From NCBI RefSeq assembly GCF_940677205.1, contig NZ_OW712331.1, positions 62,001 to 126,000 of the forward strand: a stretch of DNA of 64,000 nt, read 5' to 3'. This DNA is from [Clostridium] colinum. Lineage in GTDB: Bacteria > Bacillota > Clostridia > Lachnospirales > CAG-274. Shown piece after piece: positions 1-64,000 of the stretch (position 1 is its first letter; each line of letters opens with the position of its first letter). Both the position numbers and the translations under genes were made by a program. The notes below the pieces were generated by a model, which saw only the letters and a program-made list of their open reading frames with translations, searched no databases and was not told the origin of the DNA.

Positions 1-899
1 AATAAGGTTGTATTATCTTCATAAAAAAATTGTATGTATTTATCTATGCCAGAAAATGTTTTTTGTGTTTTTAATTTTTCTATAACCTCTTGTGTATGAG
101 ATGTTAAATTTAATAATTCTTCATTTTTTTCATTTTCCTTAAAAATTTTTTTAGCTTTTTCAAATTCTGCTAATAGATTTTTTATTGCAATTTGTATATC
201 ATTTTCTTCATAAACAAGCTCACGCATAGGATATATAGTTATATTATCAATATTTTCTATAGACCTACCAGAAAATGAGTCTAAAAGCCTAATAGAGTCT
301 ATTTGGTCGTCCCAAAGCTCTATCCTAAATGCATTTTCCAATATAGGGCTAAAAATATCTATTATGCCACCTCTTACAGAAAATTGTCCTATACCTTCTA
401 CAAAACTAGTTTTTTCATAGCCCATAAAAACAAGCTTTTTAGATAAATCTTCAATATTTAACGTATCGCCTATTTTAAAATTTAAAATAAAGTTTTTAAA
501 TATGTCCTTTTTTACAAGTCTATCAAATAATGCATCTATGGATAAAACAATAACTATATTGTCGTTAGATAAAATATTTTTTATAACATCAAAACGATAT
601 TTTATAATATCACGGCTTTTTACATCAGCACTATAAAATACAACGTCTTTGCTAGGGTAGTAAAAAACTTTATCTTTAAAGAAAAATTTTAAATCATCAT
701 AGAAATTTTTAGCTATAAGTTCGTTTTCACAAATAATAAGGCTAGAATTATTAAAATTTTGAGCTATACTATAAATTATATGGCTTTTTTGTGAGTCTAA
801 AAGGTTAGATAAAAGTAAAGGGTTTGTTTCATTTTTTAAACAGTCAAATATAGTATTAAAAGATTTATTTTCTTTTATTATATCGTTAAATAAATTCAT
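1..899 (-). CDS. mfd: Transcription-repair coupling factor Mfd, N-terminal part (runs off window)
   Basis: The minus-strand frame opens at an ATG at 897-899 behind a GGTGATTTT ribosome binding site and stays open for 299 codons to the window edge. The translation matches the N-terminal, UvrB-like part of Mfd, for example YPSKDVVFYSADVKSRDI and SVRGGIIDIFSP. Mfd is the ATP-driven translocase that removes stalled RNA polymerase and recruits UvrA to the damage. The helicase motor and C-terminal domains lie outside the window, so integrity cannot be judged. It follows pth by 11 bp on the same strand, the usual pth-mfd order in Firmicutes. Identification is from remembered family sequence. Confidence 0.9.
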   Translation of the reverse strand, partial: MNLFNDIIKENKSFNTIFDCLKNETNPLLLSNLLDSQKSHIIYSIAQNFNNSSLIICENELIAKNFYDDLKFFFKDKVFYYPSKDVVFYSADVKSRDIIKYRFDVIKNILSNDNIVIVLSIDALFDRLVKKDIFKNFILNFKIGDTLNIEDLSKKLVFMGYEKTSFVEGIGQFSVRGGIIDIFSPILENAFRIELWDDQIDSIRLLDSFSGRSIENIDNITIYPMRELVYEENDIQIAIKNLLAEFEKAKKIFKENEKNEELLNLTSHTQEVIEKLKTQKTFSGIDKYIQFFYEDNTTL

Positions 900-910
900 A
901 AAATCACCAT

Positions 911-1501
911 CTATTCACCTTTTTTAATTTTTTTGTTAAATAAATTCATAGCATTTGATAACCCATTTTCTTTATCTTTAATAAATATATTAATAGCATC
1001 TGCTGCATATGTTATGCCGTTTATAATGTCATTTTCTTCTTCTTTGTTAAATTTTGATAAAACAAAATTAGCCAAAGTATAATGGTTTGGCTTTTGGCCA
1101 ACACCTATTCTAAGGCGCGGAAATTCATCACTATTAAGATGATATATAATATTTTTTAAACCATTTTGTCCACCGTCTGACCCTTTTTTTCGTATTCTTA
1201 TAGACCCAATAGGTAAATTTACATCATCACATATAACCATAATATCAGAAAGGCTTATATCTTTATAAAAATTCAAAAACTCTCTAACACATTCACCGCT
1301 AAGGTTCATATATGTTAAAGGTTTTATTAATATAACTTTTTCACCGTGTATTATATCTTCTCCATAAATAGATTTAAATTTGCTTTTATTAACATTTATA
1401 TTAAAATCATATGCAAGCTTATCAATAGTTTCAAAGCCAACATTATGTCTTGTCCATTTATATTCATTTCCAGGATTACCTAGACCTATTATTAATTTCA
1501 A
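911..1501 (-). CDS. pth: Peptidyl-tRNA hydrolase
   Basis: A 196-residue protein of normal Pth length. It hydrolyses the ester bond of peptidyl-tRNAs released by abortive translation, recycling tRNA in the cytoplasm. The N-terminus carries the family signature GLGNPG-x2-Y-x2-TRHNVGF, which contains the catalytic His (H20) and the substrate-binding Asn. Further conserved blocks are KPLTYMNLSG and the DD in ICDDVNLPIG, followed by GSDGGQNGLKNI. The gene lies between the GNAT gene and mfd on the minus strand and is probably cotranscribed with mfd. Confidence 0.96.
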   Translation of the reverse strand: MKLIIGLGNPGNEYKWTRHNVGFETIDKLAYDFNINVNKSKFKSIYGEDIIHGEKVILIKPLTYMNLSGECVREFLNFYKDISLSDIMVICDDVNLPIGSIRIRKKGSDGGQNGLKNIIYHLNSDEFPRLRIGVGQKPNHYTLANFVLSKFNKEEENDIINGITYAADAINIFIKDKENGLSNAMNLFNKKIKKGE

Positions 1502-1525
1502 TTTTTTAGTCCCCCCTTTAAAATG

Positions 1526-1945
1526 TTAAAGTTTTATTTTCATATTTATATGAGGTATATTAGCCTCTAAAAATTCTTCGCCTAATTGTTTAAAGCCTAA
1601 TTTTTCATAAAAATTTTTTGCATAGCTTTGGGCGTGGATAAACACTTCTTTAAACCCCATATTTTTAGCTTCTTTTAATAAAAACTTAATTAAATTTGTT
1701 GCATATCCTTTGTTTCTATAATCTTTTAATATTGCAACACGCCCTATATACATTTTTTTATTTATTTCAATAAGCCTACCAGTACCAATAGGCTTATTAT
1801 CAATTGTTAAAATAACATTTTTAGCATATTTATCACTACCATCTATTTCTGTATGCTTAGGTATGCCTTGTTCTTTTATAAAAACTTCTTCTCTTATATA
1901 AAAAGCAAGATTTATATTTGTATCGTCTGTAAAAAATATTTCCAT
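1526..1945 (-). CDS. GNAT family N-acetyltransferase (ElaA/YjcF-like)
   Basis: A 139-residue single-domain GNAT protein. The acetyl-CoA pyrophosphate loop is visible as DYRNKGYATNLI, preceded by the beta-4 strand MYIGRVAIL, and the C-terminal YAKNFYEKLGF matches GNAT motif B. The N-terminal REEVFIKEQGIP is typical of the ElaA/YjcF group. The substrate cannot be told from the sequence. The gene is squeezed between parB/noc and pth with a weak RBS, probably in the same transcript. Regulation is not evident. Confidence 0.85.
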   Translation of the reverse strand: MEIFFTDDTNINLAFYIREEVFIKEQGIPKHTEIDGSDKYAKNVILTIDNKPIGTGRLIEINKKMYIGRVAILKDYRNKGYATNLIKFLLKEAKNMGFKEVFIHAQSYAKNFYEKLGFKQLGEEFLEANIPHINMKIKL

Positions 1946-1975
1946 AATATTTTCTCCTAAATGTAGTGTTAAATT

Positions 1976-2779
1976 TTAATTTGTACAAACTTTTATATTT
2001 ATTTCATATCCATTTTCTTTTTTCACAACCGAATAATTAGTATTAACTCCTGAATCTTGCATAGTTTCTACTGCATTTTTAATTGTGTTTGTAAAAATTC
2101 TTAAATCACCTATGTATCCTTTTATTTTCTTGTCTGTCTTTAAGCTTTGACCAGACATTTTTTTAATAGTATTTTCTATTAACTCTTCAGTTTTTTGTAC
2201 ATTAAGGTCATATTTTAATATTTTTTCTAAAACTTCTTTTTGTGTTTTCTCGTTATCTAATTTTAATAAAGCACGAGCGTGTCTTTCTGTAAGGTTATTT
2301 TGTATTATAGTATTTTTAATATCATTTTTTAACTTTAATAGGCGTAATTTGTTAGATATAGTAGATTGCTTTTTACCTATTATTTTTGCTATTTCTTCTT
2401 GAGTATATCCAAAATCAACCATTAATGTTTGAAATCCTTCAGCTTCTTCTATAAAATTCAATTTTTCTCTCTGAACATTTTCTATTAAAGCCATACAAGC
2501 ACTATCTTTTTTGTTTATATTAGTAATTATAGCAGGTATTTTAGCTATGCCTATTTTTTTGCAAGCTTTTAGTCTTCTTTCACCAGCTATCAGTTCATAA
2601 AAAACGCCTTTAATATCTCTTACAAGGATAGGTTCAATAACACCATATGCCTCTATAGATGCAGATAAATCTTCTATACTATTTTCTTCAAAAATTCTTC
2701 TAGGTTGATATGGGTTAGGATGTATTTTTTCAACATCTAAATAAATAATTTCTCTTTGAATATTGTTTAAATTTTGCAT
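1976..2779 (-). CDS. ParB/Noc-family chromosome partitioning or nucleoid occlusion protein
   Basis: A CTP-dependent ParB-type clamp protein of 267 residues. The ParB N-terminal domain shows NPYQPRR, the C-motif GERRLKAC and the conserved ENVQREKLN patch. A helix-turn-helix follows in TQEEIAKIIGKKQSTISNKLRL, then a dimerisation tail. An upstream in-frame ATG at 2791 lies inside the ribosome binding site GAGGTG. The ATG at 2779 sits 4-5 bases after it and is the better start. Position next to rsmG matches noc of Bacillus, but soj/parA, which normally precedes spo0J/parB, is absent here. Whether it acts as ParB or Noc needs its binding site; no parS or NBS was recognised. Confidence 0.88.
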   Translation of the reverse strand: MQNLNNIQREIIYLDVEKIHPNPYQPRRIFEENSIEDLSASIEAYGVIEPILVRDIKGVFYELIAGERRLKACKKIGIAKIPAIITNINKKDSACMALIENVQREKLNFIEEAEGFQTLMVDFGYTQEEIAKIIGKKQSTISNKLRLLKLKNDIKNTIIQNNLTERHARALLKLDNEKTQKEVLEKILKYDLNVQKTEELIENTIKKMSGQSLKTDKKIKGYIGDLRIFTNTIKNAVETMQDSGVNTNYSVVKKENGYEINIKVCTN

Positions 2780-2913
2780 AACGCACCTCATCTATGGTTT
2801 ATATTATATTTTAGATGCATTATAGCATATATTTCCTAGATATTTCCAAAAGTCAGAAAATTATGAATAAAAAGATAATTACAAAATATTACGTTAAAGT
2901 AGTATTAAAATTG

Positions 2914-3624
2914 TCATTTAATAGGATTTTTAGATACCTTACCAGCTTTTCTAGGATATTGTTTAGGAGTTTGTCTTATTTTTTTTATAAAAACAAGTTT
3001 ATGTTCTATATTAGTAAAAGGTATTTTTACAGATTCTATTTTTTCTATATTTCCGCCAAGAGTAGCTATAGCTTTTTTAGCATCTACAATTTCACTATCT
3101 AACAAAGGGCCTTTTAAGGCTATAAAATATCCTCCAAATTTTACAAAAGGTAAGTCAAATTCTGCTAAAACGCTTAAATTAGCTACAGCACGAGATACGC
3201 AAAAATCATATTTTTCTCTAAAATTTATATCTTGTCCAGCATCTTCTGCTCGAGAGTGTATATATGTTATATTTTGTAGATTAAGCTCATCACCTACTGT
3301 TTTTAAAAAATTTATACGTTTATTTAAAGAGTCTAATAGAGTAGGGATAGAGCTTTGGCAAAATATTTTGATAGGCAGGGCAGGAAAGCCAGCTCCAGTG
3401 CCTACATCTATAAAAGTTTTATTGTTAAAATCTACAAATTTACATACACTTAAACAATCTACAAAATGTTTTAATATAATCTCTTTTTCATCTGTTATAG
3501 CCGTAAGGTTTATTTTTTCATTCCATTCTAAAAGAATATTTTTATATTTTAAAAAATTATCTATTTGATTATCATTTATATTAAGGCTAAGCTCATTACA
3601 AGCATTTTTTAATAAGTTTTTCAT
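2914..3624 (-). CDS. rsmG: 16S rRNA (guanine-527-N7)-methyltransferase RsmG
   Basis: A 236-residue SAM-dependent methyltransferase (old name GidB) that modifies G527 in the 530 loop of 16S rRNA. The SAM-binding motif FIDVGTGAGFPALPIKI and the conserved SRAVANLSVLAEFDLPFVK block are present, and ALKGP is near the C-terminus as usual. Start chosen at the ATG behind TTAAGGAGC. It lies in the usual mnmE-mnmG-rsmG-noc gene order, although a small unknown gene is inserted between mnmG and rsmG. Confidence 0.96.
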   Translation of the reverse strand: MKNLLKNACNELSLNINDNQIDNFLKYKNILLEWNEKINLTAITDEKEIILKHFVDCLSVCKFVDFNNKTFIDVGTGAGFPALPIKIFCQSSIPTLLDSLNKRINFLKTVGDELNLQNITYIHSRAEDAGQDINFREKYDFCVSRAVANLSVLAEFDLPFVKFGGYFIALKGPLLDSEIVDAKKAIATLGGNIEKIESVKIPFTNIEHKLVFIKKIRQTPKQYPRKAGKVSKNPIK

Positions 3625-3633
3625 AAAAGCTCC

Positions 3634-4038
3634 TTAAAAAGTAGTTTCTTTTGTTATTTTATATATTTTCCATTTACTAATATTATCCGGTTCATTTATC
3701 ATATAAAAGTTTATAATACCTTTAAATTTTAAATTTTTATCCATTATTAAAAATGCGTTTATTTTTTCATTATTATTTTTATAAAAACATACTTTGTCTA
3801 AAGTTTTATATATATATTCGTCGTTAAAAAACTCCTTTAATATACACATATTTACATCATCAGAAAAAGATTTACTTATAAAATTTTTAGCTTCTATAAG
3901 TCTATTTTTTCTTATAAGCTCAATAAAACTTTTGCTAGTATATTGATGAGTTAATATACTAAAAAAAGGAGCTTTGCTATTATCTATATGAAAAAAATTT
4001 TCTTGTAAAAATTTATCTTTTAATGGTAAAAAAAACAA
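3634..4038 (-). CDS. Hypothetical protein between mnmG and rsmG
   Basis: I do not recognise this 134-residue protein. It starts at a TTG (4036-4038) seven bases behind a full AAAGGAG ribosome binding site, and ends 9 bp before rsmG, so it is very likely translated and cotranscribed with rsmG. It has no signal peptide, membrane segment or Cys cluster. The first half is helix-rich with basic and acidic residues. The second half (after about residue 75) alternates hydrophobic and polar residues like a beta-sheet, for example NAFLIMDKNLKFKGIINFYM. A small alpha+beta fold is plausible. Function unknown. Confidence 0.75.
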   Translation of the reverse strand: MFFLPLKDKFLQENFFHIDNSKAPFFSILTHQYTSKSFIELIRKNRLIEAKNFISKSFSDDVNMCILKEFFNDEYIYKTLDKVCFYKNNNEKINAFLIMDKNLKFKGIINFYMINEPDNISKWKIYKITKETTF

Positions 4039-4135
4039 GCTATCACTCCTTTATACTTTTAGACATTAAAACTATGCAATATTTTATATAAATAGAGTAT
4101 AGTTATTATAATATATTAAAAAAGTAAATATAAGG

Positions 4136-6007
4136 TTAAAGATTTAAATAAACTAATAGCATATTTATATCAGCAGGAGATATACCAGATATACGAGAGG
4201 CGTGGCCTATGCTTTCTGGACGTATTTTTTCTAAATTTTGTCGTCCTTCTAGGCTAAGGCTCATAACTTTGGAATAATCTATATCTTTTGGTATGCGTTT
4301 TTTCTCTAGCTTTTTAAATTGTTCTACTTGACGCATTTGTTTTTCTATATAGCCTTCATATTTTATTTGTATATTTACTTGTTCCTCTATATCATAAGAA
4401 AGCTCTGGTCTATCTTTATCTAGTGGAGCAAGTGCCATATAAGAAAGCTCTGTTCTTTTTATAAGGTCGGTAAATTTAATACCCGTTGTCAAAGGTGTAC
4501 TACCATATTTTTCTAAAACACTATTTACTTCATCAGTAGGGGAAATAGATATTTTTTTAATACGTTTTATATCTTGTTCTATTTTAGCTTTTTTATCTAA
4601 AAATCTTTTATATCTATCTTCTGTTATAAGCCCTACATTATATCCTATTTCAGTAAGCCTTAAGTCTGCATTATCTTGCCTTAATAATAAACGATATTCG
4701 GCACGAGAAGTCATCATACGATAAGGCTCTAAGCTACCTTTTGTTACAATATCGTCTATCAATACACCTATATAAGCCTCAGACCTATCAAGTATTAAAG
4801 GTTCTTCATTTTTTATATATTTTGTAGCATTAATACCAGCTATAATGCCTTGAGCGGCCGCTTCTTCATATCCCGATGTACCGTTAAATTGGCCTGCGCT
4901 AAAAAGACCTTTTATATTTTTAAATTCAAGGCTAAGTTTTAGCTGAGTAGCATCTATACAATCATATTCTATTGCATAAGCATTACGCATTATTTTACAG
5001 TTTTCAAGCCCTTCAATACTTCTATACATTTTTGTTTGTATATCTATAGGTAAAGATGTACTCATACCTTGAACGTACATTTCATTAGTATCTTCGCCTT
5101 CTGGCTCTATAAAAATTTGATGACGTTCTTTGTCGGCAAAACGTACTATTTTATCTTCAATAGAAGGACAATATCTAGGGCCAGTGCCTTCTATCATACC
5201 GCCATACATAGCAGAGCGGTGTAAATTATCATTTATTATTTTATGTGTTTCACTATTAGTGTAAGTAAGGTAACAAGGTAATTGTTCTCGTTTTATACTA
5301 TCTGGCGTATTTTCAAAAGAAAAAGGAACAATATTTTCATCTCCATTTTGTATAGACATTTTAGAAAAATCAACGCTTCTTTTATCTATTCTAGCTGGAG
5401 TACCAGTTTTAAATCTATACATTTTTATACCTAAATTTTTAAGACAATCACTAAGATGTGTAGCTTGTCTAAGTCCATTAGGCCCACTTTCTATTGCCAT
5501 ATCGCCATAAAGACATTTAGCTTTTAAATAAGTACCGGTACAGATAATAACTGCTTTACAGTTATATAATATTCCGTCTTCTTTTAAAACACCAGTAACA
5601 ACGCCATCTTTAGTTATTATTTCGGCTATCTCGCCTTGTACTATATCTAAATTTGGAGTATTTTCCAAAACTTTTTTCATTTCTATATGATATTTATTTT
5701 TATCTGCTTGAGCTCTAAGTGAGTAAACGGCAGGGCCTTTACTTGTATTTAACATACGAGTTTGGATATAGCTTTTATCTATATTTTTTCCCATTTCTCC
5801 GCCAAGCGCATCTATTTCTCTAACAAGATGACCTTTTGAGCTACCACCTATATTTGGGTTGCAAGGCATCATTGCTATACTATCTAAGTTTATTGAAAAT
5901 AAGACTGTTGAAAAACCTATACGTGCAGTTGCAAGGCTAGCTTCACAACCGGCGTGGCCTGCACCTATAACAACAACATCTACATTTTCTTCTGCTAATA
6001 TGTTCAT
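4136..6007 (-). CDS. mnmG: tRNA uridine-34 carboxymethylaminomethyl modification enzyme MnmG (GidA)
   Basis: A 623-residue FAD-dependent partner of MnmE, which together install the cmnm5 group on wobble U34 of tRNAs reading NNA/NNG codons. The Rossmann FAD motif [17 protein letters not shown], the MnmG signature [11 protein letters not shown] and the C-terminal [16 protein letters not shown] / [13 protein letters not shown] blocks are seen. A GTG at 6016 lies within the ribosome binding site AAAGGTG; the ATG at 6007, six bases downstream, is the probable start. Directly follows mnmE (18 bp), as expected for an operon. Confidence 0.96.
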
Positions 6008-6025
6008 TATTATCACCTTTCTAGC

Positions 6026-7423
6026 TTATTTTCCAAGACAAAACTCTGAAAATATTTTATCTATAACATCTTCATCTAAGCTTTCTCCGGTTATTTCGCC
6101 TAAGTATCTATAAGCTTCTATCAAATCCATAGATATAAAATCTTCAGGCATTTTTGTTTCTATTGTATTTAAAACATTTTTTAAACTTTCTATACAGTTG
6201 TAAAGGGAATTTTTGTTACGTTCATTAGATATTAAAATATCTTCATTTATGTTTATTTTACCCTCAAAAAATAATGTTTCTATTTTATCTTTAAGCTCAT
6301 CAAAGCCTAAATCATTTTTAGCAGATAACATTAATATATTTTCTTCTTTTATATGTTGTTTTAGACTATTTATATCAAGATTTGGCTTAAGGTCTGTTTT
6401 ATTTATAAGAACTAAAGTTTTTTTATCTTTTATAAAATCTAAAATTTCTATATCATCATTATCTAAAGCCTTAGAGTTATCCAAAACAAGAAGTATTAAA
6501 TCGGCCTCTTTAGCATATTCTTTAGATTTTTCAACACCTATTTTTTCTATTTCATCATCTGTTTTTCTTATACCTGCCGTATCTACAATGTTAAGTGCAA
6601 CACCATTTATATTAAGATATTCTTTTAAAACATCTCTTGTTGTGCCTGCTATATCGCTAACAATAGCACGGTCTTCGTTTAACAAAATATTTAAAATAGA
6701 GCTTTTGCCAACATTTGGTTTACCTAAAATAACTGTTTTTATACCTTCTTTTACAATACGTCCAGTATCGGCCGTTTTTAAAAGTTTTTCTACTTTTTCA
6801 ATAAGAGATTTAGTGCTTTGTTCTATCATATTATAAGTCATTGTTTCATCATCGTGTTCTGGATAGTCTATAGAGGCTTCTATGTGAGCTGTCATAGTTA
6901 ATATATCATTTCTATACTCGTCTATTTTTTGTTTTAGTTTACCTTCTAGCCTATTTATAGCAGCCTTATGTCCTATATCTGTTTTGGCATTTATTATATC
7001 AATAACGGCTTCGGCTTTGCTTAAATCTATCCTACCATTTAAAAATGCACGTTTAGTAAACTCTCCATTTTCGGCAATTCTTGCACCATTTTTTAACACA
7101 GTATTTAAAACTCGTTTAACAGAAGATTTGCCACCGTGGCAGTTTATCTCTATTATATTTTCGCAAGTATATGTTTTTGGAGCTTTCATAACAGATAATA
7201 ATACTTCATCTATTATTTCTTCATTATCTTTTATAACGCCATAGGTTAAAGTATGACTTTTATAATCATTTATTTTAATATTTTCCTTGTTTTTATCAAA
7301 AGGTATAAAAATTTTATCTGCTATATTAAAAGCATCATCACCGCTTACTCTAACAATGCCTATACCACCTTCACCAAAAGATGTGGCAATAGCGGCTATT
7401 GTGTCAAATTCTCTAATTTTCAT
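6026..7423 (-). CDS. mnmE: tRNA modification GTPase MnmE (TrmE)
   Basis: A 465-residue GTPase with an N-terminal formyl-THF-binding domain (FDTIAAIATSFGEGGIGIVR), a central helical domain and an inserted Ras-like G domain. The G domain carries P-loop GKPNVGKSS, switch GTTRD, DTAG and NKTD. The protein ends in CLGK, the family C-terminal CxGK motif carrying the catalytic Cys. Forms the MnmEG complex with the product of the next gene. The open frame extends upstream to 7480, but the ATG at 7421-7423 with AGGA eight bases before it gives the conserved N-terminus. Confidence 0.96.
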   Translation of the reverse strand: MKIREFDTIAAIATSFGEGGIGIVRVSGDDAFNIADKIFIPFDKNKENIKINDYKSHTLTYGVIKDNEEIIDEVLLSVMKAPKTYTCENIIEINCHGGKSSVKRVLNTVLKNGARIAENGEFTKRAFLNGRIDLSKAEAVIDIINAKTDIGHKAAINRLEGKLKQKIDEYRNDILTMTAHIEASIDYPEHDDETMTYNMIEQSTKSLIEKVEKLLKTADTGRIVKEGIKTVILGKPNVGKSSILNILLNEDRAIVSDIAGTTRDVLKEYLNINGVALNIVDTAGIRKTDDEIEKIGVEKSKEYAKEADLILLVLDNSKALDNDDIEILDFIKDKKTLVLINKTDLKPNLDINSLKQHIKEENILMLSAKNDLGFDELKDKIETLFFEGKININEDILISNERNKNSLYNCIESLKNVLNTIETKMPEDFISMDLIEAYRYLGEITGESLDEDVIDKIFSEFCLGK

Positions 7424-7661
7424 TTTATCAATCCTATCTATAAAATTTAAACAAACATTAACTATAAATGAATAGTGCAAATACCTTTGCCATATAGCAA
7501 AGGTATAGTTATAATTAAAGGGTTATAATAATTGTATGATTAATATAATAAATGTAAATAATCTTTAGGTTATTAGTATGTAAAATACTAACCTTTTCCT
7601 TTAAAATTATAACACTAATAATTAAAAATATAATTTAAAATAGCTGTATTAAATATAAAAA

Positions 7662-8471
7662 CTATTTAGGCGCTATAACAATATATCTAAAAGGCTCATC
7701 ACCTTCGCTATATGTTGTTACAGATGTATCATTTTGTAAAGCATTGTGTATAATTCTTCTTTCATATGGGTTCATAGGCTCAAGATTGATACTTTTTCTT
7801 GTTTTTTTAGCCTTTTTAGCTAAGTTTATAGCTAATTGTTCTAAAGTTTGTTTTCTTCTTTCACGATAGTCGGCAATATCTATACTAACAGACATATAAG
7901 AAAATTCACCTTTATTTACTACAAGGTTTGTAAGATATTGTAAAGAATCTAATGTTTGACCTCTTTTACCTATTATAACACCAATGTCATTACCTTTTAA
8001 ATCAATTATTAGGTTATTTTTTTCATTTATTTCAGCAGATACTTCCACTTCTATTTTCATTGTATCAAATACTTCTTTAAGAAAGTTAGTTGCTATAATA
8101 GGAGCGTTTTTATTAAGTTCTTTAGTTTTTTCTTGTTTTATTGGGTCCTTCATAGGTTCCATAGGTTCGTCAAAGCTATCTTCACTAACTATCCTTGGTA
8201 TACGCATTTCTACACGGGTTTCATCTTGAGAATTGTTGTAATTTTCATTTTTTTCTATAAATTTATTAAGTTCTTCATATTTTGAATCGATAGAGTTAAT
8301 TTCATTTTTTAGCTTTACTAAAACTTTAGCAGGTTTACTACCAATACCTAAAAAACCTTTAGAAGGCTCTTGTAAAACAGTATAGTCTATTTTATCAATA
8401 GTAGTGTTAAGGTCTTTTAATGCTTCATCAATAGCTAAATTAACTGTTTTAGCAATTTTTTGTACTTCCAT
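7662..8471 (-). CDS. jag: RNA-binding protein Jag/KhpB (Jag-N, KH, R3H)
   Basis: A 269-residue protein with the Jag N-terminal domain (VLQEPSKGFLGIGSKPAKV), a variable charged linker at about residues 75-125, a KH domain with the GKRG loop (GVIIGKRGQTLDSLQYL) and an R3H domain with the signature NPYERRIIHNAL. It binds RNA and in Firmicutes affects cell division and envelope biogenesis with KhpA. It lies between yidC (spoIIIJ) and mnmE in the canonical rpmH-rnpA-yidC-jag order. A 238-bp spacer with two small hairpins separates it from mnmE, so the mnmEG genes may have their own promoter. Confidence 0.95.
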   Translation of the reverse strand: MEVQKIAKTVNLAIDEALKDLNTTIDKIDYTVLQEPSKGFLGIGSKPAKVLVKLKNEINSIDSKYEELNKFIEKNENYNNSQDETRVEMRIPRIVSEDSFDEPMEPMKDPIKQEKTKELNKNAPIIATNFLKEVFDTMKIEVEVSAEINEKNNLIIDLKGNDIGVIIGKRGQTLDSLQYLTNLVVNKGEFSYMSVSIDIADYRERRKQTLEQLAINLAKKAKKTRKSINLEPMNPYERRIIHNALQNDTSVTTYSEGDEPFRYIVIAPK

Positions 8472-8500
8472 AAAACTCCTCCTTGTAAAATAAAAAATAA

Positions 8501-9496
8501 TTATTTAGTAGCCAAACCTTGTTGTTCAAATTTTTTGATACAATATTTACTTAAGAAAATTTGTTGTATAATTTGAACTAAGTTACCAACAATCCAATAT
8601 ATAGCCACACCACAAGGTATAGAAATTGTAAAGAATGTCATCATAAGAGGCATAACAATATTCATTATTTTTTGTTGCATTTTTAAAGTAGGGTCATCAG
8701 ATTTGTTGTTTCTAGACATTACCCAACTAGAAAGGAATGTAGTGGCACCAGATAAAATAGCTAATAATACTTTAGGGAAAGATAAACCAACTGTTTCTGC
8801 TAGATTTATACCTAAGAAATATTCTATACTAGCTTTTTGTGCTAAAAGGTTAGATATGTCTAGAGAAGGTAAACCAGCTTGTAAAGCTTCCCAGTCGCTT
8901 GGGCTAAATTTGTTTATAGCTTTAAGCATATCAGGTAATAAGCTAATATCTATAGTCATACCTCTAGGGACAAGAGGAGCTACTATTGGTACCATAACTT
9001 CAGCATAGTTTGGTGTAGATAATATTTGATTAGCAATTTGTGTATATAAATTACCTATATCTGTAACAAATAGGTAAGCATTTTTCATTATAAAATATAA
9101 AGCAATAAATATAGGTAACTGTATAAAAATAGGTAAACAGCCACCGATAGGGTTATAATTATGTTTAGAATATAGTTTAGTCATTTCTAGTTGCATTTTT
9201 TTAGCAACTTCAGGGTCTTTATTACCTTTATACTTATCTTGTATTTTTTTCATTTCTGGTTGTATCTTTTGCATTATATACATAGATTTTTGTTGTTTAT
9301 AGTTTAAAGGTAGCAATAATAATCTGACAATAATTGTAAATAATATAATAGTAAATCCGAGAGAATGTTCAGTAGTTATGGTATATACAATTTTAAATAC
9401 AAAATTTATTATAATACCTAAAAGTTTTGATATTGGGCCAACGATAAAGCCCGGGTCTTTTTCTATAAAATTATTTAAAATAACATAGTTAAACAA
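8501..9496 (-). CDS. yidC: Membrane protein insertase YidC/SpoIIIJ
   Basis: A 331-residue YidC/Oxa1 family insertase. The core membrane segments include the one with the conserved hydrophilic-groove Arg (FTIIVRLLLLPLNYKQQKS), the coiled cytoplasmic hairpin rich in Lys and Gln (QPEMKKIQDKYKG), the GGCLPIFIQLPIFIALY segment and the last segments around MPLMMTFFTISIPCGVAIYW. No lipoprotein signal is visible; the N-terminus starts with a short periplasmic-type helix. It inserts Sec-dependent and independent membrane proteins. In spore formers the spoIIIJ copy is needed for forespore sigma-G activity. It sits between yidD and jag, as usual. Confidence 0.95.
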   Translation of the reverse strand: MFNYVILNNFIEKDPGFIVGPISKLLGIIINFVFKIVYTITTEHSLGFTIILFTIIVRLLLLPLNYKQQKSMYIMQKIQPEMKKIQDKYKGNKDPEVAKKMQLEMTKLYSKHNYNPIGGCLPIFIQLPIFIALYFIMKNAYLFVTDIGNLYTQIANQILSTPNYAEVMVPIVAPLVPRGMTIDISLLPDMLKAINKFSPSDWEALQAGLPSLDISNLLAQKASIEYFLGINLAETVGLSFPKVLLAILSGATTFLSSWVMSRNNKSDDPTLKMQQKIMNIVMPLMMTFFTISIPCGVAIYWIVGNLVQIIQQIFLSKYCIKKFEQQGLATK

Positions 9497-9518
9497 TATA
9501 AAATCCTCCTAATAATTT

Positions 9519-9731
9519 TTATGGTACAGGGTCATAACCACCTTTGCTAAATGGGTTGCACCTTAATATACGCCAAATTGTAAGATATGTACCTTTAAAA
9601 AAACCATATTTTTCATATGCTTCGTATGCATATCTAGAACAAGAAGGGTAGTATATGCAACAAGGCTTTTTCATAGGAGAAATAAATTTTTGATAAAATT
9701 TTATAATGCACATACATGATTTTTTTAGCAT
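9519..9731 (-). CDS. yidD: Membrane protein insertion efficiency factor YidD
   Basis: A 70-residue basic amphipathic protein with the family core [23 protein letters not shown] and the three-Cys CRYxPSCS-like region, then [24 protein letters not shown]. It is thought to help YidC-dependent insertion at the inner face of the membrane. An upstream in-frame ATG (9755) overlaps rnpA, but the start at 9729-9731 is preceded by GGGGGA and gives the usual length. Lies between rnpA and yidC. Confidence 0.95.
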
Positions 9732-9741
9732 AGGTCCCCCA

Positions 9742-10086
9742 TTAATAGTTAACATTAAATAAGTTATGCTTTGAAAAAAGGTGGTTCATAGCTTTGTTTA
9801 TATCATGATAAGAAGCTAAGCTAGAGGGGTTTCTGGCTATAACAACAAGGCTATATCCATTTTTTAGTTTATTTTCACTAAGGCGATAATTCTCTCTAAT
9901 AAGCCTAGTAACACGGCTTCTTATAACGCTATTTCCAACTTTTTTACTAACAGATATACCAAGATAATTTTCTAAAGAATTATTTTTTACAACATACATA
10001 ACTAGATATTTGTTAGCTATAGATTTTCCTTTATTGTATACAAATCTAAATTGATAGTTTTTTTTAAGAGATTTTGTAAAAAGCAA
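9742..10086 (-). CDS. rnpA: Ribonuclease P protein component
   Basis: The small basic protein subunit of RNase P, which matures tRNA 5' ends with the RnpB RNA. The RNR signature region appears as [21 protein letters not shown], following the conserved [10 protein letters not shown]. The first ATG (10093-10095) touches the AGGAG ribosome binding site with no spacer, which is a poor arrangement. The TTG at 10084-10086 is nine bases from AGGAG and yields a 114-residue protein whose N-terminus aligns better with SLKKNYxF family members. I therefore prefer the TTG. Follows rpmH directly. Confidence 0.93.
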
Positions 10087-10202
10087 CGTTTTCATCTCCT
10101 ATATTATATATTTTAAAAACATAAAGCCCACTAAATAGCGGGCTATTTAACCAAAAATAAAATATTGGTATAATATGTGAATTAAGTAGATACAGATTTA
10201 TA

Positions 10203-10337
10203 TTAAGCAGATAAAACCTTTCTACCTTTTCTACGTCTTCTAAGTAAAACTTTTCTGCCATTAGCAGTACTCATTCTTTTTCTGAAACCGTGTACTTTAC
10301 TTCTTTGTCTCTTTTTTGGTTGATATGTCATTTTCAT
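10203..10337 (-). CDS. rpmH: 50S ribosomal protein L34
   Basis: A 44-residue Arg/Lys-rich protein read on the minus strand. It starts [20 protein letters not shown] and continues [20 protein letters not shown] before VLSA and the stop. This is the almost invariant L34 sequence. It has an AGGAGGTGC ribosome binding site and heads the rpmH-rnpA-yidD-yidC-jag run that normally flanks the replication origin. Confidence 0.97.
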
Positions 10338-10380
10338 ATAAAAGCACCTCCTTTGTTATCTAATATGCACAAGCACTAGC

Positions 10381-10431
10381 TTTATTATATTAAAAATACT
10401 TTATATCGTCAAGTATTTTTAATATAATAAA
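10381..10431. repeat. Perfect 21-bp A+T-rich inverted repeat in the rpmH / AI-2E divergent spacer
   Basis: 10381-10401 is the exact reverse complement of 10411-10431, with a 9-base spacer TATATCGTC. Each arm is only A/T apart from one G or C. It lies upstream of both divergent genes and is therefore not a normal terminator for either. It might be a leader element of rpmH or a protein-binding cruciform. No DnaA-box cluster (TTATCCACA) is visible in this spacer, although dnaA normally sits here. Confidence 0.85.
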
Positions 10432-10491
10432 TAAAAAATTTTAAAGCATAATATATGTTTTATACTTTTAGTCTATACTTTAAAATAACTA

Positions 10492-10518
10492 TTGACTTTT
10501 ATAAAAAAAAGGTATAAT
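10492..10518 (+). promoter_or_regulatory. Sigma-A-type promoter of the AI-2E/decarboxylase pair
   Basis: TTGACT (10492-10497) and TATAAT (10513-10518), spacer 15 bp. This lies 34 bp before the ATG of the permease gene, which has its own AGAGGTG ribosome binding site. Confidence 0.6.
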
Positions 10519-10551
10519 TTATAAATATTAGAGCAAAAAGAGGTGATTTTT

Positions 10552-11613
10552 ATGTTAAACTTTGACAATACCCAAAAACTTTTTAAATGGATAAAAATTT
10601 TTATAGGTATAGGTTTGTTATATTTAACGTTAACTTATATTGGAGGATTATTTTTACCGTTTATAATAGGGTATATTTTATGCCTTATTTTATATCCTTT
10701 ATTTAAAATACTTAATAACACCTATAAAATACCAAAACATATTAGTAGTATATTATGTATAGCTAGCTTAATATTTGTTGTTGCATTTTTAGGTGTGGGC
10801 ATAATTGGTCAAATAATAAAAGAAGCTAAAGAGTTTGCAAAAGATTTACCTTTTTATATAGAGTCTATAAAAAATACGTTTGAAAGTATTAATGAAAGAT
10901 TACAAAATATATTAAAAATTTTACCTAATAATTTGGAAAATATTTTAATAGGATTTTTTGAAAATACCTCTGTTATAATAAGTGAATTTTTAGGAAATGG
11001 AATAAAAAATACATCTATAAAAGTTATAAAAAAAGTGCCTAATGCTTTTATGATAATGATTATAAGTATTATTTCTTGCTATTTAATGCTTATAGATAAA
11101 GAGAAAATACAATCATTTATATTAAGGCAAATGCCAGAAAAATATAAGAGTAAATTTAAAATAGTAAAATCTGGTATAGGAAAAGCCGTTTTTGGATATA
11201 TAAAAGCACAGTCAATAATAATGTGTTTGATAGGAACAATATGCTTTATAGGACTTTTAATATTAAGAGCACCTTATGCTTTATTTATTGCAGTAATTAT
11301 AGGTATAATAGATGCTTTACCTGTTTTTGGTAGCGGATTTATACTTTGGCCATGGGCTTTATATAATGTTATTGTTTCAAATTATGGTATGTCTATAGGG
11401 CTTATTGTCATATATGTAGTAATACTTGTAACAAGACAGTTTGTAGAGCCTAAGATTTTGGGAAAACAAATAGGGCTTCACCCCTTAGCAACGTTAATAT
11501 CTATATATATAGGGCTTCAAATATTTGGTGTTTTTGGATTTATAATAGGTCCTATTATTATGGTTATAATAAAAGCTTTGCAAAATGAAAATATTTTGCC
11601 TAACTGGAGGTAA
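10552..11613 (+). CDS. AI-2E family transporter (TqsA/YdiK-like permease)
   Basis: A 353-residue polytopic membrane protein of the AI-2E transporter (UPF0118) family. It has two N-terminal membrane segments, a central amphipathic region with charged residues (about 90-150), then several segments. Recognisable motifs are GYIKAQSIIMCLIGTICF, a DALPVFGSGFI region and the C-terminal VEPKILGKQIGLHPLATLISIYIGL. Members export quorum-sensing AI-2 or small ions; in sporulating Firmicutes the YtvI branch is sporulation-linked. Substrate not determinable. Start at the ATG (10552), six bases after AGGTG, rather than the GTG within the RBS. The decarboxylase gene follows after 2 bp. Confidence 0.85.
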   Translation: MLNFDNTQKLFKWIKIFIGIGLLYLTLTYIGGLFLPFIIGYILCLILYPLFKILNNTYKIPKHISSILCIASLIFVVAFLGVGIIGQIIKEAKEFAKDLPFYIESIKNTFESINERLQNILKILPNNLENILIGFFENTSVIISEFLGNGIKNTSIKVIKKVPNAFMIMIISIISCYLMLIDKEKIQSFILRQMPEKYKSKFKIVKSGIGKAVFGYIKAQSIIMCLIGTICFIGLLILRAPYALFIAVIIGIIDALPVFGSGFILWPWALYNVIVSNYGMSIGLIVIYVVILVTRQFVEPKILGKQIGLHPLATLISIYIGLQIFGVFGFIIGPIIMVIIKALQNENILPNWR

Positions 11614-11615
11614 AT

Positions 11616-13034
11616 ATGGATAGACCTATATATGATATGTTAAAATATTTAGATAATAAAAATATTTATCCTTTTCATATGCCTGGACATAAAAGAAATA
11701 AAAAATTTTTAAATGATTTTTATGATTTTATAAACCTAGACTTTACAGAAATAGATGAAACAGATAATATGCATAAGCCAGAAGGAATAATAAAAAAATC
11801 TAAGCAACTAATATCAAGTACTTTTGGTTCAGATGAAAGTTATTTTCTTGTTAATGGAAGTAGCGGGGGAATAATAGCGTCTATAATGGCTTGTGTAAAA
11901 CCTAATGAACAAATATTAGTGGCAAGGAATTGTCATATAAGTGTATATAATGGGGTAGTTTTAAGCGGAGCATCACCTATATATATAAACCCTACTATAA
12001 AATATAACTTACCTTGTGGAATAGATTTAGAAAATGTAAAAAGTGCAATAGAAAAATATCCCAATATTAAGGCTTTTGTTTTAACTAGCCCAACTTATGA
12101 AGGATTTGTATCTGACATAGAAAGTATTGCTAATATTTTGCACAAAAAGGGTATAGTTCTCATAGTAGATGAAGCACACGGAGCACATTTTAATTTTTCT
12201 AACAATTTTCCAAATACTGCTATTAAATGTGGAGCAGATATAGTTATACAAAGTTTCCATAAAACATTGCCAAGTTTTACACAATGTGGAGTGTTACATT
12301 TAAATAGCAATATTGTAGATAAAAATAGATTAGAAAAATGTCTTTCTATAACACAAACAACTAGCCCGTCATATATGTTTATGTTAAGTATAGAATACGC
12401 TACAAATTTTTGTAAAAATAATATCAAAGATTTTAATGATTATACTTTATTTTTAAAAAATTTAAGAAAAGACTTAAAATCTCTAAAAAATATTAAACTT
12501 ATTGATGATGATATTTTAAAAAATAGTAATATTGTAGATTTTGATATTAGTAGATTTACTTTTTTAATAAATAGTAATATAAATGGACATTATATAAATT
12601 CTATTTTAAAACAAAATAATATACAGTTAGAAATGTATGGAAAAAATCATATAATTGCTATATCTACCATATGTGATGATTTTGATAAATTAACATATTT
12701 TAAAGAAATATTATTTAAAATTGACAATGATATTGTTTATAATAATATAAATTATATAAATATAAAAGATAACACTATTATTAAACCTTTTATTATACCT
12801 AGAGAGGCTTTTTATAGTGAAAAATATTTATTAGATATAGATTTATGTTTAAATAAAATTTGCGGTGATTTTGTAACACCATATCCACCAGGTATACCAA
12901 TTTTAGCTCCAGGTGAAATAGTTACAAAAGATATTATATTAAAAATTAAAAGTTATATAAAAAATAATATAAACGTTATAGGGCTTAATAAAAATAACCA
13001 AATATCTATATTACAAAAAAATATTGATTTTTAG
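11616..13034 (+). CDS. Orn/Lys/Arg decarboxylase family PLP enzyme
   Basis: A 472-residue fold-type I PLP enzyme of the short Orn/Lys/Arg decarboxylase group (YaaO/SpeA type). The N-terminal FHMPGHKRN motif, the NGSSGGIIASIMA cofactor-binding stretch, DEAHGAH and the Schiff-base lysine in SFHKTLPS are all present. The C-terminal substrate block is PREAFYSE followed by the CGDFVTPYPPGIPILAPGE motif. The reaction is decarboxylation of a basic amino acid, for example arginine to agmatine or lysine to cadaverine; which one cannot be read. Ends in a bidirectional hairpin. Cotranscribed with the permease upstream. Confidence 0.9.
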   Translation: MDRPIYDMLKYLDNKNIYPFHMPGHKRNKKFLNDFYDFINLDFTEIDETDNMHKPEGIIKKSKQLISSTFGSDESYFLVNGSSGGIIASIMACVKPNEQILVARNCHISVYNGVVLSGASPIYINPTIKYNLPCGIDLENVKSAIEKYPNIKAFVLTSPTYEGFVSDIESIANILHKKGIVLIVDEAHGAHFNFSNNFPNTAIKCGADIVIQSFHKTLPSFTQCGVLHLNSNIVDKNRLEKCLSITQTTSPSYMFMLSIEYATNFCKNNIKDFNDYTLFLKNLRKDLKSLKNIKLIDDDILKNSNIVDFDISRFTFLINSNINGHYINSILKQNNIQLEMYGKNHIIAISTICDDFDKLTYFKEILFKIDNDIVYNNINYINIKDNTIIKPFIIPREAFYSEKYLLDIDLCLNKICGDFVTPYPPGIPILAPGEIVTKDIILKIKSYIKNNINVIGLNKNNQISILQKNIDF

Positions 13035-13063
13035 AGAATTAATCTTTAAAAATCAATATTTTT
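13015..13063. terminator. Bidirectional terminator between the decarboxylase and VOC genes
   Basis: A long A/T-rich stem (AAAATATTGATTTTTA pairing with TAAAAATCAATATTTT) overlaps the stop codon of the plus-strand gene. Runs of T follow on both strands, serving the convergent genes. Confidence 0.8.
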
Positions 13064-13073
13064 AATTTTATAT

Positions 13074-13445
13074 TTATCTTTTACTAGGTATTATTTCTAC
13101 CCAATATCCATCTGGGTCATTTATAAAATATATCCCCATATCGTTGTTTATGTAACAAACACAATCCATTTCTTTATGTTTTTGTAAAGCTTTTTCATAA
13201 TCATCTGTGTATAAAGCTAAATGAAATTCATTATCACCTAGATTATAAGGTTCTTTTCTGTCTCTAAGCCACGTTAATTCTAAAAAGTGATTTGTTTCAT
13301 TATCTCCTAAAAATACAATTATAAAACTACCGTCTTTTGCTTCGATTCTTTTTGTCTCTTTTAAATTTAAGGCCTCGTTATAAAATTTTATGCTTTTTTC
13401 TAAGTCTAAAACATTAATATTATTGTGATAAAATTTAAAATTCAT
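13074..13445 (-). CDS. VOC family protein (glyoxalase I / lactoylglutathione lyase-like)
   Basis: A 123-residue vicinal-oxygen-chelate protein made of two beta-alpha-beta3 modules. Potential metal ligands are His in FKFYHNNINVLDLEKS, Glu in NHFLELTWLRD, His in DNEFHLALYTDDYEKA and the final Glu in DPDGYWVEIIPS, the arrangement of glyoxalase I. The function is probably detoxification of methylglyoxal or a related reaction, but the substrate is uncertain. It follows the riboflavin transporter gene by 11 bp and may share its riboswitch-controlled transcript. Confidence 0.85.
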   Translation of the reverse strand: MNFKFYHNNINVLDLEKSIKFYNEALNLKETKRIEAKDGSFIIVFLGDNETNHFLELTWLRDRKEPYNLGDNEFHLALYTDDYEKALQKHKEMDCVCYINNDMGIYFINDPDGYWVEIIPSKR

Positions 13446-13456
13446 TTTATCGCCCC

Positions 13457-13972
13457 CTAAATATTTGATTTTTTTATAGCTTTTAATAATGGTTTATATA
13501 TAATACATATTATAAATCCATTTATAGCTCCTTTTATTATATTAAATGGAGTTACTAATGTAAATAGTAATTTTATTGTTTCTGCTAATGGTATTTTAAG
13601 ATATATAGGTGTTATAATAATATTAAATATAAACATACCTATAGTCATACATAACGTAGCTAATACAATTCCTTTTATTATTGAGTTGTTTTTATTATAT
13701 AAATAGGCTATAGGTGTTATGTATAAAGTTGTTGCTATAAAGTTCATAAAAAATCCTATAATACCAGAATCGCTAATGGTTATCATTTCTAATAGAGATA
13801 CAGCAAAACTTATTATAATACCATATTTAGCACCAAGATAAATAGAACCTATAGCTATAACAACGTCTTTTATCTCGTAAGATAAAAATGATATCGGTAT
13901 TTTAAAAACTAATACAGTTAAATATGCAAGACAACTTATGAGTGCAGTAATTGTAATTTTTTTTATAGACAT
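13457..13972 (-). CDS. ribU: ECF transporter S component, riboflavin type (RibU)
   Basis: A 171-residue membrane protein with about six hydrophobic segments, the size and shape of an ECF S-component. Features are the N-terminal ITALISCLAYLTV, the surface motif IGSIYLGAKYGIIISF and the TPFNIIKGAINGFI segment near the C-terminus. Substrate assignment to riboflavin rests on the FMN riboswitch directly upstream (14098-14209) with a terminator just before this gene. The energising EcfA/A'/T proteins are not in the window and are presumably shared. Confidence 0.9.
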   Translation of the reverse strand: MSIKKITITALISCLAYLTVLVFKIPISFLSYEIKDVVIAIGSIYLGAKYGIIISFAVSLLEMITISDSGIIGFFMNFIATTLYITPIAYLYNKNNSIIKGIVLATLCMTIGMFIFNIIITPIYLKIPLAETIKLLFTLVTPFNIIKGAINGFIICIIYKPLLKAIKKSNI

Positions 13973-14011
13973 AATTCCTCCTAAATAATAAATATTTTAA
14001 TTATAATAAAA

Positions 14012-14038
14012 AGCCTAAAGGTCAATATCCTTTAGGCT
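14012..14038 (-). terminator. Intrinsic terminator of the FMN riboswitch
   Basis: AGCCTAAAGG / CCTTTAGGCT, a perfect 10-bp stem with a 7-base loop, is followed on the minus strand by TTTTTATTAT. It lies between the aptamer and ribU. A competing hairpin (TATATAGG / CCTATATA, about 14065-14090) lies between aptamer and terminator. Confidence 0.85.
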
Positions 14039-14097
14039 AAATATTTATATATAAATAATACTATATAGGCATAAAAATCCTATATATTTATATAAAA

Positions 14098-14209
14098 TAT
14101 CCTTTCTCATCCAGACTATAACTGTCGGTTTTGGAATTTCACCAAATCCTGCTAAAAAGCTCGTGGACTATAACCACCGATAGGGACTTTCACCCTTCCC
14201 CAAGGATAA
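14098..14209 (-). promoter_or_regulatory. FMN riboswitch (RFN element)
   Basis: Minus-strand sequence contains the conserved RFN blocks in order: ATCCTTGGGGAAGGGTGAAA with the following GTCCC, a CGGTGGTTATAGTCCACGA region, GGATTTGGTGAAATTCC, CCGACAGTTATAGTCTGGAT and the closing GAGAAAGGAT. FMN binding is expected to favour the downstream terminator and shut off riboflavin uptake. Confidence 0.95.
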
Positions 14210-14283
14210 AACTATTAAATTTTATAATTAATTTTATTCGTAATATGTTTATTATATACTATAATATTAAATATTACAATAGT

Positions 14284-15735
14284 TTATATATTAATAACAG
14301 TAACTTTAGGTCTAGACATTGCTTCGATAGAATATCTAACACCTTGAACACCTATACCTGATGCTTTTACACCTAAAAATGGGAAACTATCTGGTCCTCT
14401 TTCTGTTTTATTATTTATTTGGACACTACCAACTTCTAGTTTATCTGCTATGCTAAAGGCTTTATTTATATCTTTTGTAAATATTGAACTTTGTAGACCA
14501 TATTCAGATTTGTTTGCTATTTCTATTGCTTCTTCATATGATTTTACTTTTATAATAGGTAAAACAGGGCCAAAAGGTTCTTCCCACGCTACATCCATAT
14601 CTAATGTAATATCTTTTATAATTGTTGGGTAAATAAGGTTGCCTTCTCTTTTATCTCCACAAAGTATAGTAGCACCTTTTTGTTTTGCATCGTCTATAAG
14701 ACCCATAACAAAATCGGCAGATTTTTCGTTTATTAAAGGAACTACGTCAAAATCTCCATTAAGCGGATTACCTACTGTTATGTCTTTAACTCTTTCTAAA
14801 AGTTTATCTATAAGTGTGTCATAAACTTGTTCCATAACAAGAACTCTTTTTATAGCCGTACATCTTTGTCCAGAATAAGAAAATGCTCCAGACATTATTT
14901 GACTTGCGCTATGGTCTAAATCGGCATCTTCTAAAACTATTCCGGCATCTTTGCCACCTAGCTCTAATATAACAGGTATCATACCACATTTGCTAGTTAT
15001 TCTTTTACCTATATCTGTACTACCCGTAAAGTTTATAAAATCTATATTTTTGTGAGAAACAATATAATCTCCTATTTCACTACCTTTACCAGTAACTGTT
15101 TGTATAACACCTTTAGGTACACCAGCTTCTTCAAAAATTCTTACAAGGTGTAACCCGCATATGCTACCTTGAGTAGAAGGTTTTAAAACAACAGAATTAC
15201 CAATAGCTATGGCTGGAGCTATTTTAGAGGCAGAAAGGTTTATAGGATAGTTAAATGGAGATATAGCTAAAACTACACCTAAAGGTTCTCTTTTTATTAT
15301 ACCAGTTTTTTTAGGACTACCACCATAAAATCCATCGCCAGTTAAACACTCGCTTGTTAATGTTCTAATAGTATCGGCAGTATATCTTATAAAGTCGGCT
15401 GTTCTAAATACTTCAGATTTACAGCTTTTTTTATCTTTTCCTATTTCGTGTATCATACTTTCTACAAATATACCTACATTTTTTTCTAATATATTAGCAA
15501 CTTTATATAAAATATTAGCTCTTTCATCTAAAGAAGTTTCTCTCCATTTTTTTTGAGCCGTTTTTGCATTTTCTAAAACAAAGTCTACTTCTTTTTGGCT
15601 CATAGAAGGAACAAACCCAACAGTAGAGTTATCTAGTACAGATTTTATTTCTATATATTCGTTTGTTTCGCTATGTATCCAACTACCGTTTACAAGATTT
15701 TTATATTTATTATTTTCTTTTATTGTTTCAAACAT
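14284..15735 (-). CDS. gapN: NADP-dependent non-phosphorylating glyceraldehyde-3-phosphate dehydrogenase
   Basis: A 483-residue aldehyde dehydrogenase superfamily enzyme. Catalytic residues are visible: Asn in SPFNYPINL, Glu in LELGGKDAGIV, nucleophile Cys in SGQRCTAIKRV and Glu in WEEPFGPVLPI. The C-terminal RGPDSFPFLGVKASGIGVQG and overall length match GapN, which oxidises glyceraldehyde-3-phosphate directly to 3-phosphoglycerate and makes NADPH, bypassing GAPDH and PGK. Clostridia often depend on GapN for NADPH. Start at the ATG behind TAAGGAGGT. Another ALDH specificity is possible but less likely. Confidence 0.85.
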   Translation of the reverse strand: MFETIKENNKYKNLVNGSWIHSETNEYIEIKSVLDNSTVGFVPSMSQKEVDFVLENAKTAQKKWRETSLDERANILYKVANILEKNVGIFVESMIHEIGKDKKSCKSEVFRTADFIRYTADTIRTLTSECLTGDGFYGGSPKKTGIIKREPLGVVLAISPFNYPINLSASKIAPAIAIGNSVVLKPSTQGSICGLHLVRIFEEAGVPKGVIQTVTGKGSEIGDYIVSHKNIDFINFTGSTDIGKRITSKCGMIPVILELGGKDAGIVLEDADLDHSASQIMSGAFSYSGQRCTAIKRVLVMEQVYDTLIDKLLERVKDITVGNPLNGDFDVVPLINEKSADFVMGLIDDAKQKGATILCGDKREGNLIYPTIIKDITLDMDVAWEEPFGPVLPIIKVKSYEEAIEIANKSEYGLQSSIFTKDINKAFSIADKLEVGSVQINNKTERGPDSFPFLGVKASGIGVQGVRYSIEAMSRPKVTVINI

Positions 15736-15798
15736 ATTAATACCTCCTTAATCAATTCCTATCTTTTTACTACATTTTAACATAGCATATTATTTTTT

Positions 15799-16620
15799 TC
15801 AAGATATTTGTATCATAAATTTTGTTACATATTCATCTGCAGTTTTTGATGTAGCATCATCTAATATAAATTCTTCATAGCTATATCCTGTTATGTTAAT
15901 ATTGTTATCTTTTAAATATTGTTTTGCTTTATCATATATTTTATAAAAGTTTTGCCAATGACCTTTATAATAAAAAACTAGATAGTTACCTTTTGGTTTT
16001 ATAAAATAGTCTATTTTGTATGAAAGTTTTTCTACTTTTGTATAAAAATAAGAATAGTTTAAATAATTGTTATTTATTATATCTTTAGCTTGTATCATAG
16101 CCCCTAAGCCAAATCCTTCATATAAATTATTTTTATATATTTTAGATGTGTGTTCATATAAATTTTTAGTAGTAGTTATTTCATCAACATTTCTTGTGTA
16201 ATTTGATAAAATTAAGTATTCTTCATCCATATATTTTATTTCCATATCACATATTTTTATACTTTTATAACTATCTAAAATATTAAGCCTATTGTTTATA
16301 ATATTATTTATTTTTTTTAGCTTTAACATTTGGTTTTCTATATTATATTTTTGTTCAAGTAAAATATTTTTTAGCTCACATATTTCTCTTTTTTCTAAAT
16401 AATATTTTATAGTTTTTAAAGGCATACCTAGTTGTTTTAATATTAATATAACTTCAAAAAGACCACCTTGATGTAACGTGTAATATCTATATCCATTTTC
16501 TTTTACAAGAGCAGGCTTAAAAAGACCTATTTCATCATAATATATTAGAGTTTTTTTATTTACATTATACATTTTTGCAAATTGGCTAATAGTAAAATAT
16601 TTTTCAAAAAATTCTTCCAT
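15799..16620 (-). CDS. MerR family multidrug-type regulator with C-terminal effector domain
   Basis: A 273-residue regulator. The MerR winged helix-turn-helix is at the N-terminus (FTISQFAKMYNVNKKTLIYYDEIGLFKP...ENGYRYY), followed by a long dimerisation helix (about 75-125). The C-terminal portion has aromatic-rich strands resembling the GyrI/BmrR ligand-binding domain. The frame opens upstream at a GTG inside GGGGTG; the ATG at 16618-16620 is the better start. It is divergent from a MATE pump whose promoter carries a MerR-type operator, so it very probably activates that pump in response to a drug-like ligand. Confidence 0.9.
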   Translation of the reverse strand: MEEFFEKYFTISQFAKMYNVNKKTLIYYDEIGLFKPALVKENGYRYYTLHQGGLFEVILILKQLGMPLKTIKYYLEKREICELKNILLEQKYNIENQMLKLKKINNIINNRLNILDSYKSIKICDMEIKYMDEEYLILSNYTRNVDEITTTKNLYEHTSKIYKNNLYEGFGLGAMIQAKDIINNNYLNYSYFYTKVEKLSYKIDYFIKPKGNYLVFYYKGHWQNFYKIYDKAKQYLKDNNINITGYSYEEFILDDATSKTADEYVTKFMIQIS

Positions 16621-16635
16621 AAAATAATTCACCCC

Positions 16636-16666
16636 TTGACTATCCAGTTACTGTATAGTTTATCAT
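16636..16666 (+). promoter_or_regulatory. MerR-type promoter/operator of the MATE gene
   Basis: TTGACT (16636-16641) and TATCAT (16661-16666) are separated by 19 bp, the stretched spacer typical of MerR-activated promoters. A near-perfect 21-bp palindrome ACTATCCAGTTACTGTATAGT (16639-16659) lies across the spacer. One mismatched pair interrupts the arms. Confidence 0.85.
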
Positions 16667-16704
16667 ATATTTTAAGTTTTAGCAATTTGGTTAAGGAGGT
16701 TTTT

Positions 16705-18018
16705 ATGGAAAGAAAATTTAGGTTATCACAAATATTAAAATTAACTATACCTACAATATTAATGATGTCATTTATGTCTTTATATACAATAGTAGATGGA
16801 GCTTTTGTATCTAAATTTGTAGGGACTAATGCTTTATCTGCTGTTAATATAGCTTATCCATATGTTAATTTTGTTTTAGGCATATCTGTTATGTTAGGTT
16901 CTGGTGGCTGTGCTTTAGTTATGAAAAAGCTAGGGGAAGGAAAAAGCGAAGAAGCCAAAAAAGACTTTTCTTTAATATTATATTTTGCATTTGTTTTTAG
17001 TATTATTTTAATGACACTTAGCATTATATTTATAGAGCCAATACTTAAACTTTTAGGAACTAATAGCATCTTATATAAAGATACAAAAAGCTATTTATTT
17101 TATATGATAATATTTGTAATACCTACTATATTAAAATTTATTGTAGAACAGTTTTTAGTAGCTATTAATAAATCTAAAATTGCTTTATTTTTATCTGTAA
17201 CAGGTGGTATTTTAAATATTGTTTTAGATTATATATTTATAGTATTATTAAACTTTGGAATAAAAGGAGCAGCTATAGCAACTGGCATAGGATATACTAT
17301 ACCAGCTATTATAGGGTTATTATTTTTTATAAAAAAATCTAATTTATTACATTTTAAATTGCCAAGTAAAAATCCAATGATTATATTAAAATCTTGTTAT
17401 AATGGGTCTTCTGAGATGGTATCTCAAGTATCTAGTGGTATTATTACATTTTTATTTAATATAGTAATGCTTAAATATATTGGAGAAGATGGCGTTGCTT
17501 CTATAACTATTATTTTATATATTCAATTTTTAGTTACTTCTATATTTTTAGGGTATTCAATAGGAATTTCACCAAAAATAAGTTTTTATTATGGAAACCA
17601 AGATACAGATGCTTTAAAAAGTCTTATATCAATTAGCTTAAAATTTATTTGGTCTATATCTATAATTATATATATAATTATACTTTTATTATCTTCTAAA
17701 TTAGTTATGCTATTTACAGAACAAAATACAAATGTATTTGATATATCTATTAATGGGCTAAAAATATATTCTTTTAGTTTTTTAATAGTTGGTACTACTA
17801 TATTCACTTCTTCAATGTTTACAGCTTTTTCAAACGGAAGAGTGTCTGCTACAATATCATTTTTAACAACATTAGTTTTTGAAAGTATTGGAATTTTATT
17901 ATTTCCCATGTTTTTAGGTGTTACAGGAATTTGGCTTGCAGTTCCTATTGCTCAACTATTAGGAGCTTTAGTATGTTTATATTATTATAAAAAATATAAA
18001 CCTATATATAATTATTAA
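16705..18018 (+). CDS. MATE family efflux transporter
   Basis: A 437-residue membrane protein with about twelve hydrophobic segments in two related halves, as in MATE/NorM-type proteins. Typical motifs are TIPTILMMSFMSLYTIVDGAFVSKFVGTNALSAVN at the N-terminus (segments 1-2) and YIGEDGVASITIILYI at the start of the second half. It is predicted to export cationic drugs or toxins with Na+ or H+ antiport. The open frame runs upstream to 16582, but the ATG at 16705 has a perfect AAGGAGG site five bases ahead. Controlled by the divergent MerR-type regulator; ends at a strong terminator. Confidence 0.92.
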   Translation: MERKFRLSQILKLTIPTILMMSFMSLYTIVDGAFVSKFVGTNALSAVNIAYPYVNFVLGISVMLGSGGCALVMKKLGEGKSEEAKKDFSLILYFAFVFSIILMTLSIIFIEPILKLLGTNSILYKDTKSYLFYMIIFVIPTILKFIVEQFLVAINKSKIALFLSVTGGILNIVLDYIFIVLLNFGIKGAAIATGIGYTIPAIIGLLFFIKKSNLLHFKLPSKNPMIILKSCYNGSSEMVSQVSSGIITFLFNIVMLKYIGEDGVASITIILYIQFLVTSIFLGYSIGISPKISFYYGNQDTDALKSLISISLKFIWSISIIIYIIILLLSSKLVMLFTEQNTNVFDISINGLKIYSFSFLIVGTTIFTSSMFTAFSNGRVSATISFLTTLVFESIGILLFPMFLGVTGIWLAVPIAQLLGALVCLYYYKKYKPIYNY

Positions 18019-18068
18019 TTTAATAAAAATATTATAAAATTTAAATTATAAATATTAGTTTTTATAAC

Positions 18069-18119
18069 ACTTGATTTAGCTTATTTATATTTTTATTATA
18101 GGTTAAATCAAGTTTTTTA
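18069..18119 (+). terminator. Terminator of the MATE gene
   Basis: ACTTGATTTA (18069-18078) pairs with TAAATCAAGT (18104-18113) and is followed by a T run. Confidence 0.85.
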
Positions 18120-18234
18120 TATTTAAAATTTAGCTTGTTTTAAGCTTGCTGTATAGTAACATTTTTTGTAATATATGAATAATATAAAATTAGGTTGAGA
18201 TATAACCTATTATCAATAAAAAGGAGGGCTAAAT

Positions 18235-18462
18235 GTGAACTGTGGTGAAAATAATCAAAATAAAGAATGTATACCTTATGAAGAGTATATAAAAGTTGTG
18301 GAATTAGCAAGAGCTTATGTTCCTTTTCAAAAGTTATGTAGCATATATGATGCTAACGAATCTATGATTAAAGGAACTATATTTCCAGAACTAGCAAGAG
18401 GTTATTGTGAAAAAGATAAAAATCTTATGAGAGAAGATAAACCTTGTTTTGAAAATATGTAA
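18235..18462 (+). CDS. cotJA: Spore coat protein CotJA-like
   Basis: A 75-residue protein beginning at a GTG six bases behind AAGGAGGG. It has the CotJA/coat-associated pattern: Y-x2-Y-x2-VVELARAYVPFQKLCSIYDA, then an EL-ARGY block and a polar Cys-containing tail. CotJA is a small inner-coat component made in the mother cell and needed for assembly of CotJC. First gene of cotJABC; CotJB starts 29 bp later. In Bacillus the operon is sigma-E dependent. I could not identify a convincing sigma-E promoter here. Confidence 0.85.
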   Translation: MNCGENNQNKECIPYEEYIKVVELARAYVPFQKLCSIYDANESMIKGTIFPELARGYCEKDKNLMREDKPCFENM

Positions 18463-18491
18463 AAAGATTATTTATTTTGGAGGCATAAAAT

Positions 18492-18770
18492 ATGGAAAGA
18501 GATGAAGTTTTAAGTAATTTAACTGCATTAGATTTTATGGCAGTTGATATGGCGTTATATTTAGATACGCACCCATATGATAAAGAAGGTATAGCTATAT
18601 ATAATGAAATTTTAAAAGAAGCAGATAAGGTTCGTGCAATATATGAAGAAAAATTTGGTCCTTTATGCTCTTATCGTTCTATGTCTAATAAAGAAAAGTT
18701 TAAATGGACAGATAATCCTTGGCCTTGGCAAGATTGCTTTAACTATGATTTGAAAGGGGAGATTTGCTAA
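18492..18770 (+). CDS. cotJB: Spore coat protein CotJB
   Basis: A 92-residue protein. The family pattern is clear: LTALDFMAVDMALYLDTHPYD, then WPWQDCFNYDLKGEIC near the end (CotJB proteins characteristically finish with WPWxxxF-NYxLKGEIC-like sequence). It is a structural component of the inner spore coat and interacts with CotJC. Its stop TAA overlaps the ATG of cotJC (TAATG), showing translational coupling with the interrupted gene. Confidence 0.93.
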   Translation: MERDEVLSNLTALDFMAVDMALYLDTHPYDKEGIAIYNEILKEADKVRAIYEEKFGPLCSYRSMSNKEKFKWTDNPWPWQDCFNYDLKGEIC

Positions 18771-19144
18771 TGTGGATATATGAAAAAAAATTAGAATTTC
18801 CTGTAAAAATTAAAAATAAAAACCCACAATTGGGTAAACTTATTTTAACTCAATATGGTGGACCAAATGGTGAGTTAGGTGCAGCTATTCGTTATCTTAG
18901 TCAAAGATTTACAATGATAACACCAGAGGCTAAAGCTATATTAAATGACATAGGAACAGAAGAATTAGCACATTTAGAGATGATAGGTTCTATTGTTCAT
19001 CAACTTTCAGATGATATATCTATAGAAGAAATAAAACAAGCAGGATTAGGTGGATATTATGTAGATAATATTGTCATAATAAGACTTATTAGAAAGTATA
19101 TAATTAAAATACATAATTTATTTTACTGGAAATATTTTATATAA
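18770..19144 (+). pseudogene. cotJC: cotJC 5' part (98 codons) interrupted by the 14-kb element
   Basis: The ATG at 18770 follows AAAGGGGAG and gives the conserved CotJC N-terminus MWIYEKKLEFPVKIKNKNPQ. The family sequence continues through GELGAAIRYLSQRF, TEELAHLEMIGSIVHQL and AGLGGYYVD, ending at about 19065. The following 26 codons (to the stop at 19144) are unrelated to CotJC and belong to the element end. CotJC is a manganese-catalase-like ferritin fold protein of the inner spore coat. This part supplies helix 1 and the ExxH of helix 2 but lacks the last two helices, so it cannot build the di-metal site alone. The missing part is at 33140-33466. Type is given as pseudogene only in the sense of an interrupted gene; it is probably a functional exon-like half. 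Confidence 0.95.
19050..19087 (+). other. Left attachment junction (attL) of the cotJC intervening element
   Basis: The cotJC coding sequence ends at GTAGA (19061-19065); from 19066 the sequence is element. The shared core with the right junction is AGA (19063-19065), with GA the likely dinucleotide crossover. The element arm TAATATTGTCATAATAAGACTT (19066-19087, 22 bases) matches the reverse complement of the right arm at 13 of 22 positions. Confidence 0.8.
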
Positions 19145-19173
19145 AAATGTATAATTTTAAATTTATTTTTACA

Positions 19174-19202
19174 TTGACAAATCAATATGTAAAAGATATA
19201 AT
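19174..19202 (+). promoter_or_regulatory. Consensus sigma-A promoter of the SRP RNA gene
   Basis: TTGACA (19174-19179), 17-bp spacer, TATAAT (19197-19202): a perfect vegetative promoter about 25 bases before the RNA. Confidence 0.9.
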
Positions 19203-19228
19203 ATAGGTATTAATATGTTTTAAAGTTT

Positions 19229-19494
19229 CTCGTGCTAGTTGGGGAGGTAGCGGTGCCTTGTAACCTACAATCCGCTATAGTAGGAATGATGTTTATCTAA
19301 GGCTTTCATTTTTTAGGCCTGCCCTATAAAAGTGGTGTTGACGATTTAGTCTTACGCAATAAATGCTTGTGAACCGTGTCAGGTCTTGACAGAAGCAGCA
19401 CTAAGCAAGATTTTTTATGTGCCGTAAGGGTGCTGGATTTGAGCTAACTATATAGGTAACGCTAGGAAGTGTCTGTCGAAGGTAGATGCACGGG
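19229..19494 (+). ncRNA. ffs: Signal recognition particle RNA, large Firmicute type
   Basis: The Alu-domain sequence TGGGGAGGTAGCGGTGCC is almost identical to Bacillus scRNA. The ends pair (CGTGC near the 5' end with GCACG near the 3' end). The S-domain helix 8 motif is present as TGTCAGG...AGAAGCAGCA, followed by TGTGCCG and GAGCTAACT...GTAACGCT. The tetraloop of helix 8 reads TGAC rather than the usual GGAA. The RNA scaffolds Ffh for cotranslational membrane targeting and is normally essential. It lies inside the cotJC element, directly after attL. Ends are approximate. Confidence 0.95.
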
Positions 19495-19510
19495 ATTTAT
19501 ATATATATTG

Positions 19511-19530
19511 CCACTTATAGTGGTTTTTTT
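19511..19530 (+). terminator. Terminator of ffs
   Basis: CCACTTATAGTGG followed by seven T residues. Confidence 0.85.
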
Positions 19531-19612
19531 ATTGCTTATTTTACAAAAATAAATTAATAAATATATGTATATAGATAAAGTCTACAAATTATAAAAATAA
19601 AGAAATTAATCT

Positions 19613-19639
19613 AAGGTTGTAGACAAAGTCTACAACCTT
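19613..19639. terminator. GTAGAC/GTCTAC-type hairpin
   Basis: AAGGTTGTAGAC and GTCTACAACCTT form a perfect 12-bp stem with an AAA loop. This belongs to a recurring hairpin type also found at 46037, 60191 and 61336. It abuts one copy of the intergenic repeat. Confidence 0.7.
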
Positions 19640-19647
19640 TCAAAAAA

Positions 19648-19775
19648 AATAATTTTGTTATTTTTTTGAAGTACTGTATGAAAAAAGCTGATTTATTTAC
19701 ATAAGGGTTAAAGTCCCGTATTGTAATTAGAATTTTTATGTAAAGCATAAAAATAAAAAAGCTACCGCTATATAT
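19648..19775 (-). repeat. Copy B of a degenerate intergenic repeat
   Basis: Read on the minus strand this stretch contains TTTTTTATTTTTATGCTTTA, CATAAAAATTCTAATTACAA, GGGACTTTAACCCTTATG and AAATCAGCTTTTTTCATACA. Each matches the copy at 46118-46293 with few differences, but about 37 bases of the middle are missing. The surrounding 19531-20040 has no gene I can support. One further stem-loop is at 19873-19894 (AGCCT/AGGCT). A short open stretch at 19912-20040 has no start codon and may be a gene remnant. Confidence 0.75.
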
Positions 19776-20040
19776 TTGTTTATAGTTTGATTAATTTAAA
19801 ATATTTTAGATATTTTAGTATATAAATTTTATTACAAGGTGGAGTTTTTTATCTTGTGTAAAATATAAATTTAGCCTTTTTGCAAAAATAGGCTTTTTAT
19901 ATATTTTATAAGTTAATGCTGAAGATAAAATAAATAATAATCTTAAAAATTCATATGTACTTGAATATTTTTATAAAAAAATTGTAAGAAAATTAATTAA
20001 AAAATATAAAAATTGTTATAATTTTATTATTATGAAACAA

Positions 20041-20064
20041 GGGTATAGACAAAAATCTACACCC
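20041..20064 (-). terminator. Terminator of pdxS-pdxT
   Basis: GGGTATAGA / TCTACACCC with one mismatch forms a hairpin after pdxT. It resembles the GTAGAC hairpins elsewhere in the window. Confidence 0.65.
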
Positions 20065-20075
20065 TATAATAGTTA

Positions 20076-20651
20076 TTATTTATTTACGTTATTTTCTACC
20101 ATATTTATAAAATACTTATGTACTTCATAACAATCTGTAAGTTCTGGATGAAAAGCCGTTGCTAATTGATTATTTTCTCTAACTGCAACTATTTTATCAT
20201 CAACAACAGATAATATTTCTACATTTTCTCCTACTTTATCTATATAAGGAGCTCTAATAAACGTCATAGGAATATCTTTGCCATTAAATTTTTCTATTGT
20301 GTTAAAGCTACCTAATTGTCTACCATATGCATTTCTTTTTGCTACTATATCTAAAGTTGCTAAATGGATTCTATGGTCATTATCTATTTTTTTAGCCAAT
20401 AACAAAAGACCTGCACAAGTCCCAAAAACAGGAATATTGTTTTTTATTTTATTAACAAGAGGTTCAAAAATATCTAACTCTTTTAATAATTTACCCATAG
20501 TTGTACTTTCGCCACCAGGTAAAATTATACCATCAAAATCTTTTTCTATATCTTTTTTTTGTCTAATTTCAAAAGTTTCTATACCTAATTTATGGAGTAT
20601 GTTTATATGTTCTATAAAAGCTCCTTGTAAGCATAAAACACCTATTTTCAT
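20076..20651 (-). CDS. pdxT: Pyridoxal 5'-phosphate synthase glutaminase subunit PdxT
   Basis: A 191-residue class I glutaminase. The family N-terminus GVLCLQGAFIEHI is present. The oxyanion/substrate motif is LPGGESTTMGKLL, the nucleophile Cys is in FGTCAGLLLLA, and the His-Glu pair is in FHPELTD. It hydrolyses glutamine and channels ammonia to PdxS, making PLP de novo from ribose-5-phosphate and glyceraldehyde-3-phosphate. The ATG shares one base with the pdxS stop (TAATG), so the two are translationally coupled. It is cargo of the cotJC element. Confidence 0.96.
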   Translation of the reverse strand: MKIGVLCLQGAFIEHINILHKLGIETFEIRQKKDIEKDFDGIILPGGESTTMGKLLKELDIFEPLVNKIKNNIPVFGTCAGLLLLAKKIDNDHRIHLATLDIVAKRNAYGRQLGSFNTIEKFNGKDIPMTFIRAPYIDKVGENVEILSVVDDKIVAVRENNQLATAFHPELTDCYEVHKYFINMVENNVNK

Positions 20652-21523
20652 TATTTGCCTCTTTCTGCCATTAAAAGCTCTATTTCAGATTCGTTTATAC
20701 CAACCATAGCTTCACCTAAATCTTCTGATAATTCTGCTATTAGTTTGTAATCTTGATAGTTTGTAACGGCTTTTACTATTGCTGTTGCTCTTTTTACAGG
20801 GTCTCCAGATTTAAATATACCAGAGCCTACAAAAACACCTTCAGCACCTAAATTCATCATTAATGCAGCATCAGCTGGAGTTGCTATACCGCCTGCTGCA
20901 AAGTTTACAACTGGTAATTTTCCATTTTCATATACAGATAATAATAACTCATATGGAACACCTAATTTTTTAGCATTGTCAAAAAGTTCATCTTGTCTTA
21001 AAGATTGTATACGTCTTATCTCAGAGTTTATCATTCTCATATGTCTAACAGCTTGTACAATATCTCCAGTGCCTGGTTCGCCTTTTGTTCTTATCATAGA
21101 AGCTCCTTCGGCAATTCTTCTAAGTGCTTCGCCTAAGTCTTTAGCTCCACATACAAAAGGTACTTTATATTTAGTTTTATCTATATGATAACAATCATCT
21201 GCCGGAGTTAAAACTTCACTTTCATCTATATAGTCTATTTCTATTGCTTCTAATAAAGATGCTTCTACAAAATGACCTATTCTAACTTTTGCCATAACAG
21301 GTATTGTAACCGCTTGTTGAATTTCTTTTATCATTTTAGGGTCGCTCATTCTAGCCACACCACCACAAGCTCTAATATCTGCTGGTATTTTTTCAAGAGC
21401 CATAACAGCACAAGCTCCAGCTTCTTCTGCTATTTTTGCTTGTTCTTTAGTTGTTACGTCCATTATAACGCCACCTTTTAACATTTGAGCAAGCTCGCAG
21501 TTTAATTTATATCTGCCATTCAT
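20651..21523 (-). CDS. pdxS: Pyridoxal 5'-phosphate synthase lyase subunit PdxS
   Basis: A 290-residue TIM-barrel synthase, the usual length. Conserved blocks are [34 protein letters not shown] with a catalytic lysine, [16 protein letters not shown] with the second lysine region, [19 protein letters not shown] and [16 protein letters not shown]. Forms a 12+12 complex with PdxT. A housekeeping cofactor pathway located inside the cotJC element. pdxS heads the two-gene transcript, which runs opposite to ffs. Confidence 0.97.
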
Positions 21524-21629
21524 AGTTAATCTCCTTTTCTAAAATGTATTTAATTTTATTTTATTATAAACTTAATTATAGCTATTTTCAATAATTATTT
21601 GTAAAAAGTTATAATCAATTTAAAATACA

Positions 21630-21656
21630 AAAACACGGATATTAATCCGTGTTTTT
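21630..21656 (-). terminator. Terminator of cheV
   Basis: AAAACACGGAT / ATCCGTGTTTT stem with T-rich flanks directly after the cheV stop. Confidence 0.85.
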
Positions 21657-21659
21657 ATA

Positions 21660-22574
21660 TTATAATATATATTTATCTATTAAATTTACAAGATTAGCAA
21701 TTTCAGGTTTTGTTATTTGCGCAGTTGCTCCTAATCTTTCACCTTTAATTTTCATTTCATCATTTATAAGTGAAGAGAAAATAATAACTGGTATGTGTTT
21801 AAGTTCTTCATCATCTCTAATAAATTTTAAAAGACGATGACCGTCCATTTTTGGCATTTCTATATCAGTAACTATACAAGCAACTTTATCTTCAATAGGA
21901 CCTGGCTGTTTTTTATATTCTTGTAAAGTATCCCAAGCGTGTTTACCATCTGTGCACATAGTTGTGTTTGTATATTGAGATTTGTGTAAACATTCTATTA
22001 AAAGTTTTTCTAACAGAGGAGAGTCTTCTGCTAAAAGGATAGGTTTTGTAGAATTATTACGTTCACCAAGTCTATCAATATCCGATACTTGTATACTTTT
22101 ATCTGGACTAATGTCTGCAAGTATTTTTTCAAAGTCAAGAATAGTTATAAGTTTATCTTTAATTCTAGCAATACCTGTTGCAAGACCTTCTTCACCACTA
22201 TATATAGTAGTATCTGGTTTTTCAATATGTTCCCAAGATATACGATGAATTTCTTCTACGGTGTGTACGTGGAAAGCAGTGTATACATTATTAAATATAG
22301 TTATTATAAAAATATCTCTACTTGGGTCTTCTGTGGCTGGTAACCCCATATATGTTGCCAAATCTATAACAGTCATTATTTCTTCTCTAGGTTTAAAAAC
22401 ACCTTCTACAAAAGGGCTAGAATTAGGCATAGGAGTAGCCTCTGTATATTTCATAATTTCTAATATTTTTGCAACATTTATACCAAAATGTCTACCTGCA
22501 ATAGTAAACTCCATAAGCTCCAGCTCATTAGTTCCACTTTCTAAAAGAATTTTTGGCTTTAATATATCATTCAA
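21660..22574 (-). CDS. cheV: Chemotaxis coupling protein CheV (CheW domain plus receiver)
   Basis: A 304-residue fusion of a CheW-like domain (about 10-160) and a response-regulator receiver (about 180-304). In the receiver the acidic pair is in LLAEDSPLLEKLL, the phospho-Asp in CIVTDIEMPKMDGHRLL, and the C-terminal KPEIANL lysine replaces the usual KP. CheV couples chemoreceptors to CheA and tunes adaptation. The open frame extends to 22631, but AGGGGGA sits seven bases before a TTG at 22572-22574. That start leads into ILLESGTNELELMEF, the usual CheV N-terminus. No other chemotaxis gene is adjacent. It lies in the element. Confidence 0.9.
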   Translation of the reverse strand: MNDILKPKILLESGTNELELMEFTIAGRHFGINVAKILEIMKYTEATPMPNSSPFVEGVFKPREEIMTVIDLATYMGLPATEDPSRDIFIITIFNNVYTAFHVHTVEEIHRISWEHIEKPDTTIYSGEEGLATGIARIKDKLITILDFEKILADISPDKSIQVSDIDRLGERNNSTKPILLAEDSPLLEKLLIECLHKSQYTNTTMCTDGKHAWDTLQEYKKQPGPIEDKVACIVTDIEMPKMDGHRLLKFIRDDEELKHIPVIIFSSLINDEMKIKGERLGATAQITKPEIANLVNLIDKYIL

Positions 22575-22802
22575 ATCAAAATCCCCCTTAAATATATTTT
22601 TATAAGTATTATTTATTAAGTTTAACAACACTAATAATGGACAAAATAACTATATAATTATAGTTACTTATTATTATAACATTTTAATTAAATAAATCAA
22701 ACAAAATTTTAAAAAATTTTAAAACTTTTTTAAAGCTAGTTGAATAATATGCATTTTTATGATAAAGTTTTTATATAAAATACTTAGGAGGATACATTTT
22801 AA

Positions 22803-24629
22803 ATGTGTGGATTTACTGGATTTACTGGAAATTTAGCTAACAAAGAAGAAGTAATAGAAAAAATGATGAATAAAATAATACATAGAGGACCAGATAGTAG
22901 TGGTATACATTGTGATGAAAATGTTACTCTTGGATTTAGACGCCTTAGCATTATAGGATTAGAAAATGGTTCGCAACCTATGTATAACGAAGATGGGAGC
23001 ATCGTTATTGTATTTAACGGTGAAATATATAATTATGAGACAATAAAAAAAGAACTTTTAGAAAAAGGTCATATTTTTAAAAGTGAGGCAGACACAGAAG
23101 TTTTAGTGCATTTATACGAAGAAAAAGGTATGGATATGCTAAAAGATATAAGAGGTATGTTTGCTTTTGTTATATATGATATGAATAAAAAAGAGCTTTA
23201 TGCAGTTAGAGACTTTTTTGGTATTAAACCTTTTTATTATTCCCATATAAATGGTAACTTTATTTTTGGGTCTGAAATAAAAAGTTTTTTAGAATATCCA
23301 GAGTTTAAAAAAGAAGTAAACTTAGTTGCTTTAGAAAATTATCTTTCTTTTCAATATTCTGTTTTGGAAGAAACATTTTTTAAAGGTGTGTTTAAGCTTA
23401 TGCCAGGTCATTATTTAAAATATAAAGACGGCAATATAGATATAACAAGATATTTTGAGCCTATGTTTGAACCAGAACAAATGAAATTACAAGATGCTAT
23501 AAAAGATGTGGATATATCTTTACAAGAGTCTATTAAAATTCACAAAGTAAGTGATGTTGAAGTTGGTTCATTTTTATCTAGCGGGGTAGATTCTAGCTAT
23601 GTAGCTGCTACATTTAAAGGAGATAAAACTTTTACTGTTGGATTTGACTATGATAACTACAATGAGATAAGCTATGCTAAAGATTTATCTGAAAAAATAG
23701 GTATAGAAAACTTTAATAAAACTATAACAAAAGAAGAATATTGGGACACTATATCTAAAGTTCAATACCATATGGACGAGCCTTTAGCAGACCCTTCGGC
23801 AATTGCTTTATATTTTGTGTCTAACTTAGCTAGTAAGCACGTTAAGGTAGCTTTATCTGGAGAGGGGGCAGACGAGTTTTTTGGAGGATATAATATATAT
23901 AAAGAGCCTTTTGATATTTCCTTTATAACAATACTATCAAAACCTATAAGAAAAGCCCTTGCTAATATTGTTAAAATAATACCTTTTTCGTTTAAAGGCA
24001 AAAACCTATTTATAAGAGCTTCAAAAGATGTTGAAGAAAGATTTATAGGAAATGCAAATATGTTTTCAAAGGAAGAAAGAGAAAGTATATTAAAAAATCC
24101 TACGGGTAAATATAACCCTATGGATATTACTAAGCCTTTATATGATAAAGTTAAACATTTAGATGATGCTACTAAAATGCAATATATAGACTTAAATCTT
24201 TGGCTTGTAGGAGACATCCTTTTAAAAGCCGATAAAATGAGTATGGCAAATTCTCTTGAGGTTAGAGTACCATTTTTAGATAAAGAAGTATTTAAAACTG
24301 CTAGCAAAATACCGTCAGATTATCGTGTTAATAAGCAAGCAACAAAATATATTTTTAGAATGGCTTCTAAAGCGTATTTACCAGAGACAGTTTCTATTAA
24401 GAAAAAACTTGGATTTCCTGTTCCTATTAGAGTTTGGCTTAAAGAAGATAAGTTTTATAATATTGTAAAAGAAGCCTTTTGTTCAGAAGCTTCTAAAAAA
24501 TATTTTAATACAGACAAAATAATGAGTTATCTTGACAACCATAAACAAGGTAAAGGAGATTTTAGCCGTAAAATATGGACAATATATATGTTTTTAGTTT
24601 GGCATAAACAATTTTTTGAGGAGGCATAG
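22803..24629 (+). CDS. asnB: Asparagine synthase (glutamine-hydrolysing)
   Basis: A 608-residue AsnB-type enzyme. Cys2 is the Ntn-glutaminase nucleophile (MCGFTGFTGN), followed by the substrate motifs RGPDSSG and VFNGEIYNY. The synthetase half has the ATP pyrophosphatase loop SFLSSGVDSSYVAATF, ALSGEGADEFFGGYN and KADKMSMANSLEVRVPFLD. It makes asparagine from aspartate, glutamine and ATP. ATG behind AGGAGGATA. A HIT-protein gene follows after only 3 bp. Paralogues act in envelope modification in some Firmicutes, so the exact substrate is not certain. Located in the cotJC element. Confidence 0.92.
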   Translation: MCGFTGFTGNLANKEEVIEKMMNKIIHRGPDSSGIHCDENVTLGFRRLSIIGLENGSQPMYNEDGSIVIVFNGEIYNYETIKKELLEKGHIFKSEADTEVLVHLYEEKGMDMLKDIRGMFAFVIYDMNKKELYAVRDFFGIKPFYYSHINGNFIFGSEIKSFLEYPEFKKEVNLVALENYLSFQYSVLEETFFKGVFKLMPGHYLKYKDGNIDITRYFEPMFEPEQMKLQDAIKDVDISLQESIKIHKVSDVEVGSFLSSGVDSSYVAATFKGDKTFTVGFDYDNYNEISYAKDLSEKIGIENFNKTITKEEYWDTISKVQYHMDEPLADPSAIALYFVSNLASKHVKVALSGEGADEFFGGYNIYKEPFDISFITILSKPIRKALANIVKIIPFSFKGKNLFIRASKDVEERFIGNANMFSKEERESILKNPTGKYNPMDITKPLYDKVKHLDDATKMQYIDLNLWLVGDILLKADKMSMANSLEVRVPFLDKEVFKTASKIPSDYRVNKQATKYIFRMASKAYLPETVSIKKKLGFPVPIRVWLKEDKFYNIVKEAFCSEASKKYFNTDKIMSYLDNHKQGKGDFSRKIWTIYMFLVWHKQFFEEA

Positions 24630-24632
24630 AAA

Positions 24633-25043
24633 ATGGAATGTATTTTTTGTAAAATTATAAATGGAGATATACCTTGTAACAAAGTTTTTGAAAATGATAA
24701 TTTTATAGCTATATTAGATGCGTTTCCAGCTAATGAGGGACATACACTTATTATACCTAAAAAACATTATAAAGATATTTTTGAAATAGATGAAGATATG
24801 TTAAAAGAAGGCTATGCTATTTCAAGGAAAATAGCTAATGGTATAAAAAAGGCTTTAAATATAGAAAATATAAATATATTACAAAATAATGGTGCTTTAG
24901 CAGGGCAAACGGTTAATCATTTTCATATACACGTTATACCACGAATAGAAAATGATGATGTAGTTATAAAGTCTAAAGCTATAAATATTGATAATGAAAA
25001 AATAGAAAAAATAGTTGATAGTATAAAAAATAATATAAAATAA
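24633..25043 (+). CDS. HIT family protein (Hint-like nucleotide phosphoramidase)
   Basis: A 136-residue histidine-triad protein. The N-terminal CIFCKIINGDIPCNKVFEND includes two Cys that may bind zinc, and the catalytic triad motif is VNHFHIHVIPR. Hint proteins hydrolyse purine nucleoside phosphoramidates or aminoacyl-adenylates. It forms a two-gene unit with asnB, which produces AMP, although no functional link is established. Confidence 0.94.
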   Translation: MECIFCKIINGDIPCNKVFENDNFIAILDAFPANEGHTLIIPKKHYKDIFEIDEDMLKEGYAISRKIANGIKKALNIENINILQNNGALAGQTVNHFHIHVIPRIENDDVVIKSKAINIDNEKIEKIVDSIKNNIK

Positions 25044-25080
25044 GTTAAGAAAGTAAAATTTATAGAAAAAATTAATATAT

Positions 25081-25121
25081 AAAAAAGCTAAGTTTAATAT
25101 ATACAAAAACTTAGCTTTTTT
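25081..25121 (+). terminator. Terminator of the asnB-HIT unit
   Basis: AAAAAAGCTAAGTTT / AAACTTAGCTTTTTT stem-loop with T run. Confidence 0.9.
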
Positions 25122-25146
25122 ATATATTAATTTTTTGAGATAATTT

Positions 25147-25190
25147 TATAATTTCTAGGTTGTATATTTTTCTACAACCTAGAAATTATA
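25147..25190 (-). terminator. Terminator of the CPBP/AI-2E minus-strand genes
   Basis: Long stem ATAATTTCTAGGTTGTA / TACAACCTAGAAATTAT, loop of eight bases, just after the CPBP stop. Confidence 0.85.
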
Positions 25191-25196
25191 AATCTT

Positions 25197-26135
25197 TTAT
25201 TGCCTAATAATACTTTTAAATGCCATAAATAAGATAAAAATTATTATGTTTACAAAGAAAAATGCTGTGAATATTTTTGGCTTATCTTGACTATTTTTTA
25301 TTGAAATATTTTCATTTTTTAATTCTTTTATTTCTTCTTTATTGACTTTTATAAATAAAAATATAGAAATTAAAAGAAATGGTAGTGATAGTAAAAACAT
25401 TACAAAAAATGGTAGAATATCAATAGCAGTAGTTTGTTTAGATAGTTCATTTAATACTGTATCAGGTGATTTCTTTGCTAAAGAGTAAAGACTTATTACT
25501 GAGGTAGAATTAATTAAAAAATGCATTAACATACTAGAATATAAAGATTTTGTTACTCTTACTAAATAAGTAAAAAATATACCTAATATTATTGCAAAAA
25601 ATAGCTGAGTAAATGTTAAGTGCATAATACCAAAGTAAAAGCTAGATATTAACGCGCCTGTTAATAAACTATTTTTTTTATAACCACTTAATATAACACC
25701 TCTAAATGCTAATTCTTCTGTTATGGCAGGTATTATTGCCGTAGAAAAAAGAGATTTAAATAGACCTAAGTTAGAAGAGTCATATAAGCTATCAACAATT
25801 TCATTTTTAAAAAATAAATCTGTAATAGCACTTATTAAATTAGCTAAGGGCATTATTGAAAAGCTCATAATTATTGTTATAAAAATATTTTTTAGGCTTA
25901 GAGGTTTTAAAGGAATAGCTTCTTTAATGTTAATCTTTTTAAAAACTACATATAATATTATAGGCAGTATAAAGCAAATAATAGAATATGTAGATTGTAA
26001 TAGCCAAAAATTTTCAGGTTTTAACATAAAAGGCATTATTTCACTAAATAAATTAATTAATAAAATATTGCCAATTAATATAGTAAATATCATTATTATG
26101 AACATAAAAAAGTTAGCGTTTTTGGGAGAATTCAT
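25197..26135 (-). CDS. CPBP (CAAX/ABI) family intramembrane protease, copy 1
   Basis: A 312-residue membrane protein with about eight hydrophobic segments. The three CPBP motifs are in order: EELAFRG (E-E-x3-R), FGIMH (F-x3-H) and HFLIN (H-x3-N). These form the glutamate/histidine site of Rce1-type intramembrane peptidases, which in Firmicutes process or resist bacteriocin-like peptides, although most are uncharacterised. The C-terminus ends in a conserved SQDKPKIFTAFFFVNIIIF helix shared with copies 2 and 3. It begins 2 bp after the AI-2E gene. Part of a local triplication; the most divergent of the three. Confidence 0.9.
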   Translation of the reverse strand: MNSPKNANFFMFIIMIFTILIGNILLINLFSEIMPFMLKPENFWLLQSTYSIICFILPIILYVVFKKINIKEAIPLKPLSLKNIFITIIMSFSIMPLANLISAITDLFFKNEIVDSLYDSSNLGLFKSLFSTAIIPAITEELAFRGVILSGYKKNSLLTGALISSFYFGIMHLTFTQLFFAIILGIFFTYLVRVTKSLYSSMLMHFLINSTSVISLYSLAKKSPDTVLNELSKQTTAIDILPFFVMFLLSLPFLLISIFLFIKVNKEEIKELKNENISIKNSQDKPKIFTAFFFVNIIIFILFMAFKSIIRQ

Positions 26136-26137
26136 AC

Positions 26138-27292
26138 TTACACCTCCATATTTTTTTCATATTTTTTATCTATAAAACGGTTAAATGTAGAAAAGATAAC
26201 AGCAAATATCGGAACACCAAAAAACATACCAGCAGGGCCAAAAAGAGCTCCACCTACAATTATAGAGAAGATAATACCAATAGGCTTAATGCCTATAGAA
26301 TCTCCTAATATTTTAGGTCCTAATATATTACCATCAAATTGTTGTAATAAAAGTATAAAGATAGATATCCAAATACTTTTTAAAGGATTTGTTATATCAA
26401 ACATTAATGTTATAAATACAACAGGAATACCACCTATAAATGGACCAAAAAATGGTATCATATTTGTTATACCTATTATTATGCTTAAAAGCATTGCAAA
26501 AGGTGCCTTTAATAACGTTGCTCCTACAAAAAATATTATACCTATTATTGTAGAATCAATCATTTTTCCAACGAAAAACTTTTCAAAAGTATAGTTAGCT
26601 TCTTTAAAAAATTGTATTAAGCTATAAGATACTTTTTTAGGGAAAATAGCATAAACTATTTTTTTACTTTTTTCTCCTATTTCTTCTTTATCAAATAAAA
26701 TATAAATAGATATAACAATACCTAATATTACATTTAAAAGAACAGATGCTATATTAATAGTGCTTGATAATATTCTTTTTAAGTAAGTAGGTACTTGGTC
26801 TATAAAACCTCTTAAAAATCCTTCTATATAGTTAGAAATACTATCTATTATACCTTCATTTATAGGTACATTTTGTTTCAACATTTTATCAAAAGCATTT
26901 ATATCAAATGTTTTAAAATATTCACTTACATCTATTATGCTTTTTTGTATTTCTGGTATAAGATAGCTAATAAGCCAAATTAAGAAACTAAATAATAAAG
27001 CATATGTAGTTGTTATAGATAATCCTCTTTTTAGTCTTTTTCTAGTATTTAAATATGTTATTTTAGAAAAAAACTTTGCTTCTAAAAATTTTAAGCTAGA
27101 GTTTAAAACATATGCTATACCTATACCATATATAAAAGGCGATAAAATATGTTTTGCATTTTTTATTGCTAAAGATACATCTAGATTAGATGATGAACGA
27201 TAAAAAATTATAGTGATTACAGCTACAAAAATTAAACATAATCCTAGTTTAAAGTATTTTTTATTTTTTTTTATAAAACTTTGAGAGTTTAT
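26138..27292 (-). CDS. AI-2E family transporter with apparent AUA start codon
   Basis: The obvious ATG-initiated reading frame (26884) lacks a ribosome binding site and would miss the first 136 residues. The same frame is open without interruption back to 27292, and this added part has the family's N-terminal membrane segments (LGLCLIFVAVITIIF, FIYGIGIAYVLNSSLKFLE). In the extension there is no ATG, GTG or TTG. A perfect AGGAGG at 27298-27303 precedes ATA (27290-27292) by seven bases. The full-length protein would be 384 residues, normal for the family. Motifs at the C-terminus include GGIPVVFITLMFDITNPLK and the LGPKILGDSIGIKPIGIIFSI block. Function: probable small-molecule or ion exporter; substrate unknown. 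Confidence 0.8.
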   Translation of the reverse strand: MNSQSFIKKNKKYFKLGLCLIFVAVITIIFYRSSSNLDVSLAIKNAKHILSPFIYGIGIAYVLNSSLKFLEAKFFSKITYLNTRKRLKRGLSITTTYALLFSFLIWLISYLIPEIQKSIIDVSEYFKTFDINAFDKMLKQNVPINEGIIDSISNYIEGFLRGFIDQVPTYLKRILSSTINIASVLLNVILGIVISIYILFDKEEIGEKSKKIVYAIFPKKVSYSLIQFFKEANYTFEKFFVGKMIDSTIIGIIFFVGATLLKAPFAMLLSIIIGITNMIPFFGPFIGGIPVVFITLMFDITNPLKSIWISIFILLLQQFDGNILGPKILGDSIGIKPIGIIFSIIVGGALFGPAGMFFGVPIFAVIFSTFNRFIDKKYEKNMEV

Positions 27293-27329
27293 AAAAGCAC
27301 CTCCTTAAAATTTTTGTGTATTATACACA

Positions 27330-27405
27330 TACTATATAATACAATATATTTTACGAAATTTCTAGTTAAAAGTTTTATAATTTATATTTTTATACAAAAA
27401 TTATG
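27330..27405. repeat. Intergenic repeat unit 1 of the CPBP triplication
   Basis: The sequence around ATACAATATATTTTACG...AAAAGTTTTATAATTTATATTTTTATACAAAAAT recurs at 28435-28512 and 29545-29620, each downstream of a CPBP or HD-GYP-side boundary. It marks the border of the duplicated unit. Confidence 0.75.
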
Positions 27406-28357
27406 TATTAATTAAATGTTTTACTAATGTTAAAAGTAATATTTGTAATATAAACAATAGTATATTTACATAAAAGAATGCTGTAAATACTTTAGGCTTA
27501 TTAGGGTTATTTTTTATTGCAATGTTTTCATCTTTTAATTTTTTTATTTCATTTTTATTATTTTTTATAAATAAAAAGATAGAAAGTAAAAGCAATGGTA
27601 ACGAGATTAAAAATATTATAAACATAATTATAACACTTTCAAAACTAGATAATGTAGATGGTTGGTCAAAGGATGTAGGGATATATTTAACAGAAAGATA
27701 AATTAATATTGCTGCTTTAGCATTAAATATAAAATGCATTATCATACTAGAATATATAGAGTTTGTTATTCTTACTAAAAAAGCCATAAATATGCCTAGT
27801 ACTGTTGTATAAACAAATTGATTTAAATTACCGTGCATCATACCAAAATAAAGACTAGACATTAATACACCTATCAATAAACTATTTTTTTTATAACCAC
27901 TTAATATAGCACCTCTAAAGGCTAATTCTTCTACTATGGCTGGTAATAATGCTATAGTAAAAAGTGATTGAAATAAGTTTAAATTAGATGCTTCTTCATG
28001 TAAAATATCAGAAACTATATCTTTTGAGAAAAGGTCTCCAATAGAAGATATAAACATTAGAAATGGTATTACTGAAAAGCCTATAAATATTATTAAAAAA
28101 ACATTTTTTAAGCTTAAAGGATTTAATGGTATAATTTCTTTAATTTTAACTTTTTTAAAAACTATATACAATGCTATAGGTAATATAAAATGAAAAGTAG
28201 AAGATATAGTGTCAAGTATGTAAGAATTTTTGGGGTTCGACAAAGAAGGAAATATTATCTTAGTAATAGGTACTATAAATACTGATAATACAGCAAATAA
28301 TGTTAATACAAACATAAATAAATTAGGATTTAAATTAGAATTTTTAGGTTCGTTCAT
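27401..28357 (-). CDS. CPBP family intramembrane protease, copy 2
   Basis: A 318-residue membrane protein closely similar to copy 3 along its whole length and less so to copy 1. Catalytic motifs are EELAFRG, FGMMH and HFIFN, all intact. Both copies share the N-terminal MNEPKNSNLNPNLFMF-like leader and the C-terminal NPNKPKVFTAFFYVNI helix. RBS is GGAGGTATAA. It is followed by repeat unit 1 and then the AI-2E gene. It is probably a recent tandem duplicate. Function inferred only from family. Confidence 0.9.
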   Translation of the reverse strand: MNEPKNSNLNPNLFMFVLTLFAVLSVFIVPITKIIFPSLSNPKNSYILDTISSTFHFILPIALYIVFKKVKIKEIIPLNPLSLKNVFLIIFIGFSVIPFLMFISSIGDLFSKDIVSDILHEEASNLNLFQSLFTIALLPAIVEELAFRGAILSGYKKNSLLIGVLMSSLYFGMMHGNLNQFVYTTVLGIFMAFLVRITNSIYSSMIMHFIFNAKAAILIYLSVKYIPTSFDQPSTLSSFESVIIMFIIFLISLPLLLLSIFLFIKNNKNEIKKLKDENIAIKNNPNKPKVFTAFFYVNILLFILQILLLTLVKHLINT

Positions 28358-28434
28358 ATTTATACCTCCATATTTTTATAAACTTTTGAGAGCATGTAAA
28401 ATATCTCTTTAAATGTTTTTACGTATCTTAATAT

Positions 28435-28512
28435 TACATAATACAACATATTTTACGTAAATTTTGGTAAAAAGTTTTTATAATTTACATTTTTATACAA
28501 AAATTACATATT
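28435..28512. repeat. Intergenic repeat unit 2 of the CPBP triplication
   Basis: ATACAACATATTTTACG...AAAAAGTTTTTATAATTTACATTTTTATACAAAAATTA, nearly the same as units 1 and 3. Confidence 0.75.
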
Positions 28513-29463
28513 AATTAAATATTTTATTAATGTTAAGAACAATATCTGTAAGATAAATAATATTATATTTACATAAAAGAATGCTGTAAATACTTTAGGC
28601 TTATTAGGATTATTTTTAATTGCAATGTTTTCATCTTTTAATTTTTTTATTTCATCTTTATTATTTTTTATAAATAAAAATATAGAAAGTAAAAGAAATG
28701 GTAATGAAATTAAAAATATTATAAATACGCTTTTTATATATTTAATAGTAGTTGGTTTAGTGAGTTCATTAAAGGCTGTAGCAGGATTGTTTTTAACTAA
28801 AAAATAAAGAAATATTCCTGCTCTAGCATTAAATATAAAATGCATTATCATACTAGAGTATATAGAATTTGTTATTTTTACTAAAAAAGCCATGAATATA
28901 CCACATAATGTTGTATAAACAAATTGATTTAAATTACCGTGCATCATACCAAAATAAAGGCTAGACATTAACATAGCTGTTATTAAACTATTTTTTTTAT
29001 AACCACTTAATATAACACCTCTAAATGCTAATTCTTCTGCTATGGCTGGTACTAATGCTATGGTAAAAAGCAATTGAAATAAGTTTAAATTAGATGTTTC
29101 TTGATATAATTCATCAATAATTATATTTTCGAAAAAAACATCTCCAATAGAAGATACAAAATCTGTTAATGGTATTACTGAGAAACTTATAAATATTACT
29201 AAAATAAAATTTTTTAAGCTTAAAGGATTTAATGGTATTATGTCTTTAATTTTGACTTTTTTTAAAATCGTGTATAATAATATAGGTAATATAAAATAAA
29301 TAGTAAAAACTATAGGGTTAAGTATGTAAGAATTTTTTGGTTCTAGTAAAGAAGGGATTAATATACCAATAATAATTAGTATAGCTGTTGCTAATGCAGA
29401 AAATAATGTTAAGATAAACATAAATAAATTAGGATTTAAATTAGAATTTTTATGTTCGTTCAT
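28504..29463 (-). CDS. CPBP family intramembrane protease, copy 3
   Basis: A 319-residue membrane protein, nearly a twin of copy 2. Motifs EELAFRG, FGMMH and HFIFN are intact, so both copies may be active. The region preceding EELAFRG (LFTIALVPAIA) and the stretch GNLNQFVYTT are shared with copy 2. Most differences lie in the extracytoplasmic loops and in segment 1, which would fit different peptide partners. First gene on the minus strand in this group; RBS GGAGTAA. Confidence 0.9.
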   Translation of the reverse strand: MNEHKNSNLNPNLFMFILTLFSALATAILIIIGILIPSLLEPKNSYILNPIVFTIYFILPILLYTILKKVKIKDIIPLNPLSLKNFILVIFISFSVIPLTDFVSSIGDVFFENIIIDELYQETSNLNLFQLLFTIALVPAIAEELAFRGVILSGYKKNSLITAMLMSSLYFGMMHGNLNQFVYTTLCGIFMAFLVKITNSIYSSMIMHFIFNARAGIFLYFLVKNNPATAFNELTKPTTIKYIKSVFIIFLISLPFLLLSIFLFIKNNKDEIKKLKDENIAIKNNPNKPKVFTAFFYVNIILFILQILFLTLIKYLINM

Positions 29464-29544
29464 ATTTACTCCTCCGTATTTTTATAAATCTTTAAAAATA
29501 TGTGAAATATTTTTTTAAAAGGTTTTTTAGATATTTTAATATTG

Positions 29545-29620
29545 CATAGTACAATATATTTTACGGAAACTTTAGTAAAAAGTTTTTATAATTTACATTT
29601 TTATACAAAAACTATTGATT
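29545..29620. repeat. Intergenic repeat unit 3 of the CPBP triplication
   Basis: ATATATTTTACGG...AGTAAAAAGTTTTTATAATTTACATTTTTATACAAAAA matches units 1 and 2. Confidence 0.75.
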
Positions 29621-29702
29621 AATTTAATAATTTAGTGGTATACTATAAAAAATAACTAAAATTTTTATTAAAATATGTAAATATTTTAGAAAGGAAGTTT
29701 TT

Positions 29703-30797
29703 ATGGCTAATTTAAAAGTACAAAAGATAAGTGTTAAAAATGCTAAACCTAATATGATTTTAGCAAAAGATGTTGTAAATTCTTCTGGCATAGTAATTTT
29801 AAGTAAAAATACTATGTTAAGTAATATAAATTATGATAAACTTGAATCCAATGGAATAAAATACATAAGTATTTTTGAAAAAAGTGATAATAGTGATGAT
29901 TTTAGTGAAGATATTTTATTAGAAAATAAAGAATCTGAGAGAATAGAAGATAGAAAAGAGTTTAAGCAGTTTAAAAAAAATTATGAAGAAAAAGTTGAAA
30001 AAATAGAAAATCAATTTGTAGCTATTGGTAAAGGTATTGGAATAGAAACAGATACTCTTTATGATGTAGTTATAGATATAGTTAATAATGTAAACTGTAA
30101 AAATGATGTATTTTCTTACTTAGGGCATTTAAAAACTCAAGATTTACATACTTATGCACATAGTTTAAATGTTGCTTTAATATGCAATCTTTTTGGCACT
30201 TGGCTAGGGTATGAAGGAGAACAATTAAAAACACTTACTGTTGCAGGTATGTTGCACGATATTGGCAAGTTAAAAATAGATGAAAATATAATTAAAAAAC
30301 CGGCTAAATTAACTAATGAAGAATACGAATGTATGAAAAAGCATCCTTCCTTAGGATATGAATTAGTTAAAGATTTAGACATACCTAATGAAATAAAATT
30401 AAGTGTATTAATGCATCATGAAAAAATAAATGGAACAGGATACCCTTTAGGGTTAAAAGATGATAGAATAGCATCTACAGCTAAAATAGTTGCTATTTGT
30501 GATATATATGAAGCTATGACAGCTAATAGAGTTTATAGACCACAAATTTGTCCTTTTGAAGTTATAAGAAACTTTGAGCAAAATAGCTATGATATTTTAG
30601 ATACACAATTTTTATTAGCTTTTTTACAAAATATAGCATATACTTATGTAGGAAGTCGTATTATGTTATCTGATGATAGAGAAGCAGAAGTTGTTTTTAT
30701 CAATAATTCTTATTTATCAAAGCCTATTGTAAGAATAAATGATGAGTTTATAGATTTATCTCAAGAAAAAGAACTATATATAAAACATATACTATAA
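29703..30797 (+). CDS. HD-GYP domain phosphodiesterase
   Basis: A 364-residue protein. The N-terminal 130 residues are a polar, lysine-rich module (DUF3391-like start: KISVKNAKPNMILAKDV). The HD-GYP domain then shows the HAHSLNVA His, the metal pair in AGMLHDIGKLKID, MHHEKINGTGYP (the HHExxxGxGYP signature) and AICDIYEAMTANRVYR. HD-GYP proteins hydrolyse cyclic-di-GMP. The substrate loop is intact, so activity is expected. Stands alone between the CPBP group and tadA, ending in a 26-bp palindromic terminator (30794-30819). In the cotJC element. Confidence 0.92.
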   Translation: MANLKVQKISVKNAKPNMILAKDVVNSSGIVILSKNTMLSNINYDKLESNGIKYISIFEKSDNSDDFSEDILLENKESERIEDRKEFKQFKKNYEEKVEKIENQFVAIGKGIGIETDTLYDVVIDIVNNVNCKNDVFSYLGHLKTQDLHTYAHSLNVALICNLFGTWLGYEGEQLKTLTVAGMLHDIGKLKIDENIIKKPAKLTNEEYECMKKHPSLGYELVKDLDIPNEIKLSVLMHHEKINGTGYPLGLKDDRIASTAKIVAICDIYEAMTANRVYRPQICPFEVIRNFEQNSYDILDTQFLLAFLQNIAYTYVGSRIMLSDDREAEVVFINNSYLSKPIVRINDEFIDLSQEKELYIKHIL

Positions 30798-30819
30798 GCA
30801 AGGTAATTACCTTGCTTAT
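30794..30819 (+). terminator. Terminator of the HD-GYP gene
   Basis: Perfect palindrome ATAAGCAAGG-TAATTA-CCTTGCTTAT overlapping the stop codon. Confidence 0.7.
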
Positions 30820-30913
30820 AATTATATTAACCATAGATTTATATTATATAAAATTTATGAGTTTTATTATTTAATTTATATCCACTATTTTTTAAACAAG
30901 GAAGGAACTTTAA

Positions 30914-31381
30914 ATGGAATATAATTTTTTTATGAAAGAAGCTTATAAAGAAGCATTAAAGGCGTATGAAATAAATGAAGTACCGATAGGTTGTGTAATT
31001 ACGTATAATAACCAAATAATATCTAGAGCATATAATAGACGAAATATAGAAAAAAATACATTAAAACATGCAGAAATAATAGCAATAGATAAAGCTTGTA
31101 AAGTTTTAGGAGATTGGCGTTTGGAAGGGTGTAATATTTTTGTTACTGTTGAGCCTTGTCCTATGTGTGCAGGAGCTATATTACAATCTAGGATAGATAA
31201 ACTTATTTTTGCTACCAGAAATAATAAAGCTGGTTGTTGTGGGTCTGTATTAAATATTTTAAATAATAAACAGTTTAATCATAGTGTAGATATAATAGAA
31301 GGTGTTTTACTAGATGAATGTAGTATGTTAATGAAAAATTTTTTTAAAGACCTTAGACGAAAGGATAAAGTTAATGATTGA
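30914..31381 (+). CDS. tadA: tRNA(Arg) adenosine-34 deaminase TadA
   Basis: A 155-residue zinc deaminase that converts A34 of tRNA-Arg(ACG) to inosine, required for reading CGC/CGA codons and normally essential. Zinc/catalytic motifs are HAEIIAIDKA (His and Glu) and PCPMCAGAILQSRI (two Cys). The N-terminal FMKEAYKEALKAYEINEVPIG is typical. ATG behind AAGGAAGG. The HAD gene overlaps its last 8 bp. In many Firmicutes tadA is followed by ffs and dnaX. Here ffs is 11 kb away at the other end of the element. Confidence 0.95.
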   Translation: MEYNFFMKEAYKEALKAYEINEVPIGCVITYNNQIISRAYNRRNIEKNTLKHAEIIAIDKACKVLGDWRLEGCNIFVTVEPCPMCAGAILQSRIDKLIFATRNNKAGCCGSVLNILNNKQFNHSVDIIEGVLLDECSMLMKNFFKDLRRKDKVND

Positions 31382-32018
31382 GTATAAAGGTGTTATTTTT
31401 AACTTGGAGGGAACTATACTAGATTCATTAAATATTTGGGAAAAAGTAGAAAAAATTTTTATAAAAAATAAAAAGATTAACATACCTATAAATTATGAAA
31501 AACATATAAAACATATGAATGTTTTAGAGAGTGCTAACTATATAAATAGCATATGTGAAATAGAAGATACAAAAGAAAATATAGTTGAAGAATTAAAGCA
31601 GTTAGCATATTTTGAATATAAAAAAAATATAAGTTTAAATCTTGGGGTTTATGAATATCTTGTATTTTTAAAGGAGAATAAAATAAAAATAGGTATTGTT
31701 ACAAATTGTGAAAAACAATTTTATGAAGTATGTTTAAAAAGGTATAAAATATACGATTTTTTTGATATTATAATAGATAGTAGTTTTGCAAAAATAGATA
31801 AAGAATATTCAGATATATATAAAAATTGTGCCACAACCTTAGGGCTTGCTCCTAAAAATATTATTGTTTTTGAAAATAAGTTAGAAGCTATAAAAGGGGC
31901 TAAAAAAGCTGGTATGCAAGTTTATTATTTTTATGAAAAAAATAACTTGGAAAACTTAGAAGATATTATACAACAAAGTGATGAATATATAACAGATTTT
32001 AGAGAGCTTATTGTTTAA
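31374..32018 (+). CDS. HAD-like protein with degenerate catalytic motifs
   Basis: A 214-residue protein with the fold and length of beta-phosphoglucomutase/PGP-type HAD phosphatases. Motif I is GVIFNLEGTILDS where DxDGT is expected, so both the nucleophile Asp and the general acid Asp are replaced (N10, E12). Motif II TNC retains Thr; motif III Lys is in KEYSDIY; motif IV reads VFENKLEAIKGAKKAGM with ED changed to EN. It is probably catalytically dead as a phosphatase, with a binding or regulatory role. Overlaps tadA and is presumably cotranscribed. The frame is intact, which argues against a decaying pseudogene. Confidence 0.85.
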   Translation: MIEYKGVIFNLEGTILDSLNIWEKVEKIFIKNKKINIPINYEKHIKHMNVLESANYINSICEIEDTKENIVEELKQLAYFEYKKNISLNLGVYEYLVFLKENKIKIGIVTNCEKQFYEVCLKRYKIYDFFDIIIDSSFAKIDKEYSDIYKNCATTLGLAPKNIIVFENKLEAIKGAKKAGMQVYYFYEKNNLENLEDIIQQSDEYITDFRELIV

Positions 32019-32114
32019 TAAATTAAATATAATAAAAAGACTTTAAAAATAGTCATTTAAAATACACTTATAAAATATTAATAATGTATGACATATTATT
32101 AAAAGGTGTTTATA

Positions 32115-33101
32115 ATGGCTAGAAAAAGTAGGAAAAAATTTAAAATAGATAAAGCTAAAAATAGCGATAAGATATATAAATTAGGTATATATATTAGAGT
32201 ATCTGTAACTGATAATAAAAAAAATAAAAATACAATAGAAAACCAAAAAAATTTTATTTTAGATTATATAAAAGATAAGAAAGAATTTAAACTAATAGAA
32301 ATTTATCAAGATGATAATACTACAGGAACTAATTTTAATAGGGAAGGGTTTAAAAAACTTTTACAAGATATTAAAAAAGGTAAAATAAATTGTATAATAG
32401 TAAAAGATTTATCAAGATTTGGACGAAGTTATATAGAATGTAGTAATTATATCGAAAAAATATTTCCGTTTATAAATGTTAGGTTTATATCTATAAATGA
32501 CAACTATGATAGTAATAACAACAATTCTAATGAAGTATTATTAATCCACCTTAAAAATATAATAAATGAAGTGTATTCAAAAGACATTTCTAAAAAAGTG
32601 TGTACGGCAATTAAAGAAAAACAACAACAAGGAAAATTTATTGGCAATTGGGCAACTTATGGTTATTTAAAAGACCCTAATGATAAAAATAAAATTATAG
32701 TTAATGAAGAAACAAAAGATATTGTAAAAAAAATATTTAACTTAAGATTAAATGGTTATAGTTATACAAAAATAGCCAATATTTTAAATGAAAAAGGAGT
32801 TTTATCTCCATCGGCATATTTATATAGCAAAGGTATTTTAAAGCAAGATAGATTTAAATATTGTAAATGGAGCGATATTTATATAAAAACAATTTTAACA
32901 AATGAAGTTTATATAGGAAATATTGTGCAAGGAAGAAAGAAAACAGAGTTTTTTAATAATAAAGAACAAAAAAATATAAAAAAAGATAAATGGATAATAA
33001 AAGAAGATACACATTCACCAATAATTTCCAAAGATTTATTTTTTAAAGTTCAAAATATAAATTATAAATTATCTAAAGGGAGTAAGACTAATAAAAAATA
33101 A
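32115..33101 (+). CDS. Serine recombinase of the cotJC element (short large-serine type)
   Basis: A 328-residue site-specific recombinase. The resolvase catalytic domain (about 20-165) has Ser30 in GIYIRVS, the conserved NQKNFILDYIK and Arg residues in VKDLSRFGRSYIE. The Recombinase DNA-binding domain (about 175-275) has the GNWATYGYLKDP and NLRLNGYSYTKIANILNEKG signatures. It ends soon after VQNINYKLSKGSKTNKK, where SpoIVCA-type enzymes continue into a Cys4 zinc ribbon and coiled coil; these are absent. ATG at 32115, six bases behind AAAGGTG (the GTG at 32106 lies in that RBS). The stop is 39 bp from the crossover core. Predicted to excise the element and rejoin cotJC. Confidence 0.93.
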   Translation: MARKSRKKFKIDKAKNSDKIYKLGIYIRVSVTDNKKNKNTIENQKNFILDYIKDKKEFKLIEIYQDDNTTGTNFNREGFKKLLQDIKKGKINCIIVKDLSRFGRSYIECSNYIEKIFPFINVRFISINDNYDSNNNNSNEVLLIHLKNIINEVYSKDISKKVCTAIKEKQQQGKFIGNWATYGYLKDPNDKNKIIVNEETKDIVKKIFNLRLNGYSYTKIANILNEKGVLSPSAYLYSKGILKQDRFKYCKWSDIYIKTILTNEVYIGNIVQGRKKTEFFNNKEQKNIKKDKWIIKEDTHSPIISKDLFFKVQNINYKLSKGSKTNKK

Positions 33102-33117
33102 ATTGATATATTAAATT

Positions 33118-33150
33118 AAGTTTATATTTGTCACAATCAGACCACGGCTT
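33118..33150 (+). other. Right attachment junction (attR) of the cotJC intervening element
   Basis: Element arm 33118-33138 ends in TTTGTCACAATC; the shared core is AGA (33139-33141) and the cotJC 3' part follows as C CAC GGC. Joining GTA-GA (left) with C-CAC-GGC (right) gives Val-Asp-His-Gly without a frame change. Confidence 0.8.
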
Positions 33151-33466
33151 AGGTATATATCCAGTAAGTGGTGGTGGAGTTCCATTTTCTACAGAAGGTT
33201 TACAATCAACAGGAAATCCAATAGCAGATTTATATGAAAATTTAGCAGCAGAGCAAAAAGCAAAAGCTACGTATGAATATATATTAAATATGACAGACGA
33301 CCCAGATGTAATAACACCAATAAAATTTTTAAGAGAGAGAGAAGTGGTACATTTCCAAAGATTTGGAGAGGCTTTAAGACTTGTAGAAGATTATTTAGAT
33401 AGTAAAAGACAGTTTATAATAGAAAAGCCTGATAATATGAGACCACAACCAAGAAAAAATAATTAA
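33140..33466 (+). pseudogene. cotJC: cotJC 3' part (108 codons plus stop)
   Basis: From GAC at 33140 the frame encodes DHGLGIYPVSGGGVPF, then GNPIADLYENLAAEQKAKA and FLREREVVHFQRFGEALR, the C-terminal half of CotJC, with a short polar extension (residues after KRQFIIEKP). It contributes the last two helices and their metal ligands (E in AAEQKA, ExxH in EREVVH). An in-frame TTG at 33128 has no ribosome binding site, so independent translation is unlikely. A strong terminator follows (33469-33510), suited to end the reconstituted cotJABC transcript. Joined to 18770-19065 it gives a 206-residue CotJC. Interrupted-gene half rather than decayed pseudogene. Confidence 0.95.
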
Positions 33467-33468
33467 TA

Positions 33469-33510
33469 AAAAAGCAAAGTCATAAAAATTTATGACTTTG
33501 CTTTTTTATT
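33469..33510 (+). terminator. Terminator after cotJC
   Basis: AAAAAGCAAAGTCATAAA / TTTATGACTTTGCTTTTT: an 18-bp perfect stem with T run. Confidence 0.92.
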
Positions 33511-33697
33511 AAAACAAGTATTGGTCATTTTATATAATAAAAATAAATATATAGAAGTATTTATATTTGTTTTAACCAAATGATTATTTGGTGTGTAAAT
33601 ATATATGATTTTTTAAATATAAAATCGAAAATTGTTATAAATTATGTATAACTTTTTAGATAAAATATATAAAAAATATGGATAAATTAATTTATCC

Positions 33698-33726
33698 TTG
33701 ATATTTTTATAAAATTAAGGTATAAT
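33698..33726 (+). promoter_or_regulatory. Sigma-A promoter of the SLH/M23 pair
   Basis: TTGATA (33698-33703), 17-bp spacer, TATAAT (33721-33726), about 54 bp before the ATG. Confidence 0.75.
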
Positions 33727-33779
33727 TGTTACAAATATATTACAAAAATAAAAATTCCTTTGCAACTAAGGAGGATTAT

Positions 33780-35636
33780 ATGAAAAGTTTAAGAATGATA
33801 TTAGCTATATTTGGCTTAACTTTTTTTATGTTATTTAGTTATGTTAATGTTTATGCTGATATCTTTAATGATGTAGACAAAAATAATATAGCTTATAATT
33901 CTATACAAAAAATGTACCAACTAGAAATTATGGTTGGTGATTTACAAGGTAATTTTAATCCAGATAGTTATATTAGTAAATTTGAAATAACAAAAATATT
34001 ATCTAAATTTATACAGTCAGAAAATATTGATACTACAAAAAGTAAATATAACGATATAGTTTTACAATATGATAAAAAATATAATAGATGGGACACTTCT
34101 TTTAATAAGTATATAATAATTCTTTTAGAAAAAGGGGTATTAAAAGAAGAAGATTTAAAAGATTTTGTTATTATAGATAAAAATAAGAAAGAACAAATAA
34201 GAGCATTATCCAGAGAAGAAATTGCTTTATTTTTAACTAGAGTGATAGACAAAGAAGATAGCGTTAATAAAATGAATTTTAACAAAACTTTTAACGACCA
34301 AAATAACATAGGACAAAATAAAGTTAAATCTTGTTATTATATGGATAGTTTGGGTATAATATCTACAAAAGATAATAATTTTTTACCTAAAAATGCTGTT
34401 ACTAAAGCAGAACTTTCTATTATATTAGATAAGTTTTTACAGTATACAAATATAGAAATTAAAGTTAATGATTTGAAAACATTAAACAATAACCAAAATA
34501 TACAAACAAGATTTGTTAATATCCAAAATGTTTTTTTACAAAATAATTCTATACAAGTAAAAATAGATAATGAAACTAAAATTTATGTGTTAGATAAAAA
34601 TGTAAAAATATATATAGATGATAATATTTCATTTTTAGAAAATATAACACCTAATACTAATGCAGAAATAGTTATAGAAGATAATTTAGTTACCAAAATA
34701 GATATAAAAACTAATCTAAAAGTAGAAAATACACCAACTAATGACACAAAAATATATGGAATAATAAAAAACATTTCTAATGATTGTGTTGGATTATCTC
34801 ATAAAGAAATATATGATAATAGATTTTATTCTAAAGAAAAAATAGAAATTATACCTTTATCTAAAAATTGTAAAATAACAAAAAATGGTGTTACTATTAA
34901 CAATATAGAAGAAAATAGCTTAGCCACAGTTGTTTTAGAGAATAAAATGGCTACCCAAATAATAATAGAAGATGATAATGCTTTGTTTTTAGGTACTATA
35001 ATAGAAAAAGATAACAATAAAATAACTATAAAAACTACAGACAATAAAATATTTGAAATGGGCTTTTTAGAAAATGCAAAAATAATTAGAAATGACAAAA
35101 TTGTTTTGGCTAATCAATTAAAAATAGGTGATTTAGTTACAGTAAATGTAAATAAAGATAAAATTTCAAATATTAAAGCAAAAGGGGATATATCTAAAAA
35201 ACAAGGTACTATAAAGGCTATAAAAATAAATGATAAATTTTCTACAATAGATCTAGAAGATTCTAATAATAATATAAATACATACTATGTGGACAACCTT
35301 AGCACAGATATTTATTCAATTAGAATATTAGATAGTGTTGATTTATATTTAGATAGCTCAGAGGTATATGCTATAAATATTTTAGATAGAAAGCAAAACA
35401 AAAGCTTTAGTGGTGAAATTATAGAAATAAATAGTAATTATATAACTATTTTAACACAAGATTTAACAGGAAAAGCTACTGTGAAAGCTAATATAGATAA
35501 AGACACTATATTTTTTGACTATGAAAGCTTAAGAAATATATCTTTTAATGATTTGAAAAAGGGTAATAAAGTTTATGTTGTTTTAAAAGATGTTATAAAC
35601 AATATTGCTTCAAATATTAATATTGTGTCAAGATAA
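33780..35636 (+). CDS. Secreted SLH-domain surface protein with repeated beta modules
   Basis: A 618-residue exported protein. Signal peptide: MKSLRMILAIFGLTFFMLFS...NVYA. Three S-layer homology domains occupy about residues 25-235, of which the first (FNDVDKNN...GNFNPDSYISKFEITKIL) and third are clearest. The remainder is a series of about four beta-rich modules that repeat the pattern G-x-I-x-N-x-ITI...GD-LV-V (DUF5666-like). SLH domains bind pyruvylated wall polymer, anchoring the protein. Start at ATG 33780 behind AAGGAGG; the open frame begins further upstream without an RBS. An M23 peptidase gene follows after 16 bp, suggesting a joint wall-remodelling role. Confidence 0.88.
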   Translation: MKSLRMILAIFGLTFFMLFSYVNVYADIFNDVDKNNIAYNSIQKMYQLEIMVGDLQGNFNPDSYISKFEITKILSKFIQSENIDTTKSKYNDIVLQYDKKYNRWDTSFNKYIIILLEKGVLKEEDLKDFVIIDKNKKEQIRALSREEIALFLTRVIDKEDSVNKMNFNKTFNDQNNIGQNKVKSCYYMDSLGIISTKDNNFLPKNAVTKAELSIILDKFLQYTNIEIKVNDLKTLNNNQNIQTRFVNIQNVFLQNNSIQVKIDNETKIYVLDKNVKIYIDDNISFLENITPNTNAEIVIEDNLVTKIDIKTNLKVENTPTNDTKIYGIIKNISNDCVGLSHKEIYDNRFYSKEKIEIIPLSKNCKITKNGVTINNIEENSLATVVLENKMATQIIIEDDNALFLGTIIEKDNNKITIKTTDNKIFEMGFLENAKIIRNDKIVLANQLKIGDLVTVNVNKDKISNIKAKGDISKKQGTIKAIKINDKFSTIDLEDSNNNINTYYVDNLSTDIYSIRILDSVDLYLDSSEVYAINILDRKQNKSFSGEIIEINSNYITILTQDLTGKATVKANIDKDTIFFDYESLRNISFNDLKKGNKVYVVLKDVINNIASNINIVSR

Positions 35637-35652
35637 ACAATGGAGGTTCTTT

Positions 35653-37314
35653 ATGTCGGTTAATCTTAATAAAGAAAACTTTAGTAAAGATAAAAAAACT
35701 AATGAAAAACAAAATAATATAATAGATTTTCCCTTGAAAAATAATATAGATAATAGGGCAAATCTTAAAGAAACAAACTTAGTTTTAACTACAAAAGATA
35801 ATATAATAAAAAATATTGATTTTTATAAATCGAATGAAAATAGTATATTGTCAAAATTTAAAAATAATATAATAAATAGGTTTTATTCTGTAAATGAAAA
35901 TGAAGTTAAACTAAATTCTAATGATAATAATAGCAATAATATAAATTTGAATAATTCTAGCAATGGTAAAGATAAATTGCCACCTAAACCTATAGCAATT
36001 ACAATTTTAGGGATTATTTTAGTATGTATTGTTATATGGGCTTTAACTCATAAAAATGCTAAAGAAATTTATGTTGGAGATAAAATGGTAGGTATAATAA
36101 AAACTAATGAAAAATTAAAATCTGCCAAAGACCTTGAGAATTTAGCATTAGATGAGTTATCTAAAGAGGCTGGGGCTAATGTTGAAGTAAATGAAGAAGT
36201 TATATTTAAGCCAGTTAGAGCATCTAAAGAAGAGATTATGTCTGTAACAGATGCCACTAAAGAAGTAGCTAAAGCATTTACATTTAAAGTAGAGGCATCT
36301 GTTATAACAGTTGAAGGTGAGCCGATAGCTGTTGTTAAAAATAAAGAAGAGGCTAACCAAATTTTAAATAGTATAAAAAATAAGTATATAAATAAAGATG
36401 TTAAACAAGTATCTGAGCCAACTTTTGTAGAAGATGTTAAGATAGAAAACAAATATGTAGCTGAACAAGATGTTATGTCAAATGAAGAAGTTTTATCTAT
36501 ACTTACATCTAATGTAGACCAAGGCAAAGAGTATGAAATTAAAAAAGGAGATACACTTTTTGAAATAGCTATAAATAATGACATAACTTTAAAAAAGCTT
36601 TTAAGTGTTAATCCTAATATTACAGAAACGACACCTCTTAAGATAGGTAGTAAAATAAATCTTGTTGTTCCAGTTCCATTATTATCTGTTGCTACTTATG
36701 AAGAAGCGGTTTATACTGAAACTATACCTAAAAAAGTTGAAACAGTAAAAAATGATAAAGAATATAAAACTTATAAAAAAGTTTTAAAAGCTGGTAAAGA
36801 TGGTAGCAAGCAAGTTACTGCAAAGGTAACAAAAATTAATGGTATTGAAGAAAAAAGAGAAGTTGTATCCGAAAAAGTTTTGGTAGAACCTACGGTAGAA
36901 AAAATTGAAGTAGGTACATTAAATACACCACCTAAAAAATCTATTGGTAGTTTTGTATATCCAGTTAGAGGAAGATTTTCATCTGGATTTGGATATAGAT
37001 GGGGGGCTATGCATAATGGTATAGACTTAGCTTGCCCAGCAGGTACGCCTATTAAGGCTTCTGATGGTGGCATAGTTGTATTTTCAGGTTGGAACAACGG
37101 TGGATATGGTTATATGGTAAAAATAAATCACGGCAATGGATATCAAACAGTATATGCACATAATAGTAAAAATGCAGTATCTGTTGGACAAAAAGTTGCA
37201 CAAGGTGAAGTTATAGGTTATGTTGGTAGCACGGGTAATAGCACTGGTAACCACGTACATTTTGAAGTATTAAAAAATGGTGTTGCTCAAAATCCATTAA
37301 ACTATTTAAAATAA
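35653..37314 (+). CDS. Membrane-anchored M23 peptidoglycan endopeptidase with LysM and G5 domains
   Basis: A 553-residue protein. A cytoplasmic Asn/Lys-rich N-terminus of about 110 residues is followed by one membrane helix (AITILGIILVCIVIWAL). Then come an extended region, a LysM domain (YEIKKGDTLFEIAINNDITL), a G5 domain (about residues 385-440) and a C-terminal M23 LytM peptidase with zinc ligands in GAMHNGIDLACPAGTPI and HVHFEVL. It cleaves peptide cross-bridges in peptidoglycan; the SpoIIQ/CwlP-like organisation also occurs in vegetative Clostridia. ATG 35653 has a GGAGG site. All catalytic residues are intact. Confidence 0.92.
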   Translation: MSVNLNKENFSKDKKTNEKQNNIIDFPLKNNIDNRANLKETNLVLTTKDNIIKNIDFYKSNENSILSKFKNNIINRFYSVNENEVKLNSNDNNSNNINLNNSSNGKDKLPPKPIAITILGIILVCIVIWALTHKNAKEIYVGDKMVGIIKTNEKLKSAKDLENLALDELSKEAGANVEVNEEVIFKPVRASKEEIMSVTDATKEVAKAFTFKVEASVITVEGEPIAVVKNKEEANQILNSIKNKYINKDVKQVSEPTFVEDVKIENKYVAEQDVMSNEEVLSILTSNVDQGKEYEIKKGDTLFEIAINNDITLKKLLSVNPNITETTPLKIGSKINLVVPVPLLSVATYEEAVYTETIPKKVETVKNDKEYKTYKKVLKAGKDGSKQVTAKVTKINGIEEKREVVSEKVLVEPTVEKIEVGTLNTPPKKSIGSFVYPVRGRFSSGFGYRWGAMHNGIDLACPAGTPIKASDGGIVVFSGWNNGGYGYMVKINHGNGYQTVYAHNSKNAVSVGQKVAQGEVIGYVGSTGNSTGNHVHFEVLKNGVAQNPLNYLK

Positions 37315-37336
37315 GTTTTTTAATACTTTGTATTTA

Positions 37337-37372
37337 AATAAAAGCTATGGAAAATTTTCCATAGCTTTTATT
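37337..37372. terminator. Bidirectional terminator between the M23 gene and dnaJ
   Basis: A perfect 36-bp palindrome, AATAAAAGCTATGGAAAA with its complement. Confidence 0.9.
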
Positions 37373-37386
37373 ATATTCAATATTTA

Positions 37387-38532
37387 TTAATCAAAATGCT
37401 TTTTTACTTTTTCAAAAAAGTTTTCTTTTTTTATAGTTGGGATAGTTCCATCTTCAGAGGCAAACTGCATAAGAAGTTCTTTTTGTTTGTCATTAACTTT
37501 TGTAGGAACTATTACTTTAAATTTTATAATTTGGTCACCTCTTAGCTTAGGGTTACGCACATTAAATACACCTTTGTTTTTAAGCATAACAGTTGTTTCT
37601 GGTTGTGTACCTGCTTTTACTGTATATAGTTCTTCACCATCTATTGTAGGAACTTTTATTTCATCACCAAGTGTAGCTTGAACAATAGATATAGGTACTT
37701 CTACATATATATCATTATTTTGTCTTACAAATGTTTTATGAGGTCTTACGCTAATAGCAATAAGTAAATCTCCATTAGGTCCGCCTTTTTCTCCTGGAGC
37801 TCCCATACCTGCTTTTCTAATACTTTGTCCTTCATTTATACCTTTTGGTATATCTACAGTTATAGTTTTTGTTTTTCTAACTTTACCTTTACCATTACAT
37901 ACAGAGCAAGGTTCTTTTACAATTTTACCTTCTCCATGACAAGTACGACATTCTATAACAGTTGTCATAGAACCAAGCATTGTTTGTTGAATAACTCTTT
38001 CTTGGCCACTTCCACCACAAGTTGGACAAGTTTGAGGGTGTGTACCCGGTTTAGCACCAGTACCATTACAGTTGTCACATTTATCATCAGCTTGAAAAGA
38101 TATTTCTTTGCTACATCCAAAAACTGCCTCTTCAAAATTTATTGTTAAATTATACTGTAAATCAGCTCCTCTTGAAGGACCTCTTCTTCTTCTTGATGAA
38201 CCTCCACCAAATATGTCTGAAAATCCACTGCCGCCAAAGAAACTTTCAAAAATATCTCCCATATCCATACCAGAGAAGTTGCCACTGCCAGAAAATCCTC
38301 CGCTACCATCAAAAGCTGAATGTCCAAATTGGTCATATGTTTGTCTTTTCTTTTCATCACTAAGGACTTCATATGCTTCTGTTGCTTCTTTAAATTTAGC
38401 TTCAGCTTCTTGGTTGTTAGGGTTAGCATCTGGATGATATTTTTTAGCTAACTTTCTATATGCTTTTTTTATATCAGAATCTGTTGCTCCTTTACTTACG
38501 CCTAACACTTCATAATAATCTCTTTTTCCCAA
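37387..38532 (-). CDS. dnaJ: Chaperone protein DnaJ
   Basis: A 381-residue type I Hsp40. The J domain carries [10 protein letters not shown] (HPD), followed by a Gly/Phe-rich region and four CxxCxGxG zinc repeats ([32 protein letters not shown]). Then come the C-terminal substrate-binding domains. It stimulates DnaK ATPase. A GTG at 38541 is inside the RBS TAGGTG; the TTG at 38530-38532, six bases later, gives the canonical start [10 protein letters not shown]. It is separated from dnaK by an oppositely oriented membrane-protein gene and therefore has its own promoter. Confidence 0.96.
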
Positions 38533-38620
38533 AATTTTCACCTACCAATTAAATTTTAATGACTATTTATGAAAAATATAGTAAAATATAATAGAAAATA
38601 ATAAATTTAGGAGATTGTTT

Positions 38621-39262
38621 ATGAAAAAACTTTCAAATTATATTTTAACTATATTTACGAGTATTTTATTTATTTATATTTTTATTTTTACTGCAATTAT
38701 ATTTTTATTATCAAATAAATATTTTTATTATTTACATATTAAATACTTAAAATTAGTAGAAAAAACAGGCTATTCATTAGAAGAAATAAAGTTAAACTAT
38801 AATGCTATGTTAGAATTTTTATTTCCTTTTTCTAATAAAGAGTTTCATCTTCCAACTTTAGCTTATTCTACACAAGGCAAAATACATTTTGAAGAAGTTA
38901 AAAATATATTTAATGCTATGTCTTTAATATGTATAATTATTTTAATAATATTAGCTATAATAATTTACTTTTATTATAAGAAAAAAGATAGTATATTTTT
39001 AAAAAAATGTTCTATAAACTGTGTTATTATACCTGCTTTATTAGCTATAATATGCTATATTAATTTTGATAAATATTTTGAAATATTTCATAAAATATTT
39101 TTTAATAATGATTATTGGATATTTGACACAAAAAAAGATCCTATTATAAATATACTACCACAAGAATTTTTTAAAAATTGCAGTATAGTTATTTTTATCT
39201 TTGTATTATTAGGTTCATTATTTTTATATATAATATATAAGTTTATAAACCGTAAACGTTAA
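38621..39262 (+). CDS. TIGR01906 family integral membrane protein
   Basis: A 213-residue protein with four predicted membrane segments, at about 8-30, 105-125, 140-155 and 185-205. A hydrophilic extracytoplasmic part between segments 1 and 2 has the motif LNYNAMLEFLFPF and FHLPTLAYSTQGKIHFEEVK, which recalls the TIGR01906 family found in low-GC Gram-positives. Function is unknown. ATG behind GGAGATTG. It is divergent from dnaJ and convergent with dnaK, interrupting the usual dnaK-dnaJ pair. Confidence 0.75.
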   Translation: MKKLSNYILTIFTSILFIYIFIFTAIIFLLSNKYFYYLHIKYLKLVEKTGYSLEEIKLNYNAMLEFLFPFSNKEFHLPTLAYSTQGKIHFEEVKNIFNAMSLICIIILIILAIIIYFYYKKKDSIFLKKCSINCVIIPALLAIICYINFDKYFEIFHKIFFNNDYWIFDTKKDPIINILPQEFFKNCSIVIFIFVLLGSLFLYIIYKFINRKR

Positions 39263-39311
39263 AATAGTGATTTGCCCTCTAACCATAGGCTAGAGGGTAT
39301 TTCACTATTTT
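39261..39311. terminator. Bidirectional terminator between the TIGR01906 gene and dnaK
   Basis: Nested stem AAAATAGTGA / TCACTATTTT with inner CCCTCTA / TAGAGGG. Confidence 0.9.
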
Positions 39312-39314
39312 TAA

Positions 39315-41186
<1,872 letters not shown>

Positions 41187-41190
41187 TTAA

Positions 41191-41745
41191 TTAATTTGCA
41201 ACTTTAACCATACTAGGACGTATAACTTTATCTTTATATTTATATCCTTTTTGCATAACTTCGGCTACAACATTTTCGCCTAATGTATCATCTTCTATAT
41301 GAAGCACGGCATTGTGTATGTTAGGGTCAAAGCTTTCGCCAACACCGGCAACTTCTTCTATACCCATATTTTTAAATGTTTCAACCATTTGGTTAAATAT
41401 CATATCTATACCTTTAAACATAGCACTTTCTTTATCTTCATCTGTAGTAGATAAAATTGCTCTTTCAAAGTTATCTAATATAGGTAGTAATTTTTCAATA
41501 GCATCTCTTGTACCATTTTCATACATAGAGGCTTTTTCTAAATTTGTTCTCTTTCTAAAATTATCAAATTCTGCCATACTTCTTTGGAGCTTATCTAAAT
41601 ATTCTTTAGAAGATGCTTCTGCTTTTTCAAGTCTATCTTTTAAGTCATTTTGGCTTAATTCTTCAACAATTTCTTCAGTTATTTGTTCTTGTGTATCTTC
41701 ATCTTGTTGCTTAGTTATTTCGTTTTGTTCAATGTCTTTTTCCAT
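41191..41745 (-). CDS. grpE: Nucleotide exchange factor GrpE
   Basis: A 184-residue protein: acidic disordered N-terminus, a long coiled coil (DLKDRLEKAEASSKEYLDKLQRS), then the beta-wing domain with AEFDNFRKRT, LLPILDNFERAI, GVGESFDPNIHNAVLH and the C-terminal KGYKYKDKVIRPSMVKV. It releases ADP from DnaK. Start at the ATG 41743-41745 behind AAAGGA rather than the upstream in-frame codon at 41766, which overlaps the hrcA end. Confidence 0.96.
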   Translation of the reverse strand: MEKDIEQNEITKQQDEDTQEQITEEIVEELSQNDLKDRLEKAEASSKEYLDKLQRSMAEFDNFRKRTNLEKASMYENGTRDAIEKLLPILDNFERAILSTTDEDKESAMFKGIDMIFNQMVETFKNMGIEEVAGVGESFDPNIHNAVLHIEDDTLGENVVAEVMQKGYKYKDKVIRPSMVKVAN

Positions 41746-41762
41746 TACATTTTCCTTTCTCC

Positions 41763-42797
41763 TCAATCAGATGATAAGGTTTTTAAAACATTATTTATAT
41801 TTTTAACAATTTCATCTAAAAGACTAATAGTTTTTGCATAGTCCATACGAGTTGGAGCTATAATGCCTATTGTTCCAGTAGCACCAGCTATTTTATATTC
41901 TGTTTTTACAATGCTACAATCTTTAAATTCTTCAACAGAGTTTTCTCCGCCTATTAGTATTTGGATAGAATTGTTATTTTCATTATTGCCACTTAATATA
42001 TTTATAAGCATATCCTTTTCTTCTAAAGATTGAAAAATTGGTTTAGCTTTTTCTATATTACTAAATTCTTTAAAATCTAATATATTGTTTATACCACTTG
42101 TATAAAACTTAATTTTTTCTTCGTTATCGTCTTTAAATATTTGTTCAAAAACTTTAACTATTATTTGTTCTCCTTCAGATATAATATTTTGTTTATCTTT
42201 ATTAATTTGATTTTTAATTTCATCTAAGGAAAATTCGTTAATTATGTTGTTTATAGTAGAAGCTATACTTAATAAATCTTGTACAAAAAATTCTTTATCT
42301 ACAGGTATTATATAATTTTTTACATTTTTATTTTTTGTAATAACAATAGCAATAATAGAACTTTCGTCTAAAGGAACAAGTTGAATATGTTTAATTTCTT
42401 CTTGTTCAACTTTTGGCTTACTAATAACTGTTGCATAATTTGTAAGAGTAGATAAAGCTCTAGCAGTTTGTTCCATAAGATAATCCATATGATTTATATT
42501 GTTTACAACAATATCTTTTAAAAAGTCTACTTCTTCTTTACTAAGGTCTCTATGTTCCATAAGAGTATCTACATATAACCTATATCCTTTGTCAGAAGGT
42601 ATACGTCCAGAAGAAGCATGTGGCTGTATCACAAGTCCTAAATCTTCTAAGTCGCTTAGCTCATTTCTTATAGTAGCACTGCTAATACCTAAATCGTATT
42701 TTTTGGCAATTGTACGAGATCCAATAGGTTCTCCGGTTTCTATATAATCTGTAATAAGAGCTTCTAATATTTTAATTTTTCTATCATTTAATCTCAA
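41763..42797 (-). CDS. hrcA: Heat-inducible transcription repressor HrcA
   Basis: A 344-residue repressor. N-terminal winged helix: KILEALITDYIETGEPIGSR then KKYDLGISSATIRNELSDLE, followed by LVIQPHASSGRIPSDKGYRLYVD. Binds CIRCE and depends on GroEL for folding. The ATG-like open frame runs to 42827, but the TTG at 42795-42797 is eight bases after AAGGAAG and gives the conserved LRLNDRKIKILE start. CIRCE lies 38 bp upstream, so the operon is autoregulated. Confidence 0.95.
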   Translation of the reverse strand: MRLNDRKIKILEALITDYIETGEPIGSRTIAKKYDLGISSATIRNELSDLEDLGLVIQPHASSGRIPSDKGYRLYVDTLMEHRDLSKEEVDFLKDIVVNNINHMDYLMEQTARALSTLTNYATVISKPKVEQEEIKHIQLVPLDESSIIAIVITKNKNVKNYIIPVDKEFFVQDLLSIASTINNIINEFSLDEIKNQINKDKQNIISEGEQIIVKVFEQIFKDDNEEKIKFYTSGINNILDFKEFSNIEKAKPIFQSLEEKDMLINILSGNNENNNSIQILIGGENSVEEFKDCSIVKTEYKIAGATGTIGIIAPTRMDYAKTISLLDEIVKNINNVLKTLSSD

Positions 42798-42834
42798 AAA
42801 AACCACTTCCTTAGGAACAAAAAACATTTAATTG

Positions 42835-42861
42835 TTAGCACTAAACATTTACGAGTGCTAT
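42835..42861 (-). promoter_or_regulatory. CIRCE operator
   Basis: TTAGCACTA-N9-GAGTGCTAT, seven of nine paired positions matching the CIRCE consensus TTAGCACTC-N9-GAGTGCTAA in both arms. A TTGACA (minus strand, about 42895-42900) upstream is the likely -35. Represses hrcA-grpE-dnaK at normal temperature. Confidence 0.92.
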
Positions 42862-43150
42862 CAACTTAACATAACCTTATCACTATTTTTAAAAATTGTC
42901 AAGTATTTTTTTATAATTTTTTTAAATATTTTTTATATTATTAGACATTAAAAGCAAAAATAATACAAAAAATGTATAGTCTTAATACTAATAATAAAAT
43001 ATTATATATATTATATCCTTATAATAACTATAAAATGCAAAAAATATAAAAATTAATTAAAATACTATTATAAATTTTAAAAATTTAGACTAAGTTAAAG
43101 GCTATCAATTTTTGATAGCCTAAATAAGTATTAATTTATATTATTTTTTA
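42862..43150. other. Gene-free A/T-rich spacer upstream of hrcA
   Basis: Holds the hrcA promoter region at its left end and a hairpin GGCTATCAA/TTGATAGCC (43101-43121) that probably terminates the metalloprotease gene to the right. No small gene is visible between. Confidence 0.6.
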
Positions 43151-44443
43151 TTAATCTTTAGATACTAAACTAAATAAATCTGACAATGAACCACTATGAC
43201 TTGGACCAATAACTTTATTATCTGGTGATGCACTAGGTTTTTCGTTTATTATATTATTAGGTTTTGGTTCAGCTTTTTTATCCACTTGTTTTTTAGAACT
43301 ATTAGTAGACATTATATTTTTATTAATTTCAGTAAAATTATATTCTCGAGGTTCGGATGAATGTATAAACCCCAAAGAATCTTTATAATATAACTTTAAT
43401 GTATATATGCCTTCATATTTTTGAGTTATAGACTTTATTGTACCATCTTTTTGTTTTATACTATAACTTCCAAAAGTAACATTTAAAGGCTCTTTTGATG
43501 TTATAGTTTTTAGAGGGTATACTACAAAAGGGTTATCATCTGGATATATAACTAAAGTATATTCAAAAGTTTCATTTTTATTTGGATTATCCCAAGTTAT
43601 GTTATATGTTGGTTCATTATTAAGACCTATATATCCAGTAATATCATTTAATTTTGGTTTATTTGGTATTTTAGGTTGGGACACAGTAAACCCACCTATA
43701 GATATTAAATAATTGTATAATCCAGCAACATCTGCAGCTAAAGGCAAATATGGATTTAATTGAGGCTTTAGATTAAAACTATGTATATTATCATAATTTT
43801 TTTCATTATTTTTTAATATTTCATCTACAGATTTAAAATCATAAGATTTTCTTGCAGTAGATGACCCTAAAAGTTGAACATAATCATCTGCCATTATTTC
43901 CATAATGTCCCAATGATATAAATAATCTTTTTTATTTACATCATATATAACAGGGTTACCTTCTAATTTTCTAATGTTTACATAGTTTGAATCTTTTAAA
44001 TTATGATAATATATATTTTCAGTTTTCATTAAATTATAAGTCATATAATGATGACCATACTCGTGAGATAGTATATAGGCTATTTTAGGAATGGTATTTA
44101 GTCTATCTCCATTATAGATATTAATATAGGCATTATTGCCTAATATATATTCATTGTCTTCTAGATATATATTATCATAATAAAATCCATTTACCCCTTC
44201 TGGAGAGTTGGGGTATATATATATATCGCTTAAATTGTCAAATTCTTCTCCGTGGAAATTATTTAAAAGCTCTGCATATAAATCTTTTAACATATTTTTG
44301 GTCCAACTTTTACTATAACTAGTTATTGTAAGGTTATTAACTGTATATGTAGAATAAATTTTAAGATTATCTGCCAAAGTAGAGCATTTAAATAAAAAAA
44401 TAACAAAAATTAAGCTTATTAGATTTATTTTGAAAATTTTCAT
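43151..44443 (-). CDS. Secreted HExxH zinc metalloprotease-like protein
   Basis: A 430-residue exported protein. Signal peptide: MKIFKINLISLIFVIFLFKC...LADN. The gluzincin-type motif HEYGHHYMTYN (about residues 127-137) supplies two His ligands and the catalytic Glu. EIMADDYVQLLG, about 57 residues further on, could give the third ligand (E or D). After residue 260 there is a fibronectin-like beta module (NITWDNPNKNETFEYTLVIYPDDNP), then a Ser/Lys/Pro-rich tail. No wall-sorting signal. I cannot assign it to a named peptidase family. It may degrade host or wall proteins. It stands alone between the hrcA operon and a divergent stalk-domain gene. Confidence 0.8.
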   Translation of the reverse strand: MKIFKINLISLIFVIFLFKCSTLADNLKIYSTYTVNNLTITSYSKSWTKNMLKDLYAELLNNFHGEEFDNLSDIYIYPNSPEGVNGFYYDNIYLEDNEYILGNNAYINIYNGDRLNTIPKIAYILSHEYGHHYMTYNLMKTENIYYHNLKDSNYVNIRKLEGNPVIYDVNKKDYLYHWDIMEIMADDYVQLLGSSTARKSYDFKSVDEILKNNEKNYDNIHSFNLKPQLNPYLPLAADVAGLYNYLISIGGFTVSQPKIPNKPKLNDITGYIGLNNEPTYNITWDNPNKNETFEYTLVIYPDDNPFVVYPLKTITSKEPLNVTFGSYSIKQKDGTIKSITQKYEGIYTLKLYYKDSLGFIHSSEPREYNFTEINKNIMSTNSSKKQVDKKAEPKPNNIINEKPSASPDNKVIGPSHSGSLSDLFSLVSKD

Positions 44444-44672
44444 AAAAATATCACCTTTAATTTTTTTATTAATAAATATTATACATTAAATTTATTTAAA
44501 AATAATTACAATAAAATTAAAAAAATATTACAAAAATTTTTAAAGCATAGTAAATTACTATAAATATGTATAGTTTAATAAATGGATAAATAAATTTTTT
44601 ACTTATAAACAAAACTTTTTTAAAAAATTTACGTTTTTTATATTGTAATTAAAAATATTGGGAGGTATTAAT

Positions 44673-45239
44673 ATGAAAAAATTTATTAGTGGTTTATTAA
44701 TTGGAGGTATTATAACAACTTCTGTTACAGCTTTTGCTGCTAATATGGTAAATATGCAAGCAGTTTATTCTATAAAAAGCCTTATTGTAAATGGTGTTGA
44801 TACAGGAAAAGGAAACACTGCATTTGTAAGTAATGGTACAACATATGTTCCGTTAAGAACTGTAAGTGATGCATTAGGACACAAAATTTCTTGGGATTCT
44901 AATACAAAAACTATTTATATAAATACAAATGATAATGTAAATAATAGCGGTGAACCTACAGATTTACCACCAGTAAATAATAATTCTACACCAAATAAAC
45001 AAGGGGCAACATCTTCTTCTAACAATAGTTGGAAAGGTAAAAAATTAATTAGTATAGAAACAGCTAAAAATGCAGCTATTAAAGCTGTTGGTGGTGGAAA
45101 TGTTATTTCTCAAGAATCAGATATTAATGACAATGATGATTTACCAACATATGATTTTAAAATATCTAAAAATAATAAAATTTATGAAGTAGAAGTTAAT
45201 GCTTTAACTGGACAAGTTAAAGATTTTGATATAGATTAA
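44673..45239 (+). CDS. Secreted stalk-domain (copper amine oxidase N-terminal-like) plus PepSY protein
   Basis: A 188-residue exported protein. Signal peptide MKKFISGLLIGGIITTSVTAFA. Residues 30-90 form a stalk domain of the copper-amine-oxidase-N type (KSLIVNGVDTGKG, GTTYVPLRTVSDALGHKISWDSNTKTIYI). After an Asn/Ser linker the C-terminus is a PepSY module (ISIETAKNAAIKAVGGG...EVEVNALTGQVKDFDID). PepSY domains often inhibit proteases, which is suggestive beside the divergent secreted HExxH protease, though the link is only positional. ATG behind GGGAGG. Ends at a terminator (45274-45305). Confidence 0.88.
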   Translation: MKKFISGLLIGGIITTSVTAFAANMVNMQAVYSIKSLIVNGVDTGKGNTAFVSNGTTYVPLRTVSDALGHKISWDSNTKTIYINTNDNVNNSGEPTDLPPVNNNSTPNKQGATSSSNNSWKGKKLISIETAKNAAIKAVGGGNVISQESDINDNDDLPTYDFKISKNNKIYEVEVNALTGQVKDFDID

Positions 45240-45273
45240 TATTATTAAAATTTTAAATAAGATTAATTTATAT

Positions 45274-45305
45274 AAGGATATAGTATAGCTATATCCTTAT
45301 TTTTT
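45274..45305 (+). terminator. Terminator of the stalk/PepSY gene
   Basis: AAGGATATAG-TATAG-CTATATCCTT followed by a T run. Confidence 0.9.
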
Positions 45306-45571
45306 TATTATTACAATTAAGGTATGACTTAATTTTGATAAATTTTAGGAATACCTGTTTTTGAATACGGAAGTATTCAAAAAATTGATTATTAATTATA
45401 ATAATAATTTTTAAACTAAATTTATAAATTATTTTGTTTTAAAATATTAAAAAAAATCAATTTATATAAAATAATGTCAAAACAATGTTGACTTTTTTAG
45501 TTGGGTATGATAATATATTTATAAAGATTGAAATAAATAATTGTTATTATATATTTTAAGGAGGATTTTTT
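45306..45571 (+). promoter_or_regulatory. Spacer with globin promoter
   Basis: A hairpin TTGAATAC-GGAA-GTATTCAA (about 45361-45380) and, close to the gene, TTGACT (45488-45493), 17 bp, TAATAT (45511-45516). Nothing else recognised. Confidence 0.55.
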
Positions 45572-46009
45572 ATGTTAGATTCAAAAACTATTGAAATTAT
45601 TAAAAGTACAGTTCCTGTTTTACAAGAAAGAGGAGTAGAAATTACAAAATATTTTTACAAAACAATGTTTGAAAACAATCCAGAAGTTAAACCTATGTTT
45701 GATATGGATAAGCAAAAATCAGGAGAACAACCAGTAGCACTTGCTAATGCTATTTTAGCGGCAGCTAAAAATATTGATAATTTAGAAGCTATTATGCCAG
45801 CGGTAAAATCTATTGGAGAAAGACACGTAGAAGTTGGTGTTTTAGCAGAACATTATCCAATAGTTGGTAAAAATTTACTTATAGCTATAAAGGATATGCT
45901 AGGAGATGCTGCAACAGACGAAGTTATGGAAGCTTGGGAAAAAACATATAATGTTTTAGCTGATGTATTTATAAATGTAGAAAAAGATATGTATGATTCT
46001 AAAAAATAA
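45572..46009 (+). CDS. Single-domain globin (flavohemoglobin-type haem domain)
   Basis: A 145-residue three-over-three globin equal to the haem domain of flavohemoglobins but without the FAD/NAD reductase part. B10 Tyr is in TKYFYKTMF, the CD/E region reads [21 protein letters not shown] with the distal Gln, and the proximal His is in [18 protein letters not shown]. Such proteins bind O2 or NO. In an anaerobe the likely role is oxygen or NO scavenging with a separate reductase. ATG behind AAGGAGG. Monocistronic, ending at a GTAGAC-type hairpin. Confidence 0.92.
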
Positions 46010-46036
46010 TATTTAAAAATTTTAATATATATAGTT

Positions 46037-46063
46037 AGGTTGTAGACACAAAGTCTACAACCT
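46037..46063 (+). terminator. GTAGAC/GTCTAC-type terminator of the globin gene
   Basis: AGGTTGTAGAC-ACAAA-GTCTACAACCT then TTTTG. Same hairpin type as at 19613 and 61336. Confidence 0.8.
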
Positions 46064-46117
46064 TTTGTCATATTAACAAAGCTATCACAATTAGTATATA
46101 AAAATTTAGATAGACTT

Positions 46118-46293
46118 AAATTGTAGACAAGATATTTGGGATTAATTTTTTTATTTTTATGCTTTGCATAAAATTTCTAATCACAAGACGGGGCTTTGCC
46201 TTGGATTGTGTAAAAAGCTAGATTTTTAGGGGCTTTAGCCCTTGTGCCAAGAAATCAGCTTTTTTCATACAGTAGCTCAAAAGTCTATCTATT
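46118..46293 (+). repeat. Copy A of the intergenic repeat, flanked by 17-bp direct repeats
   Basis: Contains TTTTTTATTTTTATGCTTTG, CATAAAATTTCTAATCACAA, two mini-hairpins (GGGGCTTTGCC and GGGGCTTTAGCCC) and AAATCAGCTTTTTTCATACA. Homologous to 19648-19775 (reverse) and, more degenerate, 61205-61335. The 17-mer AAAATTTAGATAGACTT lies directly before (46101-46117) and after (46294-46310) it; the second copy is half of the hairpin that terminates the nuclease-like gene. Confidence 0.8.
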
Positions 46294-46310
46294 AAAATTT
46301 AGATAGACTT
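46281..46310 (-). terminator. Terminator of the nuclease-like/HhH gene
   Basis: AAGTCTATCT / AGATAGACTT stem with a 10-base loop, T-rich on the minus strand. Confidence 0.8.
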
Positions 46311-46320
46311 TTATATAAAC

Positions 46321-47967
46321 TTATCTTACTACAATATAACTTTTAATATTGTTATAAACATTTGAAGCATTATTAGCTTTAAAAAATTCTTCTAACTCTT
46401 GTAAAGAACCAAAATTATCATCTTCTCTATATTTAATAATTTTATCTATTAAAGTATCTGAAATACCGTTGTTTAACGAACGAAGTTCTAGCTTAGATGC
46501 TGTATTTATATTTGTATATAGGCTAATTTTATTATTAATATGCGACACATTAAAAGGTAATTGACCTGAATGTCTTATAGGTCTTTTTTGTATTATGTTG
46601 TAGGCCTCTGTTGAATTTATACCTTGAGCATACATTTGTTCTTTTGTAGCAGTATTAATGTTTACATATTCATCTTTATTTTTATCAACGCAAAGGGCAT
46701 CTTTAAATTTGTCATAATCTGTTGAACCTATTATATCTTTTACTTCAGATTTTTGGTAAAACTTTTTATTTTTGATTTTTTCCGCATTTGTTTTACTAAA
46801 TACAGAGTTTAATTCGTGTATATTTTCTGTATTTAAGTTGGTAAATACATTAAGGTTGTCTTGTAAATAATGTATATCTTGTTCAGTAATATTATTTGTG
46901 CCAAGCTTAGAAATTTCCATTAAAGTTTTGTATGTATATCCATTTTTTCTATAATTTATAATATCATCTGCTAAATAATAAGAAACATCAGCATTTGTAA
47001 GATAATATTTACTAGATAAGGATATATTAGCTCTAGCATAACTTTTGCTTACATCAATGTTAGATACATCTTTAGTAGATATATAATCAGATATTTTGTT
47101 ATATGTATCTTTTGATATAACACTAGATAAATCACTAACGGAAGTAAATTCTTTTTTATCACGTTTATTCATTATTTTTTGAATATTGTCATCAGATAAT
47201 TCATTTAATGTTTTTAATTCAAATTCATTAGCTTTATTAATATTTGTACAAACTGTTAAAGCGTGTTTATTTTGGTCATATATTTTTTTAGTAAAGCCTT
47301 TAACAAATTTTATTTCTTGTATGTTAGAAAAAGGATTTTTCTCTCTATATTTTATAATTTCTCTAGAAAGGTCGCTAGATATACCTTTTAAAAGTTTTTC
47401 TAACTGAGATTTTGTAGCAGTGTTAATGTTTACTTTATCATTAGTTTGTATAATATTACTACTACTAGAGCCAGTAATACTAGAGTAATTGTTGTTTTCA
47501 AATCTCCACATACCAAGTGAATTTTGTTTTGCACTATCTTGAGAAGCTAAAAGATTGTTGTATGAATTAGTTTTTCCTTGAGAAGTGTCTATTACAGCAT
47601 ATCCATTTTGTATAAGTTCGTTATTTATATTTCTACCGTTACAATATACTATCATATAGTTAAATTTACTACCGTCATAAGAATAACCATCTTTTGTAAG
47701 GGTAACATTTTGACCTAACAAAGAGCTTGTTAAATATTCATAACTTGTATCAAAGCCTTTTGTATTTACTCCTTTTAATTTAACATAAGCTGTATCATTG
47801 TTTGGCAGTTTAACTTGTATTGTATCTCCATCTAAAACTTGTAAAACAGTAGCAGAAATATTGTTTTCAGTTATTTCGTTAATTTCTTTAGCATATGTAG
47901 GTATATTAAAACAAAATATCATACTAAAGATTAAAATACTTAAAATTGTATTTTTTAAAAATTTCAT
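46321..47967 (-). CDS. Secreted SNase-like domain protein with about six ComEA-type HhH repeats
   Basis: A 548-residue exported protein with signal peptide MKFLKNTILSILIFSMIFCF. Residues 35-155 resemble a staphylococcal-nuclease domain (VLQVLDGDTIQVKL, GYAVIDTSQGKTN). The family's Arg35, Asp40 and Glu43 region, normally RLxxVDTPE, reads KLKGVNTKGF. The Arg87 region, normally GR-LAY, reads GSKFNYMIV. Catalysis is doubtful. The rest consists of about six DNA-binding helix-hairpin-helix units each opening with NINTATK-like sequence and ending in a KYRE-x-F-x-S-xxEL pattern. Expected to bind extracellular DNA, perhaps for uptake or matrix attachment. No competence genes adjacent. Confidence 0.85.
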   Translation of the reverse strand: MKFLKNTILSILIFSMIFCFNIPTYAKEINEITENNISATVLQVLDGDTIQVKLPNNDTAYVKLKGVNTKGFDTSYEYLTSSLLGQNVTLTKDGYSYDGSKFNYMIVYCNGRNINNELIQNGYAVIDTSQGKTNSYNNLLASQDSAKQNSLGMWRFENNNYSSITGSSSSNIIQTNDKVNINTATKSQLEKLLKGISSDLSREIIKYREKNPFSNIQEIKFVKGFTKKIYDQNKHALTVCTNINKANEFELKTLNELSDDNIQKIMNKRDKKEFTSVSDLSSVISKDTYNKISDYISTKDVSNIDVSKSYARANISLSSKYYLTNADVSYYLADDIINYRKNGYTYKTLMEISKLGTNNITEQDIHYLQDNLNVFTNLNTENIHELNSVFSKTNAEKIKNKKFYQKSEVKDIIGSTDYDKFKDALCVDKNKDEYVNINTATKEQMYAQGINSTEAYNIIQKRPIRHSGQLPFNVSHINNKISLYTNINTASKLELRSLNNGISDTLIDKIIKYREDDNFGSLQELEEFFKANNASNVYNNIKSYIVVR

Positions 47968-48123
47968 AATATCACCTATATTTTAATAAAATTTTTTTAT
48001 TAGTGTAAAATATAGAAAATATGTAATTTTACACGTAATTAATTATATTATATCAAAAAAAATATATTTTTTCTATAAAAAATTTAAAATACATTACATT
48101 TATATTAAAATTTTTAAAAAAGT

Positions 48124-48152
48124 TTGAATTATAAAATATGATATTATATAAT
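48124..48152 (+). promoter_or_regulatory. Sigma-A promoter of the foldase-ABC operon
   Basis: TTGAAT (48124-48129), 17 bp, TATAAT (48147-48152), 32 bp before the ATG. Confidence 0.7.
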
Positions 48153-48183
48153 TTATATAATAATTAATATATAGGTGAGAAAT

Positions 48184-49176
48184 ATGAGAAAGCATAAAAG
48201 AGGCAAAAAATATTATAAATATAGAAATTATATAATTATTTTTATTTTAGTTGTTATAAGTTTTATAGGCATCTTATATACGTTTAAATATTTTAATAAA
48301 AGTAAAGATTATGTTTTAAAAATTAATAGAGAATACATATCAAAAGAAGAATTTTTATTATATTTAGATGAACAAGAAAAGATTTTTGAAGAAATAGGTG
48401 GTGTAGATATATGGGAAACAGATTTTGATGGGATACCTGCTAAAGAGGTAGCTAAAAATAATACAATAGATTATATAATATTTTTAAAATCTGTAGTTTA
48501 TCAAGCTAATAATTTAGGTATATTTTTAACAGAAGAAGAAAAACAAAATTGTGATAAAGAAGCTATATTAGTAAAAAAAGATATAGAAAGCCGTAAACCT
48601 AATGTTATTATACCATTAGATATATGCAAAAAATTTAAAAGAGAAATGTTAATAGAACAAAAAGTATATGAATATATAACAGATAGTTTTGTTGTAGATG
48701 AAAAGGACTTTCAAAAATATTTTAATAACTATATGGAAAAAAATATTAATATTATTAATAAAATAAACTTAGATTATATTTTTATAAAAAATAATGATAC
48801 TTTTGATGCTAAAAAAGAAGCAGAAAATATAGCTAAAAGTATTAATTTTAATACAAATTTTAAAGATATAAAAGAAAAACCTTTTATTGAGGTTTATCAA
48901 AATATAACTTTAGAAAGAAATATGTTTAATAAAAATATAGAAGATAAAATTTATAAATTAAGTGAAAAAAGTATAAGTAGTGTAATAGAAGATAGAGATG
49001 GATTTTATATATTTAAAATAAATAAAATAATAAAGCCTAATGTAAATGAAATAGAAGAAATTATTAGAGAAGATTATATTTTAGATAAAAAAAGTGAAAT
49101 ATATAGTCTTCAAACCAAAAATTGGGTTAGTAATATAAAAGTACAAAAAAATAGTGAAATTTTGTCGAATATATGA
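48184..49176 (+). CDS. Membrane-anchored SurA/PrsA-like foldase
   Basis: A 330-residue protein: basic cytoplasmic start (RKHKRGKKYYKYR), one N-terminal membrane helix (IIIFILVVISFIGILYTF), then an extracellular part. That part has the SurA-N-like helical chaperone pattern (INREYISKEEFLLYLDEQ) and a region at about 190-290 resembling a degenerate PpiC/rotamase parvulin domain (YKLSEKSISSVIEDRDGFYIFKINKII). It probably assists folding of exported proteins. ATG at 48184 behind AGGTGA. It precedes the ABC-type operon by 30 bp and may serve its large surface protein. Not a lipoprotein. Confidence 0.75.
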   Translation: MRKHKRGKKYYKYRNYIIIFILVVISFIGILYTFKYFNKSKDYVLKINREYISKEEFLLYLDEQEKIFEEIGGVDIWETDFDGIPAKEVAKNNTIDYIIFLKSVVYQANNLGIFLTEEEKQNCDKEAILVKKDIESRKPNVIIPLDICKKFKREMLIEQKVYEYITDSFVVDEKDFQKYFNNYMEKNINIINKINLDYIFIKNNDTFDAKKEAENIAKSINFNTNFKDIKEKPFIEVYQNITLERNMFNKNIEDKIYKLSEKSISSVIEDRDGFYIFKINKIIKPNVNEIEEIIREDYILDKKSEIYSLQTKNWVSNIKVQKNSEILSNI

Positions 49177-49206
49177 TATAATTATTAAAAATTTGGAGGT
49201 GATGTT

Positions 49207-49944
49207 TTGGATAATAGTGAAGAATATATAATAGAAATAAAAAATCTTTCTAAAATTTATACTATGGGTAATGAAAAAATAGTTGCTTTAGACAATATTA
49301 GTATAAATTTTAAGAAAGGTAAAATATATTGTCTTTTAGGCACATCTGGGTCTGGTAAATCTACATTGTTAAATATGATAGCAGGGTTAGAAAGATGTAC
49401 AAAAGGAAATATAATATTTAAAGGTAAAAATATTGAAAAAATGAATGAAGAAGGGCTTGCTATATTTAGGCAAAAATACCTTGGGTTTGTTTTTCAAGCA
49501 TATAACCTTTTACCAACATTAACAGCGCTTGAAAATGTTACATTACCTCTTGTTTTTATGGGTATAAACAAAAAAACTAGAGAAAAAAGAGCAAAAGAAA
49601 TGCTAAAAGCAGTAGGGCTTGAAAGCAGGCTAAAGCATAAGCCTTCAGAAATGAGTGGAGGACAACAACAAAGAGTTAGTATAGCTAGAGCATTTGTAAA
49701 TAATCCAGAAATAATATTTGCAGATGAACCAACAGGTAATTTAGATACAAAAACAACATATGAAATGATGAACCTTATAACAAGTAAATCAAGAGAACAT
49801 AATCAAACTCTTATAATTGTTACACATGATTTAGAAATAGCAGAATATGCTGATGAAATAGTATATTTAAAAGATGGGCATATAATTAAAATAGAGACTA
49901 ATGAAAACCCTAAAAAAGAAGTTATATATAACCAAAATGAATAG
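49207..49944 (+). CDS. ABC transporter ATP-binding protein (LolD/MacB type)
   Basis: A 245-residue ATPase. Walker A GTSGSGKST, Q-loop VFQAYNLLPTLTALENV, signature MSGGQQQRVSIARAF, Walker B IIFADEPTGNLD and H-loop IIVTHD are intact. This belongs to the MacB/LolD/FtsE family that powers mechanotransmission by FtsX-type permeases. Starts at TTG behind GGAGGTGATG. The downstream genes encode a CARDB exoprotein and a MacB-like permease, so the three form one system. Confidence 0.95.
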   Translation: MDNSEEYIIEIKNLSKIYTMGNEKIVALDNISINFKKGKIYCLLGTSGSGKSTLLNMIAGLERCTKGNIIFKGKNIEKMNEEGLAIFRQKYLGFVFQAYNLLPTLTALENVTLPLVFMGINKKTREKRAKEMLKAVGLESRLKHKPSEMSGGQQQRVSIARAFVNNPEIIFADEPTGNLDTKTTYEMMNLITSKSREHNQTLIIVTHDLEIAEYADEIVYLKDGHIIKIETNENPKKEVIYNQNE

Positions 49945-49961
49945 TATAAAGGAGACATAAT

Positions 49962-52040
49962 ATGAAATTTTTAAAAATATTTTTATTAGCTATTATTTTT
50001 ATAAATAGCAGTTTTTCACTAGCTTTTGCAAGTGAATCATCAGATCAAGCTTCTAATAGTAAACCAACATTAAAAATGGGTGGTAATAATGCATATAGTA
50101 TAGAAGTAGGAAAAGATACACAGGTTACTATACCAATAGTAAATACATCGGCAGATATAGCTTATGATGTATTTATAAAGGCAAAACCTGGAGAAAATTC
50201 TCCAGTTACAGTAAATTTTTTAAATAGCTCAGATAGAACAGATAAAATATTAAGAGGTGGTAGCCACAATGTATCTTTATCTATAAATGTAGAAAGAAAT
50301 GCAACAACAGGAAAATACCCAATAACACTAGAATATAACTTTACAAGTATAGATAAACAAACATTTACAGGAAGTGATACTTTTTATATAAAGGTAGACA
50401 ATGGTAGTGTAGTACCAACGGTAGCTTTAAGTAACTTAAAAGTGTCTAAAGATAGCGTATTAGTAGGTGAATCTTTTGACATTACAGCTAGCTTAGAAAA
50501 TGTATCAGGATTAGAGGCAAATAGTGTAAATGTAGAGATTGTAGGGTTAGAAGAAAATAATATGTCTATTACTGGCGGTACAAGCAATGTATTTTTATCT
50601 AAAATGGCACCTAATACAAAACAACCAATATCTTTTAAATTATCAACAACAAATCTTACAAAAGAAGGTGCTAATAAGATAACAATAAAAACTACATATA
50701 GTGATGTTACAGGTAAAGAATATACAAAAGACTATTTTGTGTATGTAACAGTTTCTAAAACAGACAGTATAAAAGGTAACCCAGAGTTAAAAATAACAAG
50801 TCTTATAGCACCAACAGGAACATTTAATGTATCTCAAAGTGGTACATTTAAATTAAAAATAAAAAATGTATCTAACGTTGTGGCAAAAAATATAAAAGTT
50901 TCTACTAAATTGCCAGAAAATATTGTGCCAACATCTACTAATACATTATTTATAAGTGAAATTTTACCAAACCAAGAAAAAGAGTTATCTTTTAGCGTTG
51001 CACCAACAGCAAGTGCGGTTACTCAAACATATTCTATTGGATTTTTAGTAGAGTATAGTGGGAATAAAACACCATCTATCGAGCCTAATTCAACGCCAAA
51101 TAATATTGTTATAGAGCAATATGCAGGGCTTAATGTAAATAACCCAACACCGAAAAAAGAAGGAGAAACTGCGAAAACATCTGTACCTAAAATAATTATT
51201 AGTAGATACGAATCAACTCCTACTATTGTTGAGGCAGGTAAGAGTTTTAAGTTGTCTATGAATTTTAAAAATACACATCAATCTAAAGTAGTAAAAAATA
51301 TAAAAATATATTTATCAGTAGATGATAAAACAGAAGAAAAAGGAAATGTATTTGCACCAGATAATTCTAGCACTACATATTTTATAGATAGCATAGCTCC
51401 AAAACAAGAGGTAACACATACTTTTAATCTATTTGCAGTTCCAGATGCAAAGCCAAGGTCTTATACAATAAATGTAAATTTTGAATATGAAGATGAACAA
51501 GCTAATGAATATAAATCTACAGAATTTGTAGGTGTAAATGTTAAGCAACAGGCAAATCTTGAGCTTAGTGAAATAACAAAGCCAGAGGGAGGAAGTGTTT
51601 CTACTCCTATGAACATAAGTTTTCAGCTTTATAACACAGGTAAGGTAACTTTATCTAATCTTATGATAAGGCTAGAAGGTGAAGGGATAGATACATCTAG
51701 TGCGACTAATTTTATAGGAAACTTTGAACCAGGTGCAACAGAATATTATGACGGTAATTTTATACCTATGGAAGTAGGAGATAAAAACTTAAAGCTTATT
51801 ATTACATATAATGATACAGATGGAAAAGAAGTAAAAAAAGTAGAAGAATTTAAAATAAATGTGGAAGAAATGCCTGTAGAAGAAAACATTGATATAGAAA
51901 ATAACATAGAAGAAACAAATAAAAAATTTCCAGTAAAAATTATTGCTATAATATGTGCGATAGCTGTCGTTGTTGGTATTGGTATTTTTATATTTATAAA
52001 AAAATCCAAAGCCAAAAAGGAGTTGGATTTTAATGACTAG
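49962..52040 (+). CDS. Surface CARDB-repeat protein with C-terminal membrane anchor
   Basis: A 692-residue exported protein. Signal peptide MKFLKIFLLAIIFINSSFS. Four or five Ig-like CARDB modules (each with a pattern of N-x-G/S-x-A-x-NV and PG/P-N-x-E at strand ends), for example KVSKDSVLVGESFDITASLENVS and LELSEITKPEGGSVSTPMN. A C-terminal helix (IIAIICAIAVVVGIGIFIFI) with a KKSKAKK cytoplasmic tail anchors it. It lies between the ATPase and permease genes and overlaps the permease by 8 bp, so it is probably an extracellular partner of this transporter, analogous to a MacA/adaptor role. The substrate is unknown. Confidence 0.85.
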   Translation: MKFLKIFLLAIIFINSSFSLAFASESSDQASNSKPTLKMGGNNAYSIEVGKDTQVTIPIVNTSADIAYDVFIKAKPGENSPVTVNFLNSSDRTDKILRGGSHNVSLSINVERNATTGKYPITLEYNFTSIDKQTFTGSDTFYIKVDNGSVVPTVALSNLKVSKDSVLVGESFDITASLENVSGLEANSVNVEIVGLEENNMSITGGTSNVFLSKMAPNTKQPISFKLSTTNLTKEGANKITIKTTYSDVTGKEYTKDYFVYVTVSKTDSIKGNPELKITSLIAPTGTFNVSQSGTFKLKIKNVSNVVAKNIKVSTKLPENIVPTSTNTLFISEILPNQEKELSFSVAPTASAVTQTYSIGFLVEYSGNKTPSIEPNSTPNNIVIEQYAGLNVNNPTPKKEGETAKTSVPKIIISRYESTPTIVEAGKSFKLSMNFKNTHQSKVVKNIKIYLSVDDKTEEKGNVFAPDNSSTTYFIDSIAPKQEVTHTFNLFAVPDAKPRSYTINVNFEYEDEQANEYKSTEFVGVNVKQQANLELSEITKPEGGSVSTPMNISFQLYNTGKVTLSNLMIRLEGEGIDTSSATNFIGNFEPGATEYYDGNFIPMEVGDKNLKLIITYNDTDGKEVKKVEEFKINVEEMPVEENIDIENNIEETNKKFPVKIIAIICAIAVVVGIGIFIFIKKSKAKKELDFND

Positions 52041-53409
52041 TATTGATATAATAAAAATGGCATTAAAAAACTTAGCAAAAAGAAAATTAAGAACGAGCCT
52101 TACTATATTAAGTGTTGTTATAGGAGCTAGTTCTATTATAATAATGGTATCTTTAGGGATTGCTTTAGATGAAAGCTTTGATAAGCAAATACAACAAATG
52201 GGCAATATAACTAATATAGAGGTAAATGCTAATTATAATGGAAAAACAGGTATAACAACAGATAATATAAATCAATTTAAACAATTAGAAGGTGTTCAAG
52301 CCGTAACACCTATATTAAGAACAGAATTAAGAATTTTATTAAATGGAGATAAATATGTAGGATCTTTTAGTGCACTAGGTATAGACCCTTCTACTGCCGA
52401 TCTATTAGGATATACAGCAATAGAAGGAAGAGGATTAAATGAAGAAGACAGTGGAACATATAATGTTTTAGTAAATCCACTTATAGAATATGGATTTAGC
52501 AAAAAGGGCAAAGGTGAGCCTTATCCTAAATGGATACCTGATGAAGATGAAATAACACCCGATATGGAAAAAAGAGAACTTTTAAACCAAAAAATAACTA
52601 TTACAACAGATAAAAATTATGGTAATAGTAGAAAATATTTAGAAAATGGTTCGGATATAAGAAATAATTTAAAGCATAAAACATATAAAGCAAATATTGT
52701 AGGTATTGCTAATAAACCAGAAATGTATGGAGAAAACTATGTTATAGTACCCCTTGATACACTTGAAAAAATAAAAAAACAAATAGATAAAACATATTCA
52801 GGCTCTTCATCGACAAATAATACAAAAGCAGGGTATGAAAGAGTTATTATAAAATGTAAAGATATAGAAGTAGTGCAAGAAGTAATGAATCAAGTAAAGG
52901 ATATAGGAGAATTTAACGTATATTCTCCTATAGAATATATTACATCTGCCAAAAAAACTAATGCAAACATACAAGTATTGTTAGGGGCAATAGGTGGTAT
53001 ATCACTTTTTATTGCAGCAATAGGTATAACTAATACTATGGTTATGGCAATATATGAAAGAACAAGAGAAATAGGTATAATGAAAGTAATAGGGGCTAGA
53101 GTATCAGACATAAAAAAACTATTTCTTTTAGAGGCAATATTAATAGGCTTTTTAGGTGGAGGTATAGGAGTTTTATTTAGTCATTTGCTTTCATTTACAA
53201 TAAATAAAGCAGGACCTTTTATAGTTAGTAAGATAGGTATAATTAGTATAGCCACATCTGGAGATGAAGTAGCTAAAATATCATCTATACCTTTTTGGCT
53301 TAGCATATCGTCTTTAATATTTGCAAGCTTTATAGGGCTTATATCTGGTTACTTTCCTGCAAAAAGAGCAGTTAAGATAGAGGCTTTAAAAGCTATAAAA
53401 TCTGAGTAA
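52033..53409 (+). CDS. MacB/FtsX-family ABC permease
   Basis: A 458-residue permease. N-terminal membrane segment after MALKNLAKRKLRTSLTILSVVIGASSIIIMVSLGIA, then a large extracytoplasmic MacB periplasmic core domain (about 50-300). Three C-terminal segments end in the FtsX motif (ERTREIGIMKVIGARVSDIKKLFLLEAILIG and GYFPAKRAVKIEALKAIKSE). Such permeases do not form a classic pore but transmit ATPase motion to an exterior partner. Start codon overlaps the end of the CARDB gene (8 bp). Ends at a bidirectional terminator. Confidence 0.93.
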   Translation: MTSIDIIKMALKNLAKRKLRTSLTILSVVIGASSIIIMVSLGIALDESFDKQIQQMGNITNIEVNANYNGKTGITTDNINQFKQLEGVQAVTPILRTELRILLNGDKYVGSFSALGIDPSTADLLGYTAIEGRGLNEEDSGTYNVLVNPLIEYGFSKKGKGEPYPKWIPDEDEITPDMEKRELLNQKITITTDKNYGNSRKYLENGSDIRNNLKHKTYKANIVGIANKPEMYGENYVIVPLDTLEKIKKQIDKTYSGSSSTNNTKAGYERVIIKCKDIEVVQEVMNQVKDIGEFNVYSPIEYITSAKKTNANIQVLLGAIGGISLFIAAIGITNTMVMAIYERTREIGIMKVIGARVSDIKKLFLLEAILIGFLGGGIGVLFSHLLSFTINKAGPFIVSKIGIISIATSGDEVAKISSIPFWLSISSLIFASFIGLISGYFPAKRAVKIEALKAIKSE

Positions 53410-53435
53410 AAGATTAATAATAAATTATAATTAAT

Positions 53436-53482
53436 AAAAAGGTTAATTTTAAGCATATTTAATACTTAAAATTAACCTTTTT
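53436..53482. terminator. Bidirectional terminator between the permease gene and the AGCS gene
   Basis: AAAAAGGTTAATTTTAAG and its complement, 18 bp, loop 11 bases. Confidence 0.9.
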
Positions 53483-53485
53483 ATA

Positions 53486-54894
53486 TTATTTCCAACATTC
53501 TGTATTATCTAAGCCAATATCTTTAGCTTTAAACACAGGGTTTTTGCCTTGTTTTTTCTGATTAGTATAATCTTAAGACATTTTATAGATATACCGCTTA
53601 AAAGAAGAATAGCTATTATATTTACTATTGCCATACAACCCATAAGTAAATCGGCTAAATTCCACGCAGTATCTAAGCTCATTTGTGTACCTAAAAAAAT
53701 CATTATTAAGCAAGTAAACCTAAATATATTTAATACAGTTTTGTTATTTTTAATAAATTTAATGTTAGCTTCGGCATAATAATAGTTACCAACTAATGAG
53801 CTAAAGGCAAATAAGAATATAGCTACAGATATAAAATGTATACCAAATTCACCAAAATTTGCACTTACAGCATTTTGAACAAGTTGTATTCCTCTTCCTT
53901 CAGTAACACCAGAGCATAATAAAATCATAGCAGTAGTTGAACAAATAAATATTGTATCTATAAAAACAGAGAACATTTGTACAAGACCTTGTTTTACTGG
54001 GTGAGATACATCTGCCGTAGCAGCAGCATTAGGGGCAGAGCCCATACCAGCTTCGTTTGAAAAGAGACCTCTTTTTATACCTTGCATAACACAAGAGCTT
54101 GTAAATGCACCAATGCCACCACCAAAAATAGCTTTAAAGTTAAATGCTTCTGAAAAAATATTTTTAAAAACATCTGGTAAAATATTAATATTTTTTATTG
54201 TTATAAATAGACCTAATCCTATGTATATTAAAGCCATAATAGGTACTATACCAGAAGTTATAATACCAATTCTTTTAACACCACCATATATAGTTACACC
54301 AGTTAATATAGCTAAAATAAGCCCAAGAACAACGGGAATTATACTATTAGAATAATTAGGGAAATAGTATTTTAAAGAATCTCCTATGTTGAAAGCTTGT
54401 AAAGCATTAAAGCCGTAAGCAAAACAAGCTATTAAAAATATACTAAAAAGAATACCAAGTGGTCTGCTTTTTAAAGCATTTTGAATATAATATGCTGGAC
54501 CACCTCTAAAACCTTCACCATCTTTAATTTTATATATTTGTGCTAGTGTGCTTTCTACAAAGGCAGATGCACTACCAATTATTGCAAGGACCCACATCCA
54601 AAACACTGCTCCAGCTCCACCAGTTCCTATTGCAAGAGCTACACCAACAATGTTACCAGTACCAACACGTGATGCGGTAGAAATCATTAAGGCTTGAAAA
54701 GAAGATATGCCAGAATCAGACTTTTTTTCTGTAATAACTTTTAAAGCCTCTGGTAACATTCTTATTTGTACAAATTTTGTTTTAAAGCTAAAGTATAATC
54801 CGGTAATAATAAGAAGAGCTACTAATATCCAAGTATATAAAAAGTTACTCATACTGCCTAATATATTAGCAAAGCTTTCTGTAAAACTAGCCAT
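53486..54894 (-). pseudogene. Sodium:alanine (AGCS) symporter gene with 3'-terminal frameshift
   Basis: A Na+/alanine-glycine symporter with about ten membrane segments. Family motifs are GTGNIVGVALAIGTGGAGAVFWMW, AFVESTLAQIYKIKDGEGFRGGPAYYI and RGLFSNEAGMGSAPNAAATADVSHPVKQGL. As read, the frame ends at 53509 (461 residues) with the tail IILIRKNKAKTLCL. In the next frame the same DNA encodes YTNQKKQGKNPVFKAKDIGL and DNTECWK and stops at 53486-53488, which is the normal AGCS C-terminus. A single missing G near 53572-53575 explains this. The transport core is complete, so the protein may still work. Start ATG 54892-54894 has AAGGAGATG ahead. Confidence 0.85.
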
Positions 54895-55125
54895 TTTATC
54901 ATCTCCTTTTTTTAATTGTAATAGACACATTATACCATAAAATGAATAGTATTGCACTTATATATAATAAAAAAACAATATTTTGTTTATTTGTTATATT
55001 TTAATATGCAAATATTGTGATTTTTAATACATTATAATATATATTTATAAAGTTATTTTTATAAATATATATTATTTTGTTAATATAAATAGTTTTATAG
55101 CTTAGCTTAAATGTATTATAAAAGT

Positions 55126-55168
55126 AAAAATGTTGCTAACATATATATAATATTTTAGCAACATTTTT
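55126..55168 (-). terminator. Terminator of valS
   Basis: AAAAATGTTGCTAA / TTAGCAACATTTTT stem, T-run on the minus strand. The remainder of the 54895-55125 spacer is plain A/T-rich sequence with nothing recognised. Confidence 0.9.
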
Positions 55169-55171
55169 ATG

Positions 55172-57808
55172 CTATTTTTTCAAAGTATTAATTTGTTCTT
55201 TAACTTTTTCTAACATATCTTTATACTTTGACATTTTTTCTTTTTCTTCTTCAATAACTTTTTGTGGAGCTTTTGCAACAAAGCCTTGGTTAGAAAGCTT
55301 TTTATCAACACGTTCTACTTCTTTTATAAGCTTATCTTCTTCTTTTTTAAGTCTATCTAGTTCTTTTTCTATGTCTACAAGCTCATCAAAAGGCATATAT
55401 ATAACACCATTAGGTATAACAACAGATACAGCACCTTCTGGAGCATTTTTATGCTCTTTAATTGTCATATCACTAGCAAAAGCTAATGTTTTAAAAAATA
55501 CTTCGCTTGTTTTAAAGGTGTTATTAACAAAATCATTGTTAGAAGATATAATAATTTGGGCTTTTTTACTATTAGGAACATTCATTTCGGCTCTAAGGTT
55601 TCTTATACCTTTTACAGCAGTTTTTATAAGCTCAACTTTTTCTTCTTCTTCTTTAAAGTTTAAGTTTGTATTAAAAGTAGGCCATTTTGATAACATAATA
55701 GTTTCTTCGTCATCTTGTATAGTTGTAAATATTTCTTCTGTTGCAAAAGGAGCAAATGGGTGTAAAAGTTTTAAAGAGTTTATAAGGACTGTTTTTAAAG
55801 TATATAAAGCCGATTTTCTTGTATTATCATCTTTGTTATAAAGGCGAGGTTTAACCATTTCTATATACCAGTCGCAATATTCGTCCCATATAAAGTCATA
55901 TATTTTTGATAAAGCAACACCTAAATCATAGCTTTCTAAATTTTGAGTTACTTCTTTTGTAAGTGTATTACATTTAGATAAAATCCATTTATCAGTATCA
56001 GTAAGTGTATCTAAAGAAATCTCAGATAAATCTTCATCTTCTAAATTCATTAATATAAAACGAGTAGCATTCCATATTTTATTTAAAAAGTTTCTATTAG
56101 ATTCAATTTTTTCCCAATAAAATCTTAAATCGTTACCAGCAGAGTTGCCAGATATAAGCATAAGCCTTAAAGCATCTGCCCCATATTTTTCTATAACTTC
56201 TAATGGGTCTATACCATTACCTAAAGATTTACTCATCTTTCTACCTTCAGAATCTCTAACAAGTCCGTGAATTAGAACATCTTTAAAAGGTAGTTCGTTC
56301 ATTTGTTCAAGTCCAGAAAATACCATACGAACAACCCAAAAGAAGATAATATCATAACCAGTAACAAGTACGTTTGTAGGATAAAAATATTCTAATTCTT
56401 CTGTTTTTTCTGGCCAACCAAGAGTAGAAAAAGGCCATAAAGCAGAGCTAAACCAAGTATCTAGTGTATCTTCATCTTGTACTAAAGAAGTATGATTACA
56501 TTTAGAACAACATTTAGGCATTTCTTTTGATACTTCTATATGACCACATTTTTCACAATAATAAGCAGGTATACGGTGTCCCCACCAAAGTTGACGAGAT
56601 ATACACCAGTCTTTTATATTTTCTAACCAATGAGTATATATTTTGCCAAATCTATCTGGAATAAAACGAAGCTCATTTTTATAGTAAGCCTCTAGGGCAG
56701 GTTTTGCAAGTTCTTCCATTTTTACAAACCATTGGCTTTTAATAAGAGGCTCTACAACGTGAGAGCAACGTTCGTGAGTACCTACTGCGTGGCTTATAGG
56801 TTGTTCTTTAATAAAAAGTCCAAGTTTATCAAGCTCTTTTATAATTTCTTTTCTTGCATCATATCTATACAAACCTTTAAATTGACCACCATTTTCATTT
56901 ATAGTTCCATCATCATTAAAAATATTTATTTTTGGTAGATTGTGTCTTTGTCCTACTTCAAAGTCGTTAGGGTCGTGGGCTGGTGTTATTTTAACAACAC
57001 CCGTACCAAATTCCATATCTACATATTCATCAGCTATGATAGGTATTTCTCTATTAACAAAAGGAACAACACAAGTTTTGCCTATAAAATCTCTATATCT
57101 ATCATCATTTGGGTTTACTGCAATAGCAGTATCACCAAGCATTGTTTCTGGACGAGTAGTGGCAAATTGTAAAAACTCATTTGTACCTTTAATAGGATAT
57201 TTTATATGCCAGAAAAAGCCGTTTTTATCTTCGTGTTCTACTTCTGCGTCAGATATAGTAGTTTGACAATTAGGACACCAGTTGATAAGCTTTTCACCTT
57301 TGTAAATATAACCTTTTTCATAAAGCTTTATAAATACTTCTGTTACGGCATTAGATAGACCTTCGTCCATTGTAAATCGTTCTCTGTCCCAGTCGCAAGA
57401 GTTACCAAGCTTTTTAAGCTGATTTACTATTGTTCCGCCATATTCTTCTTTCCACTGCCAAGCTCTTTTTAAAAATTCTTCTCTGCCAAGGTCATCTTTT
57501 GTTATACCTTCTTTAGCTAATTTATCTATTATTTTTACTTCTGTTGATATACTAGCGTGGTCTGTGCCTGGTAGCCAAAGGGCAGAATAGCCTTGCATTC
57601 TTTTCCATCTTATAAGAATATCTTGTAAAGTGTTATCAAGGGCGTGTCCCATATGAAGATGGCCAGTGATATTTGGTGGTGGAATAACTATTGTATAAGG
57701 TATTTTATTTTTGTCTACTTTTGCATGAAAGTATTTTTTTTCTAACCAATTTTTATAAATCCTATCTTCGATAGAAGGATTATAATTTTTTTCTAGTTCT
57801 TTTTTCAT
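55172..57808 (-). CDS. valS: Valyl-tRNA synthetase
   Basis: An 878-residue class I synthetase. HIGH-type motif GHLHMGHALDNTLQD, ValRS-specific WLPGTDHASISTEVK, zinc-type Cys clusters (WCPNCQTTISD and CEKCGHIEVSKEMPKCCSKC), editing domain with FATTRPETMLGDTAIAV, KMSKS loop GRKMSKSLGNG and a C-terminal coiled coil. Charges tRNA-Val. Its ATG overlaps the stop of the small membrane-protein gene (ATGA), and both lie behind a T-box leader with a Val specifier. Confidence 0.98.
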   Translation of the reverse strand: MKKELEKNYNPSIEDRIYKNWLEKKYFHAKVDKNKIPYTIVIPPPNITGHLHMGHALDNTLQDILIRWKRMQGYSALWLPGTDHASISTEVKIIDKLAKEGITKDDLGREEFLKRAWQWKEEYGGTIVNQLKKLGNSCDWDRERFTMDEGLSNAVTEVFIKLYEKGYIYKGEKLINWCPNCQTTISDAEVEHEDKNGFFWHIKYPIKGTNEFLQFATTRPETMLGDTAIAVNPNDDRYRDFIGKTCVVPFVNREIPIIADEYVDMEFGTGVVKITPAHDPNDFEVGQRHNLPKINIFNDDGTINENGGQFKGLYRYDARKEIIKELDKLGLFIKEQPISHAVGTHERCSHVVEPLIKSQWFVKMEELAKPALEAYYKNELRFIPDRFGKIYTHWLENIKDWCISRQLWWGHRIPAYYCEKCGHIEVSKEMPKCCSKCNHTSLVQDEDTLDTWFSSALWPFSTLGWPEKTEELEYFYPTNVLVTGYDIIFFWVVRMVFSGLEQMNELPFKDVLIHGLVRDSEGRKMSKSLGNGIDPLEVIEKYGADALRLMLISGNSAGNDLRFYWEKIESNRNFLNKIWNATRFILMNLEDEDLSEISLDTLTDTDKWILSKCNTLTKEVTQNLESYDLGVALSKIYDFIWDEYCDWYIEMVKPRLYNKDDNTRKSALYTLKTVLINSLKLLHPFAPFATEEIFTTIQDDEETIMLSKWPTFNTNLNFKEEEEKVELIKTAVKGIRNLRAEMNVPNSKKAQIIISSNNDFVNNTFKTSEVFFKTLAFASDMTIKEHKNAPEGAVSVVIPNGVIYMPFDELVDIEKELDRLKKEEDKLIKEVERVDKKLSNQGFVAKAPQKVIEEEKEKMSKYKDMLEKVKEQINTLKK

Positions 57809-58068
57809 TTGAAAAAACCTCCTAAAGATATATATATTATAATTATAATAAAAATTAAAAATAAACCTATCATTAAAAAAAGGTTTCCTTTATTAGAAAA
57901 CATTTCAGACATATAAGAATCTTTTTCTTTATTATTATCTTCTATATCTTCTTTGTCAATGTCTAATAAATCTTTATTAATATTTTGTTTAGGTTTATTA
58001 TTAAAAAGGTATTTTAATATAATAATTATACCAATTAATATAAAGATTAAAGCTAATATTTTAATAAT
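57805..58068 (-). CDS. Small two-helix membrane protein coupled to valS, non-canonical start likely
   Basis: The open frame reaches into the T-box terminator, where translation cannot begin. After the terminator it has no ATG, GTG or TTG before the second helix, yet a ribosome binding site TAGGTG is followed by ATT (58066-58068) and ATT (58063-58065). An AUU start gives about 87 residues: membrane helix IIKILALIFILIGIIIILKYLF, an acidic cytoplasmic or outer loop (DLLDIDKEDIEDNN), and a second helix LFLMIGLFLIFIIIIIYISL. I do not recognise it. Its stop overlaps the valS ATG, implying coupled translation. The start could also be an in-frame ATA a little further on. Confidence 0.6.
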   Translation of the reverse strand: MIKILALIFILIGIIIILKYLFNNKPKQNINKDLLDIDKEDIEDNNKEKDSYMSEMFSNKGNLFLMIGLFLIFIIIIIYISLGGFFK

Positions 58069-58098
58069 ATCACCTACTTTTATGTTATTAAAACAAAA

Positions 58099-58325
58099 AA
58101 AGCTCTCATCAAACAAAGGACGAAAGCATCGTGGTACCACCTTATTTCAAGCAAAAATGCAAGCACTCAAAGCCTTTAACGGAAAAGCTACCCGTATAGG
58201 CTTACTAAGCTCAGCCTATCTGCTCCAAAGCTACGTTCAATATTACATATGCAAAGTTACCTTACAGCCTATGAGTAACTCTCTCTTTTGCCAGCCAATA
58301 TTTACTCCTCTTTTTCATAGCATTT
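58099..58325 (-). promoter_or_regulatory. T-box leader, valine specifier, controlling valS
   Basis: The minus strand carries the T-box AAGGTGGTACCACGATG (58126-58143 region). It is followed by a terminator (GCTTTCGTC / GATGAGAGC, then seven T; 58099-58128). Upstream is a Stem I region whose specifier loop GAAC-GTA-GC (specifier at 58232-58234) reads GUA, a valine codon, in agreement with valS. Uncharged tRNA-Val is expected to prevent termination. Confidence 0.93.
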
Positions 58326-58453
58326 AATAATATGATTTTATATATATTATTCTAATTTGTCAATATATTTTTTTAATATATTTAATTTTTTTAAAACAGA
58401 TTATATAATAAAAAGTTTATGGGTATCATTAATATATATTATATATTGTAACA

Positions 58454-58483
58454 TTGACTTTTAAAAAATAGGGGTGCTATAAT
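58454..58483 (+). promoter_or_regulatory. Extended -10 sigma-A promoter of the sulfite-reductase-like gene
   Basis: TTGACT (58454-58459), 18 bp, TGC-TATAAT (58475-58483). Confidence 0.8.
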
Positions 58484-58514
58484 TAAAAAAAGCTTATTGA
58501 AAGGGGAAAAGGTT

Positions 58515-60071
58515 ATGTCAGATTTAAAAAAATTTTTAGAAAATGAATTGGAAATATTAAGAGAAAAAGGTAATAAATTTTTAAAAAGAGAAATTACAAT
58601 GCACGAATTTAAAAAAGAATCTGGCAGGTTTGGTATTTATGCTGAACGTGGTGGCGAATCTTTTATGATACGAATAAAAATACCTTTTGGTATATTTACA
58701 ACTAAAGCTATTGAGCTTACACAATATTTTATGAAGAAATATAACATAAAATATATTCATATTACAACAAGACAAGCTATCCAGTTTCATCATTTATCAT
58801 TAGACACTGTTTTAGAAATATTTAAAGAAACTTTAGAAAATGACTTTATAGGTTATGGTTGTGGAGGCAATTTTCCAAGAAACGTAACAATATCACCACT
58901 TTCTAATGTTGAAGTTAATGAATGTTTTGATGTTATACCTTATGCAAAATATACAACAGACTATTTTTTACAAAGAATGGATACTTATAAGTTACCTAGA
59001 AAAATAAAAGTAGGTTTTTCTAATAGTAACACTGATTTGTCTAATGTAACTGTAACAGATTTAGGATTTTTAGCCACTATAAAAGATAATAAAAAATACT
59101 TTAAAGTTTTTGTGGCCGGAGGATTTGGTAAAAACCCTCAAATTGGGCTAGAGCTACCGCAACTGATAGAACCTAAAGACATTTTATATTATGTAGATGC
59201 CCTAGTAGAGCTTTTTAAAGAAAATGGTAATTATGAAAATAGAAATAAAGCAAGAATAAGATATATTTTAAAAGAAAAAGGAAATGAAGAATTTTTAGCT
59301 TTGTACAATAGTTATATAGAAAAGTCTAAGGAGAAAGATTTAGATGTAGAAGAGCCTAAAGAGATTATTATACCAGAGGCTAATGAAGGTACGTTAGAAG
59401 AAAATAATAATATTATAGCACAAAAGCAAAAAGGAAGATATACAGTTGTTATAAAACCTATTGGTGGATTTTTAGATTTAAAAGATTTTAATAATATTGT
59501 TAACTTTATACAAAATACTAAAAGTAAAGATTATATATCTTTAATAGCTAGTATGGAAGAAAGTTTTTATGTAAATAATCTTGATGCTAAAGAAGCTAAG
59601 GAGCTTTTGGATTTATGTAAAGAATTTAATGAAACAACTAAGTTATCACAAAGCTTAAGTTGTATAGGTGTGCCTGTTTGCCAAATAGGGTTAATAGAAA
59701 GCCAAAGTTTATTAAATAACATAATAGAGCATTTTAAAAATAATAACTTAAATAAAGATTTATTACCTAAAATTCATATATCAGGTTGCCCTAATTCTTG
59801 TAGTAGACACGAAGTTGCTATGATTGGCTTTATGGGTAAAAGAAGAATGGTAGATGGAGAAATAGTAGACGTATGTGAGCTTAGTATAGATGGTGGATTT
59901 ACAATAGGCAATACAAGATTTGGAAAAGTAGTATGTGATATCTTATCAAAAGATATACCTATATTTTTACAAGAAATATATGAAAGTTTAGATAATAAAA
60001 ATATAAAATTTGAAGATTTTAAAGGTACACAAGATTTTAATAATATATGCGAAAAATATACTGTTAAATAA
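58515..60071 (+). CDS. Siroheme/4Fe-4S sulfite or nitrite reductase-like protein
   Basis: A 518-residue protein with the duplicated ferredoxin-reductase-half plus siroheme domain organisation of NIR/SIR enzymes. First half: ESFMIRIKIPFGIFTTKA, IHITTRQAIQFHHL, and GCGGNFPRNVTISPL, where NxxRNVxxxP is a substrate motif. The 4Fe-4S/siroheme Cys set is CIGVPVC (C-x5-C) and SGCPNSCSRHE (C-x3-C). It reduces sulfite to sulfide or nitrite to ammonia. Monocistronic with its own promoter; no sulfate-assimilation genes nearby, so which substrate is unknown. ATG behind AAGGGGAAAAGG. Confidence 0.88.
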   Translation: MSDLKKFLENELEILREKGNKFLKREITMHEFKKESGRFGIYAERGGESFMIRIKIPFGIFTTKAIELTQYFMKKYNIKYIHITTRQAIQFHHLSLDTVLEIFKETLENDFIGYGCGGNFPRNVTISPLSNVEVNECFDVIPYAKYTTDYFLQRMDTYKLPRKIKVGFSNSNTDLSNVTVTDLGFLATIKDNKKYFKVFVAGGFGKNPQIGLELPQLIEPKDILYYVDALVELFKENGNYENRNKARIRYILKEKGNEEFLALYNSYIEKSKEKDLDVEEPKEIIIPEANEGTLEENNNIIAQKQKGRYTVVIKPIGGFLDLKDFNNIVNFIQNTKSKDYISLIASMEESFYVNNLDAKEAKELLDLCKEFNETTKLSQSLSCIGVPVCQIGLIESQSLLNNIIEHFKNNNLNKDLLPKIHISGCPNSCSRHEVAMIGFMGKRRMVDGEIVDVCELSIDGGFTIGNTRFGKVVCDILSKDIPIFLQEIYESLDNKNIKFEDFKGTQDFNNICEKYTVK

Positions 60072-60190
60072 TATATAATTATGATTACAGGTATTAATTA
60101 GAATTATTTAAAAGATATAGAAATTTAGGTGTTTTAAATAATAAAATAATTTTTTATATTAATTTAAAATTTATAGAGATAAATACTTAT

Positions 60191-60219
60191 AAAGGGTGTA
60201 GAATTTATCTACACCCTTT
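60191..60219. terminator. GTAGA-type bidirectional terminator
   Basis: AAAGGGTGTAGA-ATTTA-TCTACACCCTTT between convergent genes; same hairpin type as those at 46037 and 61336. Confidence 0.85.
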
Positions 60220-60225
60220 ATAAAA

Positions 60226-60432
60226 TTACTGAACTGTTTTTAAATATTCATTTATACTGTTTACTAATTCATCACAGTTTAGATAGTGAACTTCACAAGC
60301 TTCTTCTAATGTTTCTAATTGTGAAGAAGGACAACCTAAACAATGCATACCAGCATTCATCATAATAGGGAATACGCCTTTGTCTAAATTTAATACATCT
60401 ATTACTTTCATATCTTTTGTTACTTGTTTCAT
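60226..60432 (-). CDS. DUF1858 protein (hybrid-cluster-associated redox disulfide domain)
   Basis: A 68-residue single-domain protein with a CLGC motif in NAGMHCLGCPSSQLETLEEA and the N-terminal TKDMKVIDVLNLDKG typical of DUF1858. Such domains accompany hybrid-cluster proteins and NADH-dependent reductases as presumed disulfide relays. Here it is opposite the siroheme reductase gene, a suggestive but convergent arrangement. RBS TGGAGG. Confidence 0.88.
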   Translation of the reverse strand: MKQVTKDMKVIDVLNLDKGVFPIMMNAGMHCLGCPSSQLETLEEACEVHYLNCDELVNSINEYLKTVQ

Positions 60433-60457
60433 ATTTTTAAACCTCCATTATTTTAGA

Positions 60458-61060
60458 TTATTTATCCCATAAAGCTTCTATTTTAGGATAATATTTAAAT
60501 AAAACTTTGCCTAATATATTGTCTTCAGGCAAAAATGTATTTTCCCAATATCTAGAATCTTGAGAATCATTTCTATTATCGCCCATCATAAAGTAGCTAT
60601 TTTCAGGCACAGTATATGGACCAAAGCTACCTAACATATCTTCCATAATATAATCATCAGGTAGTGGTGTTGTACTATCGTTTATAAATACTTTACCATC
60701 TATAATATTTACTGTTTCTCCAGGTAGACCTATTATTCTTTTTACATATAAAGTTTTTTCGTGGTCTGGAGCTTTAAATACAATTATATCGCCTCTTTGT
60801 GGCTCAGAAAAAAGATAGGATAGCCTAAAAGCTATTAATCTATCATTTGGCATAATAGTATTTTTCATAGAACCAGTAGGAACAACAGCATTTACAATTA
60901 TAAAGTGAGTAATAATAAATGCAGTAACTACTGCAATAAGAATAGTTTTTGCAATTTCTATTAAATCTCTTTTTATTTTTTGACTTTTTGTTGTAACAAT
61001 ATTTTCATCTAGATTATCTTTTTTATTATCAATTTCACTTTTTTGAGATTTATCACTCAT
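60458..61060 (-). CDS. lepB: Signal peptidase I
   Basis: A 200-residue type I signal peptidase with a single N-terminal membrane helix (AKTILIAVVTAFIITHFIIV) after a Lys-rich cytoplasmic tail. Catalytic Ser in VPTGSMKNTI and Lys in LYVKRIIGLPGE, then box E GDNRNDSQDSRYW. Removes signal peptides of Sec substrates such as the SLH and HhH proteins here. RBS TAGGAGG. Between lepB and the chemoreceptor gene lies 320 bp with a repeat and a terminator. Confidence 0.96.
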   Translation of the reverse strand: MSDKSQKSEIDNKKDNLDENIVTTKSQKIKRDLIEIAKTILIAVVTAFIITHFIIVNAVVPTGSMKNTIMPNDRLIAFRLSYLFSEPQRGDIIVFKAPDHEKTLYVKRIIGLPGETVNIIDGKVFINDSTTPLPDDYIMEDMLGSFGPYTVPENSYFMMGDNRNDSQDSRYWENTFLPEDNILGKVLFKYYPKIEALWDK

Positions 61061-61204
61061 ATTAAACCTCCTAAATTTTATAAGTCTATATAATTATACC
61101 ATTGTAAACTAAAAATGTAAACATTAATTAAGTTATTTTGTTATAAAATATAGAATATACTTAAGAAAAAATAAAGAATAACATTTAACTTCACTTTATA
61201 TTTA

Positions 61205-61335
61205 AAAATTCTAATAATAAAAAGCTTTGCTTTACATTATTTAAAAATACAGATGTTTAATGACTTTAGCCATTGTGTAAGAAAATCAAATTTAAAAAAA
61301 TGTACTCGCGGTAATAATAAAATTATCACGAAGAA
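61205..61335 (+). repeat. Copy C of the intergenic repeat (degenerate)
   Basis: AAATTCTAATAATAAAAAGC, TTTGCTTTACATTATTTAAA, GACTTTAGCCATTGTG, TAAGAAAATCA and GTACTCGCGG align with copy A in order, but with many changes. The spacer otherwise holds nothing recognisable. Confidence 0.6.
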
Positions 61336-61362
61336 AAGGTGTAGACTTTGTCTACACCTTTA
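61336..61362 (-). terminator. GTAGAC/GTCTAC-type terminator of the chemoreceptor gene
   Basis: AAAGGTGTAGAC-TTT-GTCTACACCTTT, perfect 12-bp stem. Confidence 0.85.
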
Positions 61363-61381
61363 TTTAATACTTTTACATTTT

Positions 61382-63880
61382 TTAATATTTACCAAAATCT
61401 AAACTTTCATTAATAATAATGTCAGTTTCATCATCTAATATAATTAAATCATCAGATGATAAATCTATATTAATAGATTTATTTTTATTAGTTGTAGGTT
61501 TATTTACATTTTCTGTGTTAGATTTATTATTGTTAGTTGTAGGTTTTTGATTTTCTATTTTATTATCAATTATAGGTTTGTTAGAATTAGTATTTACATT
61601 AACAATATCAACTTTTTTATCATCATTTTTTAATTTAAAGTCTGCAACAGATGCATAAAATACTTCAGCTTGACTTGCTAATTCTTCAGATGAAGCAGCA
61701 GACTCTTGGCTTGTAGCCGTATTATTTATTGTTACATATGCTATTTTAGATATAGCATCAGCAACTCCGTGTATAAATTTTTCTTGTTCTAAAGAAGATT
61801 TAGCAGAAGAATCTATAATTTTAGATATATCTTCTATTTGTTGTACTATAGTAAGTAAGGCATCAGCAGTTTGATTAGCTATTTTAGAACCTTCAGCTAC
61901 TTTTTGAACAGAACTTTCTATAAGTTCTGTTGTTTCTCTAGCGGCTTGTTGGCTTCTAGCAGCAAGGCTTCTAACCTCCTCTGCAACAACTGCAAATCCT
62001 TTACCGTGTTCACCAGCACGAGCAGCTTCAACAGCAGCATTAAGAGCTAGTATATTTGTTTGGAAAGCTATATCATCTATAACTTTAATAATATTTGATA
62101 TACTACTAGAAGCATTATTAATATCTTCCATAGCATTAAGCATACTGTTCATTTGTTCGCTACCTTTAGAGGCATTTTCTCTAGTTTCTATAGAAAGTTT
62201 ATTAGCTTTATTAGAGTTTTTACTATTTTCTTTTATTTGGTCTTCAATATCTGACATAATGTAAGTAAGTTTTTCAACAGATTCTGTTTGTTGAGTAGCA
62301 CCTTCTGCTAAAGATATACTAGATTCAGATATTTGTTTAGCACTTGCAGAAACTTGCTCTGCAGAATCTATAATGTCTCTTGTAAGAGCATTAAGATTTT
62401 CAACAATTAAGTTTACAGATTTTTGTATAGTTTTAAAATCACCTAAATATTCTCTATTAATAGAAACGTCAAAGTTTTTATTAGCCATTTCGTTAAGGAT
62501 AGTTGAAATTTCTAAAATATAAGAATTGATACTTTGACCAGTAGAATTTACAGATTCTTTTATTTTATTAAACTCACCTTTATAATTAGATGATATTCTG
62601 TAGCTAAAGTTACCTATAGAAAATTCGTTAAGTGAATTTTGAACTTCTTTAATAGGACCTACTATTTTGTCTATAAATTCATTAAGACCATCTAATAATA
62701 ATTTCCATTGTCCATCATATTGTGTACTATCTAATTTATATTCTAAGTTACCATTTATAGCTTCATTTACTAAAGAATTTATTTCTGTAGATAATGTTTT
62801 TAATGTTGTTTGAATATTTTTTAAAGCGTGTGTAGAAACATCTTTATCTCCTGGAAGTTCTTTAATATCGTTATCAAATTCTCCATCTTCTATTTCTTTA
62901 ATACAATTTGCTACATATACAGAGTCTTCTACTAACCCATTAACTGCATTGTTTATATCTTCTGTTGCATCTTTAAAAGCACCGCTATATTTTTGTGTAT
63001 TTATTCTATAACTAGTTTCACCCATTTCTAAATGTTCAGAAAGGCTGTTAATATCATCTATAATACATTGAATAGTGCCAGACATATTTGCTATAGAATT
63101 TGAAAGATCACCAAGTTCATTTTTAATATTACTACGAATATCTACATCTAGATTACCTTTTAATACCTCTAAAGCAGCATTTTTAATTTTTGCTACAGGT
63201 TTTGTTATTGACCTTGATAAGCTTATCATAAATAAATATATAAGAGCAACAATAACTATAGTTAATACAAATAAATTTGTAGTTATACGGCTAATATTTT
63301 TAGAAGATGTATTTAAATCATTTACCATTATAGAAAAAGTTAAATCTGGTAAGGAATATAATATGTCAAATAACTGTTCAATAGTAGTTGTAGTAGATGC
63401 ATCTTTTTCGGCAACTTTTTTTAAATCACCTTGTTCAGAAAAATTAATATACTCTAAAACACCTTCATAGTATTCATCTAATAACACTAATGCGCTATTA
63501 TATTTAGATATTAAATCATTTTTTAAGGATTCACTATTATTATCAATATAAAATTCATTTAAATTTGATAAGTAATTTTCTAAAATATTACGAGATTTTT
63601 CATATGCTAATGTAAGATTATTTCTAGCAGTATTGAATTCTTTTTTTGCAATATAAGAAATAGTTTGATATGCAACAAATCTAATATTTACAATATTTGG
63701 TATAGAGTTTATAATGTCATTATTTACATTTTGTACAGATTCTATTTTAGATACAAAATTTTTATCGAGTTTTCTTAAAGCACCGCTACCATAAAACCCC
63801 AAAGTTACAACTAATATAGCTAGTATTGTAACTACTACTCCAAACCTAACTTTAAGTTTTAGATTTTTATAAAAATTCAT
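61382..63880 (-). CDS. Methyl-accepting chemotaxis protein with several HAMP-like repeats
   Basis: An 832-residue receptor. Two membrane helices (about 12-30 and 205-225) bracket a four-helix-bundle sensor domain. A HAMP domain follows ([25 protein letters not shown]), then three or four poly-HAMP-like repeats of about 85 residues (each with GEF/GNL-x-D/Y pattern, e.g. [20 protein letters not shown]). The cytoplasmic signalling hairpin with tip [40 protein letters not shown] is at about 615-660, and an Asn/Thr-rich tail ends the protein. Unlike membrane-proximal single HAMP receptors, the long stalk separates membrane and tip. RBS GAGGTGGG before ATG 63880. Confidence 0.94.
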
Positions 63881-64000
63881 TTTAACCCACCTCTTTAACA
63901 TTTTATTATTTTTTTACATTATAATATATTTTTTAACAATAAACAAGTAAAAAAATTAAAAAAGTTAAATTTTACAAATAATTTATATATAAGATAAAAG

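Follow-up and report, generated by a model that had tools for sequence, protein, structure and literature searches.

Only a handful of cases are known in which genes are reconstituted in a programmed way during sporulation, each involving a single element. In Bacillus cereus ATCC10987, gerE is interrupted by gin, a non-prophage element with three serine recombinases, and is restored in frame by site-specific recombination; excision depends on the full-length recombinase GirC and the directionality factor (RDF) GirX, and gin carries island cargo (PMC5595907). The skin element, located in sigK, is served by SpoIVCA in B. subtilis and by CD1231 together with an RDF in C. difficile (PMC5025042). 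SPbeta, with its recombinase SprA (YokA), and yin are mobile elements excised from the sporulation genes spsM and yabG, respectively (PMC4191935, PMC10747680).

Here we describe a locus in [Clostridium] colinum that shares with skin and gin a sporulation gene split at a precise site, a common attL/attR core across which the reading frame is restored, and a recombinase gene (here truncated) inside the interval beside one gene half. The window, that is, the whole stretch of DNA analyzed, comprises 64,000 nucleotides. Within it the spore-coat gene cotJC lies in two halves 14.1 kb apart, the 5′ half following cotJA and cotJB:

18235..18462, + strand: cotJA (PF11007)
18492..18770, + strand: cotJB (PF12652)
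18770..19065, + strand: 5′ part of cotJC (PF05067 profile positions 1-94), ending at the GA core, 19064-19065
19064..19085, + strand: attL of cotJC (GA core 19064-19065, 10-bp spacer, arm ATAATAAGAC at 19076-19085)
33120..33141, + strand: attR of cotJC (arm GTTTATATTT at 33120-33129, 10-bp spacer, GA core 33140-33141)
33140..33466, + strand: 3′ part of cotJC (PF05067 profile positions 114-196), starting at the GA core

Joined at the shared GA (19064, 33140), the halves yield an intact, in-frame CotJC of 206 aa that is identical at 183 of 205 positions, with no internal gap, to the intact CotJC of G002, a genome of the same genus. The 3′ part is 88-91% identical to most same-genus copies, and its dN/dS is about 0.06 against most relatives; the ratio for the compared 5′ stretch is about 0.1. 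By this measure neither half evolves faster than copies that are intact or split differently, a pattern indicating that both are under purifying selection. An earlier first-pass annotation of this DNA overlooked the split gene flanking the interval, and none of the papers searched combined cotJC with an intervening element.

Most of the DNA between the halves consists of ordinary chromosomal genes:

19146..19493, + strand: SRP RNA gene and its promoter region (RNA at 19230-19493; Rfam RF01854, 188 bits)
20076..32018, no strand assigned: host chromosomal block, contiguous from cheV to HAD in G001, G005 and G006

The block comprises pdxT, pdxS, a cheV-like gene, asnB, HIT, CAAX proteases, an AI-2E permease, HD-GYP, tadA and HAD (pdxT, pdxS, asnB, HIT and CAAX were named by eye). 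G001, G005 and G006 have an uninterrupted cheV-asnB-HIT-CAAX-AI2E-HDGYP-tadA-HAD-SRP RNA run located away from cotJ, while G003 keeps CAAX-AI2E-HDGYP-tadA-HAD-SRP, with pdxTS beyond SRP. HAD and SRP are adjacent in five sister genomes. In the genome studied here (G000) the block is opened at this boundary, with SRP and its promoter after attL and HAD before the recombinase; comparison of intergenic sequences showed that SRP-side homology with the relatives begins at their HAD stop codon. Judged by this gene order, the interval is a host synteny block and not a prophage or mobile element. Either two ordinary inversions or the insertion of a circular segment would yield the G000 order. A genome search detected a sole copy of the SRP RNA gene in G000, and loss of the interval from growing cells would therefore presumably be lethal.

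The recombinase gene occupies the right-hand end of the interval, its stop at 33101 being separated from the cotJC core at 33140 by 38 bp:

32115..33101, + strand: B-type large serine recombinase gene, C-terminally truncated (328 aa; Pfam, alignment of 12 relatives, structural model)
33085..33102, + strand: putative junction left by the deletion, an A-rich run plus stop that is similar to the 3′ terminus of the full-length paralogue gene L100

The ORF starts at ATG 32115 (relatives start MARKSRK), with an in-frame GTG upstream at 32106; the AT-rich sequence preceding it gave no reliable promoter or sigma-factor signal. Pfam matched a Resolvase domain (PF00239, 1.4e-25, residues 25-174), a Recombinase domain (PF07508, 1.1e-23, residues 198-315) and no further domain. 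The protein stops 13 residues past the Recombinase domain, Pfam detected no zinc ribbon (PF13408), and no CxxC occurs anywhere in it, in agreement with the first-pass description. Of the parts of a large serine recombinase, it possesses the two N-terminal domains and lacks the zinc beta-ribbon and the coiled coil or C-terminal extension. Its AlphaFold model has a mean pLDDT of 81.6, and the closest PDB folds are serine integrases, with SprA (YokA) of SPbeta first. SprA is also the top full-length PDB match by sequence, the top match overall being the catalytic domain of TnpX (2mhc), which aligns with the catalytic domain of the query.

G000 encodes 14 more related recombinases, mostly 486-559 aa in length, several of them arranged as tandem A-B-C trios; the 328-aa protein is of the B type. 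All 12 aligned B-type homologues, several from the same genome, measure 510-560 aa, are 48-64% identical to it, and run about 180-230 residues beyond its residue 328, through CxxC...C...C cysteines and a long C-terminal extension. Pfam found the zinc ribbon in each of the three B-type proteins scanned. These lengths bear out the earlier statement that related enzymes have about 500 residues, and the longer homologues whose search that annotation had proposed favor the alternative it raised, namely that the gene was truncated and now requires a partner. It had named two findings that would count against a minimal enzyme, domains retained in relatives and a nonsense or frameshift lesion in this copy: the relatives do possess the domains, and the lesion appears instead to be a deletion.

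The final residues of the short protein still align with its B-type relatives; they are followed by an A-rich run, TAA, 18 bp and the att arm. The A-rich tail resembles the very end of L100, the closest full-length paralogue in G000 (532 aa), whose attR, like that of the truncated gene, starts within a few bases of its stop. No remnant of the missing zinc ribbon or C-terminal part was found in the window, nor did the window contain a separate zinc-ribbon ORF, a possible split partner that the annotation had suggested looking for. From this we infer that deletion removed ~200 codons (about 200 residues) from the 3′ end. Other short members of the family are mostly visible products of decay: L016 is an in-frame fusion of B to the following gene by deletion, L035 carries a frameshift, and L038 is shortened with no visible remains. 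On these alignments the short recombinase is a normal large enzyme that underwent an ordinary loss, not a new minimal one; a minimal enzyme by design was rejected given the full-length relatives and the mostly decayed state of other short copies. Within the first 318 residues, 9 of 131 otherwise invariant positions are changed, compared to 1-8 in eight relatives. The frame is free of internal stops, and what is left of the protein diverges only slightly more than the relatives do, which may reflect either a recent deletion or some retained role.

It is nonetheless conceivable that the 328-aa protein is itself a working enzyme and that loss of the zinc ribbon and coiled coil freed the 14-kb excision from an RDF, much as the first-pass annotation had proposed in its main reading. 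The equivalents of the nucleophilic serine and catalytic arginines (R28, S30, R101, R104), invariant in an alignment of 24 sequences, are kept in an open frame, and the gene lies directly beside attR, as those of full-length cognate enzymes do. Deletion of the coiled coil costs LI integrase its directionality and leaves it with ~2% activity, while the corresponding deletion in phiC31 abolishes activity (PMC10754689). The earlier observation that no RDF-like gene lies nearby also held: within the limited set of SD motifs used, the interval contained no SD-preceded ORF of 40-130 aa, although the diversity of RDFs leaves room for one elsewhere. We consider this reading unlikely. The residual activity in those published deletions is about 2% or nil, this protein has lost its zinc ribbon as well, every aligned B-type relative is full length, and an unregulated excisor would risk loss of the SRP RNA gene, pdxST and tadA during growth unless confined to the mother cell. 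By analogy with the integrase deletions, the truncated protein is probably weak, accessory or dead.

An M23 peptidase gene and spoVB are also split in G000. The 5′ part of the M23 gene ends near 1,731,683 and its 3′ part is located at 1,720,491, with 11 kb between them. spoVB comprises three pieces that share a strand and follow the right order (1,472,202; 1,409,281-1,409,248; 1,384,427). The existence of its 33-bp middle piece was deduced from the gap, and a genome search then returned one match for it and none for a reversed control pattern. Joined products of cotJC, M23 and spoVB are all full length and in frame, and spoVB without the 33-bp piece is also in frame (493 aa). A symmetrical arm-N10-core(2)-N10-arm layout is common to cotJC (GA core), M23 (TG, assigned by position) and both spoVB sites, A and B (TA), and the attR layout of cotJC matches that of the M23 and spoVB attR sites as well as the cotJC attR in G003 and G004. 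Across 268 kb of this genome, about 0.2% of positions match the attL arm when up to 2 mismatches are allowed, so the presence of the arm at the exact expected offset in four split sites is not due to chance. Single arms were uninformative genome-wide (157+180 matches versus 210+180 for a control pattern); only arm offsets at gene breaks carry weight. A search of viral contigs for the attP junction gave no exact match. At least three genes of this bacterium are stored in pieces that could be rejoined exactly at sporulation.

The other loci have features of their own. Between the M23 halves (G000:C1:1720177-1732276; L100, L161) lie A and B recombinases and sugar-PTS genes, and the M23 gene is also split in G005 and G006. 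The spoVB locus (G000:C1:1383113-1472300; L098, L099, L149-L151) has intervals of 25 and 63 kb, each with an A-B-C trio; the larger contains conjugation- and pilus-like genes, judged by eye. A small DUF6870-type protein is encoded upstream of the trios (L098 13345-13626 and L099 12732-13106, both on the - strand; Pfam was run on the L098 copy only) and is a possible accessory or directionality factor.

The kept sites bear on a further explanation, that excision is dead and cotJC, permanently broken, is becoming a pseudogene. Its cognate recombinase is truncated, housekeeping genes now fill the interval, and cotJC may be dispensable. We judge this outcome improbable: both halves are stop-free, in frame and under purifying selection, the att sites are intact with the correct core, full-length paralogues persist (one of them beside a site with a similar arm), and the other similarly split genes of the genome restore perfectly.

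Sister species also have split copies of cotJC. In G004 it is split at the same codon with the same GA core, the sites reading GTCCTATATT-N10-GA and GA-N10-ATAATAAGAC, and the attR arms match between G000, G003 and G004. An assembly artefact might be suspected in a metagenome-type genome such as G000, yet its assembly is a single closed contig of 2,035,557 bases (2.04 Mb), both junctions carry correct, matching att sites, and the same cotJC site is occupied in the independent assemblies G004 and G003; we regard such an artefact as very improbable. Two further split positions in cotJC, near codons 34 and 68 and with other arms, occur in G003, G005 and G006; the codon-34 split also occurs in G001 and the codon-68 split in G004. 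Extra cotJC 3′ copies, each behind its own attR, are present in G003 and G004.

Several additional observations were made in these genomes. A siderophore-transport operon lies between two attR/cotJC-3′ copies of G004 with no recombinase (L073, G004:C70:20001-40000, 12439-17365), which suggests a non-autonomous passenger element. In G007, contigs C2 and C20 (L081 end/L082 start) share an exact 55-bp overlap whose end coincides with the codon-34 cotJC core, suggesting that the sample contains both intact and interrupted forms; a third G007 contig with the alternative codon-34 form was not found. Family elements also appear to have inserted at a GA core in the B recombinase gene of another element, most clearly in L023 (10024-11515), with similar arms at L021 5118 and L022 7907.

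We consider it likely that the truncated gene is the decayed remnant of a B-type large serine recombinase from an element in cotJC whose interior was replaced by host chromosome, and that cotJC is rejoined at sporulation, probably by a paralogue acting in trans. The element would have integrated site-specifically into cotJC, like skin in sigK and gin in gerE, and a rearrangement would then have swapped its interior for host chromosome, leaving, in order, cotJC-5′/attL, housekeeping genes over about 12.9 kb, the truncated recombinase gene and attR/cotJC-3′. By analogy with gin and skin, a serine recombinase in the mother cell would pair attL with attR during sporulation and cut at the GA dinucleotide. 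The halves would be joined in frame to give intact cotJC, with the junction GTAGACCACGG, and a 14,076-bp circle with the junction TTGTCACAATCAGATAATATTGTC would be released, carrying the SRP RNA gene, pdxST, asnB and tadA. Because the mother cell is terminal, losing the interval there would be tolerable. The catalyst would probably be a full-length B paralogue in trans, such as the 532-aa enzyme that neighbors the split M23 gene (1.72 Mb); we favor such a paralogue because an enzyme that has lost its zinc ribbon in addition to its coiled coil is expected to be weak or dead. This 532-aa paralogue adjoins an attR whose arm, GTTTTAAATT, resembles the cotJC arm GTTTATATTT, whereas the core of its own att site is TG rather than GA.

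A broader proposal, on which we are evenly divided, is that in this genus several spore-related genes are each dispersed around the chromosome as two to four pieces, among them the 33-bp piece of spoVB, and are rebuilt at sporulation by shared, trans-acting serine recombinases at sites that differ mainly in their 2-bp core, and that in this species excision at cotJC strips the mother-cell genome of true host DNA, including its sole SRP RNA gene, locking the interval into the germ line. Several genes of one genome are split at one site design, one with a 33-bp internal piece, and the cotJC interval appears to have exchanged mobile cargo for essential host genes. These loci offer a natural test of whether one recombinase can serve many sites in trans, of how the core dinucleotides prevent joins from being mixed up, and of how the presence of essential genes makes such an interval impossible to lose. 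Genes split in this way will be missed or wrongly called by gene callers and completeness tools.

A spore-coat gene split by host chromosome, amid several split genes, is a new setting for reconstitution of the skin and gin kind. As in gin, a spore gene is split and its in-frame, site-specific restoration is predicted, and the full elements here carry an A-B-C trio next to attR, reminiscent of the three recombinases of gin; unlike gin, the cotJC interval is filled with housekeeping genes of the host, its sole recombinase gene is a truncated B, and no RDF is known for it. skin likewise splits a sporulation gene, though a different one, but skin is prophage-like and its CD1231 has both zinc ribbon and coiled coil, features found in neither the cotJC interval nor its enzyme. 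SPbeta and yin differ from the cotJC interval in being prophage or prophage-like, each encoding a full-length recombinase of its own along with an RDF, known or putative. TnpX, whose catalytic domain is the closest PDB sequence to that of the 328-aa protein, represents the transposon recombinases: it is about 700 aa long and mobilizes a transposon.
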